Below are positions 1 to 64,000 of a stretch of DNA of 64,000 bases, piece after piece; the stretch's first letter is position 1; each line of letters starts with the position of its first letter. The stretch comes from Dipteronia dyeriana (lineage: Eukaryota > Streptophyta > Magnoliopsida > Sapindales > Sapindaceae). The position numbers and the translations under genes were made by a program. A model generated the notes under the pieces. It did not search any database. It saw nothing but the letters and a program-made list of their open reading frames with translations, and had not been told where the DNA came from. The stretch covers positions 11,044,413 to 11,108,412 of the forward strand of contig CM065301.1 in the NCBI GenBank assembly GCA_032871835.1. Reading direction: 5' to 3'.

Positions 1-600
1 CCATCAAGGAAAAACCTTGAAAACACTTTGCACTCATTCATTGAGAAGCAATAATCCATTAACAGCCAAACTGCACAAACCTTGATAGATGTTAAAGATA
101 CCTTAACAAATATTGCTTCTACACTCACCACACACGAAAAAGGTAAGTTTCCATCTCAACCACAACCAAATCCCAAGAGTCAGTCAAGTTCCTATGACAA
201 TAACCAATGCTCAGACCAAGTCAAATCAATTATCATTCTTCGTAGTGGTAAAGTCATAGAAAAACCTATTATTGAATCTTGTAAAAATGATGATGAGTCA
301 TTTTCAAAGGGTAATGAAGGGGTTGATGAAACCACTGTCAACGAAGAAATAATTGAATCCTCACCTACACTTCCATATCCTCAGGCTGTTAAAAATTCAC
401 AGAATTTGAAGCATCCCACAGAGATTTTTAAAATTTTCAAACAGGTAAAGATCAAAATCCCCTTTGTTGGACGCACTCAAACATGTACCTTCATATGCCA
501 AAATTTTGAAGGATCTGTGCACTGTGAAAAGGAATCATCAGGTAAGAAAGAAAGCCATTATGGCTGAACAGGCAAGTTCCATTCTTTCCAATAAAAATGT
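1..600 (+). pseudogene. gag C-terminal part of the Athila-like element
   Basis: An open stretch at 82-567 encodes a hydrophilic, proline- and serine-rich segment followed by the short conserved block LRSGKVIEKP and, further on, LPYPQ. Both are typical of the gag-to-protease linker of plant Athila-type elements. The frame changes between about 464 and 567, where the continuation (SYAKILKDLCTVKR) is in another frame, so at least one indel is present. The start of gag is outside the window. This region would encode the nucleocapsid side of the particle protein; I see no CCHC knuckle in the part present. Confidence 0.7.
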
Positions 601-1294
601 TTTGAAATATAAAGATCCTGGTTGTTCCACTATTTTCTGTATAATTGGTAACTGTAAAATTGAGAATTCTTTACTTGACCTAGGTGCTAATGTAAATTTA
701 CTCCCATAATCAGTTTATCAGCGACTTAAACTTGGTGAGTTAAAGCCGACTTTAACCACACTTTGTCTTGCTGATAGGTCAATTAAAAAACTAAAAGGAA
801 TAGTGGAAGATGTGTTAGTACAAGTCGATAAATTTATCTACCCAGTAGATTTTATTGTCTTGGAAACACCATATATTTTTAATGAGCACAAATCAATTCC
901 TGTTATATTGGGCCGACCATTTTTAGCTACTGCTAATGCCTTGATTAATTGTAGGAATGAAATAATGAGCATGTCTTTTGGAAATATGGAAATTAAGCAT
1001 AATGTTTTCAACATGACTAAAGAACCATTTAATGATGAAAATGAAGATGAAGATGTAGACATTATTGAAACCATTGTTGAAGATCATGTTGTCGAAGAAG
1101 AAGGAGACATTTCAGATTTTAAAGAATTGGAACAAAAAGATGACGTGCCAGAAGAAAAAGCACCTCAACTGGATTTAAAGCCCATACCAGAAGGACTTAA
1201 ATATGCTTACCTTAGAGACAACCAGACTTACCCATTGGTAATCTCTTCTAACCTCACTAAAGAGCAAGAAGGTAAGTTGTTACATGTTTTATAG
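560..1294 (+). pseudogene. gypsy aspartic protease domain (broken)
   Basis: The protease core is seen as LLDLGANVNLLP near 670-708, where a family member would have D-[LST]-G followed by an NLLP turn. A TAA codon directly after NLLP interrupts the frame at about 707-709. The same frame reopens at 803 with the second half, including VDFIVLE and VILGRPFLAT, the retropepsin-like flap and C-terminal strand typical of these elements. The stretch 1020-1190 is acidic (runs of D and E) and links protease to RT. Function in the living family is cleavage of Gag-Pol; this copy is interrupted. Confidence 0.75.
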
Positions 1295-1309
1295 AAAAAT
1301 AAGAAAGCA

Positions 1310-2330
1310 ATTGGTTGGACTTTGAAAGATTTGAAAGGTATTAACCATTTGATTTATTCACATCAAATAAATTTAGATGAAAATGCTAAAACATATCGAT
1401 AACCCCAAAGAAGACTTAACCCACACATGAAAAAAGTTGCCAAGACTGAAGTCCTTAAATTACTTGACGTGGGAATTATCTACCCTATCTCTGATAGTAA
1501 GTGGGTGAGTGCTACACAAGTTGTGCCTAAAAAATCTGGAATAACTGTTGTTAAAAATGAAAAGGGTGAGTTAATTCCAACTCGTGTTCCATTTAGTTGG
1601 CGCATGTGCATTGATTATAGAAAATAAAATGATGCCACTAGAAAAGATCATTTTCCCCTTCCATTCCTTGACCAAATTTTAGAAAGAGTAGCATGACATC
1701 CCTAGTACTGCTTTCTTGATGGGTATTCAGGATACTATCAAATTCCCATTGCATTAGAAGACCAAGAAAAAACCACATTCACATATCCCTTTGGAACCTT
1801 TGCATTTAGAAGAATGCCATTTGGTTTATGTAATGCTCCGACCACATTTCAACGATGCATGCTAAGCATTTTTAGTGATATTATTGAACATTGTTTAGAG
1901 GTCTTTATGGATTATTTAACTGTGTTTGGGGAATTCTTTTGATAAATGTCTAAATAACTTGGAAAGAGTCTTGAAACGTTGTATAGAAAAAAGACTTGTG
2001 CTTAACTGGGAAAAGTGTCATTATATGGCCACATCTAAAATTGTTTTGGGTCATGTTGTGTCATCTAAAGAAATTGAGGTTGATAAGGTAAAAATTGAAG
2101 TCATTTCAAAGTTACCACCACCACAAACAGTTAAAGATGTGCAGTCATTTTTATTGCATGCAAGATTTTATAGGAGGTTTATTAAAGATTTCAGTGTCAT
2201 ATCTAAACCACTTTGTAACCTCTTATTAAAAGATGTAAAATTTGAATGGACACAAGAGTGTGGAGAGTCTTTTAAAAAGATAGTTGACCTTTTAACGTCT
2301 GCTCCTATCATGCAATCCCTTGATTGGTCA
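1310..2330 (+). pseudogene. gypsy reverse transcriptase domain (broken, catalytic Asp lost)
   Basis: Conserved RT blocks appear in order: VVPKKSG (about 1522), SWRMCIDYRK (about 1593), GYYQIP-like sequence (about 1730), FAFRRMPFGLCNAP (about 1803), the active-site block around 1900, and FYRRFIKDFS (about 2166). The active site reads FMDY rather than the expected F/Y-x-D-D, because the second aspartate codon has become tyrosine. In-frame stops occur at about 1627 and in 1690-1730, and the frame changes before 1926. The domain would copy element RNA into DNA; this copy cannot. Confidence 0.8.
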
Positions 2331-2874
2331 TCGCCTTTTGAATTGATGTGTGAAACAAGTGATTTTGCTGTTGGAGCTATCTTAGGACAAAGAAGAGAAG
2401 GTTGTGATTTATTACGCAAGTAAAACTTTAAATAGTGCACAAATGAATTACACCACCACTGAGAAAGAATTACTTGTTGTGATATTTGCATTGGATAAAT
2501 TTCGGTCATACTTGATTGGTGCTTCAACCATTGTTTTTACTGATCATGCTGCTTTGAAGTATTTAATGTCTAAACAGGATGCAAATCCAAGATTGATTCA
2601 TTAGATTTTGTTGCTACAAGAATTCAATCTCACAATCAAGGACAAAAAGGGGGCTGAAAATGTCATTACAGACCATTTATCACAACTCACCGCTGAGTCG
2701 TCATTTGATAAAGCGCTCATCAATGATTCTTTTCCTAATGATCTTTTATTTTCTATCACAATTTTACTTTGGCATGCTGACATTGTTAATTATCTTGCAA
2801 CAGGAATGATGCCACTCGATTGGAATGCACAGGACAAAAATAAATTTTTGACCGAGGTAAAACATTTTTACTAG
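2310..2874 (+). pseudogene. gypsy RNase H domain (broken)
   Basis: The RNase H core is visible as [17 protein letters not shown] (about 2350-2400), where the family has an aspartate in place of this glutamate, followed by [19 protein letters not shown] and [11 protein letters not shown] frame change joins 1926-2423 to 2404-2604, and a TAG after ANPRLIH near 2602 splits the end. The following segment (GAENVITDHLSQL) is the usual RNase H-integrase connection. It would degrade RNA in the RNA-DNA hybrid. Confidence 0.75.
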
Positions 2875-4056
2875 GATGACCAGTACTTATTCAAGTATTG
2901 TCCTGATCAAATTGTTCGATGGTGTATTCCAGGCAATGAGGTAAGTAGTGTCATTGAATTTTGTCATTCTGAAGCATGTGGTGGTCATTTTTCGTTAAAG
3001 AAAACGGCTGTAAAAATCTTGCAGTGTGGATTTTATTGGCCCACATTGTTTAAAGATGCACATGCATTATGTAAAACCTGTGAAAATTGTCAAAAGTTAG
3101 GATCCATTTCCAAGTGAAACATGATGCCTTTAAACCCCATTCTTTTCAATGAAATATTTGATTGTTAGGGTATTGATTTTGTGGGTCCATTTCCACCATC
3201 ATTTGGATTTTTGTACATTTTGGTTACCGTTGATTATGTGTCAAAATGGGTTGAGGCAATTCCTTGTTGAAATAATGATCACAAAGCAGTGATTAAGTTT
3301 TTGAAGGAAAATCTTTTGAGTCGATTTGGAATCCCTCGAGCCATTATCAGTGTTGGAGGCAAACACTTTTGTAACAAACCTTTTGAGTCTTTAATGAAGA
3401 AATATGGAGTCACACAAAAAATTGCCACACCATACCACCCTAAAACAAGTTGTCAAGTTGAGTTAGCAAATAGGGAGATAAAACATATCTTGCAAGAAAC
3501 GGTTAACCTTGATCGAAAAAATTGGCCTCTTAGACTAAATGATGCACTTTGGGCTTACCGCACTGCATTCAAAACATCTTTGGGTATGTCTCCTTATCGT
3601 TTAGTTTATGGAAAACCTTGCCACTTACTTGTTGAACTTGAGAAAAAGCATATTGGGCCATTAAATCTTTCAATTCTAACCTAAATGATGCTGTTGAATT
3701 GCGCAAGTTGTAAATAAATAAACTTGAAGAATTAAGAAATAATGCATATGAAAATGCAAAAATTCTTAAAGAAAAATCTAAAACCTTTCATGACAGACAA
3801 ATTTTAAGAAGATCATTTGAAGTTGGTCAAAAGGTTTTGCTTTATAATTCTCGACTTCATTTATTTTCTAGCAAATTGAAATCAAAATAGAGTGGTCCAT
3901 TTGTTGTGAAACACGTGTATCCATATGGTGCCAACGACATTGAAAATCCTAGGAATGGTAAAGTGTTTAAAGTAAATGGACAACGTGTGAAACCATTCTT
4001 AGAAAATACAGATTTTCAAAAAGACTCTGCAGTCCTTTTTGACCCTTGTTACAAAG
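2875..4056 (+). pseudogene. gypsy integrase (broken, one catalytic Asp replaced)
   Basis: The HHCC zinc domain is readable near 2965-3110 (CHSEACGGHFSLKKT, then CKTCENCQK). The catalytic core follows: VGPFPPSFG (about 3182), then ISVGGKHFC (about 3350), where the family has SDGG so the second catalytic Asp is Val, and [15 protein letters not shown] (about 3440) with the expected Glu. The downstream part ([15 protein letters not shown]) is strongly conserved. The C-terminal segment continues to VKPFLEN and DPCYKG near 4050, interrupted by stops at 3682 and 3889. This enzyme would insert element DNA into chromosomes. Confidence 0.8.
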
Positions 4057-4147
4057 GTGAGTAAACAAATCTTTTGCTTTTGGCTTTATTTGTGTTTGCA
4101 ATTATTAATTTTGTTTTTGTTCGCTTTTACGTTTTGAATTTTTGCAG
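4057..4147 (+). other. candidate spliceosomal intron between integrase and cargo region
   Basis: The end of the integrase frame runs into AAAG followed by GTGAGTAAAC, a near-ideal plant 5' splice site. Ninety-one bases later a T-rich tract ends in TTTTTGCAG followed by GATTAA, a strong 3' splice site. The interior is T-rich as plant introns are. I infer splicing from sequence only. A spliced subgenomic RNA would let a retrotransposon express genes downstream of pol. Confidence 0.45.
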
Positions 4148-4281
4148 GATTAATTTCTAGGTTCAGTTTTTGCTTGGTGTGTTTTGCTATATAACCCCAG
4201 TTAAGTGGCGGATAACGATACTCTTTGACAATTCAAGTCGGTTTAATTCAGTTTCCTAAATAACTGATCCCAAAACAAGGC

Positions 4282-4902
4282 ATGTATAAAATTTTCACAA
4301 ACCTGCGAAAACATTTTCCATCGTTGCCCCAAAATGCTCTGAAAAAGATTTACAAAGAACGTTCCAAACGATTACGTATACTGATGATAAACAATATTCC
4401 TGTTGAAATTCGCTGGTTTATAGAAGCTAAGGTACGTCTAGCAGGTAAGTCTGCTGATTCATTTATATCTTACATGCCTGGTTTTCGAAGAAGTAACCTT
4501 GCAAAAAAAAATGAAGAGCTAAGAAGTTAGGGGTTACTTGTCACAAATGTACACGTGTAACTTGCAACACACGTTGTCGTTCTTTAGGAATGGTGTCTAA
4601 TCGGGAAGATAAAATTTTATTCATTAGGCATGGTTTGTGTATGGAGTCATTGGATAATATCCTAACGACTCTTGATGCACATCCTAGTGGATATGTGTAA
4701 ATGGCAATTGACCGATTATGGCCACAATTTCAAAAATAGCATGCACAATATAGTCTTGGGAATTTGACTTTAAAAGACCATATTTGCCAATTTATAAGAA
4801 AATTGGATGGGATGCATATCCCCGACCCATAGAGGGCGTTGAAGCCGTTTCTGGACATAAAACCAGAGGAAGATGTGAACCACAATCACAACTACCAGTA
4901 AA
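4282..4902 (+). pseudogene. unrecognised accessory ORF downstream of integrase
   Basis: I do not recognise this. An 82-codon frame from the ATG at 4282 is basic and hydrophilic (MYKIFTNLRKHFPSLPQNAL). After a stop at 4528 a neighbouring frame stays protein-like to about 4900, with CHKCTRVTCNTRC (two close cysteine pairs), FIRHGLCMESLDNIL and DGMHIPD, broken by three more stops. The pattern suggests one ancestral ORF of roughly 200 codons with later damage. It sits between integrase and the LOG-type gene and may be element cargo. A possible donor site (GTAAATATCC at 4898) follows. It could be an env-like remnant, but I see no signal peptide or membrane segment. Confidence 0.35.
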
Positions 4903-5052
4903 TATCCTTTTGTTTTTATTATCTTTTTCCTTCCGCATTTAATGTCTTTTGTAATTATTGTTGTTTACTTTTGATTTTTGAACCATTTGGATCTAATATC
5001 ATTGACAAATACACCACTCTATAATATCATTTGTTTTCCTTTTTGCTTCAAG
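4898..5052 (+). other. candidate second intron or leader upstream of the LOG-type gene
   Basis: A GTAAATATCC donor-like site at 4898 begins a strongly T-rich stretch without protein-like frames that runs to about 5045, followed by possible AG acceptors (for example after GCTTCA at 5052). This could be an intron or simply an AT-rich spacer giving the LOG-type gene its own leader. Sequence evidence alone is weak. Confidence 0.25.
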
Positions 5053-5093
5053 CACTCATAAACATTCAAAAGAAAAATTCAGAGAGTGCATTA

Positions 5094-5743
5094 ATGGCAT
5101 CACCTTCAACTAAACGATTCACAAACATTTGTGTGTTTGGTGGCACTAACTATGGAAAATACAGAGAGTTTGTTGAGGCCACAACTCATCTTGGTAAGGT
5201 TTTAGCTGAGCGAAAAATACACCTAGTGTATGAAGGAGGTAACTTAGGATTAATGGGGTATGTTTCACGAGCTGCATGAGACGGAGGTAGTCAAGTTCTG
5301 AGTATTGTCCCAAAACCTATGGCCGCAGTAGACATCATTAGAAAGACAAACGGCGAAGAGCTAGCTGTTTCAGGTATGCCTGAGAGATTGACTGCTATGT
5401 TGCATCATGCTGATGTGTTTATAGCTTTGCCAAGTGGTTTTGGAACCTTAGAAGAAATCTTTACAATGGCATCCTGGGCGCAACTGCACATCCATGAGAA
5501 ACCCATCAGTTTGTTGAATGTTAATAAATTTTATGATGGTTTGCTTTCATTTCTTGATCATGCTCAGAAAAATTATTACATTCCACCTTCAATCCGAAAA
5601 ATCTTTATCCTTCAAGTCCTCATGAGCTAATTGACCAGTTACAAGCTTTCAATTATAAGCCAGATCCTTCAACCTCCAAAATTGATTGGTCAATTGATGA
5701 AGAGAACAAGAAACACAAAATTGATCTGAATCTCAGTTTGTGA
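5094..5743 (+). pseudogene. LOG-like: LOG-type cytokinin riboside 5'-monophosphate phosphoribohydrolase carried by the retrotransposon (broken)
   Basis: LOG enzymes release active cytokinin bases from their ribotides in the cytosol and nucleus. The frame from ATG 5094 (MASPSTKRF) shows the family in order: NICVFGG (family CVFCGS), LGKVLAERKIHLVYEGG (family LVYGGG, one Gly is Glu), LGLMGYVSRA, IVPKPM, SGMPERLTAM with the conserved Arg, the signature PSGFGTLEE (family PGGxGTxxE, first Gly is Ser, Glu kept), WAQLHIHEKP and LLNVNKFYDGLL. TGA at 5277 falls where the family has a residue before DGG, and a frame change near 5600 precedes a tail (PHELIDQLQAF) ending at TGA 5743. No introns interrupt it, whereas plant LOG genes have several, so it looks RNA-derived. 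It lies after integrase and before the polypurine tract. Confidence 0.85.
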
Positions 5744-5894
5744 TTGTCCCATGGTTTTTATGCATTTTATTTTCCTTTATTTTGTATTTCTTTTGTTGTT
5801 TTGTAGGATTTTGTTGTCTTTCAAGTTGTTCAGGTGATATCTTCTAAACCTTAACTCTTTCTAAAGACATTAGGGACAATGTCTTGTTCTGGTT

Positions 5895-5908
5895 GGGGGG
5901 AGGGGATA
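5895..5908 (+). promoter_or_regulatory. polypurine tract of the Athila-like element
   Basis: The tract GGGGGGAGGGGATAG follows the block ATTAGGGACAATGTC, a wording often found just before the 3' LTR of plant gypsy elements. It would prime plus-strand DNA synthesis. TG at 5911 is the likely first LTR base. Confidence 0.65.
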
Positions 5909-6409
5909 GTTGATTCAATAACTTTTGATTTTCAAAAAAGAAAAAAAAAACTAACTTCTGACCATTTTTTTTTGTAAAGATGACCGAGTAAGGAGATCTT
6001 TTAGATACTTCTGAGACGCATATTTGTAGTTTTGATGCATTTTTTTCCTCTCTTCTGGCTATTCAAATTTATAAACTCTCCATTGTGATATCATTGATTA
6101 ATCTTTTGTTCATTAAGTCATCTTGAGAAATTTTTCAAACTATTCTAGACACATACACATTGACACGTGATTATGTGCAGTAAGTTGAGATTTTATGATA
6201 TTTAGTTCTGAAACATCAGTCAAGGGTAACAACCAAAGTTAGTGGTCTTGTTTAAAAATATATATAGTAATAATAATAATAATTTTGTGTGTTGTGACCA
6301 AAACTCTTTCTTAGTAACCGGGCCTCATGCCTCAGTAAGCATAGAGTGTTCACGTAAAACGGTGGAGTCTGGATAAGAATAAAGTGCAGTTCCATAGCCT
6401 CTTTAACTC

Positions 6410-6655
6410 GAGCAATTAAGTCTGAGGGGTGCTTTAACACCTAATGCCCTAAGACCAACTGGTTTGGGAGTCATTGACCCAAAGCTCGTTACACGGGTTA
6501 AAGAGAAAGCTTAAGGGAACTGTACTATTAAAAAAAAAACATTTGCAATCCGAGTAATTAAGCATGTAGGAGTGTTATAACACTTAATGCCCTAAAGCCA
6601 ACTGGTTTGGGAGTCATTGGCCAAAAGCTCGCTACATAGATTAAAGATGGAATGT
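6410..6655 (+). repeat. 142-bp direct repeat, two diverged copies, inside the LTR
   Basis: Two copies of a segment containing AATGCCCTAA, CCAACTGGTTTGGGAGTCAT and AAAGCTCG[CT]TACA start at about 6410 and 6552. They differ by scattered substitutions and are separated by an A-run. They lie in the U3 half of the LTR, upstream of the TATA box. Confidence 0.75.
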
Positions 6656-7379
6656 TTGTTTCCAATTTTGTTATATTAAAAAAAAAACCAAAAAATAAAA
6701 ATAAAAAAGGAGAAGAATAAATAAAACTACTGCCTAAGGAAGAAGCCCTGATGAGATTCCAGAATGAAAATGTTGCTTGATTTTAATTGAATCTCATAGT
6801 TATTGTGTTGATCTTTATTGAGCACAAGAAAGTTTGATTGATAACTCAATTGATGACTGGTTGTCATAAGGTGAGAAAAGAGGTATGGGAGAGTTTGTCT
6901 ATTTGGTAGTTTAGAGATTTGAATTTGAGTTTTTACTATTTTCGCTTTAATTGCTAGGGACTGGCAATAAAATGGTTGAGGGGTGTGATTAACACTGAAA
7001 AGTGTACGTTTACTAAGGGATAATATCATCATTTTACATTTCCAATATGATTAATTCCACAATGTAGACATAATTTCGTTCGCTCGCTTAAATAAATGTG
7101 TTGTGTAGTAATCAGTGTATTTTTCTTTGTATTTCTCTTTGTATTTCAGAGGTAATTCGATCAATTTAAAATTATGGAGAAGTCAGATGGCAAAACAAAT
7201 TTCGTTTTCAAGTTTAGAACGTCAAAAACCATAGAAAGACCACGAAGGATATTTTTATACTTTTGACTATCCACTGTTCACAGTTGACTTTCATTGTTCC
7301 TGATGAAGTGTCATATTCCTATTGGCCCAAACTATGAGTGCATCGTACATGCGGCTGCAGAGAATAATATTCTAGAAGT

Positions 7380-7490
7380 CGGTGCACTGTTCACTATTCA
7401 CTTTCACGGATGCGTTTACTGTTCACTGTCACTTTTCACTGCTCACTATTCACTTTCACGGATACGTTTACTGTTCACTGTTCACTATTT
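7380..7490 (+). repeat. short TTCACT-type tandem repeats upstream of the LTR TATA box
   Basis: The motif TTCACTTTCACGGATRCGTT occurs twice (about 7398 and 7449), with interspersed TTCACTGTTCACT units. The array ends about 70 bases before the TATA box, so it could be an enhancer-like U3 repeat. This is inference from position. Confidence 0.65.
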
Positions 7491-7561
7491 GCTGATCATG
7501 TGGCAATATCTGGACGCTCCATTATAAATTCATCCGATGTTCAATTTTCATCCGTATTTTG

Positions 7562-7568
7562 TATAAAT
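7562..7568 (+). promoter_or_regulatory. TATA box of the LTR promoter
   Basis: TATAAAT followed by AGGGGGTCTCTCCCCC is a clear TATA element in an otherwise AT-rich but TATAAA-poor U3. Transcription would begin about 30 bases downstream, around 7595. Confidence 0.6.
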
Positions 7569-7779
7569 AGGGGGTCTCTCCCCCTAATTTCGATATTCTG
7601 AATCCAAATATGATATTAGATTTGTGAATTTCTCTCTTTTGTTCTCAAATTCTCAGTTTAAATAAAATAACTATTTTCTAGTTAAATTATGTCTGGCTAA
7701 TTTTATATAGCTGTGGCCAAAGGTGATACTGTTGGTATGGAAAATATGATCCAATTTTGTTAAGTTTATTATTCTTATG

Positions 7780-8076
7780 TTTTCTCCCCTTTGATCTTTG
7801 TGGAGTTTTTGACTCACTGTAGACAGACATATATTGTCTAGCACATTAGGTACTTTTACCCATATCTATCAAAGAGTGGCTTCTCCCCTCTGATCTTTGT
7901 GGAGTTTTTGACTCACTGTAGACAGACAGATATTGTCTAGCACAATGAGTATTTTTACCCATATCTATCAGAGAGTGGTTTTTCCCCTCTAATCTTTGTG
8001 GAGTTTTGACTCACTGTAGACAGACAGATGTTGTCTAGCACAGTGAGTACTTTTACTCATATCTATCAGAGAGTGG
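7780..8076 (+). repeat. three tandem 99-bp repeats in the LTR
   Basis: Units begin near 7780, 7880 and 7979, each with CTTTGTGGAGTTTT, GACTCACTGTAGACAGACA, TTGTCTAGCACA and CATATCTATCA. They lie downstream of the TATA box, so they would be in the R/U5 part of element RNA. They differ by only a few bases each. Confidence 0.85.
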
Positions 8077-8377
8077 TCAGTGAAGTGGAATACCATCCTA
8101 TTAATCTGGACTAAATATTAATTATTGGATCATATTCAAATTACCAACAGTGGATCCCTTAGCCCCAGTTTTAATTTTAATTGATTTACATTTTATAACA
8201 AGCTTAGTAATTATCTAGATAATTAAGATTACAAAGACAAGTGAACTACCTCCCTGTGGTTCGACTCGGTCTTACCGGTTAGTTTATTACTATGACACTC
8301 TTATCCTTGGGAGTAGGAACACTTCTTTAGGACGTGTCACCTCTCAAGGAGGGCTAAGTTATATAATTTTTTAAAGT

Positions 8378-8526
8378 GACATTATAATAAAATTTTATTA
8401 ATTGAAAAGTGTACACATATATAAGGAAAACATAACAAGTTTAATAAAAAAAAGTACGACATTATAATAAAATTTTATTAATCGAAAAGTATACACAAAT
8501 AAGGAAAACATAACAAGGTTAATCTA
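8378..8526 (+). repeat. 80-bp tandem direct repeat
   Basis: The segment starting GACATTATAATAAAATTTTA occurs at 8378 and 8458, each continuing through GTACACA and AAGGAAAACATAACAAG. The DNA is AT-rich and non-coding. The second copy is cut at its end by the small retroposon insertion at 8531. Confidence 0.8.
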
Positions 8527-8530
8527 AAAA

Positions 8531-8610
8531 CTTGTTAGCCTGGTTTCTGTCCAGGCTTTGTTGCTTTTCGGTTGGCCTTTGTGGCTTTTAATAAAATGCA
8601 ATTAAAAAAA
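8531..8610 (+). mobile_element. 80-bp 5'-truncated retroposon with an 18-bp target-site duplication
   Basis: An 80-base insert ending in a short poly-A run (ATTAAAAAAA) after AATAAAATGC is flanked on both sides by the same 18 bases, starting ACAAGGTTAATC, at 8513-8530 and 8611-8628. A long perfect target duplication plus a terminal A-run is the hallmark of LINE-type reverse transcription into the chromosome. The insert is too short to name; it is probably the 3' end of a LINE or SINE. Confidence 0.75.
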
Positions 8611-8899
8611 ACAAGGTTAATCTAAAAAAGGATGATAAGAGATTTGTTAGATGTTAAACCTCTTATACCTATACTATAGGGTTACGGGTTTGAATCATCC
8701 CCTCCCTAAAAAATCTCGAATTATTTAATAGTGCAATACTTTAAAAAAGTTTAATCTAAAAATGATTTAAAATAAGGACAAAAATATAATTCATAGTAAT
8801 AGATTTTTAATTGTTTTGGCAAAATATATTTTTAATTGTTAATAAAAAATTGGAAAAGAATCAGCTAGTTCAGCCCAAGCTGATTTGCATGTTGCTCCG

Positions 8900-8900
8900 C

Positions 8901-8963
<63 letters not shown>
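8900..8963. repeat. compound (CT)n(AT)n microsatellite
   Basis: About 13 CT units run directly into about 18 AT units. The stretch 8629-9563 around it is AT-rich and holds no other feature that I can support. Confidence 0.95.
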
Positions 8964-8967
<4 letters not shown>

Positions 8968-9692
8968 TATAGATAAAAAGAAAGAAATTTTCTAATGATG
9001 ACTTTTTACTATGCATACTTTAAACGCCATTGATGAAATTTAATGGAATATATTAAATCTTGATTTGATTTTTTATGTGGATGATAAAAACATTGAATAC
9101 ATTTATGGAAAAAAATTGAAAACTTTTCAGGTACATGAACTAATTTTTTTCGACTTTTTTGAAGATACAACATTTAAAAATAGGGAAATATAAGAAGAAA
9201 AAAGTAATGTTTCTTTACCCAAATTTAGTGTCTAAATTTGATACACAAATGACGTGGCAACACTCTAATTCGGTCATTTAAATCATGCAAATATAATACA
9301 ATCTAAATAAATTGATTGTAATGTTTCCATATCATTTGAGCACCATATTGAGCAAAGTAACATTATTGAAGAAAATATAGTTCTCAAATCCAAAAACAAT
9401 TCAATTTTTTTACCAAATGTGTATTTTAGTTTTCTTAAGATTCATACAAAAAATCCCATCGAAAAATATTCAATTACATGCAATTTCATCAAACGTGATC
9501 ATTGTATTAAAATAAGGGAGCGCCGATAGAAAAGGTTATATATACACACACACATAAGGAAGGGCCAGGGATATAATTTTTGACATGAAAATTGACACGA
9601 TTTCATAACCATTAGATTATTGTGATGTGGATGGTTATGATCCATTGAATTTATTTATTTTTCCTCTCTCCATATTAATATTTTCCTTCATA

Positions 9693-9946
9693 TCATCTCT
9701 TAGTAGAAATGGTTGTGCACCTCCTTTCCACATTTAGTGATTAGAGGTTCGAGTTTCACAATGTGCATTTTACAAGCATGAGTGGGGAGTTTTCTCCCAG
9801 TTTGTTGGAGCAACCCTTTCTCTGACTGTGAGAGTTGTAGTCCATATGTAACCTCTCACCGATAGTGAGAGTAGTATTTTGGACCGTACTTGTAGAGTCT
9901 TTAATCTCGCCAGGTCCCGACTATAATTGCATTTAAAAAAAAAGAC
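9693..9946 (+). mobile_element. SINE-like element inserted in the left inverted repeat
   Basis: This 250-base insert interrupts the left arm relative to the intact right arm. It has A-box-like (near 9705) and B-box-like (AGGTTCGAGTTTC near 9747) RNA polymerase III promoter sequences. It contains two related blocks (CTCTGACTGTGAGAG, TCTCACCGATAGTGAGAG) and ends CCCGACTATAATTGCATTTAAAAAAAA, a tail resembling plant Au-type SINEs. Flanking target duplications are not clear. Confidence 0.6.
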
Positions 9947-10422
9947 TATCTTTCCTAAATTTACTATTTCTCTTCCTTACATTTTTTTTCCTCTCTTCTG
10001 ATGCGTTTATTTATTCATAATTCATTATAAAAAATCAAACAAACACAAAATTAAGAAATTAGCTGTCTTTCAACACAACATATGAACCAATTTTTTTTTT
10101 TAAAAAAAAACCTATAAAAAAACCGCAAGAGTTGGAATTAAACAAAAAAAAACTGCACTACAATACATAGTCTCTGGCAAGATTTTATGGATATATAGAA
10201 TTTGAAAGACTATTAGGATTATATGAACTAGACTTTCAGGATTCTTATTTTTTTAAAAAAAGAGTCTCTAAACTTTATTTATAGACTATTAGGAATATCT
10301 AGACTTTATTTAAAAACTTTTTGATTTTTTTTTAAAATATGGGCCCTATATTTCTATATATATCTTGTAATTGAGTTTTTACATATAATAATCTTGAAAT
10401 GATAAACTGGTCAACTAGGGTT

Positions 10423-10760
10423 TGACTATAGACACTATATCGCCAACAATATACTACACATTGATCATTTTATCTATTTTTTTTCGAAAAACTAGTAATA
10501 TATTAAAAGGACAAAGCCTGCAAACAAAGTATAGAAGGGCACTCGTCCATAACCAAAGATCTCATAGCTGGATGAACATCCTCAATCTAGTACTGGTCAT
10601 TAACAAACTACAATGCAAGCTTAGCAAGAGTTTATCTTTTTAATATTATTATGTGAAAACCTAATTACATGACTATAGGCACTATATCGCCAACAATATA
10701 CTACACATTAATCACAATCAGTTTATCTTTTCAATATTATTATATGTGAAACCCCAATTA
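10423..10760 (+). repeat. 248-bp-spaced direct repeat inside the inverted-repeat element
   Basis: GACTATAGACACTATATCGC plus its continuation through AACAATATACTACACATT occurs at 10423 and again at 10671 with small changes. GTTTATCTTTT[TC]AATATTATTAT recurs at about 10631 and 10721. An open frame at 10422-10643 shows no protein family features. The rest of 10760-11440 is AT-rich with nothing recognisable. Confidence 0.7.
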
Positions 10761-11626
10761 TTGTAAACACTACAAGATACAATTTAATTATTACCTAAAC
10801 CTGGTCTATTGCTAGTTGTTAGGGTTTCTTCACAACCTTGTTGTTATTTTCTGAAAAGTCTTGAGCGAGCGTAAAAAGTTTGATGGGAAAGGGCAATACA
10901 ATTTTGGGGTCTTGGTATTTATAGTTATCACTAAAAAGTCTAGACAATTCATATTGTTATGAAATCCTATAAATCTTGATCTCATTCAATACCACTAGAT
11001 AATTTGATGCATCTTAAAAATATGGATCAAATACCACAAGATATTATGGACCTTTTAAAAAAATCTTAAAAGTTTTAATTGAATACCACCAGACTTATCT
11101 AACTTATTAAAAAGTCTCAATCCAATAACACCAGATTTTTACTTCATAAATTTGCCTATTAAAATCCCAATCCAATACATAAATGACACTGACAAATCCT
11201 TGTATCTGTGAATCATGCTGTGAATCGTGATTCATGATTTTAGTTGCTTATACTTTTTTAATTTTTTAATTTATTTTTCTGAATTATTAATATTATATTT
11301 TTCGTATTGTATTATGTACTGCAATTGTTTCAATTTAATTCCAATTCATTCGGTTTTTTGTTGTTGTATATTTTTGATAGTATTTTTTTAAAAAAGTACC
11401 AAAAGAGAGAAAGACATAAGAGATAGAAGGAAAAAAAATGTTAGGAAGTGAAATAGTAAATTTAGGAAAGAGAATCTTGAAGAGAAAAAAGAGGAGATAA
11501 AAATATTAATACGGAGAGAGGAAAAATAAATAAATTTAACGGATCCTAACCATTCACATCTCAATAATCTAATGGTTATAAAATCGTGTCAATTCTCATT
11601 TTAAAAATTGTGTCACCCCAATCCAT

Positions 11627-11979
11627 AAATATAGGCTAATTGGCACGGATGTCCTACTAAACTCCTTAAAAATTTATACTATGCTCGCTATCCTTTTTTT
11701 TTCCAACACTAAACCCTTTAAACTCTCAAAAATTGGTAGAAGCTAACTGTCGATGCCCCCTCAGAGGGGGCAATAAATTCAAGTGTTTACCAATAAAACG
11801 AGAATTCAGGGGGTTTAGTACTGAAAAAAATAAAATAAAAGAGGTATATTATAAATTTTTAAAGAGTTTAGGGGTATCGGTACCAATTATATATATATGG
11901 TTTAGATTAATTTGAGTGTTAGAAAACAATCAATGCCTCTCACAACATTGAAGTCATTTTTTGTTTTTTGTTTTTTCTT
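11627..11979. other. AT-rich intergenic stretch, nothing recognised
   Basis: Contains several homopolymer runs and a short open frame (11733-11915) without family features. No repeat, promoter or RNA signal that I can support. Confidence 0.5.
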
Positions 11980-12395
11980 TTGGGGGGGGGCAGGATTTTT
12001 AAGAAATTATAAATTTTTTCTTAAATTTTATACATTTTTCACTTGGTCCTGAGGGCTTGTTTTTTATCCCATCACATCATATGACATCAATAACTAATTA
12101 TATTTATTATTAATTGGGGTGGCGGGGAATTATTTTTAAGAAATTATTAATTTTTTATTAAATTTTATACATTTTTCACTTGGTCCTGAGGGCTTGTTTT
12201 TTATCCCATCACATCATATGACATCAATAACTAATTATATTTATTATGAATTGGGGGGAGGGGGGATTATTTTAAAAAATTATAATTTTTTTCTTAAATT
12301 TTATACATTTTTCACTTTGGTCCTGAAGGTTTTTTTTATCCCATCACATCATATGACATCAATAACTAATTATATTTATTATGAATTTATGATAC
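11980..12395 (+). repeat. 137-bp minisatellite, three copies
   Basis: Each unit holds TTATACATTTTTCACTT, GGTCCTGA[GA]GG, ATCCCATCACATCATATGAC and AATAACTAATTATATTTATT, with the GGTCCTGA block near 12045, 12181 and 12318. Each unit ends in a G-run (up to eight or nine G). A 103-codon frame across it simply encodes the repeat twice and is not a gene. Confidence 0.9.
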
Positions 12396-12509
12396 CTTAT
12401 TATAATGATATAAATGAAAGGTATATCATATATTCATATGCTAGGCACATGGGATATAAAACAAGTGGAAATGGTGAGATATGTCACATTTTTTGTGTAT
12501 TGTAATGAT

Positions 12510-13893
12510 GTCACAACTTTAATAACTTAAGTTTAAAAGACACTTATTATGGTGAACTACCCAAATTGTCCTTAAATAATCTATTTTTATTCTTATTGTG
12601 CTTTTATCTACACTTTGAAAACGATAACTCATCTCTCTCTCTCCAAAATAGTTGTTTGAAAATAGATCTAAAACACCTCTCTCTCCAACAAACTTGTCTC
12701 TCTCTAGATTCTGTAAAAAAATAACATATATTTGTGATCTTCGTTTATATATTTTCATATATTTCTATGTGGTTTAACAATGTATCCATTCGTTATGATT
12801 TGTTGTCCCAGTCTTTATATGAATATATATGAACATTTAGTCTCCAGATTCTGTCTGAGACTTTTTTGAAATACTCCGAGCTTTTTTGATTAGTGTCCGA
12901 GCTTTTTTAATATGATTCGGAGCTTTTTTATACTTCTTTGAGCTTTTTTGATTTGTCTCCGAGCTTTTTTGATATGGTCCAAAAAAAATTCTAACTTTTG
13001 GTAAAAAAATTCGAACCAAGTAAAAAAAAGTTTCGACACTTGACAAAAAAATTCGAACCCTTACCAAAAAAGCTCGAGCTTTTTTTTAATGGGTTCGAGC
13101 TTTTCTACTAAGTGCCCGAACTTTTTTTTTAATGGGTTCGAACTTTTTTACCAAGTGTCCGAGCTTTTTTTTACTTTGTTCGAGCCTTTTTACCAAGTAA
13201 ACCAAGTAAAAAAAAGCTCGAGTACTTGGTAAAAAAGCTCGAACCCAGTAAAAAAAAAGCTTGGGCACTTGGTAAAAAAGCTCAAACCCATTAAAAAAAA
13301 GCTTGAGCTTTTTGGTAAGGGTTCGAGCTTTTTTGTCAAGTGCCCGAGCTTTTTTTTAATGGGTTCGAGCTTTTTTTTTTAACTATGTTCGAATCTTTTT
13401 GCCAAGTTAAAAAAAAAAGCTCGGACACTATGTAAAAAACTCGAACATAGTAAAAAAAAGCTCGGACACTTAGGAAAAAAGTTCGAACCCATTACAAAAA
13501 AGCTCGAACTTTTTTGGTAAGGGTTTGAGCTTTTTTGCCAAGTGCCCAAACTTTTTTTACTGGGTTTGAGACTTTTACTAAAGGCTCCGGACCTGTTGTA
13601 ATTATATTTAGAGTATTTTAAGTACGATCAGAAAAAAAAAGCTTTGGGGGTGCTGCCCCTGCCCCCCGCGAGCTGACCAGCGGCGGAGAGCTCGACCCCA
13701 AATGTATCTGCGTAGCGCCACTCCGTCGCCGTTCGAGTGATTACCTGAGTTCCAACGAGATTTTCTCTCTCTACTTCACAACTATCACTGTAAAATGAAT
13801 GAAAGAAATCTGATGTGGAAAAACTATTGGGGGTATTTTTGTCCATTCACCATAATAGTTGTCTTTTAAACATAAGTTATTAAAGCAGTGACA
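12510..13893. mobile_element. 1.4 kb inverted-repeat element with a palindromic repeat core
   Basis: The ends are inverted repeats of about 60 bases. The left end has TTTAATAACTTAAGTTTAAA and GTGAACTACCCAAATTGTCC; the right end, reversed, has TTTAATAACTTATGTTTAAA and a GGTGAATGGACAAAAAT equivalent. The outer bases share TGTCAC. The core (12880-13580) is an unusual array of AAAGCTCG-type repeats in both directions. Next to it is a GC-rich block (13640-13760) that looks unlike its surroundings and may be captured DNA. No transposase is present, so it is non-autonomous. Family unknown. Confidence 0.6.
12880..13580. repeat. palindromic array of GAGCTTTTTT / AAAAAAGCTC units
   Basis: Some two dozen or more units of roughly 20-30 bases alternate between GGTTCGAGCTTTTTT and AAAAAAGCTCGAACC forms, with linkers such as ACCAAGTGCCC and TTGGTAAAA that are also mutual reverse complements. 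Early units (12880-12980) are all in one direction. From about 13060 the orientation flips repeatedly, so a transcript could fold into several long hairpins. Small reverse-strand frames here (lysine- or serine-rich) only reflect the repeat. Confidence 0.85.
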
Positions 13894-14189
13894 GTATTAA
13901 AATACCACCTCCAAAAAGTGCTATCATTTTTTGAACCCACACTCACAGGACCAGAGTGAAATTTTTAAAACACCGAGTATAGCATTACTGATATTTAATT
14001 TAAGCAATGTTTGAGATTGTATAGGTTAAGAAATAATCTATTTATAGCTTTGTTTTTAAAAGAATCAACTTTTTTTTTGAAAAAAAGGTAGGTGTAAGTG
14101 TTTGTAAATCCATTTATGAAACAATTGTGCTTTTGGAAATGAAGGGTCATTTATTTAGTAAAATGACTAAAATAAACACTTAAAAAAAA
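13894..14189. other. spacer between the inverted-repeat element and the tandem gene array
   Basis: AT-rich DNA with T-runs near 14070 and no recognisable gene or repeat. The tandem unit begins at about 14190 with GGGTGTCCCCTTGCGAATAC. Confidence 0.5.
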
Positions 14190-14782
14190 GGGTGTCCCCT
14201 TGCGAATACTTTTTCTAGATAATTACGAATGAATCGATCACGACATAAGCATATTGGCGAACACAGTAACAATTTCATATCTAAAACGACTTATTATTTT
14301 AAGTCAGATAATTTATAAATTCTACTTTGTCTTTTTTAGTTATTTGGGCAAAAAAATATTAAATACGAAAGAGTATAATATCGAATACAAGGACAATAAA
14401 GAGGAAAAACAAAAAGAAAAAAAGAAAAAACAAAACTATTTTATGTAAATTGTGCATTATGCTACAGCCTTTATATTTTCCGAAGGTAGCTTTTCGTTTT
14501 GATTTATATCGACAACTAATCGTGTAACATATCAGAATGTTACCACTACGTATATTACTGAATAAAGTGGGGATCCGGTTCCTGAAAGTTTGGTCTTGTC
14601 ACTGGACGTTTTAATTGATATCATTAAATTTCAAGATGATTGAGCAAAGTTTATTTACATAATCGTAACTTAATATCAATCGAAACACTAGTTATATATC
14701 GGTTCAAGTAAGTTCAATAAATGCGAAGTAAAGAATTAATGAAACGCTTTAAAAACTTAACTCGACCTATATTTTAACTTCT

Positions 14783-14789
14783 TATAAAT
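14783..14789 (+). promoter_or_regulatory. conserved TATA box of the ECA1-like gene units
   Basis: TATAAAT sits in ACTTCTTATAAATGAGCTTG about 110 bases before the start codon position. It is repeated at the same place in most units (for example 27334, 38632, 57002, 62572). In units 4 and 7 the box is changed to ATTAATTAG (about 34682 and 45987). The expected start of transcription is near CCCCATTGCAACACCATC. Confidence 0.6.
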
Positions 14790-14898
14790 GAGCTTGTCTT
14801 CCCCCATTGCAACACCATCGAGAAAGGAAATGGATTGATCACTAACGAACACCTTTTTGTATGGAGATAAAATATATAACAGACTAATCTTTTACATT

Positions 14899-15276
14899 AT
14901 TGCAGGTATCAGTAGCTACTCTTGCTTAATTGCCTTTTTCTTGTTGAGCGAGATAGCCATTCTTTTACCCATGCTTGCTGCTCGCGACCTGGGAGAAGTT
15001 GTTGCTCTTCCCCCGTTACCAAAGAGCACTCACGATTTCTTATAACAATGTGCGACAAAACTGAAACCGGGGTGTGGTAATCAGCTCGTAGGAAGCCTGT
15101 TCGGAACTGGAACGGTCTCACCTGATTGTTGTCATAACCTTCCTACGTTCGGACGACCTTGCTATGACGAGTTTTTGGCTGTAACTCTTCCTTACCACAA
15201 AGTTGATGCAGCCAAAGTTAAAGCTAAGAGTGAAAAGGTTTGGAACGATTGTGCGAAAATCAAGCCTTCTGCTTGA
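14899..15276 (+). pseudogene. ECA1/prolamin-like secreted cysteine-rich protein, array copy 1 (broken)
   Basis: Family layout: a hydrophobic signal peptide, then a Cys pattern C-x7-C-x17-CC-x9-C-x29-C, the arrangement of plant prolamin-like/ECA1 gametogenesis-related proteins, which are small secreted proteins often of the egg cell or embryo sac. In this copy the start codon is ATT instead of ATG (14899). A frame with its own upstream ATG at 14857 reads through the signal peptide but stops at TAA 15043, just before the first Cys, where other copies have a Glu codon. Past that stop all six Cys are present up to TGA at 15276. Expected length is 125 residues. Function is inferred from family only. 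Confidence 0.8.
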
Positions 15277-16648
15277 GCATTATAAATTATTTTATTTGAT
15301 AAACATTGTGATGCAAAATCACATAGAGCTATAAAGGTTTATCTTTATCATTACGCATTGTTATGTGTACGGAAAACTATTCACGTAAAACAAATACTTA
15401 TTTTTACTCGTACGTCAACCGCGTTTAAATAAGTTCTATGTCGTACGTTAGAATTTGACGGCCCTCTTACCATGCATAATGTTACCAATATAAGTGAATA
15501 AAATATTTGTGAAAAATAACATGGAAGTAACAGTAAAATTTAATAAAACGGCTGCTACGAATGATGAATAAACCGTCATAGTTATATACATAAAGTTTAA
15601 TCGTGTTCGTAAGTAGAAAAAAAAACTTTACTATGAACACTATTTCTTTTATTTTACGGTACAAATATATCGATAATTTAACGATTCAGCAACATAAAAA
15701 TCAATACTCATTATTTCCTATATGTAACCTTCAAAATATTGATAAATCAAAATTAATATTGCTTATTAATTTTATGTAAGGTATATTTATATTCTAGAGG
15801 GATTTTACGTTTCGTTGTCAATGCTTTTTTATATGATAGAATAAAGTTTCTAGCGATCAAAATTTCGTATATTTGATTCGTAGAAATAGAAAGTTTGATA
15901 AAGTTGTTTCATGAAGTTAAGAAAGTTTTTATTGTCTCAGGAATATTACTTTCTAAACAGAACTCGTAAAATTTACAGTGTCATGGAATCGTTCTCGTAT
16001 AAATGACGTACATCATGTTTATGAATTAAATTACTTTGTCAGAACAAATAAGTGAAAGTAACAAATTTTATAATACATAAAAAAGGGAATTCTTCTTACA
16101 AACGAAATTTACGTATTTTGTCCAGACAACTTTTCTCAAAATAATTAGTTTTCAAAATTTAAAAAAAGGTTTCCCCTTGCGAATACTTTTTGTAGATAAT
16201 TACGAATGAACCGATCACGACATAAGCATATTGACGAACACAGTAACAATTTCATATCTTAAGAGACTTATTATTTTAAGTCAGATAATTTATAAATTCT
16301 ACTTTGTCTTTTTTAGTTATTTGGCCAAAAAAATATTAAATACAAAAGAGTATAATATCGAATACAAGGACAATAAAGAGGAAAAACAGAAATGTAAATA
16401 GAAAAAAACAAAAGTATTTTATGTAAATTGTGCATTATGCTACAGCCTTTATATTTTCCGAATGTAGCTTTATGTTTTGATTTATATCGACAACTAATCG
16501 TGTAACATATCAGAATGTTGCCACTACGTATATTACTGAATAAAGTGGGGACCCGGTTCCGGAAAGTTTGGTCTTGTAACTAGACGTTTTGATTGATATC
16601 ATTAAATTTCAAGATGATTGAGCAACGTTTATTTACATAATAGTAGCT

Positions 16649-18229
16649 TGAAAAGTCCTCATTTGTTGATTGACTTATTTCGTGAACAACCACATTGTTG
16701 GGGTTCATGTAAGGGTAGCTTAGGCTCTCAAGACCTCAAGAGGTGAAGCAGCAATGGTAAAATTCTTGTGCTTACTTACTTTGAAGAGATAGTTGCACAC
16801 ACTCACATATTCATGCATAACTCTTGATCTTATATGTTGAGTGTTTTCTTGTGTGTATTTTATTTTAAATGACACTTGTTGACCTATTTGCATCTTGCTA
16901 TGAAAGTTGTATGTCATGCTAGGCATTAAAATAGGATGCAATTTCATCACTCTTGAACTTATTGTTTTGTGCATCTGAGTGTTGGAAAAATAGGCATTGC
17001 TGTTGGTGCGCTACTCGACCAGCGCACCTCATCAACGCAATTTTCACAATGGACTGTCGCTAGTGTTGCGCCACTGAGCTGAGCTGCTACACCAGCGTAT
17101 AGTTGAGAAATGTGGGCGGGCGCTACTAGTCCAGTGCACATCTCAAGCGTAAACTTCCCAGAGAATCTGGGCTTGTGTTGCGCTACTGGGATGCGCCACT
17201 CGTCCAACGCCTATTTTAAAAATAGGTTGTGCGCTGGTGGTGCGCTACTCGACCAGCGCACGTCACCAGCACACACAGAGGAAGTTGAAACATTTTTTCC
17301 GAAATGACCTCACTTTGTTTGGATCTTATATATATACATATAACTCAATGCCTTAAGGTCGTGCATGAGTTCAGAATATCACGTTTCTTCCTTAGAACAC
17401 ATTTCAAAGGAAAAACACTTCCAAGAACTCATTTTTAATCACTCAAAGCATTCCCATGAGCATTAAATCTTTATCTTGCATCATCTAAGTTCATCTAGAG
17501 TGCATCTATGGATAGGGTTTCTTCATCACATCTTGTTTGGTAAGCTCTTCGCTATCTTCTTACAAGTTAAGTGCTTTTGCTTGCTAAACCATCTTTTTAA
17601 TTAATTGTATTCTCTTAAAATATTTTCTTGATACAAATTAGAGATTGTTGTGATGCCATGATTAAGTGTTGTATTGTGATAGCTTCATAGGATTGTTTGA
17701 TCTATGTTTAGCTAAGTTATTTGAATATGTCATTTAGCACTTGATATCTAGGATTGCATTGCTTGTCATCTCATTATCCTAGATAAGCATATAGGGTTTC
17801 CTAGCCTTGTTTGTTCATTGAATATCATCATATATTCACTTAGGACACTTTATCTCTTCATTGAGAAGTAAGACTTGTGTTGCTTCCGGGGTAGGTAGCT
17901 TAAAGCACAAGCATGATGAACTAGGTTCACTTATACCGGGATTAGGTAGTGGTGAAGGATTAAACCGGGATTAGGTTGTAATTCTTTTATCATTAGTGGA
18001 TTCGAGGTTCTTGTCTGGCGCACTTATTAGCCCGTGGTTTTTCCCATTTGGAGGGTTTCCACATATATCTCAAGTGTCTTTAATATTTCTACATTTTTAC
18101 ACTTGTGATTTCATTGTAATTAGCTAGGGGCATTTCGTCAACTTGACTTAACGAAAATTGGATAAAAGTTAATTTAAATCTATTTACCCCCCCTTTAGAT
18201 TAATATTACACACCATATTATTTGTTTTA
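16649..18229 (+). repeat. 5' LTR of the Sirevirus-like element
   Basis: Begins TGAAAAGTCC and ends ...TTATTTGTTTTA, where the partner LTR ends in CA, so the last dinucleotide has mutated. Length is 1581 bases versus 1577 in the 3' LTR. Scattered substitutions and small indels separate the two, indicating an older insertion than the gypsy element at 27901. A TATA run lies at 17326-17344. Confidence 0.85.
16998..17285 (+). repeat. palindromic GCGCTACTCGACCAGCGC boxes in the LTR promoter
   Basis: The box TGCGCTACTCGACCAGCGCA occurs at about 17005 and 17239, with degenerate versions between (for example GCGCTACTAGTCCAGTGCA near 17119 and GCGCCACTCGTCCAACGCC near 17192). Each is an imperfect inverted repeat (GCGCT...AGCGC). 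They end about 60 bases before the TATA box. Sireviruses are known for such palindromic promoter boxes. The 3' LTR has the same set at 23861-24140. Confidence 0.8.
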
Positions 18230-18230
18230 A

Positions 18231-18243
18231 TTGGTATCAGAGC
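18231..18243 (+). promoter_or_regulatory. primer-binding site for initiator Met tRNA
   Basis: TTGGTATCAGAGC begins one base after the 5' LTR and matches the 3' end of plant initiator methionine tRNA in complement. It would start minus-strand DNA synthesis. Confidence 0.9.
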
Positions 18244-18354
18244 AGGTTCCTAAGCATACATAGGTGATCCTTGCTCATTTTGGTGTGTGTTTCATTTTGT
18301 GTTTGTATTGATCATTCAAACATTTGCATTCATATCATTCATTCATTAAACACA

Positions 18355-18980
18355 ATGAGTGGAAACGGTGGCAATGAGGGAGCTTCCAGCACTAGATCTC
18401 CACTCCTCACCTGATTGAATTATGCCTCTTGGAAAGGCAAGATAGAGTCGTACATATGCCAAATTCATGACAGAGCTTGGATGACAGTTGAAGATGGCTA
18501 CACTCCACCCATGATGACTCCCGCAGATGGAGGAGATGATGTACTCGAACCAAAGGCTCAGTGGAATGCATAAGAGTTTGAGGCTTCAAAGTGGAATAGG
18601 AAGGTAATGCATGCCATCCTATGTGCAATGGATGATAACTAATTCAAATTGGTTATGAACACTAGGATAGCTAAGGAGGCATGAGATATCTTAGAAGTTG
18701 CTCATGAAGGACTCCTACAAGGGCTCCTCAAGTTAACTTTCCTCAACCAAAAGCTCACAAAAGGAAGACACATATCATGCAAGCTCAACTAAGAAAGCAA
18801 TCAAGTCTTGCTCAGCAACAAAGAAGGAAATCTCCTTAACAACAAGAAAGACAACCACAAAGACATGGGAAGGCTCCAATGCATCATCAAGGATTTGGTA
18901 TAATTCCTAACTCTTTACCTACATGTCATTTTTGTGGTATTGATGGTCATATTAGACCAAATTGCTTTAGGTATATCAAA
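18355..18980 (+). pseudogene. copia gag (broken, internally shortened)
   Basis: ATG at 18355 starts MSGNGGNEGASS. A TGA at 18412 interrupts before the gag core YASWKGKIESYI and WMTVEDGY. Further stops lie at about 18570, 18640 and 18680. The middle of gag is largely missing, because soon after LEVAHEG comes a basic Q/N-rich stretch and then the zinc knuckle CHFCGIDGHIRPNC (about 18919-18966), close to CxxCx4Hx4C. Gag would form the virus-like particle. The deletion and stops make this copy inactive. Confidence 0.75.
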
Positions 18981-20780
18981 TTATGTAGGATTGAAAGCAT
19001 GATAGAAAAGAAAAAGGTTAGAGCCATGATGCATGATCCTAAGAAACCTAGAGCTATGATCCATGTCACTAGGAAAAGTGGAACACTTTTGCATGATCCT
19101 AGAACATTTAAAGCCCATGTACCATTGAAAACTAGGAAGAAATATACTGCACCTAGATGGATTAGAAAGGATGAACACCTTTGCCATGTTGCACAAAATC
19201 GCTTTGAAAGCTTATTATTGTGATTTTTGGTATTTGGATAGTGGGTGCTCTAGGCACATGGCTGGAAATAAGAGTTTCTTTGAGACTCTTGTGATGGAGG
19301 AGGGAGGAAATGTCACATTTGGTGATGGATCCAAAAAGAAAGTTAAAGAAAAGGGAACTATTTCCATTCCCGGATTACCCTCATTGTCCAATGCTTTGTA
19401 TGTTGATGGTCTAAAAGCCAATTTGATAAGCATTTCACATCTTAGTGATGATGGACTCTCCGTCTTGTTTAGAAAAAATGATTGTTCTATCCTATTGTCT
19501 AATGGACAAACCTTGTTAAAAGGTATGAGATCTAGTGACAATTGCTATTGTCTTGAGGCTAGAAGTGTGTCTTGCAATGTGTCCAAGGATGGACAAATAG
19601 AGTTGTGGCATGAAAGACTTGGCCACATGAACTTTAGGGATTTAAGAATCTTAGACAAGTTCAATGTTGTGCGAGGCCTTCCCAAGCTTGGGAAAAAGGT
19701 TAATGGTGTTTATGGACCTTGCCAACAAGAGAAGCAAACCAAAAGTATGCACAAAAAGGGCAAGTATATAATCACCAAAGAACCTCTAGAGCTTCTCCAC
19801 ATGAATCTTATGGGTCCTATGCAAACCGAGAGTTTAGGTGGAAAGAGATACATTTTTATATGTGTAGATGACTTCTTTAGGTACACATGGACATATTTCC
19901 TTAGAGAAAAATCTGAAACTTTTGATAAGTTCAAAATGCTTTGCTCCAAACTTCAAAATGAAATGAACTCCAAGATTAAAAGCATTAAGAGAATTAGGAG
20001 TGACCATGGAAAGGAATTTGAGAATGCCTATTTTGAAAACTTTTGTAATAGTCTAGGCATTTCTCATGAGTTTTCGGCTCGTTGGACACCTCAACAAAAT
20101 GGAGTTGTTGAGAGGAAGAATAGGGTTCTTTAAGAAATGGCCCGTGTGATGTTGCTTAGCAATAATGTCCGTAGGAATCTTTAGCCCGAAGCCGTTAATA
20201 CGGCATGCTACATAGGAAATAGAGTCTTCCTTAGGCCCCACACTAGGCAAACCTCCTATGAGTTATGGAAAGGTAGGAAGCCAAATGTTAGCTACTTCCA
20301 CACTTTGAGAAGCAAATGCTACATTTTGAATGACCGTGATCAACTTGGAAAATTTGATGCTAAGAGTGATAAGGATATCTTCATTGGCTATGTCTTGAAT
20401 AGTAGAGCCTATAGAGTTTTTAATCTAAGAACTAGGACCGTTATGGAATTATCTAATGTTGTCATTGATGATACTAGGCTCAAAACTAATGACCATGAGG
20501 AAGAGGTAGATTTAGTTGATGTTTCCCTTTTGGAGAAAGTAGTTGATATCTCTAATGTTGAAAAGGCTAATCTTGATGATGACATAGCACAACTTAGTGA
20601 TAGGATTCCTCTCTTGAACTCAAAAGAACCTGCTCCATGGGTTAGAAAACTTCATGACAAAGATGACATTATTGGTGAGGTTAGTGAGGGTGTCAGAACT
20701 AGGCATCAAATGACTAATCTAACTAGCTACACATGTTACACATCTCAAATAGAACCTAAGAAAATTGATGAAGCTTTCTA
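18981..20780 (+). pseudogene. copia protease and integrase (broken)
   Basis: The protease motif WYLDSGCSRHMAG lies at about 19219. GAG-pre-integrase follows (LWHERLGHMNFRDL, about 19600), with the second Cys pair degraded (VYGPCQQ, first Cys is Tyr). In the catalytic core the first Asp is Asn (LHMNLMGPMQ, about 19797), the second (RSDHGKEFEN, about 19995) and the Glu (NGVVERKNR, about 20099) remain. The long frame stops at TAA 20131. TAG near 20182 replaces a conserved Trp, and the frame reopens at 20305 with FIGYVLNSRAYRVFN. It would process Gag-Pol and insert element DNA. Confidence 0.85.
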
Positions 20781-22285
20781 AGATGAATTTTGGGTTCTTG
20801 CCATGCAAGAATAGCTTAACCAATTTGAAAGGAATGAGGTTTGGACTCTAGTTCCTAGGCCTAAGAACCTAAGAACACCAATGTGATAGGCACCAAGTGG
20901 GTATATAGGAACAAATCCGATGAGGATGGCAACATTGTGAGAAACAAGGCTAGGCTTGTAGCACAAGGATACTCTCAAATTGAAGGTATTGACTTTGATG
21001 AAACATTTGTTCCCGTTGCTAGGATTGAGTCCATTAGGCTTCTGTTATCCATTTCTTGTTTGCACAAGTTCACATTATATCAAATGGATGTTAAGAGTGC
21101 CTTTCTCAATGGTTTCTTGCAAGAGAAAGTATTTGTTGAACAACCCAAAGGATTTGTAGATCCTCACCACCCTAACCATGTCTATCATCTCAAGAAAGCT
21201 TTATATGGGTTGAAATAAGCACCAAGGGCTTGGTATGAGCGTCTCACCCAATATCTCTTAGACAATGGTTACACTAGGGGTAGTGTTGACAAGACTCTAT
21301 TCATCAAGAAAAACTAAGATGAGCTCTTTATAGCTCAAATCTATGTTGATGATATAGTATTTGGCTCCACAAATGACACCAAAGTCCAACAATTTATTGA
21401 TGTCATGTCTCATGAATTTGAGATGAGTCTTGTTGGTGAGCTAAGTTACTTTCTAGGTTTACAAATTAAGCAAATGGATGATGGGATTTTCATATCTCAA
21501 GCTAAGTATGACAAAAACCTAGTGAAGAAATTTGGCCTTGAAAGTGCCAAACATTGTGATACACCCATGAGTACCACTTTGAAGCTAAGCAAGGATGCTA
21601 GTGGTAAAAGTGTGGACCAAACTTTATATCGTGGCATGATTGGCAGCTTGCTCTATTTGACCGTAAGTAGGCCCGATATCTCCTTTAGTGTGGGTGTGTG
21701 TGCTAGGTACCAAGCGGATCCTACCGAGTCTCATCTCTCTTCTATTAAGAGAATCATTCGATATGTGAATGGGACATTCAACTATGGGATTTGGTACTCT
21801 TTTGACACTAATTCTAGTCTTGTAGGCTTTAGTGATGCAGATTGGGCAGGAAATTGTGATGATAGGAAAAGTACATCGGGCGGTTGCTTTTTCCTTGGGA
21901 ACAACCTTGTCTCTTGGTTTTGCAAGAAGCAAAATTCATTTCCTTGTCCACGGCTGAAGCCGAATACATTGCTGCTGGGAATCGATGCACACCACTCCTT
22001 TGGATGAAGCAAATGCTAGTCTACTATGGATTCAATCAAGGTACTCTTACTCTCTTTTGTGATAACATGAGTGCAATTAATATTTCAAAGAATCCGATTC
22101 AATATTCTAGGACTAAGCATATTGACATTCGTCATCATTTTATTAGAGAACTAGTTGAGAGCAAATGCATTGTACTTGAGCATGTAGGTACAAATGACCA
22201 ACTAGCGGATCTATTTACTAAACCCTTAGATGCTACTAGATTCAAGACTCTTAGTAGATCTATTGAGATTTGTTTAATGGAGTGA
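20781..22285 (+). pseudogene. copia reverse transcriptase-RNase H (broken)
   Basis: RT blocks in order: [14 protein letters not shown] (about 20886), [25 protein letters not shown] (about 21087), LYGLK followed by TAA at 21216, IYVDDIVFG (about 21341, catalytic YVDD intact) and SYFLGLQI. RNase H follows with GFSDADWAGN (about 21826), KSTSGGCFFLG and, after a frame change near 21930, TAEAEYIAAG, CDNMSAINISKNP and TKHIDIRHHFIRE. TGA at 22283-22285 is the normal end. Several stops (20781, 20812, 21216, 21316) disable it. Confidence 0.87.
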
Positions 22286-23499
22286 TGTGTTGTGGTCTTT
22301 GACCCCATATGGGGAACTCAAGCAAAGAGAGCTATTACATACTTGTTGCATGCAATTTTTCTTAAATATGTTTATGCCTCTTTATTGATTGTTTGAGTAG
22401 CTTGGTTGCACTTATAGTATATTATATTTTCTTAAATAAGTGTGAACATTGCTTTAATTACAATCCATGTCATATTTATGTTCAAACATGCATTTTTGGA
22501 CTAGGAGATATACATTGGAAGTACATGTTTGAATGACCTATAATTATCTCCATGACATGATGAATCTTAAATGACATGCTAATGAAAAATGATAAAGCAT
22601 GATTTGTTGATTGCAATTGTTAAATGCAACACATTGTGTGAAACATACTAGTGAGACTAAAATGTTTAATCAATGTCTCTCTCTCTCTTTATTAGTTGAA
22701 CATGGATATTATCATACGGGTATCCTCCCGGAAAAATCAAATAGGGTGCAAAGTTGCTCATGCCTGGTTTAGCTTTTAAAGTTGGATAGTGCCTTTAAAA
22801 CTTGATATTTATAAGAAATCTATATCCTTGCTTCTCTCATGACAAATGGTGAAATTGGTTTGAATTATATTGGAAACCTTTGTCATTTGCTTTGCCAAAT
22901 ACCATTGTTTTTGGACTTGAATGCAACATGTCTTGTATGCAAAGCATTTTTTGATTCACACATTGTCTTCAAATAAATCTCCTTGTGTCTCTCCTATCAA
23001 TTGAGATTGCATAAATGTGGCTTATATAATTATGCAATAATCTTGTATGCTATTTTCTTTCTTTGGCTTGAGTGACCCGGTTGGGAACTTCTCCTTTTCC
23101 TATATCATGACAAAAAGGGGGAGTAGCATTGACCTAGCATTATGATGTTTGGGGAGTAGCATGTGTTGGCTTTGAGGGGGAGCATTGCATTGCATTGCAT
23201 GAGTGTACTTGTTTGAGGGGGAGCATTGCATGAGCATTTCATGATATCATACTCATATTTCTAAATGCAAATGCTTTTGTTTATATTCACTTGATCATCT
23301 CACATGCACTTGGTTTGGAAAGAGTATCTGTGCTTGCCTTGTGTGTAGGGTTGATAGTTCTACAAGAGATTGAAGACTTGAAGTTTTTTTTTTTAATGTT
23401 TATCTCTTTGTAATGTAGAATATCTTTCCGGTGTTTTATTTTGTTTTGTGAGGATCAATGTGAGGATCAATGTGAGTGGTGGTTTTGTCACAAAATAGC
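22286..23499 (+). other. non-coding 3' segment of the Sirevirus-like element with repeated purine tracts
   Basis: Between the end of RNase H and the 3' LTR lies 1.2 kb without a credible protein. It holds AAAAAGGGGGAG (about 23112), GAGGGGGAGCATTGCAT (about 23174) and the same phrase again (about 23215), plus CATTGCATTGCATTGCAT. Sireviruses are known for multiple polypurine tracts in this region. An env-like gene, present in some relatives, is not visible. Confidence 0.65.
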
Positions 23500-23512
23500 C
23501 AAAGGGGGAGAT
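23500..23512 (+). promoter_or_regulatory. polypurine tract of the Sirevirus-like element
   Basis: CAAAGGGGGAGAT immediately precedes the TG of the 3' LTR, in the position of the plus-strand primer. Confidence 0.9.
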
Positions 23513-25089
23513 TGAAAAGTCCTCATTTGTTGATTGACTTATTTCGTGAACAACCACATTGTTGGGGTTCATGTAAGGGTAGCTTAGGCTCTCAAGACCT
23601 CAAGAGGAGAAACACCAAAGGTAAAATTCTTGTGCTTACTTATTTTGAAGAGATAGTTGCACACACTCACATATTCATGGATAACTCTTGATTTTATATG
23701 TTGAGTGTTTTCTTGTGTGTATTTTAGTTTGAATGACTCTTGTTGACCTGTTTGCATCTTGCTATGAAAGTTGTATGTCATGCTAGACATTAAAATAGGA
23801 TGTAATTTCATCACTCTTGAACTTATTGTTTTGTGCATTTGAGTGTTAAAAAAATAGGCATTGCGCTGGTGGTGCGCTACTCGACCAGCGCAACTTTCAC
23901 AGTGGACTGTCGCTAGTGTTGCGCCACTGAGTTGCGCTGCTGCACCCGCGTATAGTTGAGAAATGTGGGCGTGCGCTGATTGTGCGCTACTCGTCCAGCG
24001 CACCTTACTAGGGCAAACTTCCCAGAGAATCTACGCTTGTGTTGCGCTACTGGATGCGCCACTAGTCCTGCGCCTATTTTAAAAAAAGGTTGTGCGCTGG
24101 TGCTGCGCTACTCGACCAGCGCACGTCACCAGTGCACACAGAGGAAGTTGAAACGTTTTTTCCAAAACGACCTCACTTTGTTTGGATCTTATATATATAT
24201 AACTCAATGCCTTAAGGTCGTGCATAAGTTCAGAATATCACATTTCTTCCTTATAACACATTTCAAAGGAAAAACACTTCCAAGAACTCATTTTTAATCA
24301 CTCAAAGCATTTCCATGAGCATTAAATCTTCATATTGCATCATCTAAGTTCATCTAAAATGCATCTATGGATAGGGTTGCTTCATCACATCTTGTTTGGT
24401 AAGCTCTTCACTATCTTCTTACAAGTTAAGTGCTTTTGCTTGCTAAACCATCTCTTTAATTAATTGTATTATCCTAGAATATTTTCTTGATACAAATTAG
24501 AGATTGTTGTGATGCCATGATTAAGTGTTGTATTGTGATAGCTTCATAAGATTTTTTGATCTATGTTTAGCTAAGTTATTTGAACATGTCATTTAGCATT
24601 TGATATCTAGGATTGCATTCATTGTCATCTCATTATCCTAGATAAGCATATAGGGTTTCCTAGCATTGTTTGTTCATTGAATATCATCATATATTCACTT
24701 AGGACATTTTATCTCTTCATTGAGAAGTAAGACTTGTGTTACTTCCGGGAGTAGGTAGCTTAAAGCACAAGCATGATGAACTAGGTTCACTTATACCGGG
24801 ATTAGGTAGTGGTGGAGGATTAAACCGGGATTAGGTTGTAATTCCTTTATCATTAATGGATTTGAGGTTCTAGTGTGGCGCGCTCATCAGCCCGTGGTTT
24901 TTCCCTTTTGGAGGGTTTCCACGTATATCTCAAGTGTCTTTAATATTTCTGTATTTTTAAACTTGTGATTGCATTGTAATTAGCTAGGGGCATTTTCGTC
25001 AACTTGACTTAACAAAAATTGGGTAAAAGTTAATTTAAATCTATTCACCCACGTCTAGATTAATATTACAAACCATATTATTTGTTTCA
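23513..25089 (+). repeat. 3' LTR of the Sirevirus-like element
   Basis: Starts TGAAAAGTCC and ends TTTGTTTCA. It matches the 5' LTR along its length with scattered changes, including the palindromic boxes at 23861-24140 and the TATA run at 24189-24202. Confidence 0.88.
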
Positions 25090-25480
25090 TAACCTAATAT
25101 CAAACGAAACACTAGTTATATTACTGAATAAAGTGGGGACCCGATACATGAAAGTTTGGTCTTGTCACTCGACGTTTTAATTGATATCATTAAATTTCAA
25201 GATGATTGAGCGAGGTTTATTTACATAATCGTAACTTAATATCAATTGAAACACTAGTTATATATAGGTTCAAGTAAGTTCAATAAATGCGAAGTAAAGA
25301 ATTAATGAAACGCTTTAAAAACTTAACTCGACCTATATTTTAACTTCTTATAAATGAGCTTGTCTTCCCCCATTGCAACACCATCGAGAAAGGAAAGGGA
25401 TCGATCACTAACGAACACCTTTATGTAAGGAGATTAAATATATAACAAACTAATCTTTTACGTTAAGGAGATTAAATATA
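25090..25480 (+). repeat. rejoined array unit 2 with a local partial duplication
   Basis: After the copia target site the array resumes with CTAATATCAAACGAAACACT, then jumps back at about 25115 to GAATAAAGTGGGGACCCG, sequence already present before the insertion at about 16539. So roughly 145 bases of the unit are present twice around the insertion. The usual order then continues to the gene. Confidence 0.7.
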
Positions 25481-25489
25481 TAACAAACT

Positions 25490-25845
25490 CTTGCTTAATT
25501 ACCTTTTTCTTGTTGAGCGAGATAGCCATTCTTTCACCCGTGCTTGCTGCTCGCGACCTGGGAGAAGTTGTTGCTGTTCCCCCGTTACCAAATAGCACTC
25601 ACGATTTCTTAGAACAATGTGTGGCAAAACTGAAACCAAGGTGTGGTAATCAGCTCGCTGGAAGCCTGTTCGGAACTGGAACTGTCTCACCTGATAGTTG
25701 TCATAACCTTCCTACGCTCGGACGACCTTGCTATGACGAGTTTTTGGCTGTAACTCTTCCTTACCACAAAGTTGATGCAGCCAAAGTTAAAGCTAAGAGT
25801 GAAAAGGTTTGGAACGATTGTGCAAAAATCAAGCCAACTGCTTGA
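25490..25845 (+). pseudogene. ECA1/prolamin-like secreted protein, array copy 2 (start codon region replaced)
   Basis: The stretch that should hold ATG and the next codons is replaced by a second copy of the leader phrase AAGGAGATTAAATATATAAC, so no ATG remains in frame before the signal peptide. From the hydrophobic segment (about 25492) the frame is open to TGA 25845 and ends KIKPTA. The Cys pair is broken: SPDSCHN replaces SPDCCHN, leaving five of six Cys. A non-ATG start is possible in principle, but I judge this copy non-functional. It is near-identical to copy 5 (36808-37143), its partner in the 11.3 kb duplication. Confidence 0.8.
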
Positions 25846-27449
25846 GCATTATAAATTGTTTTATTTAATAAACATTGTGATGCAAAATCACAGAGAGCTA
25901 TAAAGGATTATCTTCATCATTATGCATTGTTATGTGCACGGAAAACTATTCACATAAAACTAATACTTATTTTTACTCGTACGCCAACCGCGTTTAAATA
26001 AGTTCTATGTCATACGTTTGAATTTAACGGTCCTCTTACCATGCATAGTGTTACCAATATAAGTGAATAAAATATTTTCAAAAAGTAACATGGAAGTAGC
26101 AGTAAATTTTAATAAAACGACTGCTACGAATGATGAATAAACCGTCATAGTTATATACGTAAAGTTTAATCGTGTTCGTAAGTAGAAAAAAAAACAGTAC
26201 TATGAACACTACTCATTTTATTTTACTGTACGAAGATATCGATAATTTAAAAATTCAGCAACATAAAAATCAATACTCATTATTTCTTATATGTAACCTT
26301 TAAAATATTGAGAAATCAAAACTAATATTGGTTATTTCTTTTAGGTAAGGTATATTTATATTCTGGAGGGATTTTACGTTTCGCTGTCAATCGTTTTTTA
26401 TATGACAGAATAAAGTTTATAACGATCGAAATTTCATATATTTGATTCGTAGAAGTAGAACGTTTGATAAAGTTGTTTCATGAAGTTAAGAAAGTTTTTA
26501 TTGTCTCGGGAATATTATTTTCTAAACAAAACTCGTAAAATTTACAGTGTCATGGAATCGTTCTCGTATAAATGAAGTACATCATGTTTATGAATTAAAT
26601 TACTTTGTTAGAACAAATAAGTGAAAGTAACAAATTTTTTAATACATAAAAAAGGGAATTCTTCTTACAAACGAAATTTACGTATTTTGTCGAGACAACG
26701 TTTCTCAAACTAATTAGTTTTCAAAATAAAAAAAAAACGATGTCCCCTTACGAATACTTTTTCTAGATAATTACGAATGAATCGATCACGACATAAGCAT
26801 ATTGGCGAACACAGTAACAATTTCATATCTTAAGCGACTTATTATTTTAAGACAAATAATTTATAAATTCTACTTTGTCTTTTTTAGTTATTTGGCCAAA
26901 AAAATATTAAATACGAAAGAGTATAATATCGAATACATGGAAAATAAAGAGGAAAAACAACATTGAAAAAAGAAAAAAACCAAACTATTTTTGTGTAAAT
27001 TGTGCATTTTGCTACAGCCTTTATATTTTCCGAAGGTAGCTTTATGTTTTGATTTATATCGACAACTAATCGTGTAACATATCAGAATGTTACCACCACG
27101 TATATTACTGAATAAAGTGGGGAACCGGTTCCTGAAAGTTTGGTCTTGTCACTGGACGTTTTAATTGATATCATTAAATTTCAAGATGATTGAGCGAGGT
27201 TTTTTTCACATAATCGTAACTTAATATCAATCGAAACACTAGTTATATATCGGTTCAAGTAAGTTCAATAAATGTGAAGTAAAGAATTAATGAAACGCTT
27301 TAAAAACTTAACTCGACCTGTATTTTAACTTCTTATAAATGAGCTTGTCATCCCCTATTGCAACACCATTGAGAGAGGAAAGGGATCGATCACTAACGAA
27401 CACCTTTAATTAAGGAGATAAAATATATAACAGACTAATCTTTTACGTT

Positions 27450-27827
27450 ATGACAGGTATCGGTAGCTACTCTTGCTTAATTTCCTTTTTCTTGTTGAGC
27501 GAGATAGCCCTTCCTTCGCCCGTGCTTACTGCTCGCGACCTGGGGGAAGTTGTTGCTCTTCCCCCGTTACCAAAGAGCACTCATGATTTCTAGGAGCAAT
27601 GTGCGGCAAAACTAAAATCGGGGTGTGGTAATCAGCTCGCAGGAAGCCTGTTCGGAACTGGAATGGTCTCACCTGATTGTTGTCATAACCTTTCTACGTT
27701 CGGACGACCTTGCTATGACGAGTTTTTGGCTGTAACTCTTCCTTACCACAAAGTTGATGCAGCCAAAGTTAAAGCTAAGAGTGAAAAGGTTTGGAACGAT
27801 TGTGCGAAAATCAGGCCTTCTGCTTGA
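27450..27827 (+). pseudogene. ECA1/prolamin-like secreted protein, array copy 3 (nonsense)
   Basis: ATG at 27450 starts MTGIGSYSCLISFFLL, a good signal peptide with likely cleavage near TARDLG. A TAG codon (about 27591) stands in HDF*EQC, just before the first cysteine, in place of a Leu codon. After it the frame is open through all six Cys to TGA at 27827, so a single change disables an otherwise complete 125-residue gene. TATA box at 27334; AATAAA at about 27849. The gypsy element starts 74 bases after the stop codon, in the 3' untranslated area. Confidence 0.82.
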
Positions 27828-27900
27828 GCATTATAAATTGTTTTATTTAATAAACACTGTGATGCAAAATCACAGAGAGCTATAAAGGTTTATCTTCATC

Positions 27901-28295
27901 TGACGTAGCGGAAGCTAAATAATCTCGAATCCACGAGAGAGTTGTGTTCAAAGAAAAATTTTATTGATGAATGAATAATAATAATTCCTACAACCTCCCT
28001 GACTCTTTGCTTAAATAGAAAATAAATAGAATCAACTAATATCAAACAAGTTTGATTTATTTCCTAATCCTAAACGGACTGAAAAACTAATATCAAACAG
28101 GTTTGATTTATTTCCTAATCCTAAACGGACTGAAAAAAATCTAATATCAAACAAGTTTGATTTATTTCCTATTTTCAAAACTAACAACTAATGTCTTGCA
28201 AAACAAGAAAATTCAACTAACAAGTAAACTAACTAACAATATCAACTTCCTCATGACTGATTCCCACGGCTACAACTTCCTCATGTCCTACATCA
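27901..28295 (-). repeat. 3' LTR of gypsy copy A
   Basis: Runs TGACGTAGCG to CCTACATCA on the + strand. It contains three near-repeats of about 50 bases, each with ATCAAAC[AG][AG]GTTTGAT, itself a near palindrome, plus TTATTTCCTAATCC (28040-28165). The last 22 codons of pol read into this LTR. Confidence 0.9.
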
Positions 28296-29827
28296 GTCTC
28301 CTCCTCTTGAAAACAAACTCGTCCTGAGTCATCCGAATACAAGGGCACATCCTCATGGTACTCTGAAAGATCGGCTACATTGAACGTATTGAAGATGTTC
28401 CAATTATCTGGCAGCTGTAGGATATAGGCATTGTCATTAATTTTCTTGGCGACCCTGAAAGGTCCATACTTTCGTTTATGTAGCTTAGTTCGGATTCCAG
28501 GAAACCAATTTTTTCGTAAATAGGCCATCACCAAATCTCCCTCTGCGAACTCTTTCTTGCCCCGATGTTGGTCTGCAGCAGTTTTGTAAGCAGAATTAGC
28601 AGCCTCCAAGCTAGCTTGCACTTCCGAATGTAGTTGTTGAATCCGTTCAGCTAGATTTTCTCCAGCTGTACTGACTTTCGGTTGGATTGGTAATGTGACC
28701 AGGTCCATCGCGTGTTTTGGCTGCTGAGTATATACAACTTTAAAAGGAGTTTTATTCGTCGAGCGATTGGTCATACTGTTGTATGCAAATTCTGCTTGAG
28801 CCAGGTCAAGATCCCATCGTTTTGGCTTTTCTCTGCTGATACATCGTAACATATTACCCAAAGTACGGTTTACCATCTCAGTTTGGCCGTCCGTTTGTGG
28901 ATGGAAAGCACTGTTGAACTGCAATTGGGTATCAAATTTCTTCCACAAGGTCCTCCAAAAATGGCTTACGAATTTGACGTCACAATCTGATGTGATGGTC
29001 TTTAGAACTCCATGTAAATGTACCACTTCGCGAAAAAACAAGTCGGCATTATTGCTTGCATCTGCAGTCTTTTTACAGGCGAAGAAATGCGCCATTTTTG
29101 AAAACCGGTCGACCACCACCATGATGGAAGCTTTTTCCCTCTGAGTTTGTGGTAATCCAAGCACAAAGTCCATCGACAAATCTTCCCAAATTGTCTTCGG
29201 AACGGGCAGGGGAGTATATAAACCGGTATTTTGGGACTGTCCTTTCGATTCCTGACACACTCGACAGTGTTGGACGATTTTCCCCAAGTCTCTCTTCAGC
29301 TGCGTCCAGTAATAACGATCGGTGATCAACGTGATTGTCTTGTCACGTCCCAAGTGACCGCCCAATCCACCTCCTTGAAGTTCCTGCATAATCTTCTCCC
29401 GCAATGACCCTTTTGGAATGCATAATTTATTGGATTTAAATAAATATCCATCGTGTATCAGAAAGTCACCTACATTTTGGTGAGTGCTGCACTTGTCCCA
29501 CACTTCCTTGAAGTCCTCATCAGTGACATATTGGTCTTTCAAAGTCTCAAAACCAGTGATCTCAGCTTCTACCGTCACCAGCAGTGTGGTCCGCCTACTC
29601 AATGCGTCAGCGACTTTGTTCATCAGTCCAGCTTTGTGTTTTAGGGAAAAGGTAAATTTTTGCATGTATGTGATCCATTGGGCATGCATGTTGTTCATGT
29701 GGTGTTGGTTGTTGATGAATTTTAGAGCTTGATGATCACCGTACAACACGAATTCCTTTTGGATCAAGTAATGCTGCCAATGCATGAGAGCTCGGTAGAC
29801 ATCATAATTTTTTTTTTCGTAGGTCAT
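28229..29827 (-). pseudogene. gypsy RNase H end and integrase, copy A
   Basis: A 532-codon open frame, the longest in the window. It begins [12 protein letters not shown] in mid RNase H. The TAG just upstream replaces a conserved Trp (SDTRQR*MTYEKK), so it is not a natural start. RNase H ends at KVADALSRR. The integrase zinc domain has [15 protein letters not shown], where the first His is Gln, and CRVCQ. The core has [15 protein letters not shown] and [12 protein letters not shown], so D, D and E are present. The C-terminal part ends with GPFRVAKKI and [10 protein letters not shown]. It overlaps the 3' LTR by 67 bases. Confidence 0.85.
28296..28309 (-). promoter_or_regulatory. polypurine tract of gypsy copy A
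   Basis: On the - strand CAAGAGGAGGAGAC directly precedes the 3' LTR. It also encodes the QEEET part of the polyprotein tail, so coding and priming functions overlap. Confidence 0.75.
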
Positions 29828-30783
29828 CTATCGCTGTCTCGTGTCACTTAATTTTTCACTAAAGAATTCCACCGGTCTACCTTCTTGAGATAAAATGGCC
29901 CCAATTCCCTTTCCTGAAGCATCACAATCGACTTCGAATAACTTGTCAAAATCTGGTAATGCGAGGACAGGAGTTGTGCTTAGTTTCTCTTTCAGTAGCG
30001 CGAAGCTTGTTTCTTGCTCTTCTGCCCATCGAAAACAGCCTTTTTTTGTGTATTCAGTCAATGGTGCTACCAAGCTGCTGAAATTTCGAATGAACCTTCG
30101 GTAGAACGTTGCTAACCCATGGAAGCTTCGCACGTCTGTCACCATTGATGGGGTCGGCCATTCACGAATTACCTTGACCTTTGCCTCATCCACTTGGACC
30201 CCATTCTTTCCCACGATAAACCCCAAAAAAACCAACTGGTCTTGCAAGAAATTACACTTATTCTTGTTCACGTACAGGTGATTTTTCTGCAGTACTATTA
30301 ACACTTCTCTCAGGTGTCTCAAGTGTGTCTCTTCATCTGGGCTGTAAATAAGAATATCGTCGAAGTAAACAACGACAAATTTGTATGAAAAAGGTCTCAG
30401 TACCTGATTCATGAGTCTCATAAAGTGCTTGGAGCGTTGGAGAGACCGAACGGCATCACAGACCATTCGTACAACCCTTCACGCGTTTTAAACGCGGTTT
30501 TCCACTCGTCTCCCGGCCTAATCCGAATCTGATGGTACCCGCTTCGCAGGTCAATTTTGGAGAACACTTTTGCTCCTCTCAATTGGTTGATCATGTATTG
30601 GATTGTGGGTATCGGGTGACGGTAAAGGATTGTAATTTTATTGATTGCCCGGCTGTCAATATACATTCGTCAAGTTCCATCTTTCTTGGGTACTAGTAAT
30701 GCAGGCACTGCACAAAGGCTCTTGCTCTCCTGGATGTATCCCTTCTGTAACAAATCATCATCTTGACTTTGTAGTATCTTGTG
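29828..30783 (-). pseudogene. gypsy reverse transcriptase, copy A (frameshifted)
   Basis: Blocks: [12 protein letters not shown] (about 30660), [28 protein letters not shown] (about 30425), then a one-frame shift inside 30418-30466, after which [24 protein letters not shown] (YFDD intact, about 30360), [12 protein letters not shown] and [12 protein letters not shown] follow. The RNase H core [16 protein letters not shown] is at about 29930. In-frame stops also lie near 30668 and 30783. Enzyme of element replication in living relatives; broken here and identically in copy B. Confidence 0.85.
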
Positions 30784-31530
30784 TTATTGTGGACTCATCT
30801 TATAGTGTGCTAGGTTTGGTAGACTCGCTCCTGGAATCAGATCAATTTGATGTTGTATTTCTCGTATTGGTGGTAATCCCAATGGTAGTTCTTTTGGTGT
30901 AAGTTCAGAAAACTCGGTTACCAAAGGAAGAACCTTTTCGGGTATTGTTTCCTCTTCCATGTCATCCTCTTGAGTTAACAACGCACAAGCTTGGCATTCC
31001 TCGGTCACATGAGTTGTTGCCATGGCTAGGAAATTTTCTCCTTCCTCTAGCCGGGTCTCTGTCTTCAAAGTAGGTGGTTTTAATATGATTTTTTTCCCTT
31101 TCCACCATAATTCGTAGGTATTGGCTCTTCTTTTGAAAATGATGTCCACATCGTATTGCCATGGTCTTCCTAACAAAATCTGGCAAGCATCCAGAACCAC
31201 TACATCACACACAATCTCATCTTTGTAATTCTTACCAATTGATAGCGGTACTTTGCACACTTCATCGACTACATATGCAGCGCCTTCCACCTTTCGAATC
31301 CAACGCAAGCCATAGGGTTGTGGGTGTTTCGCAGTGGACAGTTTCACCTTTCGAACCAGCTCTTTGGACACCAAGTTCTTTGAACTAACTGTGTCTATCA
31401 CTACCTTCGCTATCACCCCATTGATAAGGGCATTGGTTCGGAAGACTTGATGGCGAGTCGAAAGTTCTGGTCCCCTTTTTGATGTCAAGAAAACCCTTTG
31501 AACGATACAATTTATTTTTTTTGTCTTCAC
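30784..31530 (-). pseudogene. gypsy protease region, copy A
   Basis: A 248-codon frame contains VIDTVSSKNLVS, corresponding to the retropepsin D-[ST]-G block but with Val in place of Gly. It continues with LLGRPWQYDVD, the usual second half, and an acidic linker before QHQIDLIPGASLPN, which leads into RT. Between this frame and gag a lysine-rich stretch has a stop near 31617. The Gly-to-Val change would be expected to abolish protease activity. Confidence 0.75.
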
Positions 31531-31683
31531 CTTTTTTGCTTCTAGATTTTCTGCCGAGCTGTGCTGTGTAGATTTCTTTAATAATAATTTTTTTTTTGTC
31601 TGACTTTCACACGGTTAATGCATCACCATTCCAACGAAGTCGTCATCCTCACCCTCCTCAATTCCATCGACCACCTCTGTTTC

Positions 31684-32838
31684 CTAACCATTGTCCCCTT
31701 CTTCTTCACAGTCACCTTCAACAAAATTGACAGCAGGTCTTTGTGGGCATTGATTCGAACGGTGTCCAGGTTGGTGACATCTGTAGCATAGTGAGGGCAT
31801 TGGTTTAGCATAAGGATTCCATGCTTGTTGTGGAGCAGATCTCCTTGGTCGACCATCAGTAGTCACGATCTCAGTGGCTGGTTCAGTTATTGGCGTTACT
31901 TTGCTTGGACCTGCTTGGAACTGCTGGTTTGTGAACTTGGTTAGCACAAGAGGTGCTAGGATGGGCTCTTCAGCCTTTCGTGCCAAATCGAAAGCTTGTC
32001 CGAGCGTGAATGTATTAAGCATCTTCATTTGGTCTTGTATTTTCCGTTTCAAACCTCCTCTAAACCTTGCGATTTGCATGTTTTCATTGTCTGGCAGCAA
32101 GTTCCGCGAATTTAGTCGAATGAACTCATCGATGTATTCTTCCACAGTCCGATTCCCCTGTTTGCAGTTCTGTAACTGTACATATAAACGCTGCTCATAA
32201 TCAAGAGGTAGGAACTTACCCATGAATTTACTTTTCATCTTCTCTCACGTTGCAATCGGAGGTTTTCTGTCCAGCACTCGCTTGTTTTTCAGGTACTTCC
32301 AATATGCTGCAGCCGATCCTTTCAATTTATTGGCCACCACTTTGAGTTTTCGGTCTTCAGAACAGTCCATCACCCCAAATCCTGTCTCAACCTCGTCAAT
32401 CCAAGAGAAAAATTCATCCACATTCTGTGTTCCTTTGAAGATTGGCATCTCCACATTAAGTTTATAATCTCGGTCACCTTGGGTTCTCCTCGGAGACTGA
32501 TTTTCAGATTCCATCAATTGAGAATTTGGGGACAAAAACATGGATAACGATTGTGTGTTTTAGACTTGCGGTGTGTTTTCAGGATTACGTGTCAAGGACG
32601 TCGGGCCACGAGTGATCTCATCTACCCCTCTACGTCACTGGTTGTCTACCCTGTTGCCATTAGGGAACAACACCTCTAATCTTTGAAGAACCTTCTCAAG
32701 CTGAGCCTGCAGTAACGGAACCCCATCGATTAGTGGACGAATGTAATTGATGGTGGCAGTAACAACCCCGGTTGCTATTGCCCTTATTCGCTGATCGTCG
32801 TCAGTCAAACAATTACTCCCAATATCGTCGCGCGCCAT
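31684..32838 (-). pseudogene. gypsy gag, copy A (three in-frame stops)
   Basis: Likely natural start at MARDDIGSN (32838), just inside the primer site. The same frame continues through a TGA (about 32635), a second stop (about 32560) and a third at about 32245. The core has PIFKGTQNVDEFFSWIDEVE, AAAYWKYLKNKR, MGKFLPLDYEQRLYVQLQNC and TVEEYIDEF, then the zinc knuckle CYRCHQPGHRSNQC near 31775-31815. All pieces share one reading frame, so only nonsense changes, not indels, break gag. It would form the particle shell. Confidence 0.8.
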
Positions 32839-32860
32839 CAGAAATTTTGCTAAGGGCGTA

Positions 32861-32873
32861 GGCTCTGATACCA
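32861..32873 (-). promoter_or_regulatory. primer-binding site of gypsy copy A
   Basis: On the - strand TGGTATCAGAGCC lies two bases inside the 5' LTR and matches initiator Met tRNA in complement. Confidence 0.9.
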
Positions 32874-32875
32874 CT

Positions 32876-33270
32876 TGACGTAGCAGAAGCTAAATAATCT
32901 CGAATCCAAGAGAGAGTAGTGTTCAAAGAACAATTTTATTGATGAATGAATAATAATAATTCCTACAACCTCCCTGACTCTTTGCTTAAATAGAAAATAA
33001 ATAGAATCAACTAATATCAAGCAAGTTTGATTTATTTCCTAATCCTAAACGGACTGAAAAACTAATATCAAACAGGTTTGATTTATTTCCTAATCCTAAA
33101 CGGACTGAAAAAAAACTAATATCAAACAAGTTTGATTTATTTCCTATTTTCAAAACTAACAACTAATGTCTTGCAAAACAAGAAAATTCAACTAACAAGT
33201 AAACTAACTAACAATATCAACTTCCTCATAACTGATTCCCACGGCTGCAACTTCCTCATGTCCTACATCA
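32876..33270 (-). repeat. 5' LTR of gypsy copy A
   Basis: 395 bases, TG to CA on both strands, differing from the 3' LTR at eight positions (for example CAGAAGC for CGGAAGC, AGTAGTG for AGTTGTG). It is followed by the target duplication TCATC. Confidence 0.9.
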
Positions 33271-34795
33271 TCATCATTATGCATTGTTATGTGTACGGAA
33301 AACTATTCACGTAAAACTAATACTTATTTTTACTCGTACATCAGCCGCGTTTAAATAAGTTCTCTGTCATACGTTAGAATTTGACAGTCCTCTTACCATG
33401 CATAATGTTACCAATACAAGTGAATAAAATATTTTTGAAAAACAACTTGGAAATAGCAGTAAAATTTAATAAAACAACTGCTACGAATGATGAATAAACC
33501 GTCATAATTATATACATAAAGTTTAATCGTGTTCGTAAGTAGAAAAAAAAAATAGTACTATGAACACTATTCTTTTTATTTTACGGTACGAAGATATCGA
33601 TAATTTAAAGATTCAACAACATAAAAATCAATACTCATTATTTCCTGTATGTAACCTTCAAAATATTGATAAATCAAAACTAATATTGCTTATTACTTTA
33701 TGTAAGGTATATTTATATTCTGGAGGGATTTTACGTTTCGTTGTCAATCGTTTTTTATATGACAGAATAAAGTTTCTAACGATCGAAATTTCGTATATTT
33801 GATTTGTAGAAATATAAAGTTTGATAAAGTTGTTTCATGAAGTTAAGAAAGTTTTTATTGTCTCGGGAATATTATTTTCTAAACAAAACTCGTAAAATTT
33901 ACAGTGTCATGGAATCGTTCTGGTATAAATGACGTAAAGCATGTTTATGAATTAAATTACTTTGTTAGAACAAATAAGTGAAAGTAACAACTTTTTTAAT
34001 ACATAAAAAAGGGAATTCTTCTTACAAACGAAATTTAAGAATTTTGTCTAGACAACGTTTATCAAAATAATTAGTTTTCAAAATTAAAAAAAGGGTGTCC
34101 CCTTGCGAATACTTTTACTAGATAATTACGAATGAATCGATCACGACATAAACATATTAGCGAACACAGTAACAACTTCATATCTTAAACGACATATTAT
34201 TTTAAGTCAGATAATTTATAAATTCTACTTTTTCTTTTTTAGTTATTTTGCCAAAAAAAATATTAAATACGAAAGAGTATAATATCGAATATTAGGACAA
34301 TAAAGAGGAAAAACAAAAATGAAAAAAGAAAAAACAAAACTATTTTATCTAAATTGTGCATTATGCTACAGCCTTTATATTTTTCGAAGGTAGCTTTTCG
34401 TTTTGATTTATATCGACAAATAATCGTGTAACATATCAGAATGTTACCACTACGTATATTACTGAATAAAGTGGGGACCCGGTTCCTGAAAGTTTGGTCT
34501 TGTCACCAGACGTTTTAATTGATAATATTAAATTTATTTAGCGAGGTTTAGTTATATAATCGTAAATTAATATCAATCGAAACACTAGTTATATATCGGT
34601 TCAAGTATGTTCAATAAATGGGAAGTAAAGAATTAATGAAACGCTTTAAAAACTTAACTTGACCTATATTTTAACCTTTTATTAATTAGCTTGTCATACC
34701 CCATTGCAACACCATCGAGAAAGGAATGGGATCGATCACTAACAAACACCTTTTTGTAAGGAGACAAAATATATAACAGACTAATCTTTTACGTT

Positions 34796-35165
34796 ATGGC
34801 AGGTATACTCTTGCTTAATTGCCTTTTTCTTGCTGAGCGAGATAACCATTCATTCACTCGTGCTTGCTGCTCGCGACCTGGGAGAAGTTGTTGCCCTTCC
34901 CCCATTACCAAAAAGCACTCACGATTTCTTGGAGCAATGTGCGGCAAAACCGAAACCGGGGTGTGGTAATCAGCTCGCAGGCAGCCTGATCGGAATTGGA
35001 ACGGTCTCACCTGATTGTTGTCATAACCTTCCTACGTTCGGACGACCTTGCTATGATGAGTTTTTGGCTGTAAATCTTCCTTACCACAAAGTTGAGGCAG
35101 ACAAAGTTAAAGCTAATAGTTAAAAGGTTTGGAACGATTGTGCGAAAATCAAGCCTTCTGCTTGA
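34796..35165 (+). pseudogene. ECA1/prolamin-like secreted protein, array copy 4 (8-bp deletion and nonsense)
   Basis: ATG at 34796 is followed by GCAGGTATACTCTTGC: eight bases (CGGTAGCT of the intact copies) are missing, so the frame shifts inside the signal peptide. In the original frame the rest codes SCLIAFFLL, then all six Cys with substitutions (KPKPGC, LIGIG). GAA has become TAA in KANS*KV (about 35121), before the last Cys. The end is TGA 35165. The TATA box position reads ATTAATTAG. Non-functional. Confidence 0.82.
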
Positions 35166-36787
35166 GCATTATAAATTGTTTTATTTAATAAACATTTTGG
35201 TGCAAAATCACAGAGAGCTATAAAGGTTTATCTTCATCATTATGCATTGTTATGTGTACGGAAAACTATTCAAGTAAAACTAATACTTATTTTTACTCGT
35301 ACGTCAACCGCGTTTAAATAAGTTCTATGTCATACGTTAGAATTTGTCAGTCCTCTTACCTTGCCTAGTGTTACCAATACAAGTGAATAAAATATTTTCA
35401 AAAAATAACATGGAAGTAGTAGTAAAATTTAATAAACGACTGCTACGAATGATGAATAAACCGTCATAGTTATATACGTAAAGTTTAGGCGTGTCCGTAA
35501 GTAGAAAAAAAAAACAGTACTATGAACACTGTTCTTTTTTTTTTACGGTACGAAGATATCGATAATTTAAAGATTCGGCAACATAAAAACCAATACTCAT
35601 TATTTCATTTATGTAACCTTCAAAATATTGATAAATCAAAACTAATATTGCTTATTACTTTTATGTAAGGTATTGTTATATTCTGAACGGATTTTACGTT
35701 TGTTGTCAATCGTTTTTTATATGACAGAATAAAGTTTCTAACGATCGAAATTTCGTATATTTGATTCGTAGAAATAGAAAGCTTGATAAAGTTGTTTCAT
35801 GAAATTAAGAAAGTTTTTATTGTCTAGGGAATATTATTTTTCAAACAAAACTCGTAAATTTACAGTGTCATGGAATCGTTCTCGTATAAATGACGTACAT
35901 CTTGTTTATGAATTAAATTACTTTGTAAGAACAAATAAATGAAAGTAACAATTTTTTTAATACATAAAAAAGAGTATTCTTCTTACAAACGAAATTTACG
36001 TATTTTTTCTAGACAACGTTTCTCAAAATAATTAGTTTTTAAAATTAAAAAAAGGGTGTCCTCTTGCAAATACTTTTTCTAGATAATTACGAATGAATCG
36101 ATCACGACATAAGCATTTTGGCGAACACAGTAACAATTTCATATCTTAAACGACTTATTATTTTAAGTCGGATAATTTATAAATTCTACTTTTTCTTTTT
36201 TAGTTATTTGGCCAAAAAAAATATTAAATACGAAAGAGTGAAATATCTAATACAAGGACAATAAAGAGGAAAACAAAAATTAAAAAATAAATAACAAAAG
36301 TATTTCATGTAAATTGTGCATTATGCTACAGCTTTTATATTTTCCGAAGGTAGCTTTTTGTTTTGATTTATATCGACAACTAATCGTGTAACATATCAGA
36401 ATGTTACCACCACGCATATTACTGAATAAAGTGGGGACCCGGTTCCTGAAATTTTGGTCTCGTCACTGGACGTTTTAATTGATATCATTAAATTTCAAGA
36501 TGATTGAGCGAGGTTTATTTACATAATCGTAACTTAATATCAATTGAAACACTAGTTATATATCGGTTCAAGTAAGTTCAATAAATGCGAAGTAAAGAAT
36601 TAATGAAACGCTTTAAAAACTTAACTCGACCTATATTTTAACTTCTTATAAATGAGCTTGTCTTCCCCCATTGCAACACCATCGAGAAAGGAAAGGGATC
36701 GATCACTAACGAACACCTTTTTGTAAGGAGATTAAATATATAACAAACTAATCTTTTACGTTAAGGAGATTAAATATATAACAAACT

Positions 36788-37143
36788 CTTGCTTAATTAC
36801 CTTTTTCTTGTTGAGCGAGATAGCCATTCTTTCACCCGTGCTTGCTTCTCGCGACCTGGGAGAAGTTGTTGCTGTTCCCTTGTTACCAAATAGCACTCAC
36901 GATTTCTTAGAACAATGTGTGGCAAAACTGAAACCAAGGTGTGGTAATCAGCTCGCTGGAAGCCTGTTCGGAACTGGAACTGTCTCACCTGATAGTTGTC
37001 ATAACCTTCCTACGCTCGGACGACCTTGCTATGACGAGTTTTTGGCTGTAACTCTTCCTTACCACAAAGTTGATGCAGCCAAAGTTAAAGCTAAGAGTGA
37101 AAAGGTTTGGAACGATTGTGCAAAAATCAAGCCAACTGCTTGA
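36788..37143 (+). pseudogene. ECA1/prolamin-like secreted protein, array copy 5
   Basis: Same lesions as copy 2: the ATG segment is replaced by a repeated leader phrase and the Cys pair reads SPDSC. It has further changes of its own: LASRDLG for LAARDLG and VPLLPNS for VPPLPNS. Open to TGA 37143 from the signal peptide onward. It is the duplication partner of copy 2. Confidence 0.8.
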
Positions 37144-38747
37144 GCATTATAAATTGTTTTATTTAATAAACATTGTGATGCAAAATCACAGAGAGCTATA
37201 AAGGATTATCTTCATCATTATGCATTGTTATGTGCACGGAAAACTATTCACATAAAACTAATACTTATTTTTACTCGTACGCCAACCGCGTTTAAATAAG
37301 TTCTATGTCATACGTTTGAATTTAACGGTCCTCTTACCATGCATAGTGTTACCAATATAAGTGAATAAAATATTTTCAAAAAGTAACATGGAAGCAGCAG
37401 TAAATTTTAATAAAACGACTGCTACGAATGATGAATAAACCGTCATAGTTATATACGTAAAGTTTAATCGTGTTCGTAAGTAGAAAAAAAAACAGTACTA
37501 TGAACACTACTCATTTTATTTTACTGTACGAAGATATCGATAATTTAAAAATTCAGCAACATAAAAATCAATACTCATTATTTCTTATATGTAACCTTTA
37601 AAATATTGAGAAATCAAAACTAATATTGGTTATTTCTTTTAGGTAAGGTATATTTATATTCTGGAGGGATTTTACGTTTCGCTGTCAATCGTTTTTTATA
37701 TGACAGAATAAAGTTTATAACGATCGAAATTTCATATATTTGATTCGTAGAAGTAGAACGTTTGATAAAGTTGTTTCATGAAGTTAAGAAAGTTTTTATT
37801 GTCTCGGGAATATTATTTTCTAAACAAAACTCGTAAAATTTACAGTGTCATGGAATCGTTCTCGTATAAATGAAGTACATCATGTTTATGAATTAAATTA
37901 CTTTGTTAGAACAAATAAGTGAAAGTAACAAATTTTTTAATACATAAAAAAGGGAATTCTTCTTACAAACGAAATTTACGTATTTTGTCGAGACAACGTT
38001 TCTCAAACTAATTAGTTTTCAAAATAAAAAAAAAACGATGTCCCCTTACGAATACTTTTTCTAGATAATTACGAATGAATCGATCACGACATAAGCATAT
38101 TGGCGAACACAGTAACAATTTCATATCTTAAGCGACTTATTATTTTAAGACAAATAATTTATAAATTCTACTTTGTCTTTTTTAGTTATTTGGCCAAAAA
38201 AATATTAAACACGAAAGAGTATAATATCGAATACATGGAAAATAAAGAGGAAAAACAACATTGAAAAAAGAAAAAAACCAAACTATTTTTGTGTAAATTG
38301 TGCATTTTGCTACAGCCTTTATATTTTCCGAAGGTAGCTTTATGTTTTGATTTATATCGACAACTAATCGTGTAACATATCAGAATGTTACCACCACGTA
38401 TATTACTGAATAAAGTGGGGAACCGGTTCCTGAAAGTTTGGTCTTGTCACTGGACGTTTTAATTGATATCATTAAATTTCAAGATGATTGAGCGAGGTTT
38501 TTTTCACATAATCGTAACTTAATATCAATCGAAACACTAGTTATATATCGGTTCAAGTAAGTTCAATAAATGTGAAGTAAAGAATTAATGAAACGCTTTA
38601 AAAACTTAACTCGACCTGTATTTTAACTTCTTATAAATGAGCTTGTCATCCCCTATTGCAACACCATTGAGAGAGGAAAGGGATCGATCACTAACGAACA
38701 CCTTTAATTAAGGAGATAAAATATATAACAGACTAATCTTTTACGTT

Positions 38748-39125
38748 ATGACAGGTATCGGTAGCTACTCTTGCTTAATTTCCTTTTTCTTGTTGAGCGA
38801 GATAGCCCTTCCTTCGCCCGTGCTTACTGCTCGCGACCTGGGGGAAGTTGTTGCTCTTCCCCCGTTACCAAAGAGCACTCATGATTTCTAGGAGCAATGT
38901 GCGGCAAAACTAAAATCGGGGTGTGGTAATCAGCTCGCAGGAAGCCTGTTCGGAACTGGAATGGTCTCACCTGATTGTTGTCATAACCTTTCTACGTTCG
39001 GACGACCTTGCTATGACGAGTTTTTGGCTGTAACTCTTCCTTACCACAAAGTTGATGCAGCCAAAGTTAAAGCTAAGAGTGAAAAGGTTTGGAACGATTG
39101 TGCGAAAATCAGGCCTTCTGCTTGA
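38748..39125 (+). pseudogene. ECA1/prolamin-like secreted protein, array copy 6 (nonsense)
   Basis: Duplicate of copy 3 with the same TAG before the first Cys (HDF*EQC, about 38889). All six Cys follow in frame to TGA 39125. The downstream AATAAAC is changed to AGTAAAC relative to copy 3. Gypsy copy B begins 74 bases later. Confidence 0.82.
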
Positions 39126-39526
39126 GCATTATAAATTGTTTTATTTAGTAAACACTGTGATGCAAAATCACAGAGAGCTATAAAGGTTTATCTTCATTTG
39201 ATGTAGCGGAAGCTAAATAATCTCGAATCCACGAGAGAGTTGTGTTCAAAGAAAAATTTTATTGATGAATGAATAATAATAATTCCTACAACCTCCCTGA
39301 CTCTTTGCTTAAATAGAAAATAAATAGAATCAACTAATATCAAACAAGTTTGATTTATTTCCTAATCCTAAACGGACTGAAAAACTAATATCAAACAGGT
39401 TTGATTTATTTCCTAATCCTAAACGGACTGAAAAAAATCTAATATCAAACAAGTTTGATTTATTTCCTATTTTCAAAACTAACAACTAATGTCTTGCAAA
39501 ACAAGAAAATTCAACTAACAAGTAAA

Positions 39527-41125
39527 CTAACTAACAATATCAACTTCCTCATGACTGATTCCCACGGCTACAACTTCCTCATGTCCTACATCAGTCTCCT
39601 CCTCTTGAAAACAAACTCGTCCTGAGTCATCCGAATACAAGGGCACATCCTCATGGTACTCTGAAAGATCGGCTACATTGAACGTATTGAAGATGTTCCA
39701 ATTATCTGGCAGCTGTAGGATATAGGCATTGTCATTAATTTTCTTGGCGACCCTGAAAGGTCCATACTTTCGTTTATGTAGCTTAGTTCGGATTCCAGGA
39801 AACCAATTTTTTCGTAAATAGGCCATCACCAAATCTCCCTCTGCGAACTCTTTCTTGCCCCGATGTTGGTCTGCAGCAGTTTTGTAAGCAGAATTAGCAG
39901 CCTCCAAGCTAGCTTGCACTTCCGAATGTAGTTGTTGAATCCGTTCAGCTAGATTTTCTCCAGCTGTACTGACTTTCGGTTGGATTGGTAATGTGACCAG
40001 GTCCATCGCGTGTTTTGGCTGCTGAGTATATACAACTTTAAAAGGAGTTTTATTCGTCGAGCGATTGGTCATACTGTTGTATGCAAATTCTGCTTGAGCC
40101 AGGTCAAGATCCCATCGTTTTGGCTTTTCTCTGCTGATACATCGTAACATATTACCCAAAGTACGGTTTACCATCTCAGTTTGGCCGTCCGTTTGTGGAT
40201 GGAAAGCACTGTTGAACTGCAATTGGGTATCAAATTTCTTCCACAAGGTCCTCCAAAAATGGCTTACGAATTTGACGTCACAATCTGATGTGATGGTCTT
40301 TAGAACTCCATGTAAATGTACCACTTCGCGAAAAAACAAGTCGGCATTATTGCTTGCATCTGCAGTCTTTTTACAGGCGAAGAAATGCGCCATTTTTGAA
40401 AACCGGTCGACCACCACCATGATGGAAGCTTTTTCCCTCTGAGTTTGTGGTAATCCAAGCACAAAGTCCATCGACAAATCTTCCCAAATTGTCTTCGGAA
40501 CGGGCAGGGGAGTATATAAACCGGTATTTTGGGACTGTCCTTTCGATTCCTGACACACTCGACAGTGTTGGACGATTTTCCCCAAGTCTCTCTTCAGCTG
40601 CGTCCAGTAATAACGATCGGTGATCAACGTGATTGTCTTGTCACGTCCCAAGTGACCGCCCAATCCACCTCCTTGAAGTTCCTGCATAATCTTCTCCCGC
40701 AATGACCCTTTTGGAATGCATAATTTATTGGATTTAAATAAATATCCATCGTGTATCAGAAAGTCACCTACATTTTGGTGAGTGCTGCACTTGTCCCACA
40801 CTTCCTTGAAGTCCTCATCAGTGACATATTGGTCTTTCAAAGTCTCAAAACCAGTGATCTCAGCTTCTACCGTCACCAGCAGTGTGGTCCGCCTACTCAA
40901 TGCGTCAGCGACTTTGTTCATCAGTCCAGCTTTGTGTTTTAGGGAAAAGGTAAATTTTTGCATGTATGTGATCCATTGGGCATGCATGTTGTTCATGTGG
41001 TGTTGGTTGTTGATGAATTTTAGAGCTTGATGATCACCGTACAACACGAATTCCTTTTGGATCAAGTAATGCTGCCAATGCATGAGAGCTCGGTAGACAG
41101 CATAATTTTTTTTTTCGTAGGTCAT
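39527..41125 (-). pseudogene. gypsy RNase H end and integrase, copy B
   Basis: 532 codons, as in copy A except for Ala instead of Asp in [12 protein letters not shown]. Ala is the usual family residue, so copy A is the changed one. It is preceded by the same TAG and has the same Gln in the zinc domain. It overlaps the 3' LTR in the same way. Confidence 0.85.
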
Positions 41126-42081
41126 CTATCGCTGTCTCGTGTCACTTAATTTTTCACTAAAGAATTCCACCGGTCTACCTTCTTGAGATAAAATGGCCCC
41201 AATTCCCTTTCCTGAAGCATCACAATCGACTTCGAATAACTTGTCAAAATCTGGTAATGCGAGGACAGGAGTTGTGCTTAGTTTCTCTTTCAGTAGCGCG
41301 AAGCTTGTTTCTTGCTCTTCTGCCCATCGAAAACAGCCTTTTTTTGTGTATTCAGTCAATGGTGCTACCAAGCTGCTGAAATTTCGAATGAACCTTCGGT
41401 AGAACGTTGCTAACCCATGGAAGCTTCGCACGTCTGTCACCATTGATGGGGTCGGCCATTCACGAATTACCTTGACCTTTGCCTCATCCACTTGGACCCC
41501 ATTCTTTCCCACGATAAACCCCAAAAAAACCAACTGGTCTTGCAAGAAATTACACTTATTCTTGTTCACGTACAGGTGATTTTTCTGCAGTACTATTAAC
41601 ACTTCTCTCAGGTGTCTCAAGTGTGTCTCTTCATCTGGGCTGTAAATAAGAATATCGTCGAAGTAAACAACGACAAATTTGTATGAAAAAGGTCTCAGTA
41701 CCTGATTCATGAGTCTCATAAAGTGCTTGGAGCGTTGGAGAGACCGAACGGCATCACAGACCATTCGTACAACCCTTCACGCGTTTTAAACGCGGTTTTC
41801 CACTCGTCTCCCGGCCTAATCCGAATCTGATGGTACCCGCTTCGCAGGTCAATTTTGGAGAACACTTTTGCTCCTCTCAATTGGTTGATCATGTATTGGA
41901 TTGTGGGTATCGGGTGACGGTAAAGGATTGTAATTTTATTGATTGCCCGGCTGTCAATATACATTCGTCAAGTTCCATCTTTCTTGGGTACTAGTAATGC
42001 AGGCACTGCACAAAGGCTCTTGCTCTCCTGGATGTATCCCTTCTGTAACAAATCATCATCTTGACTTTGTAGTATCTTGTG
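41126..42081 (-). pseudogene. gypsy reverse transcriptase, copy B
   Basis: Same frameshift (41716-41764) and stops as copy A, with YFDD intact. The shared lesions show that RT was already broken before the duplication. Confidence 0.85.
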
Positions 42082-42828
42082 TTATTGTGGACTCATCTTA
42101 TAGTGTGCTAGGTTTGGTAGACTCGCTCCTGGAATCAGATCAATTTGATGTTGTATTTCTCGTATTGGTGGTAATCCCAATGGTAGTTCTTTTGGTGTAA
42201 GTTCAGAAAACTCGGTCACCAAAGGAAGAACCTTTTCGGGTATTGTTTCCTCTTCCATGTCATCCTCTTGAGTTAACAACGCACAAGCTTGGCATTCCTC
42301 GGTCACATGAGTTGTTGCCATGGCTAGGAAATTTTCTCCTTCCTCTAGCCGGGTCTCTGTCTTCAAAGTAGGTGGTTTTAATATGATTTTTTTCCCTTTC
42401 CACCATAATTCGTAGGTATTGGCTCTTCTTTTGAAAATGATGTCCACATCGTATTGCCATGGTCTTCCTAACAAAATCTGGCAAGCATCCAGAACCACTA
42501 CATCACACACAATCTCATCTTTGTAATTCTTACCAATTGATAGCGGTACTTTGCACACTTCATCGACTACATATGCAGCGCCTTCCACCTTTCGAATCCA
42601 ACGCAAGCCATAGGGTTGTGGGTGTTTCGCAGTGGACAGTTTCACCTTTCGAACCAGCTCTTTGGACACCAAGTTCTTTGAACTAACTGTGTCTATCACT
42701 ACCTTCGCTATCACCCCATTGATAAGGGCATTGGTTCGGAAGACTTGATGGCGAGTCGAAAGTTCTGGTCCCCTTTTTGATGTCAAGAAAACCCTTTGAA
42801 CGATACAATTTATTTTTTTTGTCTTCAC
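42082..42828 (-). pseudogene. gypsy protease region, copy B
   Basis: Frame and VIDTVSS motif as in copy A. One silent change was noted (GGTCACC for GGTTACC near 42217). Confidence 0.75.
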
Positions 42829-42981
42829 CTTTTTTGCTTCTAGATTTTCTGCCGAGCTGTGCTGTGTAGATTTCTTTAATAATAATTTTTTTTTTGTCTG
42901 ACTTTCACACGGTTAATGCATCACCATTCCAACGAAGTCGTCATCCTCACCCTCCTCAATTCCATCGACCACCTCTGTTTC

Positions 42982-44136
42982 CTAACCATTGTCCCCTTCT
43001 TCTTCACAGTCACCTTCAACAAAATTGACAGCAGGTCTTTGTGGGCATTGATTCGAACGGTGTCCAGGTTGGTGACATCTGTAGCATAGTGAGGGCATTG
43101 GTTTAGCATAAGGATTCCATGCTTGTTGTGGAGCAGATCTCCTTGGTCGACCATCAGTAGTCACGATCTCAGTGGCTGGTTCAGTTATTGGCGTTACTTT
43201 GCTTGGACCTGCTTGGAACTGCTGGTTTGTGAACTTGGTTAGCACAAGAGGTGCTAGGATGGGCTCTTCAGCCTTTCGTGCCAAATCGAAAGCTTGTCCG
43301 AGCGTGAATGTATTAAGCATCTTCATTTGGTCTTGTATTTTCCGTTTCAAACCTCCTCTAAACCTTGCGATTTGCATGTTTTCATTGTCTGGCAGCAAGT
43401 TCCGCGAATTTAGTCGAATGAACTCATCGATGTATTCTTCCACAGTCCGATTCCCCTGTTTGCAGTTCTGTAACTGTACATATAAACGCTGCTCATAATC
43501 AAGAGGTAGGAACTTACCCATGAATTTACTTTTCATCTTCTCTCACGTTGCAATCGGAGGTTTTCTGTCCAGCACTCGCTTGTTTTTCAGGTACTTCCAA
43601 TATGCTGCAGCCGATCCTTTCAATTTATTGGCCACCACTTTGAGTTTTCGGTCTTCAGAACAGTCCATCACCCCAAATCCTGTCTCAACCTCGTCAATCC
43701 AAGAGAAAAATTCATCCACATTCTGTGTTCCTTTGAAGATTGGCATCTCCACATTAAGTTTATAATCTCGGTCACCTTGGGTTCTCCTCGGAGCCTGATT
43801 TTCAGATTCCATCAATTGAGAATTTGGGGACAAAAACATGGATAACGATTGTGTGTTTTAGACTTGCGGTGTGTTTTCAGGATTACGTGTCAAGGACGTC
43901 GGGCCACGAGTGATCTCATCTACCCCTCTACGTCACTGGTTGTCTACCCTGTTGCCATTAGGGAACAACACCTCTAATCTTTGAAGAACCTTCTCAAGCT
44001 GAGCCTGCAGTAACGGAACCCCATCGATTAGTGGACGAATGTAATTGATGGTGGCAGTAACAACCCCGGTTGCTATTGCCCTTATTCGCTGATCGTCGTC
44101 AGTCAAACAATTACTCCCAATATCGTCGCGCGCCAT
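42982..44136 (-). pseudogene. gypsy gag, copy B
   Basis: Same single reading frame with three nonsense codons as copy A, and a CCHC knuckle near 43073-43113. It differs by Ala for Ser in NQAPRRT (about 43793). Confidence 0.8.
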
Positions 44137-44173
44137 CAGAAATTTTGCTAAGGGCGTAGGCTCTGATACCACT

Positions 44174-44568
44174 TGACGTAGCAGAAGCTAAATAATCTCG
44201 AATCCAAGAGAGAGTAGTGTTCAAAGAACAATTTTATTGATGAATGAATAATAATAATTCCTACAACCTCCCTGACTCTTTGCTTAAATAGAAAATAAAT
44301 AGAATCAACTAATATCAAGCAAGTTTGATTTATTTCCTAATCCTAAACGGACTGAAAAACTAATATCAAACAGGTTTGATTTATTTCCTAATCCTAAACG
44401 GACTGAAAAAAAACTAATATCAAACAAGTTTGATTTATTTCCTATTTTCAAAACTAACAACTAATGTCTTGCAAAACAAGAAAATTCAACTAACAAGTAA
44501 ACTAACTAACAATATCAACTTCCTCATAACTGATTCCCACGGCTGCAACTTCCTCATGTCCTACATCA
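44174..44568 (-). repeat. 5' LTR of gypsy copy B
   Basis: I noticed no difference from the 5' LTR of copy A at 32876-33270, while it differs from its own 3' LTR at the same eight positions (plus the LTR-edge change). This is the pattern expected of segmental duplication, not a second insertion. Confidence 0.9.
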
Positions 44569-45784
44569 TCATCATTATGCATTGTTATGTGTACGGAAAA
44601 CTATTCACGTAAAACTAATACTTATTTTTACTCGTACATCAGCCGCGTTTAAATAAGTTCTCTGTCATACGTTAGAATTTGACAGTCCTCTTACCATGCA
44701 TAATGTTACCAATACAAGTGAATAAAATATTTTTGAAAAACAACTTGGAAATAGCAGTAAAATTTAATAAAACAACTGCTACGAATGATGAATAAACCGT
44801 CATAATTATATACATAAAGTTTAATCGTGTTCGTAAGTAGAAAAAAAAAACAGTACTATGAACACTATTCTTTTTATTTTACGGTACGAAGATATCGATA
44901 ATTTAAAGATTCAACAACATAAAAATCAATACTCATTATTTCCTGTATGTAACCTTCAAAATATTGATAAATCAAAACTAATATTGCTTATTACTTTATG
45001 TAAGGTATATTTATATTCTGGAGGGATTTTACGTTTCGTTGTCAATCGTTTTTTATATGACAGAATAAAGTTTCTAACGATCGAAATTTCGTATATTTGA
45101 TTTGTAGAAATATAAAGTTTGATAAAGTTGTTTCATGAAGTTAAGAAAGTTTTTATTGTCTCGGGAATATTATTTTCTAAACAAAACTCGTAAAATTTAC
45201 AGTGTCATGGAATCGTTCTGGTATAAATGACGTAAAGCATGTTTATGTATTAAATTACTTTGTTAGAACAAATAAGTGAAAGTAACAACTTTTTTAATAC
45301 ATAAAAAAGGGAATTCTTCTTACAAACGAAATTTAAGAATTTTGTCTAGACAACGTTTATCAAAATAATTAGTTTTCAAAATTAAAAAAAGGGTGTCCCC
45401 TTGCGAATACTTTTACTAGATAATTACGAATGAATCGATCACGACATAAACATATTAGCGAACACAGTAACAACTTCATATCTTAAACGACATATTATTT
45501 TAAGTCAGATAATTTATAAATTCTACTTTTTCTTTTTTAGTTATTTTGCCAAAAAAAATATTAAATACGAAAGAGTATAATATCGAATATTAGGACAATA
45601 AAGAGGAAAAACAAAAATGAAAAAAGAAAAAACAAAACTATTTTATCTAAATTGTGCATTATGCTACAGCCTTTATATTTTTCGAAGGTAGCTTTTCGTT
45701 TTGATTTATATCGACAAATAATCGTGTAACATATCAGAATGTTACCACTACGTATATTACTGAATAAAGTGGGGACCCGGTTCC

Positions 45785-45900
45785 TGAAATTTTGGTCTCG
45801 TCACTGGACGTTTTAATTGATATCATTAAATTTCAAGATGATTGAGCGAGGTTTATTTACATAATCGTAACTTAATATCAATTGAAACACTAGTTATATA
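45785..45900 (+). repeat. gene-conversion patch between array units
   Basis: In unit 7 the stretch with CTGAAATTTTGGTCTCGTCA, TTTCAAGATGATTGAGCGAG and TCAATTGAAACACTAG matches unit 5 (36440-36560). Its true duplicate in unit 4 (34488-34600) reads CTGAAAGTTTGGTCTTGTCA and lacks the AAGATGATTG part. On both sides unit 7 again matches unit 4 (for example AGTATGTTCAATAAATGGG after the patch). The tract also accounts for the 7-base change in offset. Confidence 0.85.
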
Positions 45901-46100
45901 TCGGTTCAAGTATGTTCAATAAATGGGAAGTAAAGAATTAATGAAACGCTTTAAAAACTTAACTTGACCTATATTTTAACCTTTTATTAATTAGCTTGTC
46001 ATACCCCATTGCAACACCATCGAGAAAGGAATGGGATCGATCACTAACAAACACCTTTTTGTAAGGAGACAAAATATATAACAGACTAATCTTTTACGTT

Positions 46101-46470
46101 ATGGCAGGTATACTCTTGCTTAATTGCCTTTTTCTTGCTGAGCGAGATAACCATTCATTCACTCGTGCTTGCTGCTCGCGACCTGGGAGAAGTTGTTGCC
46201 CTTCCCCCATTACCAAAAAGCACTCACGTTTTTTTGGAGCAATGTGCGGCAAAACCGAAACCGGGGTGTGGTAATCAGCTCGCAGGCAGCCTGATCGGAA
46301 TTGGAACGGTCTCACCTGATTGTTGTCATAACCTTCCTACGTTCGGACGACCTTGCTATGATGAGTTTTTGGCTGTAAATCTTCCTTACCACAAAGTTGA
46401 GGCAGACAAAGTTAAAGCTAATAGTTAAAAGGTTTGGAACGATTGTGCGAAAATCAAGCCTTCTGCTTGA
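46101..46470 (+). pseudogene. ECA1/prolamin-like secreted protein, array copy 7
   Basis: Duplicate of copy 4 with the same 8-bp deletion after ATG 46101 and the same TAA before the last Cys (about 46426). It has a private change, STHVFLEQC for STHDFLEQC. All six Cys codons persist in the displaced frame. Non-functional. Confidence 0.82.
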
Positions 46471-48067
46471 GCATTATAAATTGTTTTATTTAATAAACAT
46501 TTTGGTGCAAAATCACAGAGAGCTATAAAGGTTTATCTTCATCATTATGCATTGTTATGTGTACGGAAAACTATTCAAGTAAAACTAATACTTATTTTTA
46601 CTCGTACGTCAACCGCGTTTAAATAAGTTCTATGTCATACGTTAGAATTTGTCAGTCCTCTTACCTTGCCTAGTGTTACCAATACAAGTGAATAAAATAT
46701 TTTCAAAAAATAACATGGAAGTAGTAGTAAAATTTAATAAACGACTGCTACGAATGATGAATAAACCGTCATAGTTATATACGTAAAGTTTAGGCGTGTC
46801 CGTAAGTAGAAAAAAAAAACAGTACTATGAACACTGTTCTTTTTTTTTTACGGTACGAAGATATCGATAATTTAAAGATTCGGCAACATAAAAACCAATA
46901 CTCATTATTTCATTTATGTAACCTTCAAAATATTGATAAATCAAAACTAATATTGCTTATTACTTTTATGTAAGGTATTGTTATATTCTGAACGGATTTT
47001 ACGTTTGTTGTCAATCGTTTTTTATATGACAGAATAAAGTTTCTAACGATCGAAATTTCGTATATTTGATTCGTAGAAATAGAAAGCTTGATAAAGTTGT
47101 TTCATGAAATTAAGAAAGTTTTTATTGTCTAGGGAATATTATTTTTCAAACAAAACTCGTAAATTTACAGTGTCATGGAATCGTTCTCGTATAAATGACG
47201 TACATCTTGTTTATGAATTAAATTACTTTGTAAGAACAAATAAATGAAAGTAACAATTTTTTTAATACATAAAAAAGAGTATTCTTCTTACAAACGAAAT
47301 TTACGTATTTTTTCTAGACAACGTTTCTCAAAATAATTAGTTTTTAAAATTAAAAAAAGGGTGTCCTCTTGCAAATACTTTTTCTAGATAATTACGAATG
47401 AATCGATCACGACATAAGCATTTTGGCGAACACAGTAACAATTTCATATCTTAAACGACTTATTATTTTAAGTCGGATAATTTATAAATTCTACTTTTTC
47501 TTTTTTAGTTATTTGGCCAAAAAAAATATTAAATACGAAAGAGTGTAATATCTAATACAAGGACAATAAAGAGGAAAACAAAAATTAAAAAATAAATAAC
47601 AAAAGTATTTCATGTAAATTGTGCATTATGCTACAGCTTTTATATTTTCCGAAGGTAGCTTTTTGTTTTGATTTATATCGACAACTAATCGTGTAACATA
47701 TCAGAATGTTACCACCACGCATATTACTGAATAAAGTGGGGACCCGGTTCCTGAAATTTTGGTCTCGTCACTGGACGTTTTAATTGATATCATTAAATTT
47801 CAAGATGATTGAGCGAGGTTTATTTACATAATCGTAACTTAATATCAATTGAAACACTAGTTATATATCGGTTCAAGTAAGTTCAATAAATGCGAAGTAA
47901 AGAATTAATGAAACGCTTTAAAAACTTAACTCGACCTATATTTTAACTTCTTGTAAATGAGCTTGTCTTCCCCCATTGCAACACCATCGAGAAAGGAAAG
48001 GGATCGATCACTAACGAACACCTTTTTGTAAGGAGATTAAATATATAACAGACTAATCTTTTACGTT

Positions 48068-48454
48068 ATGGCAGGTATCGGTAGCTACTCTAGCTTAATT
48101 GCTTTTTTCTTGTTGAGCGAGATAGCCATTCTTTCACCCGTGCTTGCTGCTCGCGACCTAGGAGAAGTTGTTGCTCTTCCCCTGTTACCAAAGAGCACTC
48201 ACAATTTCTTAGAACAATGTGCGACAAAACTGTAACCGGGGTGTGGTAATCAGCTCGCAGGAAGCTTGTTCGGAACTGGAACGGTCTCACCTGATTGTTG
48301 TCATAACCTTCCTACGTTCTGACGACCTTGCTATGAAGAGTTTTTGGCTGTAACTCTTCCTTACCACAAAGTTGATGCAGCCAAAGTTAATGCTAAAAGT
48401 GAAAAGGTTTGGAACGATTGTGCAAAAATCAAGCCTGCTGCTTTAGCATTATAA
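48068..48454 (+). pseudogene. ECA1/prolamin-like secreted protein, array copy 8 (two nonsense codons, stop lost)
   Basis: Intact ATG and signal peptide (MAGIGSYSSLIAFFLLSE), but AAA has become TAA in TKL*PGC (about 48233) and GGA has become TGA in PTF*RPC (about 48320). The normal stop TGA is TTA, extending the frame to TAA 48454. The six Cys are present. The Tork-like copia is inserted about 285 bases downstream. Confidence 0.82.
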
Positions 48455-48739
48455 ATTGTTTTATTTAATAAACATTGTGATGCAAAATCACAGAGAGCTA
48501 TAAAGGTTTATTTTCATCATTATGCATTGTTATGTGTACGGAAAACTATTCACGTAAAACTAGTACTTATTTTTTTTCGTACGCCAACCTCGTTCAAATT
48601 AGTTCTAAGTCATACGTTAGAATTTTACGGTCCTCTTACCAAGCATAGTGTTACCAATGTAAGTGAATAAAATATTGGTGAAAAATAAAACGGAAGTAGC
48701 AGTAAAATTTCATAAAACGACTGCTACGAATGATGAATA

Positions 48740-49712
48740 TGTAAAACGTATTTTACAAACAAACCTGACTGGTATAAATAAAAACAGAAAGTAACGTTAG
48801 AAAAGGAGTTTGATCCGAGGCCCGTGTTTCACACGGTGTCCTTAAGACAATTTCGCCGGACAACACCGTATGTGTATTAGGTGATTGTCTCCCAGGATAC
48901 AACGGTTCAACAGTGGTAGGCCTAAGCACTATCCACTACCAGTGAACTCAAACCGAGTTTTGAACTTACCAAGAAAACCAGAGAAGAAAAGAAATCGACT
49001 GCTCAAAAGAAAAAAACTAGAATTGTTTTTGTTCTGTGTGTGTTGAACAGAATATTAGAGATATTAAATACCCAAACCGAAAACTAGGTTTTTGGGATTA
49101 ATTCGGGATTATAATTGGAAAATTCTTTTTGATTTAATAAGAAAATAATTTAATTAGATAATATTCTCCAATGAGATTTATTTCTAATTAAAACTCGATT
49201 CTGTATTCTTAGTGATCAAGTAAGAAATCAGAATCCAAACAATTAAAGCTTTCCTTATTCATCACAATCAAAAACGTTGACTTAGGGAAGTGGCAAAAGG
49301 TCAACTGTACTCTCACAATCCAATCGGAGCGACATTCGTGTTTGCAGGTCGCGCCCACACACGAGTCGTGCATTTGAAGGTTCGGGGTCCATGATTTGCA
49401 CACCCCCCTTGCGCGCGCGAGAGAGAGCCTCTATGCCACACACATGTTGAAAGCTCATATCACACATTCACTTATAAACTACTTATAAATGATTTCCCTA
49501 AGCAATGTGGGATTCCTTTTAATACCTACACAATGGGTCCACTTTGAGATTCAATTTCTCATTCACCCATCAACCATTTTGTGAATTTGAGTATACCATT
49601 TCGAAGTTCTCACGGAGGAGAATTCAAATCCACTTTAATATTCCATTTTTATGGAATTTATCATACTCAATTTTTGCCCTCAACATGAGAGATTATCATA
49701 AAATTTCCAACA
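48740..49712 (-). repeat. 3' LTR of the Tork-like element
   Basis: Runs TGTAAAACGT to TTTCCAACA on the + strand. Its start, GTAAAACGTATTTT, recurs at 54888. It is followed by ATCCCCCACA (49713-49722), the complement of a TGTGGGGGAT polypurine tract. Confidence 0.88.
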
Positions 49713-50200
49713 ATCCCCCACATGAATGAAATTGACCTAGGAGACACAAAGAAGATGTTTGGTAAGTTCAAACGGTCGAAGCCTGCATATGATAGGTAGG
49801 TGTTACCTTTTGAACTTTCTCTTGTAAAGGTATGCTTACTTTATTGGCTGATCAGTAGATGTGATATCCTTGAACTGTTCTGCCGTTTTGTGTAAACGAT
49901 CACACACCTTACACAGGTATCTTCCAGACCCGATTTGGTTCTCATTTTTATGTTCGTTTTGGCCATGAACATGTGTCTGGTTCTGTGAGAGGCTCTGGTG
50001 AATATAACCCTTCACTATTCTCTTTTAGAAGCCGCCCCACTTCTCTCTCACATAGGTGATTTCTCAATTAAGAGTAACCCGGTTTACTCTGCTCAGATTT
50101 CCATAGCTAGGAATTTCGACGCATAAGAATCATTAAAAACCACAGTTTAACCTTTTCCCTACAGGCATCACTGTTTCATCATAGGAATGGACTTGAGGGT
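49713..50200 (-). other. 3' untranslated segment of the Tork-like element
   Basis: Between the polypurine tract and the end of RNase H. The - strand carries no protein-like frame beyond the tail of RNase H (which ends about 50200-50300). Otherwise unremarkable. Confidence 0.5.
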
Positions 50201-51734
50201 AACCCCCACAGTGATCCAACTAAGTCTTACAACTTGGTTGTCCCATTGAACCTAGATCTTGGGATCTCCAGTCAACTAGGTTGGGTGTCCATTATATCGA
50301 CCTTTTATCTAATCGGCTTTAGTCCCATTCCTCTCGATGATGTCTCAGCTAGTTCTCTGTTTAACCCTTTAGTTAGCGGATCCGTAATGTTATCTTTTGA
50401 CCTTACATAGTCAATAGTGATAACCCCAGTTAAGATTAGCTATCTAATGGTATTATGTCTTCGACGTATATGTCTAGACTTTCTATTATACATACTGCTC
50501 TAGGCTCTTCCTATTGCTGATTGACTATCACAGTGAATGCAAATTGCCGGTACAGGCTTTGGCCATCTTGGAATATCTTCTAAGAATTGGCGTAGCCATT
50601 CAGCATCCTCTCCATATTTATCTAATACTATAAAATCAGATTCTATGGTGGATATGGCTATACATGTTTGTTTGGAGGATTTTCAAGATACCGACGCACC
50701 ACCCAGTGTACATACCCACTAGTGGATTTTGAATCCTTCATATCAGATATCCAGTTAGCATCAGTGTATCCTTCTAGGACAGCTGGATATCTGGTATAAT
50801 ACAGTCCATGATTACGAGTGAATCGTAAGTACTTCAGTACTCTTACTGTTCCTTTCCAGTGATCGGTTCCTGGATTACTCGTATATCTGCTTAATTGACT
50901 GACTGCATTCGCTATGTCTGGTCTTGTACAACTGGTTAAGTACATCAGACTTCCTATCACTCGAGAATATTCTAGTTGAGAGATGCTCTCACCCTCATTC
51001 TTGGATAGATGTAGATTTGTATCTACTGGTGTTCTAGAAATTCCAATATCATTTTTGTTGAATTTCTCAAGAATCATGTGAATATAGTGTGATTGACTTA
51101 GTATGAGTCCGTTAGATGTCCTTGAGATTTTCATTCCCAATATTACATCAGCCGGTCCCATATCTTTCATATCAAATCTTGATTTCAACATATCCTTAGT
51201 AGATTTGACCATTTTATCATAACTACCAACAATGACCATGTCATCAACGTAAAGGCACACAATGACATAGCCATTTTCTGTGTCCTTGACATAAACACAT
51301 TTGTCACATTCGTTGATCTTAAATCCATTTGACATCATAGCATTGTCAAATTTCTCATGCCATTGTTTTGGTGCTTGCTTTAAACCATATAAAGACTTCA
51401 ACAATTTACATACTTTCTTTCCTTGTCCTGGAGCGGAAAAACCCTCAGGTTGTTTCATGTAAATTTCTTCATCTAAATCTCCATTTAAGAAAATCGTTTT
51501 CACATCCATTTGATGTACTTCAAGATTTCGCAAAGCTGCGATTGCAAGTATCATTCTAATGGAGGTTATTATCGTCACAGGAGAATATGTATCAAAGTAG
51601 TCTAGGCCTTCTCGTTGATTGTAACCTTTAATTACAAGTCTGGCCTTATACTTATCAATTGTTCCATCTGCTTTCATCTTTCTTTTGAAAATCCATTTGG
51701 ATCCTAGCGGTTTACATCCAGGAGGAAGATCCAT
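50200..51734 (-). pseudogene. copia reverse transcriptase-RNase H (broken)
   Basis: From 51734: [73 protein letters not shown] (catalytic YVDD, about 51250), [39 protein letters not shown] and SKSTSGYV. There a frame change at about 50700 leads to a false end at 50658. In the next frame RNase H goes on ([49 protein letters not shown]). The first codon is not a natural start: the TAG upstream replaces a Trp in [11 protein letters not shown]. Confidence 0.87.
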
Positions 51735-51740
51735 TAATTC

Positions 51741-52720
51741 CTAAGTATGATTTTTAAGGATGGAATCAATTTCGCTCCTGATTGCCTCTTTCCACAAGAG
51801 TCCTTCAGAAGAGCTTACCGCTTCTTTGAAGGTTCGAGGTTCACCTTCCAGCAAATAGGTCATAAAATCTGGACCAAAAGACGTTTCCGTCCTTGCTCTT
51901 TTGCTACGTCTAGGTTCATCCTCTACTTCATTTCCTTGTTCGTGGTCCTCACAACTATCATCATGTGTTCGTTTTGACGAACTTGCTTCATCATTGGATT
52001 TATATGGAAAAACATGTTCAAAGAACATCGCGTTTCTAGATTCCATTATAGTGTTTTTGTGTATATCTGATATGTCAGATTTATAGACCAAGAATCGATA
52101 AGCACTATTTTTTTGTGCATATCCAATGAAAATGCAGTCAACAGTTTTAGGACCTATTTTCACCTTCTTAGGTATAGGTACTGCTACTTTGGCAAGACAC
52201 CCCCACATTTGTAAGAATTTATAGGAAGGCTTTCTTCCTTTCCATAGTTCATATGATATCTTGTCTTCTTTCTTTCGGGGTACCTTGGTTAAAAGGTAAT
52301 TGCTAGACAATATAGCGTCACCCCACATGTTCTGAGGCACTCCAGAACGTATCAGCATTGCATTCATCATTTCTTTCAAGGTACGATTTTTACGTTCTGC
52401 AATACCGTTTTGCTTAGGGGAATATGGTGCAGTAGTTTGATGTATGATTCCGTGTTGAGCACAGAATTCACCAAACGGTGCTACATATTCACCACCTCGG
52501 TCACTTCTCAGTACCTTGATTTTCTTGTTGAGTTGATTCTCAACTTCAGTTTTATAGAGACTAAACTTCTCTATAGCTTCATCCTTGTTTTTCAACAAAT
52601 ATACATAGCAGTATTTGGTGCTATCATCTATAAATGTGTTGAAATATTAGTTGCCACCTCTTGTTTGAACAAATTTTAAATCACATATATATGTGTGAAT
52701 TAAATCAAGAGGTTCAGATT
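51741..52720 (-). pseudogene. copia integrase (broken)
   Basis: The core begins before 52598 with FIDDSTKYCYVYLL, split by a stop near 52650. It continues with VLRSDRGGEYV (about 52512), APYSPKQNGIAERKNRTLKE (about 52400) and the conserved CIFIGYAQKNSAYRF (about 52120), then an acidic linker with RRSKRAR. The Asp and Glu of the core that I can see are intact. It ends at TAG 51738-51740 where RT would continue. Confidence 0.85.
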
Positions 52721-52724
52721 TCCT

Positions 52725-53500
52725 TTAAATAGTTTGAAATGATGACCTTGTTAGTTTTGCTTTAATGCAAACTTCACACTTATGTTTAGGATCAATATTG
52801 AATGTGGGAATATGATTTAAGTTAATTAATCTACGCAGAGTATCATAATTAACGTGTCCTAGTCTACTATGCCATAAATTGGAAGACTCAAACAAATAAA
52901 CTGAAAAATTATCTTTATTGATTGTTCTTTTGACAACAGATACATTAAGCTTAAACAGTCCTTCAGTTACATATCCCCTACCCACATGAGTTCCCTGCTT
53001 GGTTAAAACCACTTTGTCTGATTCAATCACCATCTTGAACCCATGCTGATTGAGCAACGAACCGGAAACCAAGTTCTTGCGTATATCAGGTACATACAAC
53101 ACATTGTTCAAGCTCAGGTTATACCAGAGGTCATCTTAAGAATGACTTAACCACGTCCCTTCACGTCAGATGTGGCTGAGTTGCCCATATACGACTTTTC
53201 TTCATTCTTCATTTCTTCAAATATATTGAACATCTCTCTGTCAGAGCATATATGACGAGTGGCCCCAGTATTCAACCACCACACCCTTGGGTTTGACCCA
53301 ACAAGGTTTGCTTCTGTCACAACTGCAGAGAGATTGATCTCGGATACATTTCTTGAGATCCCAGCAACCACGTTTGCCTTGTGGTTCTTCTTCTTCTTTG
53401 GCAACCTGCACTCAGAAGATTTGTGACCCAGCTTGTCACAGTTGAAGCACTTCCCTTGGAATTTTGGCTTCTTAGAGACTCCTCCATTGGGACCCAATTT
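52725..53500 (-). pseudogene. copia zinc knuckle, protease and GAG-pre-integrase (broken)
   Basis: Zinc knuckle CFNCDKLGHKSSEC near 53410-53450. Protease block WWLNTGATRHICSDR (about 53268), where the catalytic Asp is replaced by Asn. After a stop at about 53147 the frame reopens at 53111 with NNVLYVPDIRKNLVSGSLL, SNLWHSRLGHVNYDTLRRL and CEVCIKAKLTR (HHCC zinc site). The Asp-to-Asn change alone should inactivate the protease. Confidence 0.82.
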
Positions 53501-53539
53501 GGATCCTTTTCTAGGCTTGTTCTTCTTTGGTTTAGAACT

Positions 53540-54435
53540 TTACCCATGCTCAACCACATTGATCTTTGCTTCAGGCGCATTGACATCTTTCTTATCATAC
53601 TTCATGTGATCTTCCTGAATACGAAGATTGAGAATTAGATCATCGATCTTCATCTCCTTTCGCTTGTGTTTGAGATAGTTTTTGAACTCTTTCCATGAAG
53701 GAGGAAGCTTCTCAATGATTGCAGCCATCTGGAAAGTTTCACTTAGGGTCATCCCTTCGGCATGTATCTCATGCAGAATCACCTGTAGCTCTTGGACTTG
53801 ACTCATAACTGTCTTGGAATCCCCCATCTTGTAATCAAGAAACCGACCGACAATAAACTTCTTGGAACCAGCGTCCTCGGTTTTGTATTTACGGTCTAAT
53901 GATTCCCACAGTTCTTTGGCTGTTTTCTTTGAAGAATAAACGCTATATAGCGAATCTGACAGCCCGTTCAGTATGTAATTACGGCACAGGAATTCCGAGT
54001 GATTCCATGCATCAATTGCATTCCATACCTGAACATCTCACTCTTCACCATTATTAGGTTTAGGAGCATTTTCAGTCAAGAATCTGCCAAGGTTCAGTAC
54101 GGTCAGATAAAACAGCATCTTTTGCTGTCATCGTTTAAAATTCGGTCCACTAAACTTATCAGGCTTCTCCTATGATTCATCGGCAAAGGTACCGAATTCA
54201 TGTAGGGATTTACCATGGGAACATTCCCTTGACTCATTTCCTGGCTCATCACCTGATCAGGCATGTTCCTCACGAAGGAGTTGATGGCCGGAGTAGTTGT
54301 AGCCACAGTAGGTACTACTACTGGAACCTGGCCCACAAGCACAGAGTTCACAGCTGAAGTATCTAATCCCATACTTGGATTAACTTCTGGAGTCTCTAGT
54401 GGAACACTGGAGTTCACATTCGATTTGTTTGCCAT
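53540..54435 (-). pseudogene. copia gag (broken)
   Basis: Probable start MANKSNVNSSVPLE at 54435, with a Pro/Val/Thr-rich N-terminus. After a frame break near 54103-54130 the core follows: MLFYLTVLNLGRFL, a stop in [49 protein letters not shown], then [37 protein letters not shown], the UBN2-type gag of TNT-like copia. A stop at about 53540 precedes the zinc knuckle. Confidence 0.82.
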
Positions 54436-54559
54436 AATATCTGAAACAAAAACAGAATCGTTTTAGTATCACAAAAATAATAGCAAAGATATCAGTTGAT
54501 ATCAAATCAGATTTCATGATGGAAATCAGAATCAGTGTCTGATATTGCAGACCCGATAA

Positions 54560-54765
54560 CACAATTGAAATCACAATTGATTTCGAAACCAGCGTCTAAT
54601 AATAGACCCAATTTCCACAGATTAATATATATCTTTCAAATTAAAATCAGTGTTCCAAAGAACCCGATTTCCACAGGTTATACAATTCAAATCAGTGTTC
54701 CAAAGAACCCGATTTCCAAATTGAATCAGTGTTCCAGAGGAACCCAATTACCACAGTTTTACAAG
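54560..54765 (-). repeat. short direct repeats in the 5' leader of the Tork-like element
   Basis: On the + strand AATCAGTGTTCCA[AG]AG[AG]AACCC plus a following [GA]ATTTCCA is repeated about every 40-60 bases (near 54648, 54690 and 54725), with a weaker copy near 54590. These would lie between the primer site and gag in element RNA. Confidence 0.75.
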
Positions 54766-54805
54766 CTGATTGATTTTTCAAGTCTGTTACGATCTGAACC
54801 AGAAA

Positions 54806-54815
54806 TCTGATACCA
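54806..54815 (-). promoter_or_regulatory. candidate primer-binding site, displaced from the LTR
   Basis: On the - strand TGGTATCAGA matches the usual copia primer site, but it lies about 70 bases inside the LTR edge at 54887 rather than next to it. The LTR edge is fixed by the target duplication, so either the primer differs or the leader is unusual. Confidence 0.5.
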
Positions 54816-54886
54816 CAAAGTTTGAATAAGCAAACGTTGTTTGAAATAATTTGAAAATAGAAAAGAAAATGAAATTGTCTTAAGAT

Positions 54887-55824
54887 TGTAAAACGTATTT
54901 TGAAAACAAACCTGACTGGTATCAATGAAAACAGAAAGTAACGTTAGAAAAGGAGTTTGATCCGAGGCCCGTATTTCACACGGTGCCCTTAAGACAATTT
55001 CGCTGGACAACACCGTATGTGTATTAGGTGATTGTCTCCCAGGATACAACGGTTCAACAGTGGTAGGCCTAAGCACTATCCACTACCAGCGAACTCAAAC
55101 CAAGTTTTGAACTTACCAAGAAAACCAGAGAAGAAAAGAAATCGACTGCTCAAAAGAAAAAAAACTAGAATTGTTTTTGTTCTGTGTGTGTTGAATAGAA
55201 TATTAGAGATATTAAATACCCAAACCGAAAACTAGGGTTTTGGGATTAATTAGGGATTATAATTGGAAAATTCTTTTTGATTTAATAAGAAAATAATTTA
55301 ATTAGATAATATTCTCCAAAGAGATTTATTTCTAATTAAAACTCGATTATGTATTCTTAATGATCAAGTAAGAAATCAGAATCCAAACAATTAAAGCTTT
55401 TCTTATTCATCACAATCAAAAACGTTGACTTAGGGAAGTGGCAAAAACGTTGTCTGCAGGTCGCGCCCACACACGACTCGTGCATTTGAAGGTTCGGGGT
55501 CCATGATTTGCACACCCCCCCTGCGCGCGCGAGAGAGAGCATCTATGCCACACACATGTTGAAATCTCATATCACACATTCACTTATAAACTACTTATAA
55601 ATGATTTCCCTAAGGAATGTGGGATTCCTTTTAATCCCTACACAATGGGTCCACTTTGAGATTCAATTTCTCATTCACCCATTAACCATTTTGTGAATTT
55701 GAGTATACCATTTCGAAGTTCTCACGGAGGAGAATTCGAATCCACTTTAATATTCCATTTCTATGGAATTTATCATACTCAATTTTTGCCCTCAACATGA
55801 GAAATTGTCACAAAATTTTCAGCA
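54887..55824 (-). repeat. 5' LTR of the Tork-like element
   Basis: Runs TGTAAAACGT to TTTTCAGCA. It matches 48740-49712 with few changes plus a missing block: after GTGGCAAAA about 35 bases present in the other LTR (near 49295-49345) are absent. Target copy GAATA follows. Confidence 0.88.
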
Positions 55825-57117
55825 GAATAAACCATCATAGTTATATACATAAAGTTTAATCGTGTTCGTAAGTACAAAAAAAAATCATTACTATGAACAC
55901 TATTCTTTTTATTCTACGGTACGAAGATATCGATAATTTAAAGATTCAGCAACATAAAAACAATACTTATTATTTCCTATATGTAACCTTCAAAATATTG
56001 ATAAATCAAAACTAATATTGATTATTAGTTTTATGTAAGGTATAGTTATATTCTGGAGGGATTTTACGTATCGTTGTCAATCGTTTTTTTATGACAGAAT
56101 AAAGTTTCTAACGATCGAAATTTCGTATATTTGATTCGTAGAAATAGAAAGTTTGATAAAGTTGTTTCATGAAGTTAAGAAAGTTTTTATTGTCTCGGGA
56201 ATATTATTTTTCAAACAAAACTTGTAATATTTACAGTGTCATAAAATCATTCTCGTATAAATGACGTATATCTTGTTTATGAATTAAATTACTTTGTGAG
56301 AACAAATAAGTGAAAGTAACAATTTTTTTAATACATAAAAAAGGGAATTCTTCTTACAAACAAAATTTAAGTATTTCGTCAAGACAACGTTTCACAAAAT
56401 AATTAGTTTTTAAAATTAAAAAAAGGGTGTCCCCTTACGAATACTTTTTCTAGATAATTACGAATGAATCGATCACGACATAAGCATATTGGCGAATACA
56501 GTAACAATTTCATATCTTAAACGACTTATTATTTTAAGTCAGATAATTTATAAATTCTACTTTGTCTTTTTTAGTTATTTGGCCAAAAAAATATTAAATA
56601 TTAAATAGTATAATATCGAATACAAGGACAATGAAGAGGAAAAACAAAAATGAAAAAAGAAAAAACAAAAGTATTTTATGTAAATTGTGCATTATGCTAC
56701 AGCCTTTATATTTTCCGAAGGTAGCTTTTTGTTTTGATTTATATCGACAACCAATCGTGTAACATATCAGAATGTTACCACTATTTATATTACTGAATAA
56801 AATGGGGACCCGGTTCCTGAGAGTTTGGTTTTGTCACAGGACATTTTAATTGATATCATTGAGCGAGGTTTATTTACATAATCGTAACTTAATATCAATC
56901 GAAACACTAGTTATATATCGGTTCAAGTAAGTTCAATAAATGTGAAGCAAAGAATTAATGAAACGCTTTACAAACTTAACTCGTCCTATATTTTAACTTC
57001 TTATAAATGAGCTTGACATCCCCCATTGCAACACCATCAAGAAAGGAAAGGGATCGATCACTAACGAAAACCTTTTTGTAAGGAAATAAAATATATAACA
57101 GACTAATCTTTAACATT

Positions 57118-57495
57118 ATGGCAGGTATCGGTAGCTACTCCATCTTAATTGTTTTTTTCTTGTTGAACGAGATAGCCATTCTTTCACCCGTGCTTGCTGC
57201 TCGCGACCTGGGAGAAGTTGTTGCTCTTCCCCCGTTACAAAAGAGCACTCAGGATTTCTTAGAACAATGTGCGGCAAAACTTAAACAGGGGTGTGGTAAT
57301 CAGCTCGCAGGTAGCCTGTTCGGAACTGGAACGGTCTCACTTGATTGTTGTCATAACCTTCCTACGTTCGGATGACCTTGCTATGACGAGTTTTTGGCTG
57401 TAACTCTTCCTTACCACAAAGTTGATGCAGACAAAATTAAAGCAAAGAGTGAAAAGGTTTGGAACGATTGTGCGAAAATCAAGCCTTTTGCTTGA
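57118..57495 (+). pseudogene. ECA1/prolamin-like secreted protein, array copy 9 (late nonsense)
   Basis: The least damaged copy. ATG 57118 starts MAGIGSYSILIVFFLL with a strong signal peptide and likely cleavage after LAA. EQC, QGC and the DCC pair follow. A CGA-to-TGA change at 57373 stops the frame after 85 residues (PTFG*), removing the fifth and sixth Cys. Beyond it the frame is open to TGA 57495 with no other lesion, so one substitution separates it from a full 125-residue gene. TATA box at 57002; AATAAA about 57517. Whether the 85-residue form is made is unknown. Confidence 0.85.
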
Positions 57496-58840
57496 GCATT
57501 ATAAATTGTTTTATTTAATAAACAATGTGATGCAAAATCACAGAGAGCTATAAAGGTTTATCTTCATCATTATGCATTGTTATGTGTACAAAAAACTATT
57601 CACGTTAAACTAATACTTATTTTTACTCGTACGTCAACCGCGTTTAAATAAGTTTTAAGTCATGCTTTAGAATTTTACGGTCCTCTTACCATGGATAGTG
57701 TTACCACTATAAGTGAATAAAATATTTTTTAAAAATAACATGGAAGTAGCAGTAAAATTTAATAAACGAATGATGAATAAACAGTCATAGTTATATACGT
57801 AAAGTTTAATCGTGTTCTTAAGTAGAAAAAAAACAGTACTATGAACACTATTCTTTTTATTTTACTGTACGAAGATATCGATAATTTAAAGATTCAGCAA
57901 CATAAAAATCAATACTCTTTTTTTCTTATATGTAACCTTAAAATATTGATAAATCAAAACTAATATTGCTTATTACTTTTATGTAAGGTGTAGTTATATT
58001 CTGGAGGGATTTTATGTTTCGTTGTCAATCGTTTTTTATATGAGAGAATAAAGTTTCTAACATCAAAATTTCGTATATTTGATTCGTAGAAATAGAAAGT
58101 TTGATAAAGTTGTTTCATGAAGTAGAGAAAGTTTTTATTGTCTCGGGAATATTATTTTCTAAACAAAACTCGTAAAGTTTAAAGTGTCATGGAATCGTTC
58201 TCGTATAAATGACATACATCATGTTTATGAATTAAATTACTTTGTTAGAACAAATAAGTGAAAGTAACAACTTTTTTAATACATAAAAAAGGGAATTCTT
58301 CTTACAAACCAAATTAACGTATTTTGTCTAGACAACGTTTCTCAAAATAATTAATTTTCAAAATTAAAAAAGGGTGTCCCGTTACGAATACATTTTCTAG
58401 ATAATTACGAATGAATCGATCACGACATAAACATATTGGCGAACACAGTAACAATTTCATATCTTAAACGACATATTATTTTAAGTCAGATAATTTATAA
58501 ATTCTACTTTGACTTTTTTAGTTATTTGGCCAGAAAATATTAAATACGAAAGAGTATAATATCGAATACAAGGACAATAAAGAGGAAAAACATAATGAAA
58601 AAAGAAAAAACAAAACTATTTTATGTAAATTGTGCATTTTGCAACAACCTTTATATTTTCCGAAGGTAGCTTTTTGTTTTGATTTATATCGACAACTAAT
58701 CGTGTAACATATCAGAATGTTGCCACCATGTATATTACTGAATAAAAGGGGGACCCGACTCCTGAAAGTTTGGTCTTGTCGCTGGACGTTTTAATTGATA
58801 TCATTAAATTTCAAGATGATTGATTGAGGTTTATTTACAT

Positions 58841-59500
58841 GACTATGAGGGAGTCCTACCACAAAATCCATGGTAACTTGTTCCCATTTCCATTCTGGAA
58901 TAGGATGTGGTTGCGAAAGTCCTACTGGTTTCTGATGTTCTGCCTTGATTTGCTGACGAATCAAACATTTAGAGATGAATTCTTCTATCTCTCTTTTCAT
59001 ACCTTGCCACCAGTAATGATCTTTTAAAGTACGATACAGTTTAGTACTTCCTGGATGCATTGCATAAGCTGAAGAGTGAGCTTCCTCTAAAATTTCATCT
59101 TTAAATTCCTTAATGTTTGGTACACAGTCTATTACCTAGAACCAATGTACCATCACTTCTCACTACAAAATCAGCTCGTACGCTTTTCTGTACTTCTTCC
59201 TTTAACTTAACTAAATAAGAATCTTGAGTTTGAAATTCCCGTATACGATCAATCAAAATAGGTCTAACCTTAAAGGTAGCCAGTAATGCTCCACAATCTC
59301 GTGCTTCTAGCTTAACTCTCAACATTCTTAATTCAGCTAATAATGGAAGCTGAAGATGATTTACCTTCCAATTCATCCTCAAATGAGCCATAGAACTTGA
59401 AGAATTCCTACTGAGTGCATCTGCCACCAAATTTGCTTTACCAAGATGATATTCAATCATACAGTCATAATCTTTAATCAACTCAATCCATCTTCTTTGT
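58841..59500 (-). pseudogene. gypsy integrase N-terminal part (truncated)
   Basis: Frames 59110-59556 and 58791-59060 give [17 protein letters not shown] (end of RNase H), then AHSSAYAMHPGSTKLY, DHYWWQGMKREIEEFISKC and CLIRQQIKAEHQKP, where the family has CxxC but the second Cys is Arg. The core starts VTMDFVVGLP and is cut off at 58841, so the other catalytic residues are missing. Confidence 0.8.
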
Positions 59501-60840
59501 CTCAAATTCAGTTCTTTTTGAGTGAAAATATATTGTAAGCTTTTATGATCTGACAAGTGACTCTATATAAGTAATACCTCCAAATTTTCAATGCAAACAC
59601 CACTGCAGCAAGCTCTAGATCATGTGTTGGGTAATTCTGTTCATGCTTCTTTAATTGTCTTGACGCATCAGCTATCAATTTCCCATGTTGCATTGAAACG
59701 CAACCTAAACCATGTTTAGATGCATCACTGTAAACAACAAATCCATCACTTCCGGTTGGAAGAGCAAATATTGGAGCGGAAGTCAATCTCTCATTGAGTT
59801 CTTGAAAACTTTTTTCACAAGCTTCTGACCACTCAAACTTCACATCCTTCTGAGTTAATCTTGTTAATGGTGAAGCTATTTTAGAAAATCATTTTACAAA
59901 TCTTCGATAGTAACTTGCTAAACCTAAGAAACTTCTAATTTCTGTCACACTGGTTGGTCGTTCCCAATTTACTATAGCTTCAACCTTTTGAGGATCAACA
60001 TAAATACCATCACCAGAAATCACATGGCTCAAAAATGTAACTCTATCGAGCCAGAATTGACACTTGCTAAATTTGGAATAAAGTTGATTCTCTCTCAGGA
60101 CTTGTAGAATAATCTCTAAATGCTCTGTATGCTCCACATCATCCTTAGAATAAATCAAAATGTCATCAATGAACACTATAACAAATTTTTCTAGATAAGG
60201 ATGAAATACCCTATTCATTAAATCCATAAAAGATGTTGGAGCATTTGTTAATCCAAATGGCATAACTAGAAACTCATAATGCCCATAACGAGTTCTGAAA
60301 GCAGTCTTTGGTATATCACAGTTTCTAATCCTCAATTGGTGATAACCTGTTCGCAAATCTATTTTGGAGAATAAGTCATCAATATGTGGGAGTGGGTATT
60401 TATTACGCACCGTTGCTTTATTCAATTGCCGGTAATCGATGTATAAACATAATGTTCCATCTTTCTTCTTAACAAATAGAACTGGCGCTCCCCATGGTGA
60501 CACACTAGGTTTAATAAAATTCTTGTTCACCAATTCTTCTAATTGAATCTTCAACTCTTTCAATTCGGTTGGAGCCATTTTATAAGGTGGAATAGAAATT
60601 GGAGTTGTGCCTGGAACCAAATCTATCAAAAACTCAATGTCTCTATCTGGTGGTAATCTATGAAGATCTTCAGAAAATACATCTGAAAATTTTCTTACCA
60701 CCGATATATCCTCTAATTTTACCTCACTATCTCGAGTATCAATTACATAAGCCAAATAAGCTGAACATTGTTTTCTGAGCAACCGTCTGACAGTAATAGC
60801 AGAAATAACACAAGAAGGAAGAATCTGACGTTCACTACTG
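59500..60840 (-). pseudogene. gypsy reverse transcriptase and RNase H (broken)
   Basis: [16 protein letters not shown] (about 60590), [28 protein letters not shown], then a short deletion before [15 protein letters not shown] (about ten residues of the usual text are missing), [29 protein letters not shown] (catalytic FIDD, about 60160) and [10 protein letters not shown] followed by a stop (about 59889). RNase [18 protein letters not shown] (about 59710), [23 protein letters not shown], then a frame change near 59550 and [22 protein letters not shown]. Confidence 0.85.
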
Positions 60841-61290
60841 AAAATAACATCCGACTCTCTTTGAAGTGTAAATTTTACCTCTTTTTGAAAATAATCTACA
60901 GTAGCATGGTGTATAGCCAGCCAATCCATTCCCAAAAATAACATCAAAATCATGTATATCAAGCGGAATCAAATCAACATGAAGCTCATGCTTACCGACT
61001 ATGACCTTACTATTTCTATATATATTCTCAGCCAATAAAGATTCACCAGTAGGTGTAGCCACTACCATACTAGAATCTAATGGTCTTAATTCTACATCCG
61101 TATACACCATAAAAGATCGAGATACAAAAGAATGAGTAGATCCAGGATCAATGAGAACATGAGCATCGTGGCTAAAAATTGTTAACATACCTGTAACGAC
61201 ATCTGGAGCGGTCTCGACATCTTGCTATCCTTACCTGAGTACGAGATCTACCCGACTGACCTCTCTGTTGGTTGCCTCCAACCCCTGCTG
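60835..61290 (-). pseudogene. gypsy aspartic protease (broken)
   Basis: The protease block VLIDPGSTHSFVS (about 61145), D-P-G-S, the form seen in Del/Tekay elements, is followed by [23 protein letters not shown] frame change near 60960 leads to [19 protein letters not shown] in the next frame. The split at IFG/FLGMDWL shows a single indel. Confidence 0.78.
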
Positions 61291-62449
61291 TGCTAACTTG
61301 GGTTTTCCCTGTAGTTGTAGATCCTCCTACTCAGGATCCCCTTTGCCCTTGAATCTGACCAGCGCCACTTTGCATTGGTTGAAAACCTATCTTTCTTTCT
61401 TTCTTCATTGCCTCCCTGAACTAACTCGGGGCAATCTCTGTTTAGATGTCCAGTCTGCCCACATTGATAACAACCTGATCTCCCTAAATAACACTCACCA
61501 TCATGGTGCTTTCCGCAAGTCGAACATAAAGGACGCCAACCTCTACCCATACTAACACTCTGTTGTCGACTACCCATTGGTTGTTGTACTGAGGCTTGGC
61601 TAGAACTAGATCCATGACTCTGTTGATAATTACTAGTCTGAATTGAAAAACTGCCTATTGCCTTAGGCATTTTGCTGTAAGAGCCCCCTGCTGACCAGTT
61701 ACTGCTCTTTTACTTCTGTTGTTCAAATCTGCGAGAGTCACTAAGGCCTCTCTCCATTCTCAATGCAGCTTCAAACAACTTACCAAACTCAACATGTCTA
61801 GAAGTAGTCACTATTGTCTTAATTTCAGATCAAAGTCCATCTTCAAATTTTCTGCACTTATTTTCTTCATCAGCGAATACATACGGAGCAACCCTCGAAA
61901 GTTTCGTAAATTTCTTCTCATACTCTTCTATTGTCATAGATCCCTGTACTAGTTTGAAAAATTCAGCTATTTTCAAATCTTAATAGAAACGGAGATAATA
62001 ATGGTCATTAAACTGCTTCTTAAAATCCTCCCAAGTAATTCCTTCGGGAGTTCTTCGTTGAACTGAGGCCCACCAATCATATGATTTATCCTTTCTCAAA
62101 AACGTAGCAAAAGAAACCTTCTGTTAATCAGTGCACCTCATAACTTCAAATACACGTTCTAGTTCATTCAACCAAGAACTAGCACTATTTGGATCTCCAG
62201 TTCTCTCAAAATTCGTAGCTCCAACTTTCGTACAAGCTCAATTGAATTTTCAGGCACTCTTGTTTGGTACTGGACCATCGCAGTCAACAGTTCAACAATT
62301 CTATCCATTGGTTCTTCCCTAGGTTCCGGTACATGAGGTTGAGCTATAGGTGGTTGAGGGTGTGATTCAATCTCGTTTTCACCTTGGTTACCACTCCTCT
62401 CTCCAAGGTCAGCTACCGGTCTTGTGCGTGGGCAGCCAACTCGACGCAT
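61291..62449 (-). pseudogene. gypsy gag with double zinc motif (broken)
   Basis: Begins MRRVGCPRTRPVADLG at 62449. After a frame break near 62200 it goes on with gag core text on the - strand (for example KDKSYDWWASVQRR, EEYEKKFTKLSRVAPYVF), broken by stops. The end has CSTCGKHHDGEC next to CYQCGQTGHLNRDC, the paired Cys motifs typical of Tekay/Del gag (about 61430-61520). Three frames are involved. Confidence 0.78.
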
Positions 62450-62687
62450 AATGCTGTTACAAAATCAAAGTTATGCTTAAATGCATGAAACTAAATGCAA
62501 ACAATTACTGTGTGGTCTAAAGAATTAATGAAATGCTTTAAAAACTTAACTCGACCTATATTTTAACTTCTTATAAATGAGCTTGTCTTCCCCCATTGCA
62601 ACACCATCGAGAAAGGAAAGGGATCGATCACTAACGAACACCTTTTTGTAAGGAGATTAAATATATAACAGACTAATCTTTTACGTT

Positions 62688-63055
62688 ATGGCAGGTATAC
62701 TCTTGCTTAATTGCCATTTTCTTGTTGAGCGAGATAGCCATTCTTTCACCTAAGCTTGCTGCTCGTGACCTGGTAAAAGTTGCTGCTCTTCCCCCGTTAC
62801 CAAAGAGAACTCCTGATTTCTTGGAGCAATGTGCGGCAAAACTGAAACCGGAGTGTGGTAATCAGCTCGCAGGAAGCCTGTTCGAAACTGGAACGGTCTC
62901 ACCTGATTGTTGTCATAACCTTCCTACGTTCGGACGACCTTGCTATGACGAGTTTTTGGCTGTAACTCTTCCTTAACACAATGTTGATGCAGCCAAAGCT
63001 AAAGCTAAGAGTGAAAAGGTTTGGAACGATTGTGCGAAATCAAGCCTTCTGCTTG
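62688..63055 (+). pseudogene. ECA1/prolamin-like secreted protein, array copy 10 (8-bp deletion, nonsense, frameshift)
   Basis: ATG at 62688 is followed by GCAGGTATACTCTTGC, the same 8-bp deletion as copies 4 and 7, shifting the frame in the signal peptide. In the original frame the first five Cys remain (EQC, PEC, DCC, RPC). TAC has become TAA in VTLP*HNV (about 62974). One A is missing in TGCGAAATCAAG (about 63035), displacing the C-terminus after the sixth Cys. It is also more diverged in sequence (KLAARDLVKVAA). Non-functional. Confidence 0.82.
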
Positions 63056-63180
63056 AGCATTATAAATTGTTTTATTTAATAAACATTGTGCTGCAAAATC
63101 ACAGAGAGCTACAAAGGTTTATCTTCATCATTATGCATTGTTATGTGTACGGAAAACTATTCACGTAAAACTAATACTTA

Positions 63181-63546
63181 TTTTCACTAGTACGTCAACC
63201 ACGTTTAAATAAGTTCTATGTCATATGTTAGAATTTGATGGTCCTATTACCATGCATAGTGTTACCAGTAGAAGTGAATAAAATTTTTTCGAAAAATAAC
63301 ATGGAAGTAGCAGTAAAATTTAATAAACGACTGATGAATAAACCGTCATAGTTATATAAGTAATTTTCACTAGTACGTCAACCACGTTTAAATAAGTTCT
63401 ATGTCATATGTTAGAATTTGATGGTCCTCATACCATGCATAGTGTTACCAGTAGAAGTGAATAAAATATTTTCGAAAAATAACATGGAAGTAGCAGTAAA
63501 ATTTAATAAACGACTGATGAATAAACCGTCATAGTTATATACGTAA
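63181..63546 (+). repeat. 183-bp tandem duplication in the 3' half of array unit 10
   Basis: The segment from TTTTCACTAGTACGTCAACC through CGTCATAGTTATATA occurs at 63181 and again at 63364, nearly identical (for example TCCTATTACC versus TCCTCATACC). Other units have it once, so this is a recent local event. Confidence 0.88.
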
Positions 63547-64000
63547 AGTTTAATCGTGTTCGTAAGTAGAAAAAAAAACAGTACTGTAAACACTATTCTT
63601 TTTATTTTACGGTACGAAAATATCGATAATTTAAAGATTCAGCAACATAAAAATCAATACTCTTTATTTCTTATATGTAACCTTCAAAATATTGATAAAT
63701 CAAAACTAATATTGCTTATTACTTTTATGTAAGGTGTAGTTATATTCTGGAGGGATTTTACGTTTTGTTGTCAATCGTTTTTTATATGAGAGAATAAAGT
63801 TTCTAACATCCAAATTTCGTATATTTGATTCGTAGAAATAGAGAGTTTGATAAAGTTGTTTCATGAAGTTGAGAAAGTTTTTATTGTCTCGGGAATATTA
63901 TTTTCTAAACAAAACTCGTAAAGTTTACAGTGTCATGGAATCGTTCTCGTATAAATGACGTACATCATGTTTATGAATTAAATTACTTTGTTAGAACAAA

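Follow-up and report, generated by a model that had tools for sequence, protein, structure and literature searches.

A LOG-family gene carried within an Athila-like Ty3/gypsy retrotransposon family of Dipteronia dyeriana, with relatives in several plant families

Introduction

Dipteronia dyeriana, the source of the 64,000-nucleotide stretch of contig CM065301.1 analysed here (the window), belongs to the same plant order as Citrus. A LOG-family domain, listed as YgdH, has been located in gypsy elements from two species of Citrus and, once the paper's filter was switched off, from Populus (Alvarado-Marchena et al. 2022, PMC9289625), in a paper which in turn cites Steinbauerova et al. 2011, and so LOG-bearing elements have been described, a point that the earlier note on this DNA had left open. 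As in Dipteronia, the LOG-family domain there lies inside a plant gypsy element; the available portions of that paper list the YgdH domain and say nothing of a tail, a splice layout, a non-autonomous subfamily or a single origin. The present case differs in its host, with 671 candidate LOG matches in the genome. The same available portions describe Phalaenopsis gypsy elements that carry an AlkB-like m6A demethylase of tested activity, again an extra host-type enzyme encoded as an additional gypsy frame like the Dipteronia LOG, whereas enzyme and hosts differ and the activity of the Dipteronia protein is putative.

A tail or splice layout of an element LOG was not found in the literature searched, which consists of titles and opening abstracts with few subscription journals. 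In the accessible text of each source, a review on extra frames of LTR elements in plants (PMC7264820) has no mention of ‘cytokinin’ or of ‘lysine decarboxylase’, a Retand survey (PMC11963269) has no LOG terms, and a Populus LOG list (PMC3866579) has no term in ‘transpos’. Relative to these sources, as far as their accessible text goes, the multi-family clade of element LOGs and its basic and LxLxL tail seem new, and the LOG domain in gypsy elements was already known.

As for the protein itself, the plant LOG1/LOG3/LOG8 enzymes (structures 2a33 and 1ydh) have the same fold, catalytic loop and length as the element LOG, which differs from them in its intronless frame, its own clade and its extra basic and LxLxL tail; in our alignment A1, 13 host LOG proteins are 40-45% identical to the element LOG. 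The accessible part of PMC9956375 gives LxLxL or DLNx(x)P, mostly C-terminal, as the EAR motif, and the effector HaRxL21 is described in the accessible part of PMC7446885 as binding TOPLESS via a C-terminal EAR motif. Effectors of this kind resemble the element LOG in having a C-terminal LxLxL on a parasite-like plant protein; here the motif belongs to an enzyme that a genomic element encodes, and TOPLESS binding is only putative. Ten other LxLxL effectors tested in the same study (PMC7446885) did not bind TOPLESS, and so LxLxL by itself is no proof of such binding.

The host element and LOG frame in the window

The host element lies on the plus strand and is broken throughout its coding part. 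A C-terminal part of gag with the protease region (1-1294, read from open reading frames, with the domains seen on related copies) is followed by a reverse transcriptase/RNase H region (1403-2874, PF00078 on 1706-1942) and an integrase region (2875-4062), in which a weak PF00665 match on 3271-3684 (24 bits) falls short of the 32.6 that Pfam requires. One or more further decayed frames lie between pol and LOG, within a predicted intron (4264-4866), and a Pfam scan of the pieces tried from there gave no match. A CHKC-type stretch is present in them, with a similar one in the copy L026 (4341-4595; L numbers designate stretches fetched from the genome). Athila elements elsewhere have an env-like frame between integrase and 3' LTR, and the frames at 4264-4866 could be a relic of one.

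Pairing with the 5' LTR, which lies outside the window (2836-4159 of L009, preceded by CCTAT), places the 3' LTR, TG...CA, at 6986-8339, with CCTCT after it; the two putative halves of the target duplication agree at four of five bases. Between LOG and this LTR a non-coding stretch (5744-6985) terminates in the purine run GGTTGAGGGG, the polypurine tract, immediately before the LTR, and the placing of both features near 5885 in the earlier note does not hold. LTRs of the form TG...CA, a 5-bp target duplication, a primer binding site (PBS) and the order gag-PR-RT-RH-INT identify the element as Ty3/gypsy, and its gag and pol pieces match PF03732, PF00078, PF17917, PF17921 and PF00665 in Pfam, with PF13650 just below its cut-off. 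PF03078 (ATHILA ORF-1) is absent among the Pfam matches of the gag and pol pieces; this domain is linked to the Athila lineage and is no defining test of it. The Athila name itself comes from a likeness of the pol text together with the label in the earlier note, and the element is therefore termed Athila-like.

The LOG frame (cytokinin riboside 5'-monophosphate phosphoribohydrolase-like; ORF reading and Pfam) is a decayed copy at 5094-5743 on the plus strand, opening with an ATG at 5094 and closing with a stop codon that ends at 5743. Translation and Pfam reproduced the frame with the single nonsense codon and single frame change first ascribed to it, the former being an in-frame TGA at 5277-5279 and the latter falling in the last quarter. 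The piece 5280-5630 matches Lysine_decarbox (PF03641, E 4.8e-28, 98 bits) and the piece 5094-5279 matches SLOG (PF18306, E 1.2e-4, under the curated cut-off), and the frame is 93% identical to the intact copy L015 with four gap positions. Its catalytic-loop signature PSGFGTLEE (5430-5456; translation and copy alignment) is PGGFGTLEE in most copies, so that with PSG instead of PGG the catalytic loop is changed as well. The C-terminal tail KKHKIDLNLSL (5708-5740) combines a basic patch with an LxLxL, EAR-like motif. Since the LOG of the window is broken, functional claims refer to its intact relatives. Element sequence was found on both flanks of LOG, as had been claimed, with reverse transcriptase and the weak integrase match upstream and the 3' LTR downstream.

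Elsewhere in the window a repeat of about 9.4 kb (25000-34500 and 36300-45800, shift 11,298 bases, 99-100% identity) includes one gene of Prolamin_like type (PF05617) as well as a gypsy element, and is either a recent duplication or an assembly artefact. Further Prolamin_like frames at 34785-35123 (PF05617, E 1.9e-7) and 46090-46428 (alike by eye) make this a small family, presumably of egg-cell-type secreted proteins. A copia-type retroelement occupies 18840-22285 on the plus strand (PF07727 on 20865-21215), and a second copia and another gypsy element were recognised by eye on the minus strand at 50658-54462 and 58791-61709.

LOG as cargo of a repeated element family

A profile search of the 914-Mb genome gave 671 candidate LOG matches, 150 of which were scored, the window copy lying outside these 150. 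At least 150 LOG domains besides that of the window are present, as all 150 pass the family cut-off in one frame over at least 128 of 131 positions, some with stops; the matches spread over nine chromosome-size contigs. Twenty stretches of about 10 kb were sampled: 19 contain LOG and one lies upstream of the window, and because the 19 come mostly from the top of the score list they are biased to well-kept LOGs.

Element 3' sequence follows LOG in all 19 LOG-bearing stretches, the adjacent 3' region being at least 93% covered in 18 and covered by about one third in L011; LTR sequence is also present in every one (66-100% covered), and integrase is full or near-full in 16 and lost or cut in L012, L014 and L021. 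The order gag-RT-INT-spacer-LOG-LTR is common to them, though some copies have lost parts of it. Five insertions (L015, L018, L020, L022 and L012) that hold LOG between their LTRs have perfect 5-bp target duplications at their flanks. A nine-base AC-rich repeat is shared by the flanks of L019, no target duplication was seen at the flanks of L027, and the start of the 5' LTR of L025 was not found. LOG belongs to an element family and takes the same place in independent insertions, five of them with target duplications, which upholds the original view that it is not a chance neighbour.

Insertion ages from six LTR pairs are about 0.6-4.5 My, and that of the window copy is 3.3-6.1 My, on assumed rates of 7e-9 to 1.3e-8 per site and year; the dates for L027 and L019 are weak, their LTR alignments having 647 and 626 gap columns. 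The stretches L023 (C4:34315300) and L024 (C4:34409500), 94 kb apart, share their LOG protein and a neighbouring LTR, the latter in opposite orientation, and represent a segmental duplication. Relatives of the element were not found in scans of a viral collection for plant-element contigs.

Most of the reverse transcriptase is missing in 11 of the 19 stretches. The breakpoints of this deletion (window 1164 and 2707, 11-base overlap) are identical in nine of the ten copies tested and within five bases in L019, which most likely reflects one event, multiplied afterwards. All 11 RT-less stretches have a stop-free LOG frame, two of them without an ATG, the stretches having been chosen on their LOG score. 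L012 goes further, in that it consists of LTR, PBS, leader, spacer, LOG (with one stop) and LTR, gag-pol being gone. This shows that RT-less, LOG-bearing copies were mobilised; LOG as the cause is not implied, the copies having been selected by LOG. An integrase lesion shared by the RT-less type was also considered and dropped, as the sole shared indel, seen in 13 of 16, appears to mark the window copy as the one that differs.

The LOG protein and its relatives in other plants

The intact copy L010 matches PF03641 with 130.5 bits (cut-off 27) and TIGR00730 with 161 bits (cut-off 96). With the NCBIfam equivalog NF058542 it reaches 109 bits, under the cut-off of 300, in a library that names bacterial and archaeal proteins, so that a plant-type LOG may fall short. 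Foldseek matches AtLOG3 (2a33) at E 4.1e-23 and rmsd 1.2, with 46-49% identity to 2a33 and 1ydh. The loop PGG.GT[LM]EE is found in 32 of 33 clusters formed at 80%, and the conserved arginine, R98, has a column identity of 0.949 among 39 sequences. On these matches the predicted proteins of intact copies clearly keep the LOG fold and catalytic loop.

For the tail, 151 proteins of full length (205-245 aa) that lie outside the LOG1/3 set were counted against 104 of host LOG1/3 type, a narrow set whose full-length members form two 80% clusters only; the comparison omits LOG5/LOG7, and the one LOG8-type protein in the tree is without its tail. LxLxL within the last ten residues is found in 132 of the 151 and none of the 104, and the basic patch in 148 and none. 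There being many close relatives among the 151, counting by 80% clusters gives LxLxL in 26 of 33. The motif is not present in 19 of the proteins, Xanthoceras included, and the 132 that have it satisfy the EAR pattern. The tail leucines have column identities of 0.89, 0.94 and 0.94, against 0.29 and 0.25 at the x positions and a mean of 0.36 in the preceding linker, and LNLxL is present in 32 of 36 Dipteronia copies. In the predicted structure the tail is of low confidence, as expected of a free peptide. Most relatives, going by these predicted proteins, end in a basic patch and a C-terminal LxLxL.

Identity to a Dipteronia copy is 57-64% for the 29 relatives aligned in A1, and the named sources of such relatives are Xanthoceras, Populus, Diplodiscus, Reevesia, Melia and Paulownia (one 41-kb contig). 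A 58-sequence tree was rooted on the P. aeruginosa LOG and held 44 element-type and 13 plant LOG1/3/8-type sequences, LOG5/LOG7-type being left out; in it the element-type LOGs form one clade (bootstrap 99) and the plant LOG1/3/8-type another (100). The element-type clade has a support of 0.917 in a 236-sequence tree. It spans Sapindaceae, Meliaceae, Malvaceae and Salicaceae and stands apart from the sampled host LOG1/3/8. In the Xanthoceras model P0002, LOG is joined to a stretch that by eye resembles the pol text of this element, the Diplodiscus LOG models have 18 different chromosome numbers in their names, and the Reevesia models are likewise dispersed over many. Location in elements outside Dipteronia is taken from PMC9289625 (Citrus, and Populus with the filter off, in its available portions), from P0002 and from the Diplodiscus and Reevesia model names rather than from their DNA. 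The LOG type is evidently old, the predicted proteins forming one clade in several plant families at about 217 aa with the loop kept.

Splice layout and possible roles of LOG

An intron of 996 bases is predicted by motif at 4057-5052, from a donor AAAG/GTGAGT at the pol end to an acceptor CTTCAAG/CAC (5052/5053) 41 bases upstream of the LOG ATG, and once it is spliced out, as predicted, LOG and pol of the window would read in one frame. The donor proposed at 4056/4057 is a real motif, identical in six other copies. The Dipteronia annotated model P0003, which starts LINIQKKN upstream of the ATG, would fit the predicted Pol-LOG joint. Another donor, GAG/GTAAGT, lies in the leader right behind the PBS (TGGCGCCGCTGCCGGGGA in L015 and L020) in six of eight copies; it is lost in the window copy and is GTATGT in L022, and the search pattern was unmatched in L025. 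The L015 leader, 783 bases long, contains no other good donor, and 0.08 are expected in shuffles of it. Depending on the donor used, splicing would give a message for LOG by itself or one in which Pol and LOG are fused in frame. A TATA-like CTATAAATA roughly 80 bases upstream of the LOG ATG, present by eye in most copies and lost in the window copy, was set aside, as its ten-base bin (0.967) is within the range of its neighbours and is evidence neither way.

On balance it seems probable, if only by a little, that LOG is a resident of an Athila-like Ty3/gypsy lineage, expressed from a spliced message and acting through cytokinin release and a TOPLESS-directed tail as an effector pair. The message would be made by splicing from the donor after the primer binding site, or from the pol-end donor as a Pol-LOG fusion, to one common acceptor. 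In cells that transcribe the element the enzyme would convert cytokinin riboside monophosphate to the free hormone, and the tail may carry part of the LOG protein to the nucleus and to TOPLESS-type co-repressors. Enzyme and tail together could then favour dividing, permissive cells, and new copies would reach the next generation. We infer both the hormone action and the TOPLESS binding from motifs, and they are putative, as is the gain in germ-line cells through cytokinin that the earlier note proposed. The fullest form of this proposal is tentative and rather doubtful as a whole, namely that an old retrotransposon lineage encodes a two-part effector, a working cytokinin enzyme with a nuclear signal and a TOPLESS-recruiting EAR, made from an env-like spliced message or as a Pol-LOG fusion, which raises the hormone and bends host transcription.

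LOG might instead be kept for nucleotide or particle chemistry, a Pol-LOG protein in the particle trimming a nucleotide monophosphate or serving as a structural piece. All 13 stretches of the 19 in which both splice motifs were matched have the Pol-LOG joint in frame, as such a role would have it, and these count as one observation given the one-in-three chance of phase and the shared descent of the copies. Solved bacterial LOGs bind AMP according to their structure titles, and the retained loop and fold also suit this role. However, the basic patch and LxLxL tail have no obvious task in a particle, and the leader donor would give LOG alone, and we consider the particle role fairly improbable.

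Whether LOG was a host message captured by chance and copied without benefit to the element turns on selection. Among 36 aligned Dipteronia copies the three codon positions show equal divergence, with mean differences per site of 0.058, 0.066 and 0.062 at positions 1-3, and internal branches make up 6% of the tree. Purifying selection among the copies of this genome, proposed in the earlier note as support for a kept gene, was looked for and did not appear: private changes have an omega of 1.00, as expected of a neutral passenger. By allele sharing, omega is 0.71 for alleles in two copies, 1.62 in 3-4 copies and 0.61 in five or more, and it is not significantly lower for shared than for private alleles (p 0.13 for at least two copies, 0.37 for at least three), only the class of five or more giving p 0.047. 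A hint of fewer replacements among shared non-C-to-T alleles left no clear signal once the mutation spectrum was considered. That purifying selection is not clear within the genome follows from nearly all differences postdating a recent burst. Also in keeping with a passenger, half of the sampled copies are broken despite the choice by high score, a complete ATG-to-stop LOG frame being present at 22 of 44 distinct places, the window included. Against it, a gene of about 217 aa with loop and tail persists in relatives about 40% divergent from several plant families, a depth over which both would be expected to be lost, and in the tail the leucines stay constant where the free positions are variable. 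A neutral passenger is for these reasons distinctly unlikely. The long keeping of LOG in the element family, as first suggested, stands as regards the old type across plant families with its loop kept, and fails as regards the copies here, which evolve neutrally.

That a host LOG gene or retrogene merely stands beside a retrotransposon, or that the junction is misassembled, is next to impossible: nothing beyond the single locus speaks for it, LOG matches lie on nine contigs with junctions repeated across the fetched stretches, and the target duplications outside the LTRs of five insertions refute it.

Implications

The Populus ‘LOGL10’ entries P0020, P0052 and P0117, annotated as ordinary LOGs, have the element-type tail and group within the element-type clade when 236 sequences are compared in a tree. 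The element type accounts for some Populus ‘LOGL10’ entries and for many of the LOG predictions in Diplodiscus, Reevesia and Dipteronia, and with such LOGs annotated as LOG genes, counts of the LOG gene family would be inflated. Gene capture by plant retrotransposons is usually viewed as accident. In the resident-effector reading favoured here, LOG seems to have remained with a single element lineage across several plant families and to have a tail that is absent from the sampled normal LOGs, and if the protein is active, the element would be a genomic parasite that steers the development of its host.
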